Notes under the pieces: generated by a model
Seen by the model: the letters and a program-made list of their open reading frames with translations, nothing else
Databases searched by the model: none
What the model was told of the DNA's origin: nothing
Position numbers and translations under genes: made by a program
Shown: positions 1 through 32,860 of the stretch, piece by piece
How positions within the stretch are numbered: the stretch's first letter is position 1
How the letters are laid out: the number at the start of each line of letters is the position of its first letter
Source: Actinomycetota bacterium
Lineage (GTDB): Bacteria; Actinomycetota; Acidimicrobiia; Acidimicrobiales; Ilumatobacteraceae
Assembly (NCBI GenBank): GCA_017856115.1
Contig: JAFMFM010000019.1
Location: 1-32,860, forward strand
Reading direction: 5' to 3'
Length of the DNA stretch: 32,860 nucleotides

Positions 1-40
1 GGTCATGGGGCTGGGTCGTTCCCTGGATGAAGTCGGGTGG

Positions 41-1003
41 TTAGAAGGTTTCTTTGGGGCGCGTGGCCGAGTTTTCGAGCCGTGCCACCTTCGTGATGGC
101 ACGACGCATCTGACGCACACCATAGCGGGCCCCCGTGCGACGTTGCGCTTCGCGGGCCACGCTTACTGCGCGTTCGAACGCGCGGCGGTAGTTCCCGAGC
201 ATGCGGGCTTCCATGTCGCTCAGCAAGAGAGGCTCCACGCTCGGAGCCCAGTCGCGACGCGGGAAATCGAACGCCTCGTAGTCGGACGCGTAGGTGGCCA
301 TCAGGCGGTTGGCGGTGTGGATGTCGCACACCCGCTCCACGCGCACCCCCAAGCCCTCGTTGAGTCGCTCCGGGACGATGGGCTTTCCGGAACGTGCGGT
401 GAGCACCCGGGCCAGCGCGTCGATTTCGCCCGGCTGGTCGACGCGCACCAGGGTGTCGTAGTCGATCACATCGGGGCGTGCCAGGTTGGTCTGGGGAAGG
501 AAATGGTGGTCGGTCATGAAGACGTCGGCCTTCTCGCCGAGCACCTTGGCAAAATGCGCGAAGGATGCAGCGAGATCGACGCGTCCGTCGGTGCGCACGT
601 CGTGGGCCAGTTCGATGAGGGTCTTGGTGCGCCTGTGTGCCCGCATGAAGATTCGGTTCTCCCAGGCCGAGTATGCGCGGGAGATCGGGTCGCGCACACT
701 GGTTACCCGCAGCCAGTCGGGTGAAGTGAGCATGTGGCGTTTGTCCCGCGCGGAGAAGTCGGCCAACGTCGACAAGCCGTTCACCTGCGGATGATGAATG
801 GTCTGCGCACGTGACACGTGCATGACGGCCAGTCGATCGACCACGTCGGAATTCCGCGTTCCTTCCGCGGTGGCCAGCATCATCTTGATGGTGGTGCACG
901 CCGCCTTCGGGGTCGGCGTATACAGAACCCGCATCCGAGGGGCAACGAGTACCAGCGGTGCGATGGAGTGGAGTGCGGCGTCGTTGCTCTTGCTTCTTTT
1001 CAC
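41..1003 (-). CDS. Sulfotransferase family 2-like protein, paralogue 1
   Basis: A 320-residue protein, last of three tandem sulfotransferase paralogues. The N-terminal segment YTPTPKAACTTIK (about residues 28-40) matches the 5'-phosphosulfate-binding loop of Sulfotransfer_2 enzymes, which transfer sulfate from PAPS to carbohydrate or similar acceptors. The segment VRDPISRAYSAWENR (about 103-117) matches the 3'-phosphate-binding motif with its conserved Arg and Ser. No signal peptide or membrane helix is evident, so cytoplasmic action is likely. It starts with GTG and overlaps the stop of paralogue 2 by 4 bases (GTGA), so the two are probably translationally coupled. Its place downstream of cysDNC implies that PAPS is supplied by the same transcript. 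The acceptor cannot be read from sequence. The C-terminus is basic (RRTGARYGVRQMRRA), a feature kept in all three copies. Confidence 0.85.
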   Translation of the reverse strand: MKRSKSNDAALHSIAPLVLVAPRMRVLYTPTPKAACTTIKMMLATAEGTRNSDVVDRLAVMHVSRAQTIHHPQVNGLSTLADFSARDKRHMLTSPDWLRVTSVRDPISRAYSAWENRIFMRAHRRTKTLIELAHDVRTDGRVDLAASFAHFAKVLGEKADVFMTDHHFLPQTNLARPDVIDYDTLVRVDQPGEIDALARVLTARSGKPIVPERLNEGLGVRVERVCDIHTANRLMATYASDYEAFDFPRRDWAPSVEPLLLSDMEARMLGNYRRAFERAVSVAREAQRRTGARYGVRQMRRAITKVARLENSATRPKETF

Positions 1004-1971
1004 CAGTGAATTCCGCGGGGGGTGTTGTACATACGTCCAAAAGTAATTCGTCGCAGGAAGGCCTTGCGAATTTGGCGAACTCCGAATCGCGCCGACATCT
1101 TTGACTGTGCAGCCCGTGACACACTTGTTACACGTTCGACGGATTGTCGCACCAGTGTGACGAGTTGCGTTTCTGAAGCACTCAGCACGTACGGCTCGAC
1201 GCTTGGTGCGAATGCGCGACGCTCGAAGCCGAACGCGTCGTAGTCGGACCGATACACCGACATCAGACGAGCGGCGGTGGCTGCATCACATGCGCGATCC
1301 AGTGGCACTCCGATGCTTTCGTTGTGTCGCTGCGGTTGGATGTCCTTCCCCGAACGTTCACGGAACACCGCGGCGATCGAGTCGACCCCGCCCGGCTCGT
1401 CCACCCGCACGAGAAGGTCGTACCGCACGGCATCGGTTCGTACCACCTGGGATTGCGGCACGAAGTGGTGGTCGCGCATGAAGGCCTGGGGCTGCTGCTC
1501 GAGCGCCTCGGAGAATCGGGCGAAACTCGCCGTCATGTCGATGCATCCGTCGCGCAGCACGTCGGGCGCCAGTTCGAAGCCGCCGTCGGTTCGTCCGGGA
1601 GCGCGCATGAAGATGCGATTTTCCCACGCCGAGTACGAACGAGCAACCGGGTCGCGCAGTGCGGCCAAACGAATCCACTCCGGCGACTCGAGGATCTCCT
1701 CCACCTGGTGCGGGGGAAGTTCGTTCAGTTTCTGCAGTCCGCTCACGTGGCGGTTGTGGATGGTTTGACTGCGGTGCAGGTTGGCGGCCAAAAGACGCGG
1801 AATGACGTCGGTTCGAAGCGACCCTTCGGCTTCCGCCAGCATCCATTTGATGGTGGTGCAGGCCACCTTGGTGGTGGGGGTGTACAGCACCTTCAAGCCC
1901 GGGGCAACCAGGGTTGATCGGCCGATGTGTCGAACAGCGGGAGTGGATCGGCCGACGGCGTGCACGGTCAT
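1000..1971 (-). CDS. Sulfotransferase family 2-like protein, paralogue 2
   Basis: A 323-residue protein, colinear with its two neighbours with almost no gaps. The PAPS 5'-phosphosulfate loop reads YTPTTKVACTTIK and the 3'-phosphate motif reads LRDPVARSYSAWENR. Both catalytic landmarks are intact, so this is not a decaying copy. The N-terminus differs from the other copies (MTVHAVGRSTPAVRH) and the mid-region acceptor-binding part is also divergent, which suggests a different acceptor or site specificity. The ATG start lies 6 bases after the stop of paralogue 3, and its stop overlaps the GTG start of paralogue 1. The C-terminus again ends in a basic helix (MSARFGVRQIRKAFLRR). Membership of the PAPS-dependent family is clear; the substrate is unknown. 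Confidence 0.85.
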   Translation of the reverse strand: MTVHAVGRSTPAVRHIGRSTLVAPGLKVLYTPTTKVACTTIKWMLAEAEGSLRTDVIPRLLAANLHRSQTIHNRHVSGLQKLNELPPHQVEEILESPEWIRLAALRDPVARSYSAWENRIFMRAPGRTDGGFELAPDVLRDGCIDMTASFARFSEALEQQPQAFMRDHHFVPQSQVVRTDAVRYDLLVRVDEPGGVDSIAAVFRERSGKDIQPQRHNESIGVPLDRACDAATAARLMSVYRSDYDAFGFERRAFAPSVEPYVLSASETQLVTLVRQSVERVTSVSRAAQSKMSARFGVRQIRKAFLRRITFGRMYNTPRGIHW

Positions 1972-1977
1972 CGGGGC

Positions 1978-2940
1978 TCAGTGATCCAACACGCGGTAGT
2001 CGCGAAAGGCACGACCGCCGGTGGCCCGACGCATGACGGCCTTTCGAATCTGGCGGAAGCCATAGCGTGCGCCCGCCTGTTTGGCCGACGCTTGCGACAC
2101 GCTGAGCAAACGTTCCATCACGCCACGCAACTGATACACGAGTTGCGTCTCGGCGCTGCTCAGCAGGTAGGGCTCGACGCTTGGGGCGTAGTCCCGCTTC
2201 TCGAATCCGAATGCTTCGTAGTCCATGAAGTAGGTGGCCATGAGTCGGTTGGCGGTGTGCACGTCGCACAACTTTGTGAGGTCCACCTTCATGCCCTCGT
2301 TCAGTCGCGATGCGGTGATGGTCTTTCCCGATCGCTCGCTGATGAGGTTCGACAAGCGGTCCATGTCGTTCTTTTTGTCCACGCGAATGAGCATGTCGTA
2401 GTTGATGACGTCGGTTCGCACGATGTGCGCCTGGGGTAGGAAATGTTGGTCGATGGTGAATGCGTCGGTGTGTTCACCGAGCATTCGGGCGAACAACGCA
2501 AAGCTGGCGGCGAGGTCGATCCGGCCATCCACCAATACGTCCTGGGAGAGTTCGATGGCGCGGGCGGTTTCGCCCGGAGCGCGGCGGAAAATGCGGTTCT
2601 CCCACGCCGAGTACGACCGTGCAACAGGGTCGCGCAACGCCGCGACCCGTACCCAGTCGGAGGATCGGAAGATGTTGTCGATCTCCCGCTTGGGTAGGTC
2701 CACCAGTCGGGGTAGCCCGTTGATCACCGGGTCATGGATGGTTTGTGGTCGTGACACGCTCGGATTGGTGATCTGGTCGATCAGGTCGGTCCGATGCGAC
2801 TGCTCGGCGGTGGCCAACATCAACTTGATGGTGCTGCACGCCACCTTCGGTGTCGGCGTGTACATGATCTTGAGGCTCGGTGCCACCAACGTGAGACCAC
2901 CGATGGCCAAGAGCGACGTGTCGGAGGGGAAAACGTTCAT
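1978..2940 (-). CDS. Sulfotransferase family 2-like protein, paralogue 3
   Basis: A 320-residue protein, first of the three sulfotransferases in transcription order, starting 3 bases after the cysC stop. The 5'-phosphosulfate loop YTPTPKVACSTIK (residues 27-39, Lys39 being the expected catalytic/binding Lys) and the 3'-phosphate motif LRDPVARSYSAWENR are intact. A shared block DRLSNLISERSGK and the pattern CDVHTANRLMATY occur at matching positions in paralogue 1, so these two look closer to each other than to paralogue 2. No export signal is visible. The tight spacing to cysC (APS kinase, the enzyme that makes PAPS) is the strongest contextual evidence that the sulfate donor is PAPS. The acceptor is not deducible. 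Confidence 0.86.
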   Translation of the reverse strand: MNVFPSDTSLLAIGGLTLVAPSLKIMYTPTPKVACSTIKLMLATAEQSHRTDLIDQITNPSVSRPQTIHDPVINGLPRLVDLPKREIDNIFRSSDWVRVAALRDPVARSYSAWENRIFRRAPGETARAIELSQDVLVDGRIDLAASFALFARMLGEHTDAFTIDQHFLPQAHIVRTDVINYDMLIRVDKKNDMDRLSNLISERSGKTITASRLNEGMKVDLTKLCDVHTANRLMATYFMDYEAFGFEKRDYAPSVEPYLLSSAETQLVYQLRGVMERLLSVSQASAKQAGARYGFRQIRKAVMRRATGGRAFRDYRVLDH

Positions 2941-2943
2941 CGT

Positions 2944-3591
2944 TCAGTGATCGGCCGTGCCGAGCACACCAAGTTGCCCCAGGTGTTCCAGCACGCGACG
3001 CACCGATTCTGTCACGCTCTCACCGTCTCGGGCGACCACGACATCGGGCGAGGTTGGCGCCTCGTACGGCGCATCCACACCACTCAGGCCGCTCATCTCG
3101 CCACGACGAACCTTGCCGTACATTCCCTTTGTATCGCGACGCTCGCATTCGGCGAGCGAGGCGGCCACGTGCACCTCGACGAAGTCGAGCCCCGCACCCT
3201 CGTGGGCCACCCGTACGCGGGCGCGGTCGGCGGCAAACGGGCTGATGATCGGCACGATTGCGACGACGCCGGCATCCGCGAACAGTCGTGCCACCTCGCC
3301 GACACGCCGCACGTTCTCGGTGCGGTCGGCGTCAGTGAACCCGAGATTGGCATTGAGTCCGTGACGCAGGTTGTCGGCATCCAGCACGTACCCGAGTACC
3401 GAGCGCTGCAGCAACTCGCGCGAGAGGGCGTCGGCGATGGTCGACTTTCCCGATCCCGACAAACCGGTGAGCCACACCGTGGCGCCGTGCACGTGGTGGT
3501 GGGCCCAGCGTTGTTCGCGCGACACGGCAGGTTCGTGCCACACGGCGGCGTTGCCGGGCCCAGTGGCCCCGGGTGATGACGCGGTGCTCAT
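2944..3591 (-). CDS. cysC: Adenylyl-sulfate (APS) kinase
   Basis: A 215-residue protein that phosphorylates APS to PAPS. The P-loop GLSGSGKST is clear, followed by the family segments LDADNLRHGLNANLGF (the APS-binding DxDNxRxGLxxxLGF signature) and APYEAPTSPDVVV near the C-terminus. An N-terminal extension of about 45 residues (MSTASSPGATG..., with WHEPAVSREQR just before the core) is normal for bacterial CysC. The ATG overlaps the cysN stop (ATGA at 3588-3591), so the upstream extension of the open frame to 3942 is discarded. In many bacteria CysC feeds assimilatory sulfate reduction; here it is followed immediately by three sulfotransferases, so its PAPS probably serves sulfation. Confidence 0.93.
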   Translation of the reverse strand: MSTASSPGATGPGNAAVWHEPAVSREQRWAHHHVHGATVWLTGLSGSGKSTIADALSRELLQRSVLGYVLDADNLRHGLNANLGFTDADRTENVRRVGEVARLFADAGVVAIVPIISPFAADRARVRVAHEGAGLDFVEVHVAASLAECERRDTKGMYGKVRRGEMSGLSGVDAPYEAPTSPDVVVARDGESVTESVRRVLEHLGQLGVLGTADH

Positions 3592-4844
3592 GTGCGAGGC
3601 GACAACAGCATGCCCGCGGCACACGTTTGACCGGTGTGCTCGTCCACCAGGATGAACGATCCGGTGGTGCGGTTGGCGTGGTAATCGTCGTAGAACAAGG
3701 GCGCGGTGGTGTGTATCTCCACCCGTCCGATCTCGTTGAGTGCCAGTGACCTGACGTCGGCCTCGCGATGCAGGGTGGAGATGTTGAGCCGGTACAGCAC
3801 GCTGGTTACCTTTGCGCGAGCCGACTTGGTGGTGTGTTTGATCGCGTAGATCTTGTCCGGTTGGAGGGGTGCGGCATCGTCCATCCAGCACAACATGGCC
3901 TCGAGCGACTGTGCCTGGCGCGGGCGGTTGTTGGGGCGACAAATCATGTCGCCGCGGGCAATGGAGAGGTCGTCGGCCAGAAGCAGCGTTGCGGAGTGTC
4001 CGGGTTCGGCCTGCACGAGCGGGCCGTTTGGTGAGTCGATTCCCGTGATGGTGGTGGTGAGTCCTGACGGCAACACCATCACGTCATCGCCCACTCGAAA
4101 CACGCCACCGGCGACACGCCCGGCGTATCCGCGGTAGTCGTGGTGCTCGGCGCGCTGCGGACGAATCACGTACTGAACGGGGAATCGCGCATCCACCCGG
4201 TTGTCGTCGCTCGCGGTATACACGTTTTCCAAGTGGTGCAGGAGCGTCGGCCCCTCGAACCACGTGAGGTTGGGTGAACGGCTCACCACGTTGTCGCCCT
4301 GCAGGGCGCTGATGGGCAGGAACGTGACGTCTCGCAACGACAGGCGCGAGGCGAACTCCTCGAACTCGTCGCGAATGCGGTGGAACACCTCGGGCGACCA
4401 GTCGACGAGGTCCATCTTGTTCACACAGATCACCAAGTGGGGTACACCGAGGAGCGAGGCGAGCAAACTGTGTCGTCGGGTCTGTTCGACGATCCCGGTT
4501 CGCGCATCCACCAGCACGATCGCAAGGTCAACGTTGGAAGCACCGGTGATCATGTTTCTTGTGTATTGGATGTGCCCCGGGCAGTCGGCGATGATGAAAC
4601 TTCGCTTTGGTGTGGCGAAATACCGGTACGCCACGTCGATGGTGATTCCTTGTTCGCGCTCGGCTCGCAAGCCGTCGGTGAGCAAGGAGAGATCCACGTA
4701 GTCGGTACCACGACGTTTGCTCACGTTCTCGATGTGCTCCAACTGATCCTCGAAAATGCTCTTGGAGTCGTAGAGCAGTCGGCCGATGAGCGTCGACTTT
4801 CCGTCGTCGACAGACCCCACCGTGGCGAAACGAAGGCGTTCCAT
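3588..4844 (-). CDS. cysN: Sulfate adenylyltransferase subunit 1 (GTPase)
   Basis: A 418-residue EF-Tu-like GTPase that powers ATP-sulfurylase. The G1 motif GSVDDGKST lies at residues 10-18, the G3 motif DCPGHIQYTRNM follows, and the G4 motif NKMDLVDW is present; domains 2/3 cover the C-terminal half. It is slightly short compared with E. coli CysN (about 475 aa) because it begins right at the GTPase core. The ATG at 4844 was chosen because it sits directly before the conserved LRFATVGSVDDGKS strand; the longer open frame upstream is an antisense-like shadow of cysD. It ends with a 4-base overlap with cysC and lies 29 bases after cysD. There is no CysC fusion; APS kinase is a separate gene. 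Confidence 0.93.
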   Translation of the reverse strand: MERLRFATVGSVDDGKSTLIGRLLYDSKSIFEDQLEHIENVSKRRGTDYVDLSLLTDGLRAEREQGITIDVAYRYFATPKRSFIIADCPGHIQYTRNMITGASNVDLAIVLVDARTGIVEQTRRHSLLASLLGVPHLVICVNKMDLVDWSPEVFHRIRDEFEEFASRLSLRDVTFLPISALQGDNVVSRSPNLTWFEGPTLLHHLENVYTASDDNRVDARFPVQYVIRPQRAEHHDYRGYAGRVAGGVFRVGDDVMVLPSGLTTTITGIDSPNGPLVQAEPGHSATLLLADDLSIARGDMICRPNNRPRQAQSLEAMLCWMDDAAPLQPDKIYAIKHTTKSARAKVTSVLYRLNISTLHREADVRSLALNEIGRVEIHTTAPLFYDDYHANRTTGSFILVDEHTGQTCAAGMLLSPRT

Positions 4845-4873
4845 CAGACGTGTCTCGGCAATCCGCGGATCAT

Positions 4874-5770
4874 CTAGAAGTAGCCCTGCTTCTTGCGGTC
4901 TTCCATGCCCGCTTCGCTGATGCGGTCGTCGGCGCGGGTGGCGCCGCGTTCGGTGACCCGGGCAGCGGCGGTTTCGGCGATGATCTGCTCGAGCGTGGTG
5001 GCCGTCGACTCGATGGCGGCGGTGCACGTGGCGTCGCCCACCGTGCGGAATCGAACCAGTTGTTCGCTCACGGGTTCGTCGGCATCCGGGGAGAGGAACG
5101 GCGACTCGGCCATCCACATGCCGTCACGGCGGAACACTCGGCGTCGGTGCGCAAAGTAGATGCTCGGGAGGGCAATGTCGTACTCCTCGACGAATCGCCA
5201 AATGTCCAGTTCGGTCCAGTTCGACAACGGGAAGATCCTGAAGTGCTCACCCGGTTTGTGGCGACCGTTGTAGATGCCCCACAGCTCGGGGCGCTGTGTC
5301 TTGGGATCCCACTGTCCGAAGGAGTCGCGAAACGAATACACCCGCTCCTTGGCACGGGCACGTTCCTCGTCCCGACGGGCTCCGCCGAACACGGCGTCGA
5401 ACTTGTGTTCAGCAATGGAGTCGAGCAGGGTGACCGTTTGCAGGGGGTTGCGGCTGGCACGAGGTCCGGTGACGTCCTGGATGCGGCCGGCGTCGATCGA
5501 CGCCTGCACGGACCCCACGAGGAGCTGTACATCCAACTCGGCCACGGTGCGGTCCCGGAACTCGATCACCTCGGGGAAATTGTGTCCGGTATCGATGTGC
5601 ATCACCGGAAAGGGCACCCGAGCCGGGGCGAAGGCCCGAACGGCCAGGTGGAGCATGACCACGGAGTCCTTCCCACCCGAGAACAGCATGACGGGGCGCT
5701 CGAACTCGGCTGCCACCTCGCGGATGATGGTGACCGACTCGTCGACCAGACCGCGCAACGCCGATTTCAC
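4874..5770 (-). CDS. cysD: Sulfate adenylyltransferase subunit 2
   Basis: A 298-residue N-type ATP pyrophosphatase that adenylates sulfate to APS together with CysN. The PP-loop PVMLFSGGKDSVVMLHLA is intact, as are HIDTGHNFPEV, GGARRDEERARAKERV, and WTELDIWRFVEEY with LPSIYFAH. The GTG at 5770 is preferred because it places the conserved ESVTIIREVAAEFERP about 10 residues from the N-terminus and gives the family length (about 300 aa); the frame stays open to 5926 but the extra residues look non-coding. This is the first gene of the six-gene sulfation operon. No cysH, sulfite reductase or sulfate transporter accompanies it, unlike assimilatory clusters. Confidence 0.92.
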   Translation of the reverse strand: MKSALRGLVDESVTIIREVAAEFERPVMLFSGGKDSVVMLHLAVRAFAPARVPFPVMHIDTGHNFPEVIEFRDRTVAELDVQLLVGSVQASIDAGRIQDVTGPRASRNPLQTVTLLDSIAEHKFDAVFGGARRDEERARAKERVYSFRDSFGQWDPKTQRPELWGIYNGRHKPGEHFRIFPLSNWTELDIWRFVEEYDIALPSIYFAHRRRVFRRDGMWMAESPFLSPDADEPVSEQLVRFRTVGDATCTAAIESTATTLEQIIAETAAARVTERGATRADDRISEAGMEDRKKQGYF

Positions 5771-5951
5771 AGGTAAAACACTAAGCGTCGGGAGGGGGAG
5801 GTCGGGCGATGGGGCGAGGCGATCGTGGCGACGCAGTCGGACTGATTTTTCGTACAACTTGCCGTGCGCAGGGGCTCGGCAAATTGCATGCGTGTTATTC
5901 TGAGAACGCGCCGCATGGCGCGCCACTCACACACCAAAAAGGGGAGCACGA
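5771..5951. promoter_or_regulatory. Divergent intergenic region between cysD and the BMP lipoprotein gene
   Basis: This 181-base spacer separates two divergent operons and must carry both promoters. On the plus strand a -10-like TATTCT lies at 5896-5901 without a convincing -35. A good ribosome binding site (GGGGAG) precedes the ATG at 5952 by about 6 bases. No clear operator or riboswitch was seen. Confidence 0.4.
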
Positions 5952-7103
5952 ATGAAACGACGAAAGGTAATCGCTGCAGCATTCGCTGCAGCAGCGATGA
6001 TCGTTGCCGCAGCCTGCGGTAGCGATGACGCAGCCGAAGAAGAGGCAGTTACCGAAGACACCGAAGCGGCCGCCGAAGAAACGTCGGAGCCCGCCGAGGA
6101 CTACAGCATGGTCAAGGCCGCCGTGGTGTACCTCACCACACCGGGTGACCTGGGCTGGAGCTACATGCACGACCAGGGCATCGCGTACATGGAAGAGCAA
6201 CTCGGCATCGAGGTAACTCGACTCGAGCTCATTCCTGAAGGTGCAGAGGCCACTGCCGTGTTCGACAAACTCGCTCGCGACGGTTACAACCTCATCATGG
6301 GAACCTCGTTCGGTTACATGGACCCAATGCTCGAGGTTGCCGCGAAGTATCCGGACGTGTGCTTCCAGCACGCATCGGGCTACAAGACCGCCGACAACAT
6401 GGGTAACTACTTCGGTGCGATGGAAGAAGCGCGCTACCTCTCGGGCGTTGCCGCAGGTGCTGCATCGACGAGCGGCAAGCTCGGCTACGTTGCCGCATTC
6501 CCGATTCCGGAAGTGTTGCGCGGTATCAACGCCTTCACCCTTGGAGCCCGTTCGGTGAACCCGGATGCAACCGTGCAAGTTGCCTGGACCTCCACCTGGT
6601 ACGACCCGGCCAAGGAAAAGGAAGCCGCAGAGTCGCTGTTGGCGACCGGTGCCGACGTGTTGGGCATGCACCAGGACTCGTCCGCAACGGGTGAGGCTGC
6701 ACGTGAGGCAGGCGCCAAGTGGGTTGGTTACAACTCCGACGTTCGCGCGTCCGACTTCCCCGACACCTGGCTGACCGGCCCGGTATGGAACTGGGGACCG
6801 CACTACGTGAAGCTGGGTAAGGACGTTGCCGCGGGAATCTGCGACAACTCGCCGTACTACGGCACGATGGCGGACGGCATGATCACCCTCGGTGTGTTCG
6901 GTTCGAGTGTCTCGCAAGAGACGCAAGACCTCATCGCCGAAAAGGCGGCGGGCATCATCGATGGCTCGCTCGTGCCGTTCAGTGGTCCGATCAACGACAA
7001 CGAAGGCAATGAAGTAATCGCAGCGGGCGCCAGCGCCTCGCTCGGTGACTTGCTCGGTCAGTCGTACTTGGTCGAAGGAGCCATCGGCTCCGCGAAGGGC
7101 TGA
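5952..7103 (+). CDS. BMP-family ABC transporter substrate-binding lipoprotein
   Basis: A 383-residue exported lipoprotein of the Bmp/PnrA/Med family, which mostly bind purine nucleosides for ABC import. The N-terminus MKRRKVIAAAF... ends in the lipobox VAAAC with the lipidated Cys at residue 22, followed by an acidic, Ala/Glu-rich linker (about residues 25-50). The mature domain opens with AAVVYLTTPGDLGWSYMHDQ and carries family landmarks such as GYNLIMGTSFGYMDP, DVCFQHASGY, NYFGAMEEARYLSGVAAG and GVFGSSV. It is the first gene of a complete importer operon with the ATPase and two permeases downstream. A terminator-like hairpin follows, which could keep the binding protein more abundant than the other subunits. 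Substrate by family analogy only: nucleosides. Confidence 0.9.
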   Translation: MKRRKVIAAAFAAAAMIVAAACGSDDAAEEEAVTEDTEAAAEETSEPAEDYSMVKAAVVYLTTPGDLGWSYMHDQGIAYMEEQLGIEVTRLELIPEGAEATAVFDKLARDGYNLIMGTSFGYMDPMLEVAAKYPDVCFQHASGYKTADNMGNYFGAMEEARYLSGVAAGAASTSGKLGYVAAFPIPEVLRGINAFTLGARSVNPDATVQVAWTSTWYDPAKEKEAAESLLATGADVLGMHQDSSATGEAAREAGAKWVGYNSDVRASDFPDTWLTGPVWNWGPHYVKLGKDVAAGICDNSPYYGTMADGMITLGVFGSSVSQETQDLIAEKAAGIIDGSLVPFSGPINDNEGNEVIAAGASASLGDLLGQSYLVEGAIGSAKG

Positions 7104-7125
7104 TCACTTCGGTACTCGGCGTTAC

Positions 7126-7157
7126 AGCGCCCACCTCGTTTCGGCGGGGTGGGCGCT
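7126..7157 (+). terminator. Intrinsic terminator or attenuating hairpin after the BMP gene
   Basis: A perfect 10-bp stem (AGCGCCCACC at 7126-7135 pairing with GGTGGGCGCT at 7148-7157) around a 12-base loop, followed by TTTG and a T-rich stretch. It lies 22 bases after the lipoprotein stop and before the ATPase start, so partial termination between binding protein and transporter is plausible. Confidence 0.65.
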
Positions 7158-7184
7158 TTGCCGTTTGTGGCAAACTTGGCGGTT

Positions 7185-8714
7185 GTGACGAGTGTTGCGG
7201 AGTCCTCCAACTCGAGCCGCACCTCGCAGCCCGCGCTCGAGGCCCGTGGCGTCACCAAACGGTTCCCCGGGGTGGTCGCGAACGATGCCGTCGACTTTGA
7301 CCTGGCGCGAGGCGAGGTGCACACCTTGTTGGGGGAGAACGGAGCCGGCAAGAGCACCCTGGCGTCCGTGCTGTGTGGTTTGTATCGCCCCGAAGTGGGC
7401 CAAGTGCTTCGCAATGGTGCCGAGATTCGCCTGAACAGTCCACGTGACGGGCTGGCGCACGGAATCGCCATGGTGCACCAGCACTTTCGGCTCGTGGATC
7501 GCTTCACGGTTGCGGAAAACGTGGTGTTGGGACACAAGTCGTTGTCGTTCGTGCTGGCCACCAACGACATCGAGGATCGGGTGGCGGCAATCACCCAGGA
7601 ATTCGGGTTGCCGCTCGATCCGCGAGCCGTGGTGGGCGACCTTTCGGCCGGCGAGCGCCAACGGGTGGAAATCGTGAAGGCGCTGTACCAGGGGGCCGAG
7701 GTGTTGCTTTTGGATGAACCCACGGCGCTGCTCGCACCACCGGAGGTGGAGAATTTGTTCGTCACCGTTCGGGCAATGACGCACACGGGCAAGTCGGTGG
7801 TGTTCGTGAGCCACAAATTGGGCGAGGTAGTGGACATCTCCGATCGCATCACCGTGATGCGGGGCGGGAAGGTGACCGGCTCGGTCCGTCGTGGTGGGGC
7901 CGACGTGCGGAAGTTGGCGGAATTGATGGTTGGTCGCGAGATCAACATCGTGCCCCGTCGCGCCAAATCACCGGTGAGCGACGTGTTGCTGTCGGTGTCG
8001 CAGGTGCATCTCGAGCGCGATGGCGCTGAGATTCTCTCCGATATCAATCTCGATGTGCGTGCCGGCGAAATCGTCGGTGTGGCCGGAGTGGCGGGCAACG
8101 GTCAACGCGACCTCGCCGAAGTGATCGCCGGGCTACAAACCCCGCAACAGGGCAACGTAACGGTGTGCGGCACGCCCACGGCGCGCGCCGGGGCCCTCGG
8201 TGCCCGTCGCGCAGGCCTTGCCTACGTTCCCGAGGATCGACTGGGCACCGGACTGGCACCGTCGATGTCGATCGTCGACAACATGGTGCTGACTCGAGAG
8301 CGGGGTTTCTTGGTGGACCGGAAATCCGCGCTCACGGAGTCGGAGCAGTTCATCCGCCAACTGGAGATAAAAACACCTGGACCGCTCACGCCCACCCGCA
8401 AACTGTCGGGTGGAAACGCCCAGAAGGTGTTGCTTGCGCGGGAGTTGTTCGCCGTGAGTGGCGCGCGCGTGTTGGTGGTGTGCTCACCCACGCGTGGTTT
8501 GGATGTGGGGGCGGTGGAAGCCGTGCATGCGTTGCTCGACGAAGCCCGTGACGCAGGCAAGGCCATCCTGATGGTGAGTGAAGACCTCGACGAGGTGATG
8601 ACGCTCGCCGACCGTGTGATGGTGCTGTACCGCGGAAAGATCACGCTCGAGCAACCAGGAACCGACGCCGATCTCGAGCGTGTCGGTCGCGCCATGGCTG
8701 GGATTGCATCGTGA
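7185..8714 (+). CDS. BMP-type (nucleoside-like) ABC transporter ATP-binding protein, two ABC domains
   Basis: About 509 residues with two fused ATPase domains, the arrangement of NupA/YufO and sugar importers of the RbsA type. Domain 1 has Walker A GENGAGKST, Q-loop VHQHFRL, signature LSAGERQR and Walker B VLLLDEPTALL. Domain 2 has a degenerate Walker A (GVAGNGQRDL), the signature LSGGNAQKV and a Walker B-like LVVCSPTRGLDVG in which the usual acidic residue is missing, so site 2 is probably weak or inactive, as is common in this family. The GTG at 7185 is chosen because it falls just after the hairpin; the frame is open from 7149. It supplies energy to the two permeases encoded next. Confidence 0.9.
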   Translation: MTSVAESSNSSRTSQPALEARGVTKRFPGVVANDAVDFDLARGEVHTLLGENGAGKSTLASVLCGLYRPEVGQVLRNGAEIRLNSPRDGLAHGIAMVHQHFRLVDRFTVAENVVLGHKSLSFVLATNDIEDRVAAITQEFGLPLDPRAVVGDLSAGERQRVEIVKALYQGAEVLLLDEPTALLAPPEVENLFVTVRAMTHTGKSVVFVSHKLGEVVDISDRITVMRGGKVTGSVRRGGADVRKLAELMVGREINIVPRRAKSPVSDVLLSVSQVHLERDGAEILSDINLDVRAGEIVGVAGVAGNGQRDLAEVIAGLQTPQQGNVTVCGTPTARAGALGARRAGLAYVPEDRLGTGLAPSMSIVDNMVLTRERGFLVDRKSALTESEQFIRQLEIKTPGPLTPTRKLSGGNAQKVLLARELFAVSGARVLVVCSPTRGLDVGAVEAVHALLDEARDAGKAILMVSEDLDEVMTLADRVMVLYRGKITLEQPGTDADLERVGRAMAGIAS

Positions 8715-8742
8715 TCACCGACGTTCACGTGGAGGGGGGCCG

Positions 8743-9858
8743 ATGATCGTGCTCGGCTACCGCGTGCGCATGGAACAACGGCTGAGCGCCCCACGGTCGC
8801 TCTTGGTAATGGTGCCGGTGTTCAGCGTGTTCTTTGCGTTGGTGGTGGGCGGAATCTTTCTCGCCGCCACCGGACATCCACCGATCGGCACGTACCTCAA
8901 ACTGATGGACAACGGCTACACGAGTTTCTACGGCATCACCGACACGCTTGGCTTGGCAACACCGCTCGTCTGCACGGGTCTTGCTGCGGCGTTCGCGTTT
9001 CGGATGAATCTGTACAGCATCGGGCAGGAGGGGCAGTTGTATCTCGGCATGATCGGTGGCTCGTGGGCGGGAATCGCCCTGGCGGACTCGTTGCCAACGT
9101 TGGTCGCCGTGCCGGTGGTGTTGCTGTTCGGCGCATTCGCGGGCGCAATGTGGGTGGCCGTTCCGGCGCTGTTGCGGGCCCGCCTCGGCACCAGCGAGAT
9201 CGTGAGCACGCTGCTGCTCAACTACGTGGCGCTCAACTTGTTGAACTACTTCATCTTCGGTTCGACGGGATTCTTCCGGGACCCCACCACATCGTTTCCG
9301 CAGGGCCGACCCGTGGCTGAAAGCGCGCGCCTATCGCCGATTTCGTTCTTCACCGACAAGGTCACCAACACGTATCCCACGTTCTTCATCGCGGTGATTC
9401 TCGCCGTGGTGTTGTTCTGGCTGATGCGCGTTTCCAACTACGGGTACGAAACCGCGGTCTATGCCGACTCGCCGAACACGGCGCGATATGCGGGCATGAA
9501 CTCGGCCTGGCTGCAGTCGTCGGTGCTCCTCATTTCGGGTGCGCTCGCGGGTGTGGGCGGCGCCATGTACGTGGTGGGGCCCGCGGGCAAGGTGGATCCC
9601 GGATTGTTGCAGGTGGGGTTGGGATATGCCGGCATCGTCGTGGCGGCGTTGGCGCGGTACAACTTCATCGCGGTGATCGTGGCGGCGGTGTTGTTCGCCG
9701 GATTGCGAACCGGCGGGAATGCACTGCAGATTTCCAGCGACCCGGTGCCCATAGCCATCGCGGTGGTACTCCAAGGCGCCGTGCTGCTGTTCGCGCTCGG
9801 TGGCGAATTGTTCCGACGAAACAAGGTGACGATTACGCGACTGCAGGCGGCAACGTGA
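8743..9858 (+). CDS. ABC transporter permease, BMP/nucleoside type, subunit 1
   Basis: A 371-residue polytopic membrane protein of the BPD_transp_2 (LivH/RbsC-like) family. Hydrophobic helices start at about residue 20 (SLLVMVPVFSVFFALVVGGI). The family motif NLYSIGQEGQLYLGMIGG marks the cytoplasmic-loop region, and GGAMYVVGPAGKVDPG appears near the end. The ATG at 8743 is preceded by a strong GGAGGGGGG Shine-Dalgarno sequence, which decides the start over the open frame from 8680. Its stop overlaps the GTG of the second permease by 4 bases, so the two are likely made in equal amounts and form the heterodimeric channel. Confidence 0.9.
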   Translation: MIVLGYRVRMEQRLSAPRSLLVMVPVFSVFFALVVGGIFLAATGHPPIGTYLKLMDNGYTSFYGITDTLGLATPLVCTGLAAAFAFRMNLYSIGQEGQLYLGMIGGSWAGIALADSLPTLVAVPVVLLFGAFAGAMWVAVPALLRARLGTSEIVSTLLLNYVALNLLNYFIFGSTGFFRDPTTSFPQGRPVAESARLSPISFFTDKVTNTYPTFFIAVILAVVLFWLMRVSNYGYETAVYADSPNTARYAGMNSAWLQSSVLLISGALAGVGGAMYVVGPAGKVDPGLLQVGLGYAGIVVAALARYNFIAVIVAAVLFAGLRTGGNALQISSDPVPIAIAVVLQGAVLLFALGGELFRRNKVTITRLQAAT

Positions 9859-10793
9859 ACTCCAACATCTGGTTGCTCACCTTTGCCGATGCCATCAGCA
9901 TCGCCACCACGCTGATCCTCGCGTCGCTGGGTGCGATTCTCACCGAGCGAAGCGGTGTCATCAATTTGGGTGTCGAGGGCATGCTCTTGATGGGTGCGGT
10001 GACGGGCTTCCTCGTTGCCGACTCGAGCGGAAATTTGTGGTTGGCACTGTTCGTGGCGGTGTTGGTTGGTGTTGCATTGGCGTCGGTGCACGCCGCCCTC
10101 ACGGTTGGGCTTCGGGCGAACCAGATCGTGTCGGGCCTGGCGATGGTCATCTTTGCCACGGGCCTCTCGCAATTCATCGGCAAACCGATCGAGGGCGATC
10201 CGTTGCCGGTGCTCATTCGGCCCATCGATTTCGGCGCACTGTCCGACATCCCCTTCTTTGGCCCCGTGGTGTTCGGGCACGATCTGTTCACGTACCTCAC
10301 CTGGGTGTTGGTGGCAGCAGCGTCGTTCTACATGCACCGAACTCGCCCGGGGTTGTTGCTGCGCGCAACGGGAGACGCGCCGGCAACGGTGGACGCCCAG
10401 GGTGGATCGGTGGCGCGTATCCGTTGGGTGCACACGGTGGTTGGTGGCGCACTGATGACCTTTGCTGGGGCGTGGTACATGTTCGCCCGATCGGCGGCGT
10501 GGAATCAGTCGGCTACCACCAACGGCATCGGGTGGATTGCCCTGGCATTGGTGGTGTTTGCGTCGTGGCGACCACTGCGTGCAATCGGCGGTGCCGTGCT
10601 GTTCGGATTTTCTTTGCAGGTGCCGTTTACGTTGCAGGCCGAGCAGATTCGAGTCCTGCCGCCGACCATCGTGGCGATGTTTCCGTATCTCATCACCCTT
10701 GCCGTGCTGGTGGCGTTGTCTACGCCACGCGCACGCCGGCTCCTCGGTGCACCGAAGATGTTGGGCCAGCCGTTCGTTCGTGACGAACGCTGA
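9855..10793 (+). CDS. ABC transporter permease, BMP/nucleoside type, subunit 2
   Basis: A 312-residue membrane protein pairing with the preceding permease. It carries the family motif GVINLGVEGMLLMGAVTG near residue 40, typical of NupC/YufQ-like permeases, then repeated hydrophobic helices ending in VAMFPYLITLAVLVALS and a basic cytoplasmic tail. It begins with GTG inside the stop of subunit 1 (GTGA overlap at 9855-9858). With the lipoprotein, ATPase and subunit 1 it completes the importer. Substrate preference cannot be read from the permease itself. Confidence 0.9.
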   Translation: MNSNIWLLTFADAISIATTLILASLGAILTERSGVINLGVEGMLLMGAVTGFLVADSSGNLWLALFVAVLVGVALASVHAALTVGLRANQIVSGLAMVIFATGLSQFIGKPIEGDPLPVLIRPIDFGALSDIPFFGPVVFGHDLFTYLTWVLVAAASFYMHRTRPGLLLRATGDAPATVDAQGGSVARIRWVHTVVGGALMTFAGAWYMFARSAAWNQSATTNGIGWIALALVVFASWRPLRAIGGAVLFGFSLQVPFTLQAEQIRVLPPTIVAMFPYLITLAVLVALSTPRARRLLGAPKMLGQPFVRDER

Positions 10794-10802
10794 GGAATCC
10801 CG

Positions 10803-11570
10803 ATGATCAAGCTCTCCGTCGCTTCGTCCAATGACGACATCCTCCGGGTCTTGCACGAGGTTGCCGACGCCACTTACGAGGTGCTTGCCAGCAACACCGA
10901 CTGGGGTTTGTCGGGCAAGCGGGCCACGCAATACTCGGTGGACCTGCGAGCCGATGCAGCGGCGCTCGAGGTGTTGCACGGTGCGGGATGTGCGGTGCTT
11001 TCTGAAGAGAGTGGACGCACGGGGGACTGGAACGACGACGCCATCATCGTGGTGATGGATCCACTCGACGGCTCGACCAACGCCAGTCGGCGCGTGCCCT
11101 GGTATGCAACCGCCCTGGCTGCCATCGACTCGAACGGTCATCGAGCATCGCTCGTAGCAAACCAGTTCACGAACACCGATCGCTGGACGGCAACCACCGG
11201 TGGCGGCGCCTTTCATAACGGCGTTCGAATTGCGCCGTCATCCTGTACTCGGCTGAGCGACGCCGTCGTCGGTGTGTCGGGATTACCCAAGAGGCACCCG
11301 GGCTGGGCGCAGTTTCGCGCGCTCGGGGCGGCGGCACTGGACATTTGCCTCGTTGCCCAGGGAACGCTCGATGGTTGGGTGGATCTCTCATCGCACGGCG
11401 CATGGGATTATCTGGCGAGTGTGCACATTTGTGCCGAGGCCGGCGCCGTGGTGGGTGAGATCCTCGACCGGCCGTTGATCGTCACCGAGCACGTCGAACG
11501 CCGTTCACCAGTGGTCGCTGCAACACCCCAACTGTTCGACCCGCTGCGTGCAGTGAGAACGGATTCCTGA
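10803..11570 (+). CDS. Inositol monophosphatase-family phosphatase
   Basis: A 255-residue Mg2+-dependent phosphatase of the IMPase/FBPase/CysQ superfamily. Metal-binding motifs are present: LSEES around residue 65, DPLDGSTN around residue 88 and GAWDYLAS near residue 200. The DPLDGSTN form is that of inositol-phosphate phosphatases rather than the DPLDGTKEF form of CysQ. The ATG is preceded by TGAGGAAT and follows the permease stop by 9 bases, so it belongs to the importer operon. Its role there is unclear; it might dephosphorylate the imported compound or a product of it. The substrate could also be another sugar phosphate or PAP; the family alone does not decide. Confidence 0.85.
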   Translation: MIKLSVASSNDDILRVLHEVADATYEVLASNTDWGLSGKRATQYSVDLRADAAALEVLHGAGCAVLSEESGRTGDWNDDAIIVVMDPLDGSTNASRRVPWYATALAAIDSNGHRASLVANQFTNTDRWTATTGGGAFHNGVRIAPSSCTRLSDAVVGVSGLPKRHPGWAQFRALGAAALDICLVAQGTLDGWVDLSSHGAWDYLASVHICAEAGAVVGEILDRPLIVTEHVERRSPVVAATPQLFDPLRAVRTDS

Positions 11571-11571
11571 C

Positions 11572-12240
11572 GTGGCGCGTGAACTCCGCGGTGCCCACGT
11601 GGTGGTGGTCGGGGCATCCGGTGTCTTGGGCGCCGCCGTCGCCCGGAATCTGACAAATGCTGGTGCGCGCGTGTCGGCCATCGTGCGCGATCACAGTCGG
11701 CTGGACGGGGCGAGTGTGGCGCAGTACGCGTTGGCCGACGTTACCGACCATGCGGCGTTGCGGACGGCCTTTGCGTCGGTTGCGCCGTTCGACGGCGTGG
11801 TGAATGCAACCGGTGTCGTGGCCTTCGGCAACGTTGCGGATCTGGACGACACCACGCTGGCAACGCTGTTCGCGGTGAACGCAATCGCACCGATCGTTAT
11901 GTTGCGGGAAGGTGCCGCGCACCTCAGCGACGGGGGATTCTTCGTGAATATCTCCGGGGTGGTTGCATCGCAGCCCGTGGCAGGCATGGCTGCATACAGT
12001 GCGTCGAAGGCTGCTGCGTGGGCCGCGATGACTGCCGCGGGTCGGGAATTGCGTCGTCGCCGTATCGACGTGATCGATGCACGACCGCCGCATATCGAAA
12101 CGGGTCTCGCAACACGACCGCTAGCTGGTGTGGCCCCCAAGATGCCCGAAGGTTTGGCGCCTGACGCAGTTGCTGCTCGTATCGTTGCCGCCGTGGTGGC
12201 CGGCGAGCGCGATCTGCCGACTGAAGCATTCGCGTCGTAG
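11572..12240 (+). CDS. Short-chain dehydrogenase/reductase (SDR)
   Basis: A 222-residue NAD(P)-dependent Rossmann enzyme. The cofactor loop is GASGVLGAAVA near residue 15, the NAG-equivalent is NATGVV, the catalytic Ser is in NISGVV and the active-site Tyr/Lys are in YSASK. It is shorter than many SDRs (about 250) but carries all catalytic landmarks. The GTG start is one base after the phosphatase stop, making it the last gene of the transporter operon. The substrate is unknown; the operon context suggests metabolism of whatever the importer takes up. Confidence 0.82.
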   Translation: MARELRGAHVVVVGASGVLGAAVARNLTNAGARVSAIVRDHSRLDGASVAQYALADVTDHAALRTAFASVAPFDGVVNATGVVAFGNVADLDDTTLATLFAVNAIAPIVMLREGAAHLSDGGFFVNISGVVASQPVAGMAAYSASKAAAWAAMTAAGRELRRRRIDVIDARPPHIETGLATRPLAGVAPKMPEGLAPDAVAARIVAAVVAGERDLPTEAFAS

Positions 12241-12325
12241 ACCCTTGCGCCCTGCCGTTGCGCCCCGCGGCGTCGGCATGGTTCGCACATCACCGATCCG
12301 CAGAAGTATTCACTATTCTGTTCAT

Positions 12326-14569
12326 ATGACCCCATCTCGCAGCACCCGCCGCACTCGGCGCATCCACCACGTTCTCGCCCTTACCGGACTCTTGATGCTC
12401 GCGGCGCCCGTGGCGTCGGCAGCGACCGTGAAGAACGGTGCCAAGTGCACCAAGGTGGGGCAGCTCTTCACCGTAAAGAAGAAGAGGAAGTCGACCGACT
12501 TCATCTGCGTGAAGGAAGGCAAGCGCCGCGTATGGCGTGTACGCGCAGCTGTCGGTCCTGCTGGAGCGGGGGCTGCAGGCACCGGGTCGGCCAAACCTGG
12601 CGATGGTCCGACTGGCGCAGCGTCGGCATCGGACTGCGACAAGGCAGCGTACAAAGCCACCAGTACTGGCGTGAACAACATCGTCGGCTGCGATTACACC
12701 ACCACGTATTCGGAACTGGCGGTTACCTCCGGCACTTCGGTGTCAAATGGACAATCCGCCGTGGGATTCATGAGCATGCCCGGAGTAGCGAACGAATCGG
12801 GCGGAGCGCTGTTCTTTAACCACCCGGCCGGCATGGCCACCGACGGAACGCGACTGGCGATCGCCGACCGCAACAACAACCGAGTGCTGATTTGGAATTC
12901 TGCCCCGACGGCCAATACCGCACCGAATTTGGTACTCGGTCAGCCGAATTTCTCCACCAACAATTCTGGGTCGGCACTCAACGAAATGAATTGGCCGAGT
13001 GATCTATCGATTTCGGCATCAGGAATGCTCATGGTCGCCGACTCGAGCAACCACCGAATTCTCATTTGGCGAACCTTCCCAACGACAAACGGTCAAGCCG
13101 CCGACTTGTCGCTCGATCTCGGTGACGGCTCGTGGCCATGGGGCGTATGGACCGACGGCACCAAGATGATGGTCTCACGTACCGAAGCCGGGGACGTGAA
13201 GGTGTGGAACTCCATTCCCGCGGCGTCGGGTCAAACCTCGGCCTCGTTCACGATTGATCCGGACATCATGGGAACGCCTCGTCAGATCAGCTCCGACGGC
13301 ACGAGGGTGATCATCGGAGACGAGAACTCGCGTTCACCGCTCGGTAACCGCGGCTCGCATGTGTGGAATAGTTTCCCCACGTCGGCTGCCTCCAACCCCG
13401 ACTACTTCATGTTGTTTGGTCGCGACAAGAATGCCGGCTGGTACACCGGTCACATCGATTCAACAGGCGTATATCTGTTGCAGCGCGATCTCGAGATTCT
13501 TCGTACGTTCCCCACGTCGAACCCCGCTAGTCCCGAACTGACGGTGACGCCACCCGACGTAGGGCTTCAGGGCGGTGACGGTGGTGACGTCGTGAAGATT
13601 GGAAATCGTCTCTATGTTCTTGAATACAACGCCAGTCGAATCGCTGCGTGGAATGCCGTGCCGACCTCCGCGAGTCAAGCGGCGGATTTCTACGTAGGTT
13701 CATCGGGTCCTGCCGACAACTCCAATCGTGCCGCGTTCATGATTACCAATCCAGTGATGGCGTCGGATGGTACTTCTCTGGCGATCAACACCGACTTCGA
13801 GCGAAGGGTGTACGTATGGAAGAAGGTGCCGGCCGACAATAATGCCAAGCCCGATCACTCTTTCATCGTGCCGTTCCAACCGTGGGATTCGGTCGCAGCA
13901 ACCTTCAAGGGCACCAGGATCTACGGAGTCGTCGGGGAGGGCAAACTACATCTCTGGTCCGGTGGAATTCCCCTGAGCAAGGCCTCGCTACCAACCACGA
14001 CGCTGGACACCAATATCGGTGGCGTAACCATGTCGGGTCTCACCGCTATCGCGGCGGACAACAACTACATCTATCTCGCCGACAAACAATCGGCCAAGGT
14101 CTACGTATTCAACCAGATTCCAACGTCGACTAGTGCCCCAGTGTTCACCCTGCCTGGCTGCTCGGCTGCAACGCAGTTGCGATCGGACGGCAACTACTTG
14201 GTGCTCACATGCATCGGCAATCCGGGAACGTACGTGTGGACGGTTGGAGCGCTAGCAGACAACCAGTCGGGCACCACGGTGACGGGAACGCAATTCAACC
14301 TGCCGATGGGTGGACTCCCAGTGAACGGTGGACTATTCGTTGCCGACACCGGATTTGATCGCGTCGTGTGGTGGTCGACCATGTCTGCTGCACTTGCAGG
14401 TGGCGCACCCACGGCGGTGCTCGGCGCATCGACAGGGGCAACCAAGGCTAATTCGGGTTTGGGCATCAATAAATTCCGAATGCCTAGATCGCTTATGGTC
14501 ACACACGGGTACCTGTGGGTAGGTGAGCAGAAGTTCGGCAACCGCATCCTGCGTTTCAAACTGAACTGA
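12326..14569 (+). CDS. Secreted NHL/beta-propeller repeat protein
   Basis: A 747-residue exported protein. The N-terminus has a basic stretch (RRTRRIHH), a hydrophobic core and a likely cleavage after APVASA (residue 32). Next is a short Lys/Cys-rich module, VKNGAKCTKVGQLFTVKKKR to about residue 70, a module I recognise from secreted actinobacterial proteins, then a Gly/Ala/Pro linker. From about residue 170 to the end run repeats of about 50 residues built on the pattern (D)GTRLAIADRNNNRVLIWN followed by PT...A..VLGQPNF; this is the look of an NHL-type propeller. No catalytic residues stand out; binding or scaffolding at the cell surface is likely. The ATG at 12326 is chosen because it begins the signal peptide; the frame is open from 12128. 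A -10-like TATTCT sits at 12314-12319. Confidence 0.75.
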   Translation: MTPSRSTRRTRRIHHVLALTGLLMLAAPVASAATVKNGAKCTKVGQLFTVKKKRKSTDFICVKEGKRRVWRVRAAVGPAGAGAAGTGSAKPGDGPTGAASASDCDKAAYKATSTGVNNIVGCDYTTTYSELAVTSGTSVSNGQSAVGFMSMPGVANESGGALFFNHPAGMATDGTRLAIADRNNNRVLIWNSAPTANTAPNLVLGQPNFSTNNSGSALNEMNWPSDLSISASGMLMVADSSNHRILIWRTFPTTNGQAADLSLDLGDGSWPWGVWTDGTKMMVSRTEAGDVKVWNSIPAASGQTSASFTIDPDIMGTPRQISSDGTRVIIGDENSRSPLGNRGSHVWNSFPTSAASNPDYFMLFGRDKNAGWYTGHIDSTGVYLLQRDLEILRTFPTSNPASPELTVTPPDVGLQGGDGGDVVKIGNRLYVLEYNASRIAAWNAVPTSASQAADFYVGSSGPADNSNRAAFMITNPVMASDGTSLAINTDFERRVYVWKKVPADNNAKPDHSFIVPFQPWDSVAATFKGTRIYGVVGEGKLHLWSGGIPLSKASLPTTTLDTNIGGVTMSGLTAIAADNNYIYLADKQSAKVYVFNQIPTSTSAPVFTLPGCSAATQLRSDGNYLVLTCIGNPGTYVWTVGALADNQSGTTVTGTQFNLPMGGLPVNGGLFVADTGFDRVVWWSTMSAALAGGAPTAVLGASTGATKANSGLGINKFRMPRSLMVTHGYLWVGEQKFGNRILRFKLN

Positions 14570-14660
14570 ACGAAGAGTCGAATCTGACTCCGTGCATCAG
14601 ACTCGGGTGAATCGGCGCTCGTAGACTGAGGTTCGGTCGTAGCGTTGTCCAGCGTTCTGC

Positions 14661-14737
14661 GGGCGTTTAGCTCAGTTGGTTAGAGCATCTCCCTTACAAG
14701 GAGAGGGTCGGGGGTTCGAGTCCCTCAACGCCCACCA
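14661..14737 (+). tRNA. tRNA-Val (anticodon UAC)
   Basis: A complete cloverleaf: acceptor stem GGGCGTT/AACGCCC, D-arm GCTCAGTTGGTTAGAGC, anticodon stem TCTCC/GGAGA enclosing loop CTTACAA (anticodon TAC), T-arm GGGGG-TTCGAGT-CCCTC (outer T-stem pairs include a G-T), discriminator A and an encoded CCA. Bases 14706-14733, its 3' part, recur at 16078-16105. Confidence 0.97.
14706..14733 (+). repeat. att-like core within the tRNA-Val 3' end (copy 1)
   Basis: These 28 bases (T-arm plus acceptor 3' strand of tRNA-Val) match 16078-16105 at 27 of 28 positions in direct orientation. tRNA 3' ends are the classic target of tyrosine integrases, and integration leaves such a direct repeat at the far end of the insert. 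The interval between copies is 1372 bases. Confidence 0.7.
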
Positions 14738-14793
14738 AGTGGATTGTCCAAGTGGGACTCGTTGTGCCCCCGATACGACGTCCGTTGCGGAAA

Positions 14794-15789
14794 TCAGTTG
14801 TCGCTCACGCACTCAAGCACAGCTCGTGGACCTTCGACTTTCCATCCCAAGGTTCCAGTCACCGTACTTTCACCGTCCTGGTAACTGCACGGTGCACCGA
14901 CGATGATTCCACCGGCTGGACCCGCTGGACCTTGTGCCCCGGCTGGACCCTGTGCCCCGGCTGGACCTTGTGCCCCGGCTGGACCTTGTGCCCCGGCTGG
15001 ACCCTGTGTGCCCGCGGGACCAACTGCCCCCTGTGATCCTGCAGGTCCGATGGGCCCAGTTGGGCCTCGGGCGCCTGTCGCGCCTGCTGGGCCTTGTGCT
15101 CCGGTTGCTCCCGCTGTGCCTGTCGCGCCTGCTGGGCCTTGTGCTCCGGTTGCTCCCGGCGTTCCGGTCGGCCCTGTGTTGCCCGCGGCTCCCGTCGCCC
15201 CGCGTACGCCAGCAGCGCTTAATCCGTTCGCTGATGTCAGCGTCGAGCCGTCGGCAAACTTAATACCCCGCGGTACCGCGAGATAGCCGGTGTCGCCCGA
15301 CTCACCGATCGTAATGTCTTGCGAGCCCAACACTGAGCGAATTCCCGTGGTAGTGAGCTGGACATTACCCAAACGAAGCGTTTCGGCCCCGTCAATCAAA
15401 AGGACACCATCTTCGACGGAGATTCCCGCCTGAATCCCAGTACCGACATCTTCAATGAAGATCGTTCCAGGTCCAAGTTCAAGGCTCTTCCAACGGAACG
15501 TTGAGGTTCCCAGCGTGTACAAATTGTCCGCTGATGGAACAAGGTCCCCGGACAGGCCGTCGAGTGGCGTGCACACATCAGTGCGTGTCTCATCGCCTTC
15601 GTCATCGTCGAGATCGCTGAGTACGTTGAGAGTTTGTCCTGGTGGGCAGTAACCGAGCACCTGAAGTTGTTCTGCGAGAGCCTCATCATCCTGACGCACG
15701 GCGTCAATCAAGAAGAGACCTCCGAGCAAGATGACGAGCAGAAGGGATATTGCGCTAATTGAATTGAATGTGCGTTGTGTTGTTTTCAT
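14794..15789 (-). CDS. Membrane-anchored collagen-like protein
   Basis: A 331-residue protein. The N-terminus ([15 protein letters not shown]) leads into a single hydrophobic anchor at about residues 12-29, so the rest is probably outside the cell. Residues 30-190 are non-repetitive and include a tail-fibre-like stretch ([17 protein letters not shown]) and a predicted beta-rich region. Residues 194-294 are about 33 uninterrupted Gly-X-Y triplets rich in GPAGAQ and GATGAQ, which should form a collagen triple helix. The C-terminal 37 residues contain Cys301 and Cys327. ATG at 15789 is chosen over the TTG at 15840 because it begins just before the anchor; no strong Shine-Dalgarno is seen. It runs opposite to its neighbours, has lower G+C at its 5' end and lies between two att-like copies, so it looks acquired. 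Confidence 0.85.
14924..15013 (-). repeat. Tandem 18-bp repeat encoding GPAGAQ
   Basis: Five consecutive 18-base units (GCTGGACCTTGTGCCCCG with C/T variants; the last unit is divergent) encode the C-terminal Gly-X-Y block of the collagen-like protein. Near-identity at the DNA level indicates recent expansion and potential length variation by slippage. Confidence 0.9.
15073..15162 (-). repeat. Tandem 45-bp repeat in the collagen-like gene
   Basis: Two adjacent 45-base units, 15073-15117 and 15118-15162, identical at 43 of 45 positions, encode 15 residues (five Gly-X-Y triplets) each. A second, longer duplication step within the same gene. Confidence 0.85.
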
Positions 15790-16147
15790 GCGAGCAGTCA
15801 ATGTCGCTAGCAACTTTGAAGTCAACGACGGATGTCCCAATGACGCTCAGCATGCGTACTCTTCGCACGGTATGTTTCCACAGGAGCCTTGGATGTGCCA
15901 CATCAGACTCACACGAAAATCCAACTACCGCCGGAAGTCCATCAACTGCAAGAAGTGATGCCGCCAGAGCGACGTCTCGCCGAGCGAAGACGACTAGTCA
16001 GCCAGCGAGCGAGTCGCCACTGTGGCCACATTGAACCTTTGAGGTCGTGCCGGCACAAGTTTGAGTGAGCTGGGCTAGGTCGGGGGTTCAAGTCCCTCAA
16101 CGCCCGCGACGGGTTTGTTGCGCCTCGGCTGCCACCGCGCAGGTGTA
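15790..16147. other. Intergenic region with att-like remnant, otherwise empty
   Basis: This 358-base stretch has no convincing gene on either strand; short open frames here show no recognisable domain. It holds the start region of the collagen-like gene at its left, the tRNA-Val 3' copy at 16078-16105, and nothing that resembles an integrase or its remnant. Confidence 0.6.
16078..16105 (+). repeat. att-like copy 2: displaced tRNA-Val 3' end
   Basis: GGTCGGGGGTTC(A)AGTCCC continuing to ACGCCC repeats bases 14706-14733 of tRNA-Val with one change (G to A in the T-loop). No D-arm, anticodon arm or 5' acceptor strand precedes it, so it is a tRNA fragment and not a gene. Best read as an attachment-site remnant. 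Confidence 0.75.
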
Positions 16148-16606
16148 ATGACATGTCCGACTCTACGCGATTACACGCCGTCGGCCCTTTCCTCGTACCT
16201 CTTGGAAGTTGCAACCACGGGTGTGGTGAGCAGTGTCGGTAATGGGAGCCCCAACTTGCTTGCATTCCTGCCGTCAACATCACAAACCCCATCACCGAGC
16301 GACCCCGAACCTGTCGCAACGGTGCCGGATCAGCCCGATGCGCCGATTGCAGAGTCTCGCAACAAAGCTGCGGTGGTGTCGTGGAGCATTCCAAGCGATG
16401 GGGGTGCTGCAATCACCACGCAGATAGTTCGCGCCTATCTAGGAAGTCGTGTCGTTTCGACGGTTTCGGTCGACGGCACCACGTCATCGGTTCGAGTCCC
16501 GCGATTGCGAAACGGCGTGGAGTACACCTTTACCGTGCAGGCCCGAAATTCCGTCGGTGCCGGTCGCGAATCCGCACCCTCGGCACCCGTGCGACCAGCT
16601 CGCTAA
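16148..16606 (+). CDS. Fibronectin type III domain protein, probably a truncated remnant
   Basis: The frame encodes about 152 residues. The C-terminal 90 (from QPDAPIAESRNKAAVVSWS to APSAPVRPAR) form one FN3 domain: WSIPSDGGAAITTQIVRAYL, then VRVPRLRNGVEYTFTVQARN and SVGAGRESAPS are typical FN3 strands. The first 60 residues (YLLEVATTGVVSS...) look like the tail of another repeat plus a Thr/Pro/Ser linker. There is no signal peptide and no clear ribosome binding site, although such proteins are normally secreted and much longer. It lies 42 bases after the att-like copy, so it may be the 3' end of a gene cut by integration or deletion. The start is uncertain (ATG 16148, or TTG 16115). Confidence 0.5.
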   Translation: MTCPTLRDYTPSALSSYLLEVATTGVVSSVGNGSPNLLAFLPSTSQTPSPSDPEPVATVPDQPDAPIAESRNKAAVVSWSIPSDGGAAITTQIVRAYLGSRVVSTVSVDGTTSSVRVPRLRNGVEYTFTVQARNSVGAGRESAPSAPVRPAR

Positions 16607-16616
16607 GTTCCGACGC

Positions 16617-17087
16617 CTACGACGGATTGCGCGCGGCATAGCCGAACGCGAGTGACGTCGCCACCGAAAGCCACAGTTGGTACGGCAGCAACGCGAATCC
16701 GAGCGGAATCGATGCTCGAAACGCAAGCACGATGAGTGGCACGGTCAGCAGGGTCGCTGTTGTCAGCGCAACCCCTGACGCCCACAGTGAATGCGGCACG
16801 TAGAACAAGTAAGCCCAGTACAACGCTGCTGCCACGCTGAGCGCCAGAGAGGTGATCCACACGACGTGCTCGGTTCGGGAGTCTCGGGCCGCCACTGCCC
16901 AGCCGGCAACGGCAATCATCACGAAGTTGTACGGCCAAATGAGACCGAACACCACGTCAGGGGGTTGCCAGGGCGGCTTGGTGAGCGCGCGGTACCAGCC
17001 CGCATCAGTTGACACCCAGCGACCGGCACCAACTGCGTACACCACGACCAGCGCGGTGCTGACGCCCCCGACAAGCGTGCGAGACAC
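16617..17087 (-). CDS. tspO: TspO/MBR family tryptophan-rich sensory protein
   Basis: A 156-residue membrane protein with five hydrophobic segments, the fold of TspO, which binds porphyrins and other hydrophobic ligands. Family landmarks: WYRALTKPPWQPPDVVFGLIW (the W..L..P.W.PP motif) near residue 31, ALYWAYLFYVPH in the middle and LLPYQLWLSVATSLAF near the C-terminus. It starts with GTG six bases after the monooxygenase stop and so is probably co-transcribed with it. In the convergent direction only 10 bases separate it from the FN3 fragment. TspO often relates to tetrapyrrole handling or stress; the reason for pairing with a BVMO is not known. Confidence 0.88.
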   Translation of the reverse strand: MSRTLVGGVSTALVVVYAVGAGRWVSTDAGWYRALTKPPWQPPDVVFGLIWPYNFVMIAVAGWAVAARDSRTEHVVWITSLALSVAAALYWAYLFYVPHSLWASGVALTTATLLTVPLIVLAFRASIPLGFALLPYQLWLSVATSLAFGYAARNPS

Positions 17088-17093
17088 GTGTCG

Positions 17094-18602
17094 CTACGAC
17101 GCTGCAGCGCCGGACGTGGTTGCGTCGCGTCGCTCGCGCGTTGACGCGGGGTTCGTGAAGTGCATGACGCCGTCGTCCACCCGACCTTCACGGAACATTT
17201 TTTTGTCCTTGTCGTAGTTCTGCGGATTGATCCACGGCTCGCGGTCACCCTGACTTGGCATGAGATGCATTACGCGTTGCATGTAACCAGACGAAAAACC
17301 GTCGATCCAGGGGCGTCGCGGCATGTCGTGTTCGCCGGGGCGCAGCCGGGGGGTGCATTGGCGAGTGCCGGTATCCCGCATGTGGTTGAGCAACCGACAC
17401 ACGTAGGTGCAGGTGAGGTCTGCACGCAGCGTCCATGACGCGTTGATGTAACCGAAACTTGTTGCCAAGTTCGGTACGTCGGAGTACGCCATTCCCTTGT
17501 AGGTGCGCGTGGCGGAAAAGTCCACCGGAGTGCCGTCGACGGTGAACTCTGCTTCTCCCAGCGTGACCAGTTGCAAACCGGTCGCGGTCACGATGACGTC
17601 GGCGGCAAGGTGTTGCCCGGAACGAAGGAGGATTCCCGTCTCGGTGAATGTTTCGATCGTGTCCGTAGCGACCGACGCACGGCCCGATCGAATGGCAGCG
17701 AAGAGGTCGGAGTTTGGGACCAGGCATAGCCGTTGATCCCACGGGTTGTACGAGGGGGTGAAATGTTTCTGGACGGGGTAGCGGCCTCCGAGTTCCAACT
17801 GAATTCCGCCCAGCAGCAGGTTCTTGATCTGCTCGGGTTTGGTGCGGGTTCGTTTATACACCAGCTGTTGGCGCCAGGTGTTCTTGGCACGAGTGATGTT
17901 GTATGCCACCTTTGCCGGCAGCACCTTGCGGAGAAAGTTGGCGAGAGCGTCACGATCGGGTCGCGAGACCATGTACGTGGGGGAGCGTTGCAACATGGTG
18001 ACGTGTGACGCGGTGCCTGCCATCGCTGGCACCAACGTGACCGCAGTGGCACCCGAGCCGATTACCACGACCCGCTTGTCGGTGTAGTCGAGGTCGTCGG
18101 GCCAGTCCTGCGGGTGAACGATGCGACCCGTGAATCGTTCCCGTCCCACGAATTCGGGCAGGTACCCGGCTTTGTATGAGTAGTACCCCGCGCACATGAA
18201 GAGGTAGTTGCACTCGAAAACTCCCCGTGAACCGTTCGTCCGAAGGGTGTGCACGGTCCACGACGCGGTTGGTGTCGACCACTCGGCGCGCACCACTCGC
18301 TCGCCGAAGCGCATGTGGCGCTCCAGATCGTGTTCGGCCACGGTTTCGCGCAGGTAGTCCATGATTGAGGATCCGTCAGCAATCGACTTTTCGGCCTTCC
18401 ACGGTTTGAACTCGTAGCCGAGGGTGTGCATGTCGCTATCGGAGCGAATGCCCGGGTACTTGAACAGGTCCCACGTGCCTCCGATGTTCTCTCGACCTTC
18501 GAGAATCACGAAACTACGGTCGGGTGACTTCTCCTGGAGATGGACACCCGCGCCGATGCCGGAGATGCCTGCACCTACCACTACGACATCGAACCGCTCC
18601 AT
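17094..18602 (-). CDS. Flavin-dependent Baeyer-Villiger monooxygenase, EthA-like
   Basis: A 502-residue FAD/NADPH enzyme. The FAD-binding motif is GAGISGIGAG at the N-terminus; the BVMO fingerprint FxGxxxHxxxW is FTGRIVHPQDW near residue 165; the NADPH Rossmann motif is GSGATAVTLVPAMA. The stretch HVTMLQRSPTYMVSRP closely resembles mycobacterial EthA, which oxidises ketones and activates ethionamide, and has a similar length (489). BVMOs insert oxygen beside a carbonyl or oxidise sulfur atoms. The ATG at 18602 is chosen since it begins the FAD fold; the frame extends to 18704 without family similarity. It is divergent from the TSUP exporter with a shared dyad operator in the 71-base gap, which may tie it to sulfur compounds. 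Confidence 0.9.
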   Translation of the reverse strand: MERFDVVVVGAGISGIGAGVHLQEKSPDRSFVILEGRENIGGTWDLFKYPGIRSDSDMHTLGYEFKPWKAEKSIADGSSIMDYLRETVAEHDLERHMRFGERVVRAEWSTPTASWTVHTLRTNGSRGVFECNYLFMCAGYYSYKAGYLPEFVGRERFTGRIVHPQDWPDDLDYTDKRVVVIGSGATAVTLVPAMAGTASHVTMLQRSPTYMVSRPDRDALANFLRKVLPAKVAYNITRAKNTWRQQLVYKRTRTKPEQIKNLLLGGIQLELGGRYPVQKHFTPSYNPWDQRLCLVPNSDLFAAIRSGRASVATDTIETFTETGILLRSGQHLAADVIVTATGLQLVTLGEAEFTVDGTPVDFSATRTYKGMAYSDVPNLATSFGYINASWTLRADLTCTYVCRLLNHMRDTGTRQCTPRLRPGEHDMPRRPWIDGFSSGYMQRVMHLMPSQGDREPWINPQNYDKDKKMFREGRVDDGVMHFTNPASTRERRDATTSGAAAS

Positions 18603-18633
18603 CGCCACGAACACTACAGAAGGCGCAAACGGC

Positions 18634-18649
18634 AAATGTCCGTACTTTT
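18634..18649. promoter_or_regulatory. Dyad operator, copy 1 (AAATGTCCGTACTTTT)
   Basis: Matches 21625-21640 at 15 of 16 bases; one arm carries a single mismatch to the perfect dyad AAATGT-CCGT-ACATTT. It lies between the divergent BVMO (start 18602) and TSUP exporter (start 18674) genes. Likely a binding site of a shared transcription factor; the protein is not identified. Confidence 0.6.
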
Positions 18650-18673
18650 TGCAAATCGCAGTACTGTTGTTTC

Positions 18674-19495
18674 GTGAGCGCACTGGTGGTTTTGTTTGCC
18701 GCAATGCTCACCTCGGGGGTCGGCACGCTCGGAGGACTCGGCGGCGCCATCATGTTGGTGCCGTTACTGGTGCTCGGAGGGATGACCCCGGCGGAGGTTG
18801 CGCCACTCGGGTTGCTGTCGGTGGTCGTGGCATCATCGGCCGCCGCGCGACGACAGATGCAGGAACACACCACCAACCATCGGCTCGGAGTAGTAACGGA
18901 AACGGCATCGACGGCGGGAGCGGTTGCCGGGGCACTCGTCGCCGGGGCCATCTCGGAGCAGGCGCTCACCATCACGTTGGCAGTCGTGGCAATGCTCGCG
19001 GCAGTTGCGGGCGGACGAAGAAAAGGCATGCGCTGGCGTCCTGACGACGCTGCCCCGCAATCCGCGGTTGGGGAATGGATCGGGTCGATGAACGGCGCCT
19101 ACTCACTCGACGGAAAGGTCGTGCCTTACCGGGTTCGACGCATCGGTTCCGGATTGGCAGCGATGGTTGTATCGGGTGTGGTCACCGGAATCTCGGGTGT
19201 CGGCGGCGGGTTCATCAAGACTCCGGCGAGCAGCGAGATCATGCACGCACCGGTGAAGGTTGCGGCGAGCACCACGACATTTTCCATCGGCATTACCGCA
19301 GCGGCTGCCCTTCTGGTCAAGATCATGAACGGGAAGTTGGACGTATCGCTCGGTGCCGCCGTGGTAGTCGGCTCTTTCGTTGGGGGTCTCATTGGTTCGC
19401 GAGTGCAGGCACGAATGTCACCAGTGCGGGTGCGCAAATTCCTGTCGGTGTTGCTCATCGTGATTGCGGCGATCCTCGTGACACGGGTGGTCTAA
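18674..19495 (+). CDS. TSUP-family (TauE/SafE) sulfite/organosulfur exporter
   Basis: A 273-residue polytopic membrane protein of the TauE/SafE family, which move sulfite, sulfoacetate or related anions. The two family repeats begin with LTSGVGTLGGLGGAIMLVPL near the start and SGVVTGISGVGGGFIKTPA near residue 165; LGVVTETASTAGAVAGALVAG belongs to the first half. The GTG at 18674 is used because it begins the first helix directly, whereas upstream codons of the frame are antisense to the BVMO gene. It is followed after 2 bases by a DUF1634-like gene, its usual partner. In this locus an outlet for toxic sulfite is the natural reading, but uptake of a sulfur compound is also possible for TSUP proteins. 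Confidence 0.85.
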   Translation: MSALVVLFAAMLTSGVGTLGGLGGAIMLVPLLVLGGMTPAEVAPLGLLSVVVASSAAARRQMQEHTTNHRLGVVTETASTAGAVAGALVAGAISEQALTITLAVVAMLAAVAGGRRKGMRWRPDDAAPQSAVGEWIGSMNGAYSLDGKVVPYRVRRIGSGLAAMVVSGVVTGISGVGGGFIKTPASSEIMHAPVKVAASTTTFSIGITAAAALLVKIMNGKLDVSLGAAVVVGSFVGGLIGSRVQARMSPVRVRKFLSVLLIVIAAILVTRVV

Positions 19496-19497
19496 CG

Positions 19498-19788
19498 GTG
19501 GAATACGGACGAGTCGACCCGGGCCAACATGCCGCCGAAGAGCGGCTCGGAACGATGATTTCACGGGTGCTGGGTGTCGCCGCCGCGCTCGCGCTCGCTG
19601 CGTTGGCACTTCCGGGCGCCAACGTTGTGGCGTGGTTGGCCATCGGTACGGCCTTGGCGATTCCGATCGTTCGCGTGGCATGGCTCGTCGTGCGTTGGCG
19701 CGGCGTGCGTGACTACAGGTTCGTCCTTGCGGCCCTTGTCTTGCTGGTGCTCGTTGCAGCCGGTCCAGTCATCGCCTTTTTTTCGTAG
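19498..19788 (+). CDS. DUF1634-like small membrane protein
   Basis: A 96-residue protein with three hydrophobic segments (ISRVLGVAAALALAALALPG; VVAWLAIGTALAIPIVRVAW; FVLAALVLLVLVAAGPVIAF) separated by a basic turn VVRWRGVRDYR. The size, topology and IPIVRV...RDYRFVLAAL pattern fit DUF1634, which is commonly encoded right next to TSUP transporters. It starts with GTG two bases after the exporter stop. Its last 20 bases overlap the 3' end of the convergent GntR gene. Probably an accessory subunit; no biochemical function is known to me. Confidence 0.7.
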   Translation: MEYGRVDPGQHAAEERLGTMISRVLGVAAALALAALALPGANVVAWLAIGTALAIPIVRVAWLVVRWRGVRDYRFVLAALVLLVLVAAGPVIAFFS

Positions 19789-20527
19789 GACGTACTCCGA
19801 ATTCCGACGTTGCCTTGCTGTTCGACCATGTGGTGGTGAAGGTGTAAGCGTCGCCGCGCACCACCGTGGTACGCCACTCGAGCGGGCCGCGGTGTGTTTC
19901 GGTGTAGCGCGACACGACAAAAACGGGTTGACGTGGGCCGATTCCGAGCAGCCTTTGTTCCTCGGTGCTTGGTAGGGCGGGTCGTATGCGTTCCCAACCA
20001 CGCACCGGTCGCGCATCAGTGAGGCGTTCGAGCTCGGTGTACACAGCCGTGTACTCAAAATTCACTTCATATAGTGGCGCGGCGATTTTTTCGGGCAGCC
20101 ATATTTCATCCACGGCAAATGGCGTTCCATCTGCCCGTCGCAGGCGGCGTAGAAAGAAGAACTTGGTGGCAATGGCCAGTCCCATCTGTTCGGCAACCTC
20201 ACGGTCGCGAACCGAACGAAGCTCCAGTACGTCACTGCGTTGCACGTGTCCCTGGTCCTCGATCGAACGAAACAGGCTGTAGAGCGGGCCGACCCGCTGT
20301 TCCAATGAGAGGGGTTGGACGAAACTTCCTCGTCCCTTGTAGCGCGTCAAAACACCTTCGGTTTGAAGGTGACGAACGGCCTCGCGCGCGGTGTGTCGAC
20401 TCACCTTGTAACGCTGCATGAGTTCACGGTCGGTGGGGAAGCCCGACGTGAATTCGCCACGAGACATGCGGCGGCGCAGATCCGTAAGTACCTGCTCCCA
20501 CAGGGGAGTTTTTGGGTTACGTCGCAT
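19769..20527 (-). CDS. GntR-family transcriptional regulator, HutC/UTRA type
   Basis: A 252-residue regulator. The N-terminal winged helix spans about residues 8-75, with FPTDRELMQRYKVSRHTARE as the recognition region and RYKGRGSFV as the wing. The C-terminal UTRA effector domain covers about 95-235 (RRLRRADGTPFAVDEIWLPE; RYTETHRGPLEWRTTVVRGD), a chorismate-lyase-like fold that senses a small molecule. ATG at 20527 is preferred to the in-frame GTG at 20587 because two palindromes (20521-20535, 20551-20570) would otherwise lie inside the gene. It follows the YeeE/YedE genes on the same strand, 68 bases after their stop, and may be co-transcribed. The effector is unknown; a sulfur compound is an inference from context. 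Confidence 0.88.
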   Translation of the reverse strand: MRRNPKTPLWEQVLTDLRRRMSRGEFTSGFPTDRELMQRYKVSRHTAREAVRHLQTEGVLTRYKGRGSFVQPLSLEQRVGPLYSLFRSIEDQGHVQRSDVLELRSVRDREVAEQMGLAIATKFFFLRRLRRADGTPFAVDEIWLPEKIAAPLYEVNFEYTAVYTELERLTDARPVRGWERIRPALPSTEEQRLLGIGPRQPVFVVSRYTETHRGPLEWRTTVVRGDAYTFTTTWSNSKATSEFGVRPTKKRR

Positions 20528-20535
20528 AGTGCGAC
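20521..20535. promoter_or_regulatory. Palindrome GTCGCA-TAG-TGCGAC over the GntR start codon
   Basis: A perfect 6-bp inverted repeat with a 3-base spacer that covers the proposed ATG of the GntR gene. A candidate autoregulatory operator. Confidence 0.45.
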
Positions 20536-20550
20536 GCTTCTGTTTTGTTT

Positions 20551-20570
20551 GTCGCGCAACGTTGCGTGAC
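20551..20570. promoter_or_regulatory. Palindrome GTCGCGCAACGTTGCGTGAC upstream of GntR
   Basis: A 20-base inverted repeat with a perfect CGCAACGTTGCG core and one mismatched pair (G-T) outside it. Its centre is about 32 bases (three helical turns) from the centre of 20521-20535, and both start with GTCGC, so both could bind the same dimeric regulator. Confidence 0.45.
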
Positions 20571-20595
20571 GAAGTGCGGGGTGTCACTTCACGCG

Positions 20596-21069
20596 TCAGC
20601 GCGCGGCGACAGTTTCGCGGTGTTCGCCATCACCCGTCACTGCTGTACCGGTGGCGCGCGAGGTTTGCGCGTCGCGCAAGCCAAGGCCGATAAAGAGCCC
20701 GATGATGGTGATGATTGCAAGGCCAGCACCCGATGCCAGCATCACCAGCGCAGGTGCCGGGCAGGTGCCCGACAACGCCCAGCCGATGCCAAAGAGCGCA
20801 CCGCCAACCACGTTCTGGCGTTTGACGGGTGAGCGGGAGAGGCTGAGCGTGCCACCAAGCACGGTCTTGGCCCCATTGCGCTCAAGCAGGGCAAGCAGCG
20901 GTAATGAGACGCCGATTGCTCCACCCATGAGCAAGAACACGTCGAATTCCTTCAGTGAGAGCATGTCGTGGATGGTCTTGTACTCGTGAAGGTTGGCGGC
21001 CGCCAGAACGAAGCCGAAACCGGCGCCAAACAGCAGCCCGATGATCTTGTGTGATGTTGATGGTGTCAT
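20596..21069 (-). CDS. YeeE/YedE-family transporter, second half (PmpB-like)
   Basis: A 157-residue membrane protein with about four hydrophobic helices. It holds the motif GIGWALSGTCPAPALVMLASG with the conserved Cys of the YeeE/YedE (TsuA) family, which conducts thiosulfate or related sulfane sulfur through a Cys relay. NVVGGALFG precedes it. Full-length TsuA is one chain; here the function is split over two genes, as in PmpA/PmpB pairs linked to persulfide dioxygenase loci. The start is 16 bases after the first half. The C-terminal 20 residues are polar and Thr-rich. Likely forms a heterodimer with the upstream gene product. Confidence 0.85.
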   Translation of the reverse strand: MTPSTSHKIIGLLFGAGFGFVLAAANLHEYKTIHDMLSLKEFDVFLLMGGAIGVSLPLLALLERNGAKTVLGGTLSLSRSPVKRQNVVGGALFGIGWALSGTCPAPALVMLASGAGLAIITIIGLFIGLGLRDAQTSRATGTAVTGDGEHRETVAAR

Positions 21070-21085
21070 GAGTGGTTTCTCGCTC

Positions 21086-21565
21086 TCAGAATTGGTTGAC
21101 GAAGAAGGTGGTTACGACTGCGGCGGACATGAAACTGATCGTTGCTGCCCAACTGGCTGGAGAGCGCTGCGCGGTGCCGCAAATGCCATGGCCTGATGTA
21201 CAGCCACCGGCCATTCGAGCGCCATAGCCCATCACGATGGCCCCAACGAAGATCACCGCGGATGCCACGGGCAACGACAGATTCATGTCGTTGGCATCGA
21301 GGAGCACGTCGTATCCCTTTCGTGCGACGAATCCATCCTCCTTCAGCAACACCGCAGCGAGACCACCGAGGGCGATGCCAACAAAGTAAAAAGCGCGCCA
21401 ACTCACTGCACCGGGCACTCGTCGGACCGTCTTGGCGGTCTCCACATATGCGCCGGTCGCTCCAAGTGGCTGGTTGGTGAACATGAAAAATCCAACCACG
21501 AGAAGGCCCAACGCTGGTCCAGCAAGGTACCAGGGGAGTCGATCGGGAAGAACTGCGGAAATCAT
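21086..21565 (-). CDS. YeeE/YedE-family transporter, first half (PmpA-like)
   Basis: A 159-residue membrane protein with about four helices and the family signature GYGARMAGGCTSGHGICG, whose Cys residues serve sulfane-sulfur transfer through the channel. An extended polar loop around residues 40-95 (TAKTVRRVPG; LKEDGFVARKGYDVLLDAND) faces one side of the membrane. A good Shine-Dalgarno (AAAGGAG) precedes the ATG. It is divergent from the persulfide dioxygenase operon across a 93-base promoter region with a perfect dyad, and on the minus strand an exact -35 TTGACA lies at 21626-21621. It probably imports thiosulfate or persulfide sulfur for oxidation by the neighbouring enzymes. Confidence 0.87.
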   Translation of the reverse strand: MISAVLPDRLPWYLAGPALGLLVVGFFMFTNQPLGATGAYVETAKTVRRVPGAVSWRAFYFVGIALGGLAAVLLKEDGFVARKGYDVLLDANDMNLSLPVASAVIFVGAIVMGYGARMAGGCTSGHGICGTAQRSPASWAATISFMSAAVVTTFFVNQF

Positions 21566-21592
21566 GACGCTCCTTTACGGGACGGGAATCAG

Positions 21593-21640
21593 TTGACTTA
21601 CGTCACAGAGTAACCTACGCTGTCAAATGTCCGTACATTT
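21593..21640 (+). promoter_or_regulatory. Promoter and dyad operator upstream of the persulfide dioxygenase operon
   Basis: A -35 TTGACT (21593-21598), a 17-base spacer and a -10 TACGCT (21616-21621) are followed at once by the perfect dyad AAATGT-CCGT-ACATTT (21625-21640), which would cover the transcription start. This is the classic position of a repressor site. The same dyad overlaps the minus-strand -35 TTGACA of the YeeE/YedE genes. Confidence 0.6.
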
Positions 21641-21658
21641 CGTCGGAGAGGAGTCAGC

Positions 21659-23065
21659 ATGACCATGTTCTTTCGCCAGTACTACCTCGCCTGTCTTTCC
21701 CATGCGTCATACATGATCGGAGACTCGTCCACCGGACGAGCGGTGGTGGTCGACCCGCAACGCGACGTATCGCAATACCTGGCCGACGCCAAGGAGAACG
21801 GTCTCACCATCGAGCGAATCTTCGAGACGCATTTTCACGCCGACTTCCTCTCCGGCCACCTCGAACTGCAGGCCGTCACGGGTGCCGACATCGTGTACGG
21901 CACGGTTGGCGCCGAACGAACCGAGTTTCCGGTGGTTGCCATGCGCGACGGTGAGCGGTACAGCCTCGGCTCGGTAACCCTCGAGGTGCGCAACACCCCC
22001 GGTCACACTCCCGAGTCGGTCAGCATCGTGGTGTACGAACATGGAGATACGCCTTATGGTGTGCTCACCGGGGACACGATGTTCATCGGTGACGTGGGCC
22101 GGCCCGATTTGCTGTCGGCGTTCGGCGCAACCGCAACGGATCTTGGCAAGCAGCTCTACCACTCACTGCACCACAAACTGCTCACATTGCCGGACACCAC
22201 CAAGGTGTATCCGGCACACGGCGCAGGTTCGGCATGCGGCAAGAACTTGTCGACCGAAACCGTTTCCACCATCGGGGAGCAACGTCGCACCAACTACGCA
22301 CTCGCACCGATGAGCGAAGAGGAGTTCGTGAAAGTGGTAACCGAGGGTCAAGCAGCGGCCCCGCTCTACTTTTCGTTCGCCGCCGTGCGCAATCGCATGA
22401 AGCGCGACGTGTTCGACGAATCCGGCAGCACCACGATGTTGTCGTTCGACGAGGTGTTGAAGGCCCAGCAATCCGGGGCTGTCATCGTCGACAGTCGCGA
22501 ACCCAACGAGTTTGCGCTCGGTCATGTGAAGGGATCCATCAACGTTGGGCTCAGCGGACGATTCGCGGAGTATTCCGGTGAGGTGATCACCTCCGACACC
22601 AAGGTGGTGTTGGTGTGCCCATCGGGCACGGAAAACGAGGCGCGAATCCGACTCGGTCGTATCGGGTTCGACAATGTAATCGGCGCGCTGCGCGATGCGG
22701 AGAACGCCTTCGTGTCCAATCCGAACCACATCGCACAAGCGTCACGACTGACGGTCGAACAACTGCGTGAACGCCGAGACTCCGTCACCAACTTGCAGGT
22801 GGTTGACGTACGCGGTCCCGGGGAGGTTGCATCCGGCACCATACCTGGCGCGGAACTCATCCAGTTGCCGACACTGGTTACGCGATTGGGCGAACTTGAT
22901 CTGGACGCTCCAACCGTGGTGTTTTGTGCTGGTGGCTACCGCTCGAGCATCGCGGCGAGCGCACTTCGTCAACGCGGCTTCAAAGATGTGAGCGACCTCA
23001 TCGGAGGCTTCGGGGCATGGCAGAGTGCCGGCGGCGAAGTTACCCAACCCGTTGGCGCGCACTAA
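21659..23065 (+). CDS. Persulfide dioxygenase (ETHE1-like) fused to two rhodanese domains
   Basis: A 468-residue protein. Residues 1-245 are a metallo-beta-lactamase fold of the ETHE1/PDO type, with THFHADFLSGH (His58, His60, Asp62, His67), NTPGHTPESV and the PDO hallmark GDTMFIGDVGRPDLL; it oxidises glutathione- or thiol-persulfide to sulfite with a mononuclear iron. Rhodanese domain 1 (about 260-355) has a Cys in VCPSGTENEA in place of the usual CxxGxRS loop; rhodanese domain 2 (about 365-460) has the catalytic loop FCAGGYRS. So domain 2 is probably active and domain 1 doubtful. An excellent ribosome binding site (GGAGAGGAG) precedes the ATG. First gene of the oxidation operon; the sulfite it makes would go to the SoeA-like enzyme. 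Confidence 0.92.
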   Translation: MTMFFRQYYLACLSHASYMIGDSSTGRAVVVDPQRDVSQYLADAKENGLTIERIFETHFHADFLSGHLELQAVTGADIVYGTVGAERTEFPVVAMRDGERYSLGSVTLEVRNTPGHTPESVSIVVYEHGDTPYGVLTGDTMFIGDVGRPDLLSAFGATATDLGKQLYHSLHHKLLTLPDTTKVYPAHGAGSACGKNLSTETVSTIGEQRRTNYALAPMSEEEFVKVVTEGQAAAPLYFSFAAVRNRMKRDVFDESGSTTMLSFDEVLKAQQSGAVIVDSREPNEFALGHVKGSINVGLSGRFAEYSGEVITSDTKVVLVCPSGTENEARIRLGRIGFDNVIGALRDAENAFVSNPNHIAQASRLTVEQLRERRDSVTNLQVVDVRGPGEVASGTIPGAELIQLPTLVTRLGELDLDAPTVVFCAGGYRSSIAASALRQRGFKDVSDLIGGFGAWQSAGGEVTQPVGAH

Positions 23066-23068
23066 GCC

Positions 23069-24595
23069 ATGACCCGTTACGCATTCCTCATCGACCAGGA
23101 CACCTGCATCGGATGCCACGCGTGCACCATCGCGTGCAAGTCGGAACACGACGTTCCGCTCGGGGTGAACCGCACCTGGGTGAAGTACATCGAAAAGGGA
23201 ACCTTCCCCGATTCTCGGCGCTTCTATTCGGTGAACCGCTGCAACCACTGCGAGGATGCGCCGTGCGTCAGCATTTGCCCCACAACCGCGTTGTACCACC
23301 GCGGCGACGGCATCGTCGACTTCGACGATTCCAATTGCATCGGCTGCAAGTCGTGCATGAATGCATGCCCGTACGACGCCCTCTACATCAATCCCGAGAC
23401 TCAAACCGCACATAAGTGCAACTTTTGCTCGCACCGTGTGGAGTTGAGCCTGGAGCCGAGCTGTGTGGTGGTGTGTCCGACGCAGTCCATCATCGCCGGC
23501 GATTTGGATGACCCCACGTCGAAGATCTCACAGATGATGAGCCGCCACGACACCAAGGTGCGCGCACCGGAGCAGGGCACCAAACCGCACGTGTTCTACA
23601 AGGGTGCCGACGAGGCGGCACTCGATCCGCTGCGTACCAAGATTGCCGACGACGGCATGATCTGGGCAGACACCACCGAGCATCATCCGTCCATCGCCGT
23701 CAGCACCGAAAGCATCGACTCCAATCTCGTGGCTCGCACCGCGTACACCACCAATCATCCGATGGCGTGGAAGGGGAAGGTGTCGGCCTATCTCGTCACC
23801 AAGGGTGTGGCAGGTGGTGCCTTCATGGTGGCCGGCTTGGCCGCACTCATGGGGCACCACGAAGAGCAGGCATTCATTGGGGTGTACACGCCGGTGATTG
23901 CCCTGGCGTTCGCTGCAATCACCGGTGTGCTGCTGATCGCCGACCTGAAGCAGCCGCTGCGGTTCTTCTATATCTTCACCCGCCCACAGTGGGGCTCCTG
24001 GCTGGTGAAGGGTGCGTTCATCCTTGCCGGTCTCGGTGGCCTTGGTTCGCTGTGGTTCCTGGCGGGCGTAACCAATTCATCCGACGTAGTGCGTTGGCTG
24101 GCGGTGCCCACCATCGTGTTCGGTGCCGGTACGGCTGGTTACACGGCGTGGCTGTTTGCCCAATGCGAGGGTCGCGATTTGTGGCAGACGCCGTTGATGT
24201 TGCCCGTGCTACTGGCGCAGGCAGTCACGGCCGGAGCGTCGGCCCTGATCATCCCGATCTCGTTGTTCGACGTCGACGCGGGGCTCGAATCGCTGGTGTT
24301 GTGGTCGCTCTTCGGCGGAGTAGTCGCACAGTTGGTGCTCGTCGCCATCGAGGTCACGTCACACGCCACGGTGTCGGTGGAGGTTGCCACGGCGATGATG
24401 ACGAAGGGAAAATACCGCGGGCGATTCTGGACCGGTGTCGTAGTGGGAATGGTGGCTGCGGGCGGTGTGGCACTGGCGGCGGCGCTGGCGGACAACACCA
24501 CCATTGGCGCAATTGCGGCGGTGCTTGCACTCGTCGGATTGGCCGCTTACGAAGACGCGTTCGTCCGCGCCGGACAATCGGTTCCATTGAGTTAA
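23069..24595 (+). CDS. Fused four-cluster ferredoxin and NrfD/PsrC-like membrane subunit (SoeBC-like)
   Basis: A 508-residue fusion. Residues 1-140 carry 16 Cys in four groups (C13/16/19/23, C58/61/66/70, C90/93/96/100, C117/120/132/136), the pattern of DmsB/PsrB/SoeB electron-transfer subunits with four [4Fe-4S] clusters. After a linker, residues about 235-505 form eight or so membrane helices; ADLKQPLRFFYIFTRPQWGS is typical of the NrfD/PsrC quinone-interacting subunit. In most known complexes these are two proteins. It starts 3 bases after the dioxygenase stop and is followed by the catalytic subunit. The complex would pass electrons from the molybdenum site to the quinone pool, with the FeS part on the cytoplasmic side. 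Confidence 0.88.
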   Translation: MTRYAFLIDQDTCIGCHACTIACKSEHDVPLGVNRTWVKYIEKGTFPDSRRFYSVNRCNHCEDAPCVSICPTTALYHRGDGIVDFDDSNCIGCKSCMNACPYDALYINPETQTAHKCNFCSHRVELSLEPSCVVVCPTQSIIAGDLDDPTSKISQMMSRHDTKVRAPEQGTKPHVFYKGADEAALDPLRTKIADDGMIWADTTEHHPSIAVSTESIDSNLVARTAYTTNHPMAWKGKVSAYLVTKGVAGGAFMVAGLAALMGHHEEQAFIGVYTPVIALAFAAITGVLLIADLKQPLRFFYIFTRPQWGSWLVKGAFILAGLGGLGSLWFLAGVTNSSDVVRWLAVPTIVFGAGTAGYTAWLFAQCEGRDLWQTPLMLPVLLAQAVTAGASALIIPISLFDVDAGLESLVLWSLFGGVVAQLVLVAIEVTSHATVSVEVATAMMTKGKYRGRFWTGVVVGMVAAGGVALAAALADNTTIGAIAAVLALVGLAAYEDAFVRAGQSVPLS

Positions 24596-24610
24596 CGACG
24601 GGAGACACAC

Positions 24611-27523
24611 GTGACACTTCGCGAACAGATCACCGGAGCCGCACTCGCCGACCTGCAGCGCTTGTTGCCGGGTTCATCACTCACCAACTACCCACCCGTC
24701 GAGCAATGGAGCGATTGGGTGGAGCTCGACTCCAAGGAGTGGGCACACGGCCGAAAGACCAAGCGCCGTTTCAGTCTCATTCCAACCACATGTTTCAACT
24801 GTGAGGCGTGCTGTGGTCTCCTGGCCTACGTCGACAAGGAAACCGGTGAAATCCAGAAGTTCGAGGGCAACCCGCATCATCCCGCCAGCCGAGGACGCAA
24901 CTGTGCCAAGGGTCCTGCCACCATCAACCAGGTACATGACGCCGACCGCATCCTCTATCCGTTGAAGCGAGCCGGTAAGCGCGGCGAAGGCAAGTGGGAG
25001 CGCATCGAATGGTCGCAGGCGCTCGAGGAAATCGGTGCTCGAATCGGCAAGGCCTTCCGCGAGAAGCGACACAAGGAAGTGATGTATCACGTGGGGCGTC
25101 CGGGCGACGACAGCTACATGGAGCGCGTGCTGCACGCTTGGGGCTTGGATGGCCACAACAGCCACACCAACATCTGTTCATCGGGTGCGCGCGTCGGGTA
25201 CGCAGCATGGATGGGATTCGACCGTCCGTCCGGCGATCACGCCAACGCCAAGGTGATCTTCCTCATCTCATCGCACCTCGAGGCCGGCCACTACTTCAAT
25301 CCGCACGCCCAGCGCATCATCGAGGGCAAGATGCGTGGTGCGAAGGTGATTTGCGTCGATCCGCGTCTTTCCAACACGGCGTCGATGAGCGACTACTGGT
25401 TGCCGGTGTGGCCGGGAACCGAAGCGTTCCTCTGTTTGGCCATCGCCCGGTTGCTGATCGAGAACGGCACGTGGGACCGTGAGTTCGTACGCCGCTGGGT
25501 GAACTGGGACGTCTTCCTCAAAGAAACTCGCCCCGACATGGAGTGCACGTTCGACAACCTGGCACCGGCCTTGCTCGATCTCTATGCCGACTACACACCC
25601 GAGCGAGCCCAGCACGTATGCGGCATCGATGCCGGGAAGATTCGGGAGATCGCCGAGCACATCGGCCGCGCGGTTCCCGGTCGTCTGTCGTCGCACAACT
25701 GGCGCGCATCAGCGGCCGGAAACGAAGGTGGTTGGCAAACGGCGCGAACGCTGTTCTTCCTCAACGTGTTGACGGGTTCGGTGGGAACCGAGGGTGGAAC
25801 CAGCCCCAACGGCTGGAACAAGTTCATCCCCGTGCCACCCAAGAACCCGCATCCGCACGGCGACTGGAACGAACTCACGTGGCCGAAGGAGTATCCGCTC
25901 ACGCACCACGAGCTGTCGATACTGCTACCTCACTTTCTGAAGGATGGTCGCGGCAAGTTGGACACGTACTTCACGCGCGTGTACAACCCGATTTGGACCA
26001 ACCCCGATGGCTTCACATGGTTGGAAGCCCTCACCAACGAGGACCTCGTTGGATGCCATGTGGCGCTTACGCCGATTTGGAGCGAGACGGCATGGTTTGC
26101 CGACTACGTCCTACCAATGGGTGTAGCAAGCGAACGGCACGACGTCGCGTCGTACGAGACGCACCTTGGACGTTGGATCGGTTTCCGTCAGCCCGTGATG
26201 AAGGCGTACGCCGAGCAACAGGGTAAGACGGTGAACCGAACGTACGAGGTGAATCCCGGCGAGGTGTGGGAAGAACACGAATTCTGGATTGACCTCTCGT
26301 GGAAGATCGACCCGGATGGCTCGCTCGGTATCCGCGAGCATTTCGAATCGATCAAACAGCCAGGGACGCCGCTGTCCATTGACGAGTACTACTCGCACTT
26401 GTTCGAACATTCCATTCCGGGATTGCCGGAAGCGGCCAAGCAAGAGGGACTCACGCCACTTTCGTACATGCGTAAATATGGTGCATTCGCCATTCCGGGA
26501 AACCAGGAGCAGGTGCACGAGCGTGTGGTGACGCCACAGGAACTCACCACCGCAAAAGCGGTACGCGATTCCCAGGGTGTGTACCGCGTACCCGGCACGG
26601 CCGGTATGCACGACACCATCGACGACGTCCACGGCCACATGCCGTTCATCGGTGACGGATCCGTTGGTGTGGACATCGAGGGTGAAGTGAAATTCGGGTT
26701 TCCGACACCGTCAAGGAAACTGGAGCTCTTTTCGCCCACCATGCGCGACTGGGGCTGGCCCGAATACGCATTGCCCACTTGGATACCGTCGCACGTGCAT
26801 TGGGAGAAGTTGAACTTCGAGAAGGGCGAGCGCATCCTGGTGCCCACGTTCCGCTTGCCGACGCTCATCCACACGCGCTCGGCGCAGGCGAAGTGGTTGG
26901 CAGAGCTCAGCCATGCACATCCGCTGTGGATCCATCCGAGCGACGCCGAAAAATTGAGTATCGACGTGAATGGTTTGGTACGCGTCACAACGCAAACCGG
27001 CTATTTCGTCATTCGTGCCTGGCGCACCGAAGGAATTCGCCCAGGTGTGGTTGCGGCATCACATCACATGGGCCGCTGGCGCCTGGACGAGAAAACCGGA
27101 ACCCCGGGTTGGACCGCAGGCGTCGTTGCGCTCTCCGGACCACAGCGTGGGTACGGCAACGGCGGCAAGTCCGACGACGGCGCGTGGCACATGCGACAGA
27201 CGCACGGCATCGAGCGATTCGACTCGCCGGACGCCGACTCGCAGCGAGTGTGGTGGAGTGATGCCGGTGTTCATCAGAATCTCACCTTCCCCGTGCAGCC
27301 GGACCCGATCTCGGGAATGCATTGCTGGCTGCAACACGTGACGGTGTCAGCCGCGCATCCGGACGATCGTTACGGCGACATCGCGGTGGACACCGGAAAA
27401 TCGATGGAGGTTTTCCACGAGTGGCTCGCCAAGACCCGACCGGGTCCCGGCCCTGGCGGACTCCGTCGACCATTGCACTTTGCCCGCCCCGTGAAGCCGA
27501 TCGCTTCCGCCTACAAGGCGTAG
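24611..27523 (+). CDS. Molybdopterin oxidoreductase, SoeA-like sulfite dehydrogenase catalytic subunit
   Basis: A 970-residue DMSO-reductase-family protein. Cys61, Cys64, Cys68 (CFNCEACC) and Cys98 (RGRNCAKG) bind the proximal [4Fe-4S] cluster; NICSSGARVGY at about 187-197 includes Cys189, a plausible Mo ligand; the C-terminal dinucleotide-binding domain runs from about 740 (VPTFRLPTLIHTRSA). There is no Tat signal, so the enzyme is cytoplasmic, which favours SoeA (sulfite to sulfate) over periplasmic PsrA, PhsA or TtrA. The partner is the fused FeS/NrfD subunit just upstream (15-base gap), and a TorD-type chaperone lies downstream. GTG start with a GGGAG ribosome binding site. A polysulfide or thiosulfate reductase acting in reverse is the main alternative; the dioxygenase context supports sulfite oxidation. 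Confidence 0.85.
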   Translation: MTLREQITGAALADLQRLLPGSSLTNYPPVEQWSDWVELDSKEWAHGRKTKRRFSLIPTTCFNCEACCGLLAYVDKETGEIQKFEGNPHHPASRGRNCAKGPATINQVHDADRILYPLKRAGKRGEGKWERIEWSQALEEIGARIGKAFREKRHKEVMYHVGRPGDDSYMERVLHAWGLDGHNSHTNICSSGARVGYAAWMGFDRPSGDHANAKVIFLISSHLEAGHYFNPHAQRIIEGKMRGAKVICVDPRLSNTASMSDYWLPVWPGTEAFLCLAIARLLIENGTWDREFVRRWVNWDVFLKETRPDMECTFDNLAPALLDLYADYTPERAQHVCGIDAGKIREIAEHIGRAVPGRLSSHNWRASAAGNEGGWQTARTLFFLNVLTGSVGTEGGTSPNGWNKFIPVPPKNPHPHGDWNELTWPKEYPLTHHELSILLPHFLKDGRGKLDTYFTRVYNPIWTNPDGFTWLEALTNEDLVGCHVALTPIWSETAWFADYVLPMGVASERHDVASYETHLGRWIGFRQPVMKAYAEQQGKTVNRTYEVNPGEVWEEHEFWIDLSWKIDPDGSLGIREHFESIKQPGTPLSIDEYYSHLFEHSIPGLPEAAKQEGLTPLSYMRKYGAFAIPGNQEQVHERVVTPQELTTAKAVRDSQGVYRVPGTAGMHDTIDDVHGHMPFIGDGSVGVDIEGEVKFGFPTPSRKLELFSPTMRDWGWPEYALPTWIPSHVHWEKLNFEKGERILVPTFRLPTLIHTRSAQAKWLAELSHAHPLWIHPSDAEKLSIDVNGLVRVTTQTGYFVIRAWRTEGIRPGVVAASHHMGRWRLDEKTGTPGWTAGVVALSGPQRGYGNGGKSDDGAWHMRQTHGIERFDSPDADSQRVWWSDAGVHQNLTFPVQPDPISGMHCWLQHVTVSAAHPDDRYGDIAVDTGKSMEVFHEWLAKTRPGPGPGGLRRPLHFARPVKPIASAYKA

Positions 27524-27558
27524 CGGTTCGGCGCGGTCGTTAGCGTTCGTTCTCGCGG

Positions 27559-28626
27559 ATGACCGTCGACCTCGCCGAGCGCGCCGAACGTCGCGCTGCG
27601 TTTGCCGCATTGGCTGGTGCACTGCTCTTGAGCGAGCCCGGACCTCAAACCGCAGCATTGGTTGCCCAAGTGCCCGAGCTTCAGGCATTGGGTCTCGCCG
27701 CCACGTCGGTGGAATACGAGCGGATATTTCTGCGAACCGTCCCGCCGTACGAGAGTGTGTTTCGCTCCGACTCCGCCGAGCGCGGGGGAGTCGTGTCGTC
27801 CCGTGTCGCCGACCATTTCGACGACATCGGATTCGACGAGCATCGAACCGCTCGCTGGCGCGTGGCCGGGCCGGATCATCTGGGTTTGGAACTTCGTGCG
27901 CACTCGTTTTTGATCGGGCTGGAAGCAGCGGCATGGAAGGGTGAACGACCAGACGAAGGGACTCGGCACGTCGAGGCCCAACGACGGTTATTCGCCGATC
28001 ATCTGGGGTGGTGGGCCAATCACGCACTGAACGCCATCAAATCTGCGGGGCGCGGCACGGCATACGAAGGATTGGCCCATGCCATCTCGCAGTTCCTCGC
28101 CGACGAGGCGGATCTGCTGCGACCACTGCCATTGCTCGACACCTCGCAACTTCCCGAGTCGCCTCCCATCGCAAGGATGGGTCCACGCCGGCTGGCACGA
28201 CATCTCCTGGCGCCTGCCCGTTGCGGCGTGTGGTTGGGTGCCGACGACATCGCACCTGCGGCCCAACGTCTTGGATTTCCGTGGCGACCGATGGACGGTC
28301 GACAAAATCTGGTGCCGTTGGTTGCGGCTGCTTTCGATGCAGGGGAGATCGACGAATTGGTTGGCCCGTGGAAGACGATGTCGAGTACGGCAGCCGAACA
28401 TTATGGTGCACGTGCCGTCGAACAACCGGGACTCGAACTGGTGTGGCGGCACTTCGAACGTCTCGCTCGTGACAATGCGGACCTGCTTTCATCCGTCGGA
28501 GGTCGAGCGATGTCGTCGGATGACGACGAAGAAATCGTCGTTCGAATCTCCGGAGCGGGGGCCCGCAATGCACTGGACTCGCTTCGCAGTCAGGGTTTTG
28601 CAGCGGAGGTCGTCGACGGCGAGTAG
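27559..28626 (+). CDS. TorD-family molybdoenzyme chaperone with C-terminal extension
   Basis: A 355-residue protein. The first 200 residues are all-helical and carry the TorD landmarks EYERIFLRTVPPYESVF and DHLGLELRAHSFLIGLEAAA; such chaperones help insert the molybdenum cofactor into their enzyme, here the SoeA-like subunit encoded 35 bases upstream. TorD proteins normally have about 200 residues. The extra 150 consist of a segment with LAPARCGVWLGADDIAPAAQ (about 210-310) and a short alpha/beta tail (EEIVVRISGAGARNALDSLR) that I cannot place. No cysteine cluster or membrane segment is seen. Fourth gene of the oxidation operon. Confidence 0.82.
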   Translation: MTVDLAERAERRAAFAALAGALLLSEPGPQTAALVAQVPELQALGLAATSVEYERIFLRTVPPYESVFRSDSAERGGVVSSRVADHFDDIGFDEHRTARWRVAGPDHLGLELRAHSFLIGLEAAAWKGERPDEGTRHVEAQRRLFADHLGWWANHALNAIKSAGRGTAYEGLAHAISQFLADEADLLRPLPLLDTSQLPESPPIARMGPRRLARHLLAPARCGVWLGADDIAPAAQRLGFPWRPMDGRQNLVPLVAAAFDAGEIDELVGPWKTMSSTAAEHYGARAVEQPGLELVWRHFERLARDNADLLSSVGGRAMSSDDDEEIVVRISGAGARNALDSLRSQGFAAEVVDGE

Positions 28627-28637
28627 CGTGACGCCTC

Positions 28638-29186
28638 GTGACAACACGCGTCATCGTCGTATCGGGAAGTTTGCGTTCGGCGTCGTTCACCACGGCATTG
28701 TGCCGTGCCGTCATTGCCGAGTCCTCCCGCGGTTTCGGCGCTTCGGGTGATGTGGAATTCGTTCTGCGCGATTACGTGCGCGCGTTGCCGATCTACGACG
28801 GCGACCTCGACACCGACACTCCGCCTTCGGTGGTGGCCGATATGCGGCATGAATTGACCGAGTGCCACGCCGTGCTCATCGGTACCCCGGAATACAACTA
28901 CAACATTCCCGGCGGTTTGAAGAACTTCATCGACTGGGCATCGCGCCCGTTCGCCAAGCACTCACTGATTGGTCGCCGAATGGGCGTGTTCGGCTGTGCG
29001 CCGGGTGATCGTGGCGGCAAGGCGTCGGTGGAATATCTGCGCAACATGATTCCACTTTTCGGGGCAACGCTGATTGGGCCGGAGTTGCTGTTCCCAAAAA
29101 TCAACACCCTGATTGCGGCCGACGGAACGGTGGATGCTTCGGTGATGGGGCCGCTGTCGGCTCTCGCTCGCGAACTCGCCGCGTAG
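28638..29186 (+). CDS. NADPH-dependent FMN reductase family protein
   Basis: A 182-residue flavodoxin-like protein. The FMN phosphate loop is SGSLRSASFT near residue 9, and the isoalloxazine loop TPEYNYNIPGGLKNFIDWAS near residue 83 is the family signature. These enzymes reduce FMN, quinones or azo compounds with NAD(P)H. It begins with GTG 11 bases after the TorD-like gene and is probably the last gene of the operon. It could supply reduced flavin to an enzyme in the region, such as a flavin-dependent sulfur monooxygenase, but none is seen in this operon. It is convergent with folE, only 19 bases away. Confidence 0.87.
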   Translation: MTTRVIVVSGSLRSASFTTALCRAVIAESSRGFGASGDVEFVLRDYVRALPIYDGDLDTDTPPSVVADMRHELTECHAVLIGTPEYNYNIPGGLKNFIDWASRPFAKHSLIGRRMGVFGCAPGDRGGKASVEYLRNMIPLFGATLIGPELLFPKINTLIAADGTVDASVMGPLSALARELAA

Positions 29187-29205
29187 GCGATAGCGCGCGG
29201 CGCCG

Positions 29206-29802
29206 TTACGACAGGTGGCTGCTGAGCAGCCGCAGGAATTCGCTGCGTGTCGGTTCGTGTTCGAATGCGCCACAGAAGGCCGACGTGGTGGTCACCGAGT
29301 TCTGTTTTTCGACCCCGCGCATCATCATGCACAAGTGCTTGGCTTCGATGACCACGGCGACACCGAGCGGGCTGAGGGCCTCCTGGAATGCATCGCGAAT
29401 CTGTGTGGTGAGTCGCTCCTGCACCTGTAGTCGTCGAGCACAGACGTCGACCACCCGTGCAACCTTGGACAGCCCCGTGATATAGCCGTTCGGAATGTAT
29501 GCAACGTGCGCCTTTCCGTAGAAGGGGATCATGTGGTGTTCGCAGAGGCTGTACATTTCCACGTCCTTCACGATCACCATCTCTTGCACGCTCTCGGTGA
29601 AGATTGCTCCCCGGATGATCTCCACGGGATCGTGACCCTGGCCCTGGGTGAGGAACTGCATCGCTTTGGCCACGCGTTCCGGGGTCTTGAGGAGACCCTC
29701 ACGGTTCGAATCCTCCCCGATGAGATCGAGAATGTCCTTGTACGCCGCTGCCAGGCCACTGGTGGTTGCTTCGTCGTAAGTTTCGATCTTCCTGTAGGCC
29801 AT
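29206..29802 (-). CDS. folE: GTP cyclohydrolase I
   Basis: A 198-residue enzyme that converts GTP to 7,8-dihydroneopterin triphosphate. Family landmarks: [19 protein letters not shown] near the N-terminus, the zinc ligands in [11 protein letters not shown] and [11 protein letters not shown], and [20 protein letters not shown]. All zinc and substrate residues I can recognise are present; the length equals the usual type I enzyme. A GAAAGGA ribosome binding site precedes the ATG. It is last in a three-gene minus-strand operon (SDR, PTPS, folE), which directs its product to tetrahydrobiopterin rather than, or besides, folate. Confidence 0.95.
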
Positions 29803-29852
29803 GGCTCGTCCTTTCGGGTTGGTGTTGTCGCCTTCGGCGTATGTGGGGTCGC

Positions 29853-30299
29853 TCAGTTGATTGTGGCGACGATGTCGGCAGGGAACTGCACGATGTTGCG
29901 CGGGGTCTCGGCCAGGATCACGTGCACGTCGAGATGCTCCGGAATGTGCGGGCGCAGGAGCCCATGAATGACCATGGCGATGTTCTCGGCGGTGGGATTG
30001 ACGGTGTTGAATTCTGGGACGTCGATGTTGAGAAACTTGTGATCAAGCCGATCGAGCACGTGTTGCTTGATGGTGGTGGAGAGCACGCCCAAATCCATTA
30101 CATAGCCAACGACGGGATCCACCGGTCCGCAGACGCGAACGGTGAGTTCGTAGTTGTGGCCATGACCGTTCGGATTGTTGCACTTGCCGTACAAGGCGGC
30201 ATTCTCGGCATCACTGAGGCTCGGATTGTGAATGCGATGGGCGGCGTTGAAATGCTCATGTCGGTACACGGCAACACGTGGCACGTTCGCGGCACTCAT
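29853..30299 (-). CDS. 6-pyruvoyl-tetrahydropterin synthase (PTPS)
   Basis: A 148-residue zinc enzyme of the PTPS/QueD family. It has the signature [19 protein letters not shown], with the [11 protein letters not shown] form of animal PTPS rather than the shorter CxxxHGH form usual for QueD, plus [20 protein letters not shown] and the late AETPRN segment, all colinear with human PTPS. It turns dihydroneopterin triphosphate into 6-pyruvoyl-tetrahydropterin. The ATG at 30299 has a GAGAAG ribosome binding site; the GTG two codons before is less likely. It lies 31 bases after an SDR and 50 bases before folE. No queC, queE or queF is nearby, which argues against queuosine synthesis. Confidence 0.88.
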
Positions 30300-30330
30300 G
30301 GGCACTTCTCAGGCTACGAGTAATCCTCGG

Positions 30331-31095
30331 TCATGAAACGATCTCCACGCCGCCGCCCGGATGTTCGATGATCCAGCGTCGCAGTGAAGCGACGGCCGCA
30401 GGTGCAGGCATCGCAAGCACCCATCCGGCGCGTGCATCGAGCGCTCCATCGGCGATCTTCATCACCAGTGCCGCAACGTCGGCAGGTTGCAACGTGGATG
30501 ACAACCCATCGACCGATGCAATTCCCTCGGGCATCAACGAACGATGCAGTGGAGTATCCACCACTCCCGGAGCCACCGTGAATGCGCGCACGCCGTGCGG
30601 CTCGCCTTCGGCGTTTGCCACCACGGTCAACAAGTGCAGGGCCGATTTCGACGACGCATAGGCAAAGAATCCCGGGAACGGATCCAGTTGGGCGAGTGAC
30701 GACACGTTCACGATTCGTGCATCGCCGTGCGCACACAGCGTCGACCACAAGGTGTGAATTGCGGTGGCCGGCGCATGCACGTTGAGGTCGTGCATTGCGC
30801 GAAATTGCTCGGGCGTGGTGTCGGCGATGGACATCACCTTGGCCGATCCGGCGTTGTTGACGAGCAGATCGATTCTCCCGTGGGTGTCGGCGATCTGTCG
30901 GAGTACTGCGGCGAACACCGTGTCATCCGTTATGTCGCACGCGTGTGGCTGGAATCGCTCGCCGAGGGCGCGGTGAAGCGCGGCGAGCTTGTCTGCGTCT
31001 CGTGCTATTCCGGCAACCGAGTGTCCAGTCTTGACCAATGCTTTAACGATGGCTGCACCGATTCCCGTCGACGCACCCGTGACGATGGCGAACAT
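30331..31095 (-). CDS. Short-chain dehydrogenase/reductase, candidate sepiapterin reductase
   Basis: A 254-residue NAD(P)-dependent SDR. The cofactor loop is [11 protein letters not shown] at the N-terminus; NNAGSAKV, the Ser in [10 protein letters not shown], the Tyr/Lys pair in [11 protein letters not shown] and [12 protein letters not shown] follow in order. By sequence alone it is a general SDR. Its position as first gene of the SDR-PTPS-folE operon suggests reduction of 6-pyruvoyl-tetrahydropterin, the final step to tetrahydrobiopterin, performed by sepiapterin reductase, itself an SDR. The start is divergent from the aldolase gene with only 35 bases between the two ATG codons, so the promoters overlap. 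Confidence 0.8.
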
Positions 31096-31130
31096 GGGTT
31101 CACACTATTCTTCGAGGGGAGGAACAACCG

Positions 31131-32024
31131 ATGGCAATCAACCCGCAACAACTGGATCGTATGCGCAACGGAAGGGGTTTCATCGCGGCTCTCGACCAGA
31201 GCGGTGGAAGCACGCCCAAGGCACTCGCGCTGTACGGCATCGCCGAGTCGGAATATTCGGGTGAAGCTCAGATGTTCGATCTCATTCACGCGATGCGAAC
31301 TCGGATGATCAAGAGCCCGGCATTCTCGGGTGACCGTGTGCTCGGCGCGATTTTGTTCGAGGGCACCATGGATCGCGAGATCGACGGCGTGGGAAGCGCC
31401 ACCTATCTGTGGGAAAACAAACAGGTGGTTCCCTTCCTCAAGGTCGACAAGGGTTTGGCTGATGAAGGCAACGGTGTGCAGTTGATGAAACCGATGCCCG
31501 ACCTCGATGGGCTGCTCGGTCGCGCAGTCGGCAAGGGAATATTCGGTACCAAGATGCGTTCGGTCATCAAGTTGGCGAATCGCGATGGAATCGTCGCGGT
31601 GGTGGCGCAGCAATTCGCCGTCGGTCGCCAGATCATCGGTCATGGCCTCGTTCCGATCATCGAGCCGGAGGTGGACATCAAGAGTCCACAAAAGGCGGAA
31701 GCGGAATCGATGCTCCGCGACGCCATTGTGGCCGAACTGGACAAGCAACCCCAGTCACAGCCGGTGATGTTGAAGCTCACCCTGCCGTCGACGGCAAACT
31801 TCTACGCGAATCTCATCGCCCACCCGAGCGTGTTGCGTGTCGTTGCACTGTCGGGCGGCTATTCGCGCGACGATGCCAACCGGAAACTCGGCGAAAACCA
31901 CGGCATGATCGCAAGTTTTTCGCGCGCCCTCACCGAAGGACTGTCGGCCAAACAGAGCGACGCCGATTTCAACGCGAGGTTGGACGCCGCCATCGCGGGA
32001 ATCTACGCCGCTTCCATCACCTGA
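31131..32024 (+). CDS. Fructose-bisphosphate aldolase, class I
   Basis: A 297-residue Schiff-base aldolase that splits fructose 1,6-bisphosphate in glycolysis. Landmarks of the class: [17 protein letters not shown] near residue 15, [48 protein letters not shown] and MLKLTLPS with the expected catalytic Lys; [13 protein letters not shown] lies near the C-terminus. The length matches the compact bacterial class I type, not the 360-residue animal enzyme. A strong GGGGAGGA ribosome binding site precedes the ATG. Transcribed away from the pterin operon. Confidence 0.93.
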
Positions 32025-32039
32025 CGTTTTCGTCGTTCT

Positions 32040-32429
32040 GTGCGTCGCTCCCGACTTTCCGTCGAACCCGACGGCGCGATTGCGCTGCACCTGTCCACCT
32101 CGGCGCGCTGGCTCGCCGTGCACGCGGCACGTACCCGGGTGATCGCCGCACGTGACGTGGTAGGTATGTGGCGAAGTGACTCAAGATCGGTGGGGCGGCG
32201 CCTGCGCTGGAAGATTGCGGGTACGGCGTTGTCGAGACAGCGAGCAATGGGATGGTTCAGTTGGATCGGACATCGCGGCCGATGGGCGTGGATTTGGCTC
32301 ACGCCGGGGCGGCAGGTGGTTGTCGTGGAAACTCGGCTCCGTCGGCCCGCACTCCTCGTGGTGCCGTTGGATTGGCTTGAATCATCGCAGGGCGAGGGCA
32401 TCCACCTCGAGCCATGGAATGTTTGTTAG
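32040..32429 (+). CDS. Hypothetical protein, small, basic and Trp/Arg-rich
   Basis: About 129 residues from a GTG start 15 bases after the aldolase stop. The pattern of short strands (DGAIALHLS, RQVVVVETRL, ALLVVPLDWLE) around a central Arg-rich stretch resembles small actinobacterial PH-like proteins, but I cannot confirm a family. No membrane segment or signal peptide is seen. Ends with the segment HLEPWNVC. Its reality is supported by the dense packing and lack of any better frame here. Confidence 0.5.
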   Translation: MRRSRLSVEPDGAIALHLSTSARWLAVHAARTRVIAARDVVGMWRSDSRSVGRRLRWKIAGTALSRQRAMGWFSWIGHRGRWAWIWLTPGRQVVVVETRLRRPALLVVPLDWLESSQGEGIHLEPWNVC

Positions 32430-32438
32430 GCACGGAGT

Positions 32439-32633
32439 ATGAAACCCGTCAAAATCCTCCAATTCACTACGCTGCTCGCAGCAGCGGCCAGCCTCGTCCT
32501 CAGCGTTTGGTTGTTCTTCGCCAACGATGGTTCGATGGACGACAAACTCAACGGCATCTTCGTCGGTACCTGGGTGCCGTCGATCCTGGCGCTCGGTGCG
32601 TTCCTCGTGGCCGCGCAACGAAACGGGAGTTGA
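32439..32633 (+). CDS. Small two-helix membrane protein
   Basis: A 64-residue protein with two hydrophobic helices, FTTLLAAAASLVLSVWLFFA and FVGTWVPSILALGAFLVAA, joined by the polar loop NDGSMDDKLNG. It ends AQRNGS. Likely a small inner-membrane protein of unknown function. The ATG is 9 bases after the preceding gene and its stop precedes the ATG of another small membrane protein by 1 base, which suggests a co-expressed pair. Confidence 0.6.
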   Translation: MKPVKILQFTTLLAAAASLVLSVWLFFANDGSMDDKLNGIFVGTWVPSILALGAFLVAAQRNGS

Positions 32634-32634
32634 G

Positions 32635-32760
32635 ATGAGTCAGGGAGCACTCTTCGGATTCGGGTGCGTCATCTTCTTCATCGTCGGCACGGGTGCGTTC
32701 CTGTATGCGATGATGTCGGTTCGTGAAGCCGCCGACCGCGAACGCGGCGTTTCAGGCTGA
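32635..32760 (+). CDS. Small single-helix membrane protein
   Basis: A 41-residue protein starting at the ATG one base after the previous stop (TGAGATG). One hydrophobic helix (LFGFGCVIFFIVGTGAFLYA) is followed by a charged tail SVREAADRERGVSG. The ribosome binding site would lie within the end of the previous gene (GGGAG). Function unknown; the tight coupling to the 64-residue protein makes a small two-component membrane complex plausible. Confidence 0.55.
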   Translation: MSQGALFGFGCVIFFIVGTGAFLYAMMSVREAADRERGVSG

Positions 32761-32775
32761 CGTCGCCACCACGCA

Positions 32776-32791
32776 CTGCGAGCACTCGCAG
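32776..32791. terminator. Hairpin between convergent small genes and tRNA-Gly
   Basis: Perfect 7-base inverted repeat CTGCGAG-CA-CTCGCAG, located between the stop at 32760 and the tRNA 3' end. No T-run follows on either strand, so termination is uncertain. Confidence 0.35.
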
Positions 32792-32803
32792 GGATAATAG
32801 AAG

Positions 32804-32860
<57 letters not shown>

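Follow-up and report, generated by a model that had tools for sequence, protein, structure and literature searches.

The locus described here raises the question of what an actinobacterium of the family Ilumatobacteraceae does with the sulfate that it is equipped to activate. We analyzed a 32,860-nucleotide stretch of DNA (the window), which is the start of its contig in a 1.67 Mb genome. A preliminary description of this stretch had noted genes for PAPS synthesis joined to three sulfotransferase genes, and had read the arrangement as an operon dedicated to sulfation.

Organization and conservation of the locus

The genes cysD, cysN, and cysC and three Sulfotransfer_2 genes form a single run on the minus strand of the window. 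cysD (4874..5770) codes for the small subunit of sulfate adenylyltransferase (TIGR02039, 437.9 against a cut-off of 396.6), cysN (3588..4844) codes for its large subunit, a GTPase (TIGR02034, 547.6 against 336.1), and cysC (2944..3591) codes for the APS kinase that makes PAPS (TIGR00455, 217.8 against 138.7; Pfam APS_kinase, 199.5 bits). The NCBIfam scans of these three proteins were run on the longer open reading frames. We chose the GTG at 5770 as the cysD start by alignment: relatives align from this position, and the reading frame upstream stays open to 5926. The sulfotransferase genes are ST1 (1978..2940), ST2 (1000..1971), and ST3 (41..1003), and the ST2 and ST3 proteins are paralogues that share 52% and 50% identity with ST1. 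ST3, ST2, and ST1 scored 61.1, 45.3, and 54.8 bits against the PF03567 cut-off of 22, which places them in Sulfotransfer_2 and not in a non-sulfotransferase P-loop family. Only 40 bases separate ST3 from the end that the window shares with its contig. The gaps from cysD to ST3 are, in order, 29, -4, 3, 6, and -4 bases, with cysN/cysC and ST2/ST3 forming the 4-base overlaps. Coordinates and family assignments thus bear out the compact layout first reported, with six genes on one strand, gaps of 29 bases or less, and 4-base overlaps.

The sulfotransferase subfamily is present in 65 of 200 Ilumatobacteraceae genomes, representing 6 of 27 genera. A phylum-wide survey, which used a narrow subfamily profile and not the whole PF03567 family, recovered it in 3 of 396 genomes, all three from Ilumatobacteraceae. 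Within the window's genus (g1), 12 of 13 genomes carry the sulfotransferases; in the thirteenth, the contig stops within cysC. The order cysD-cysN-cysC-sulfotransferase-mogA recurs in three genera (g1, g4, and g6), and cysDNC with a sulfotransferase gene is found in a fourth. In the 37 genomes whose listed matches place both on one contig, the distance between cysD and a sulfotransferase gene is 1,990-2,141 bases. Full-length CysN copies are 92-99% identical to the window's protein within the genus and 71-84% identical in g4 and g6 (a broken copy at locus L056 was left out), and near-complete CysC copies are 76-98% identical within the genus. In a protein tree, the sulfotransferases follow genera, and those of the window's genus fall into ST1, ST2, and ST3 clades. 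This topology traces the three genes to one ancestral triplication.

The PAPS site and fold of the sulfotransferases

We aligned 55 proteins of the sulfotransferase family. All 55 matched PF03567 at E ≤ 0.001, and no other Pfam family was matched among them. Twenty columns of the alignment are invariant, including K32 and A34 in the 5' loop and R103, P105, R108, and S111 in the 3' loop, which we take to be the PAPS site from what is known of the family. Both PAPS-binding motifs, described earlier as intact, are therefore predicted to be conserved throughout the alignment. A regular expression for the 3' PAPS loop, in which the first R had to be followed by D or E, matched 50 of 60 sequences, and the misses came from the genera g2, g25, and g23.

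An AlphaFold2 model of ST1 (pLDDT 86.2) was used for structural comparison. The top Foldseek rows were sulfotransferases, but these matches were weak (best E 6e-3, none below 1e-3). With VIA-align, the best row was a heparan sulfate 6-O-sulfotransferase (Z 8.1, rmsd 4.2, 177 aligned residues, 14% identity), and StaL, a glycopeptide antibiotic sulfotransferase, scored less than 1 below it (Z 7.4). Searching PDB sequences with ST1 returned no sulfotransferase. The model contains a long, basic C-terminal helix (262-306), and the stretch 262-310 has a median net charge of +8 across the 55 proteins. None of these proteins has a strongly hydrophobic stretch resembling a membrane anchor, as no 19-residue window exceeded 1.5 on the Kyte-Doolittle scale. 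Four distant, partial matches (27-28% identity) were seen in viral contigs.

Sulfate import, sulfate reduction, and the use of PAPS

The window had been described as lacking PAPS reductase, sulfite reductase, and sulfate importer genes. This holds, and searches with PF01507, NIR_SIR, SulP, and CysT models extended the result to the whole genome. The sole PF01507 match in the window genome is CysD itself, and no PAPS reductase was found; two other genomes of the genus (G048 and G086) each have a second PF01507 match. The window genome has no match to the NIR_SIR profile, which found matches in 11 of 14 known genomes used as controls. Our importer search covered SulP and CysT-type proteins. No SulP importer was found in the window genome. 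The CysT sulfate permease model gave matches in all 13 genomes of the genus, none above the cut-off, and the best of the 15 matches in the window genome, the one for which identity was read, is ModB of a ModABC set. Because the genome is 95% complete and divided among 77 contigs, a missing gene could sit in a gap.

We also looked for other genes related to sulfation. An inositol-monophosphatase-family phosphatase (10803..11570, plus strand; PF00459) has counterparts close to the operon in g1, g4, and g6, and in g4 the gene of this family is divergent from cysD. It is a candidate PAP phosphatase, and its score with the CysQ model (TIGR01331) is far below the cut-off. This model gave four matches in the window genome, none above its cut-off, which 12 of 14 controls also missed; one of the four adjoins the operon, and no CysQ was identified. 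We considered whether intracellular sulfate could come from reduced sulfur through TauE, TsuA-like, rhodanese, and molybdopterin genes in the window. This candidate was rejected: just 2 of the 13 genomes in the genus contain the full-length Mo enzyme, with weaker, partial matches in some others, and the enzyme thus shows no conserved association with the operon.

We propose, with a probability of about 0.8, that these genes make up an operon dedicated to sulfation. CysD and CysN would convert sulfate and ATP to APS, which CysC would phosphorylate to PAPS. The co-encoded, cytosolic ST1-ST3 enzymes would then pass the sulfuryl group of PAPS on to hydroxyls of an acceptor that is synthesized in the cytoplasm, probably differing from one another in the position they modify on the acceptor rather than in chemistry. 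Because neither PAPS reductase nor sulfite reductase was found in the window genome, PAPS most likely serves sulfation alone in this organism. The proposal draws on gene order, protein families, intact PAPS-site residues, conservation, and the lack of a detected CysH or NIR_SIR gene in the window genome; we infer the single transcript, the enzyme activities, the cytosolic location, and the absence of another use for PAPS.

Alternative explanations, acceptor, and known systems

The operon could instead provide the first steps of assimilatory sulfate reduction, with the sulfotransferases as side passengers. NIR_SIR matches in 16 of 17 carriers from g2, g25, and g23, and in 6 of 17 from g6, are in keeping with this explanation. 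However, the operon is retained in g1 and g4, where 0 of 12 and 1 of 19 carriers have NIR_SIR (0 of 13 when all genomes of g1 are counted), and the window genome has neither NIR_SIR nor a PF01507 match besides CysD. Across the family, 42 of 65 carriers have no NIR_SIR match, and relatives keep cysDNC and the sulfotransferase genes adjacent; cysDNC linked to sulfite reductase with the sulfotransferases absent was not the pattern found. We regard this explanation as very improbable. The case for dedicated sulfation is strongest in g1 and g4. In g2, g25, and g23, PAPS may also feed reduction, and the operon is not sulfation-only family-wide. A reading of these proteins as leftovers of sulfur metabolism that decay as the genomes shrink is more improbable still. 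The genomes are small, ST3 is missing from several members of the genus, ST1 and ST3 appear fused into one gene at locus L015, the G189 sulfotransferase is split over two frames, and both cysD and cysN are broken at L056. Against decay, the 94 listed sulfotransferase matches (some being fragments) contain no internal stops, and the PAPS-site residues are invariant in the aligned proteins. Rough dN/dS values are also low: 11 sulfotransferase comparisons gave 0.05-0.24 and three CysN comparisons gave 0.02-0.03, with dS close to saturation in every comparison except one.

For a dedicated sulfation operon, we see about even odds of a carbohydrate acceptor, with a precursor of a cell-envelope glycan or glycolipid as the leading candidate. 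We favor a carbohydrate because annotated PF03567 members are mostly carbohydrate sulfotransferases and because the long basic helix at the end of each protein could bind an acceptor that is anionic or membrane-bound. According to one review (PMC11625862), it is mostly putative chondroitin sulfotransferases that define the family, and membership cannot fix the substrate. No glycan, lipid, peptide-maturation, or biosynthetic genes were recognized beside the operon in the readable neighborhoods (loci L049, L050, and L051 were not covered). The sulfated surface polysaccharide or lipid suggested at the outset thus retains its basis in the Pfam family and gains no adjacent glycan gene. A possible but less favored alternative is that the substrate of the sulfotransferases is a small secreted metabolite, a peptide, or a protein, in the manner of StaL or RaxST, and not an envelope glycan. 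The neighborhoods bear on this alternative from both sides: the lack of recognized glycan genes is in its favor, and the lack of biosynthetic or peptide-maturation genes counts against it. The structural score of StaL, within 1 of the best row, also favors it. PF03567 membership of all 55 proteins weighs against it, given the mostly chondroitin-type definition of that family (PMC11625862), as does conservation across the genus in small genomes, which would suit a core component better.

We also entertain a broader idea, although we consider it doubtful: small-genome planktonic Actinobacteria may keep sulfate activation only for surface sulfate esters, with tandem sulfotransferases acting as a recombining set. 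Copies would arise, disappear, and fuse close to the 3' PAPS loop that they have in common, as at L015, so that the acceptor half is largely swapped while the donor half is kept, altering the sulfation pattern met by phages and grazers.

We compared the operon to known sulfation systems. The NodPQ-NodH system of rhizobia and the RaxPQ-RaxST system of Xanthomonas likewise pair a PAPS supply set with specific sulfotransferases, the acceptors being Nod factor for NodH and the RaxX peptide for RaxST. Eukaryotic chondroitin and heparan sulfate sulfotransferases share PF03567 with the proteins studied here and supply the best structural row; the present proteins differ in their very low identity, the lack of an anchor-like hydrophobic stretch, and the long basic C-terminal helix. 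NodH is placed in PF13469, not PF03567, and Stf0 in PF00685 (PMC11625862). PF00685 has no match in the window genome, though it matched in just 2 of 14 controls. As in mycobacteria, ATP sulfurylase and APS kinase would supply PAPS to sulfotransferases in an actinobacterium. In mycobacteria, cysDNC-made PAPS serves Stf0-Stf3 alongside a reductive branch that starts from APS (PMC3141025), whereas no such branch was detected in the window genome.

The closest parallel is Pontimonas salivibrio CL-TW6, a streamlined aquatic actinobacterium whose 1.76 Mb genome was reported in 2018 to encode sulfate activation and several PAPS-dependent sulfotransferases without PAPS or sulfite reductase (PMC6106888). 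Its authors presume cell-wall modification and call the genes recently acquired. The likeness is one of gene content as described there. P. salivibrio belongs to the Microbacteriaceae, whereas the genes studied here are common to related Ilumatobacteraceae genera, with a tree that follows genera and a triplication at the genus level. This kind of system is therefore known; new here are the lineage, the arrangement as one operon, and the expansion of paralogues. Among titles and abstract starts of openly licensed PMC papers, we found no published description of the operon in Ilumatobacteraceae. In freshwater acI Actinobacteria, the loss of assimilatory sulfate reduction is complete (PMC5301498). 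That PAPS synthesis and sulfotransferases are kept here, yet no sulfite reductase was seen, suggests a sulfated product worth its cost. If this product lies on the cell surface, it would coat bacterioplankton with sulfate esters. The acIV lineage, which has been placed near Ilumatobacteraceae, includes strains that were brought into culture, some of them revived from frozen stocks (PMC8353197). If the window organism belongs to acIV and these strains carry the operon, a direct chemical test would be possible.

A conserved operon with a probable role in PAPS synthesis and sulfation

Six genes occupy the minus strand at window 41-5770 in the order cysD, cysN, cysC, ST1, ST2, ST3, where ST1-ST3 are three tandem sulfotransferase paralogues. 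The window genes exceeded the curated cut-offs of the CysD, CysN and apsK models, and ST1, ST2 and ST3 each scored above the family cut-off for Sulfotransfer_2 (PF03567). Intergenic distances from cysD to ST3 are 29, -4, 3, 6 and -4 bases. These matches and gaps confirm the six-gene coordinates in the preliminary description and its identification of all three sulfotransferases. We infer that the genes encode active enzymes and share a single transcript: CysDN would produce APS, CysC would convert it to PAPS, and ST1-ST3 would pass the sulfuryl group to an acceptor. Because the window and contig C50 begin at the same base, sequence beyond ST3 is absent here. In a relative with operon proteins 95-100% identical (G140, locus L064), mogA comes after the sulfotransferases on the same strand. 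A Bmp-type ABC transporter set lies on the operon's other side, divergent from cysD.

Within the family (Ilumatobacteraceae), a narrow sulfotransferase profile (A1), built from 19 sulfotransferases, detected relatives in 65 of 200 genomes (6 of 27 genera); in a phylum-wide draw it detected them in 3 of 396, all from this family. Carrier genomes are 1.0-2.8 Mb in size, and 12 public records of the fetched relatives are metagenome bins. Sulfotransferase genes are present in 12 of 13 genomes of the window's genus (g1); in the thirteenth, the contig ends inside cysC. The preliminary description had proposed a survey for conserved cysDNC-sulfotransferase blocks, and we found the order cysD-cysN-cysC-ST-mogA in g1 and two other genera (g4 and g6), and cysDNC-ST, without detectable mogA, in a fourth (g2). 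The spacing between cysD and the sulfotransferase is 1,990-2,141 bases in the 37 genomes whose listed rows placed both on one contig. The two genes are on separate contigs in nine other carriers listed from g1, g4 and g6: G161, G181 and G182, and six (G085, G086, G097, G155, G177, G198) in which minus-strand cysD lies less than 900 bases from its contig's low end, the pattern expected if the contig had been broken.

Fetched operons contain one sulfotransferase in g4 and g6 and two or three in tandem in g1. An additional sulfotransferase lies away from the operon in g2 (L048, L063), and those fetched from genera g25 and g23 do not adjoin cysDNC. At one g4 locus (L056:10960-13107), cysN and cysD each align only in pieces that fall in overlapping frames, reflecting assembly errors or a decaying operon; in G189 the sulfotransferase is spread over two frames. 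Locus L012 comes from a record titled Bifidobacterium breve MAG, a label that looks wrong: at the protein level its operon shares 74-94% identity with the window's.

Genes for sulfate reduction

Spread over 77 contigs, the window genome totals 1,673,546 bases, with 95.2% completeness and 0.1% contamination. Its three PF03567 matches all fall within the operon, and it has no PF00685 match. We did not find CysH: the sole match to PF01507, the PAPS reductase family, is CysD. The sulfite reductase model (NIR_SIR) matched nothing in this genome and was positive in 11 of 14 control genomes; SulP was likewise undetected and was positive in 9 of 14 controls. Matches to the sulfate permease CysT were under the cut-off, and the best site is ModB, beside a ModA that exceeds its own TIGR01256 cut-off. 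The absence of a PAPS reductase, sulfite reductase and sulfate importer, first noted for the window, thus extends to the genome in these searches. With neither CysH nor NIR_SIR found, this route of sulfate reduction should be closed to the organism, and sulfation is the only use we could find for the operon's PAPS.

NIR_SIR was detected in 23 of the 65 carriers (g1, 0/12; g4, 1/19; g6, 6/17; g2, 10/11; g25, 4/4; g23, 2/2), many of which are below 90% complete, so that single absences carry little weight and the genus-level pattern counts. PF01507 matches number one in 9 of 13 g1 genomes, two in two (G048, G086) and zero in two.

A separate block of sulfur-related genes lies at window 18524-28626. 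It contains a TauE-family exporter, two half-length TsuA/YeeE-like ORFs, a metallo-beta-lactamase-rhodanese protein, a ferredoxin-NrfD fusion, and a molybdopterin enzyme accompanied by a chaperone. The best NCBIfam model for the molybdopterin enzyme is thiosulfate reductase PhsA, below cut-off. The full-length molybdopterin enzyme occurs in only 2 of 13 g1 genomes.

Sulfotransferase sequence, structure and history

Rough dN/dS against genus relatives ranged from 0.05 to 0.24 over 11 sulfotransferase comparisons and from 0.02 to 0.03 over 3 of CysN, with dS near saturation in all comparisons except one. Twenty columns are invariant across 55 aligned sulfotransferases, including the 5' loop lysine, the 3' loop arginine and serine, and histidines 69 and 166, two possible candidates for the base. 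An AlphaFold2 model of ST1 (mean pLDDT 86.2) matched solved sulfotransferases weakly in Foldseek (best E 6e-3). The best structural Z, 8.1 over 177 residues, was to heparan sulfate 6-O-sulfotransferase, and cytosolic sulfotransferases and StaL came within 1 of it; residues after 249 were barely covered by these tests. A single long helix spans 262-306 in the model, and the stretch 262-310 has a median net charge of +8 in the 55 proteins; in none of them does Kyte-Doolittle hydropathy rise above 1.5 in any 19-residue window. This combination suggests cytosolic enzymes with a basic arm that may engage an anionic or membrane-bound acceptor.

In a midpoint-rooted protein tree, with a long-branch warning for g25 and g23, rows cluster by genus, and g1 forms a single clade (96/93) divided into ST1, ST2 and ST3 clades. 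This division points to one ancestral triplication in g1, followed by loss of ST3 in some members. L015:446-1405 encodes a single intact sulfotransferase of 320 residues that is ST1-like over its first third and ST3-like over the remainder, with the changeover at about base 300-360, close to the 3' PAPS loop. L010, from the same metagenome bin, has separate ST1 and ST2 and the start of ST3. By this comparison L015 is from a different strain, because even its ST1 part differs from L010 ST1 at 12-20% of bases. L015 is likely a natural fusion by recombination of tandem copies or, less probably, an assembly join within an unseen strain.

Precedents and the acceptor

This kind of system is already known. 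The same genotype has been published for Pontimonas salivibrio, whose authors presume cell-wall modification (PMC6106888). Mycobacteria perform the same chemistry but with other sulfotransferases (PMC3141025), and Marine Group IIb archaea carry cysD, cysN and cysC, with sulfotransferases named as one use of PAPS (PMC6864105). Within the literature searched, three elements are new: conservation of the operon in a second family of actinobacteria, its occurrence where sulfite reductase is missing, and a genus-specific sulfotransferase triplication.

Near the operon and the stray sulfotransferases we recognized transporters, short-chain dehydrogenases, P450-like and methyltransferase-like enzymes, hisI, mogA and repeat proteins; several names come from reading sequences by eye, and the library search covered part of the genes. 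No glycosyltransferase or polysaccharide export gene was recognized in the neighborhoods read (all but L049, L050 and L051), so the acceptor cannot be read from the neighboring genes. A carbohydrate is the most likely acceptor, because PF03567 is defined largely by putative chondroitin sulfotransferases, although the review that describes the family adds that membership cannot settle non-GAG substrates (PMC11625862). At L062:10812-12914 (g2), a pentapeptide-repeat protein with a lipoprotein-like start, judged by eye, is convergent with the sulfotransferase.

Sulfation leaves PAP, a by-product that requires a phosphatase, CysQ in mycobacteria (PMC3141025). An inositol-monophosphatase-family gene at window 10803-11570 sits close to the operon in three genera (g1, g4 and g6), and in g4 it adjoins cysD divergently. 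It does not score as CysQ; its product is a possible candidate PAP phosphatase.

Elsewhere in the window, the sequence at 32800-32860 resembles, by eye, part of a minus-strand tRNA-Gly cut at the window end; ARAGORN reports none there. A minus-strand ORF at 14794-15840 contains collagen-like triple-helix repeats (PF01391) and adjoins a tRNA-Val gene.
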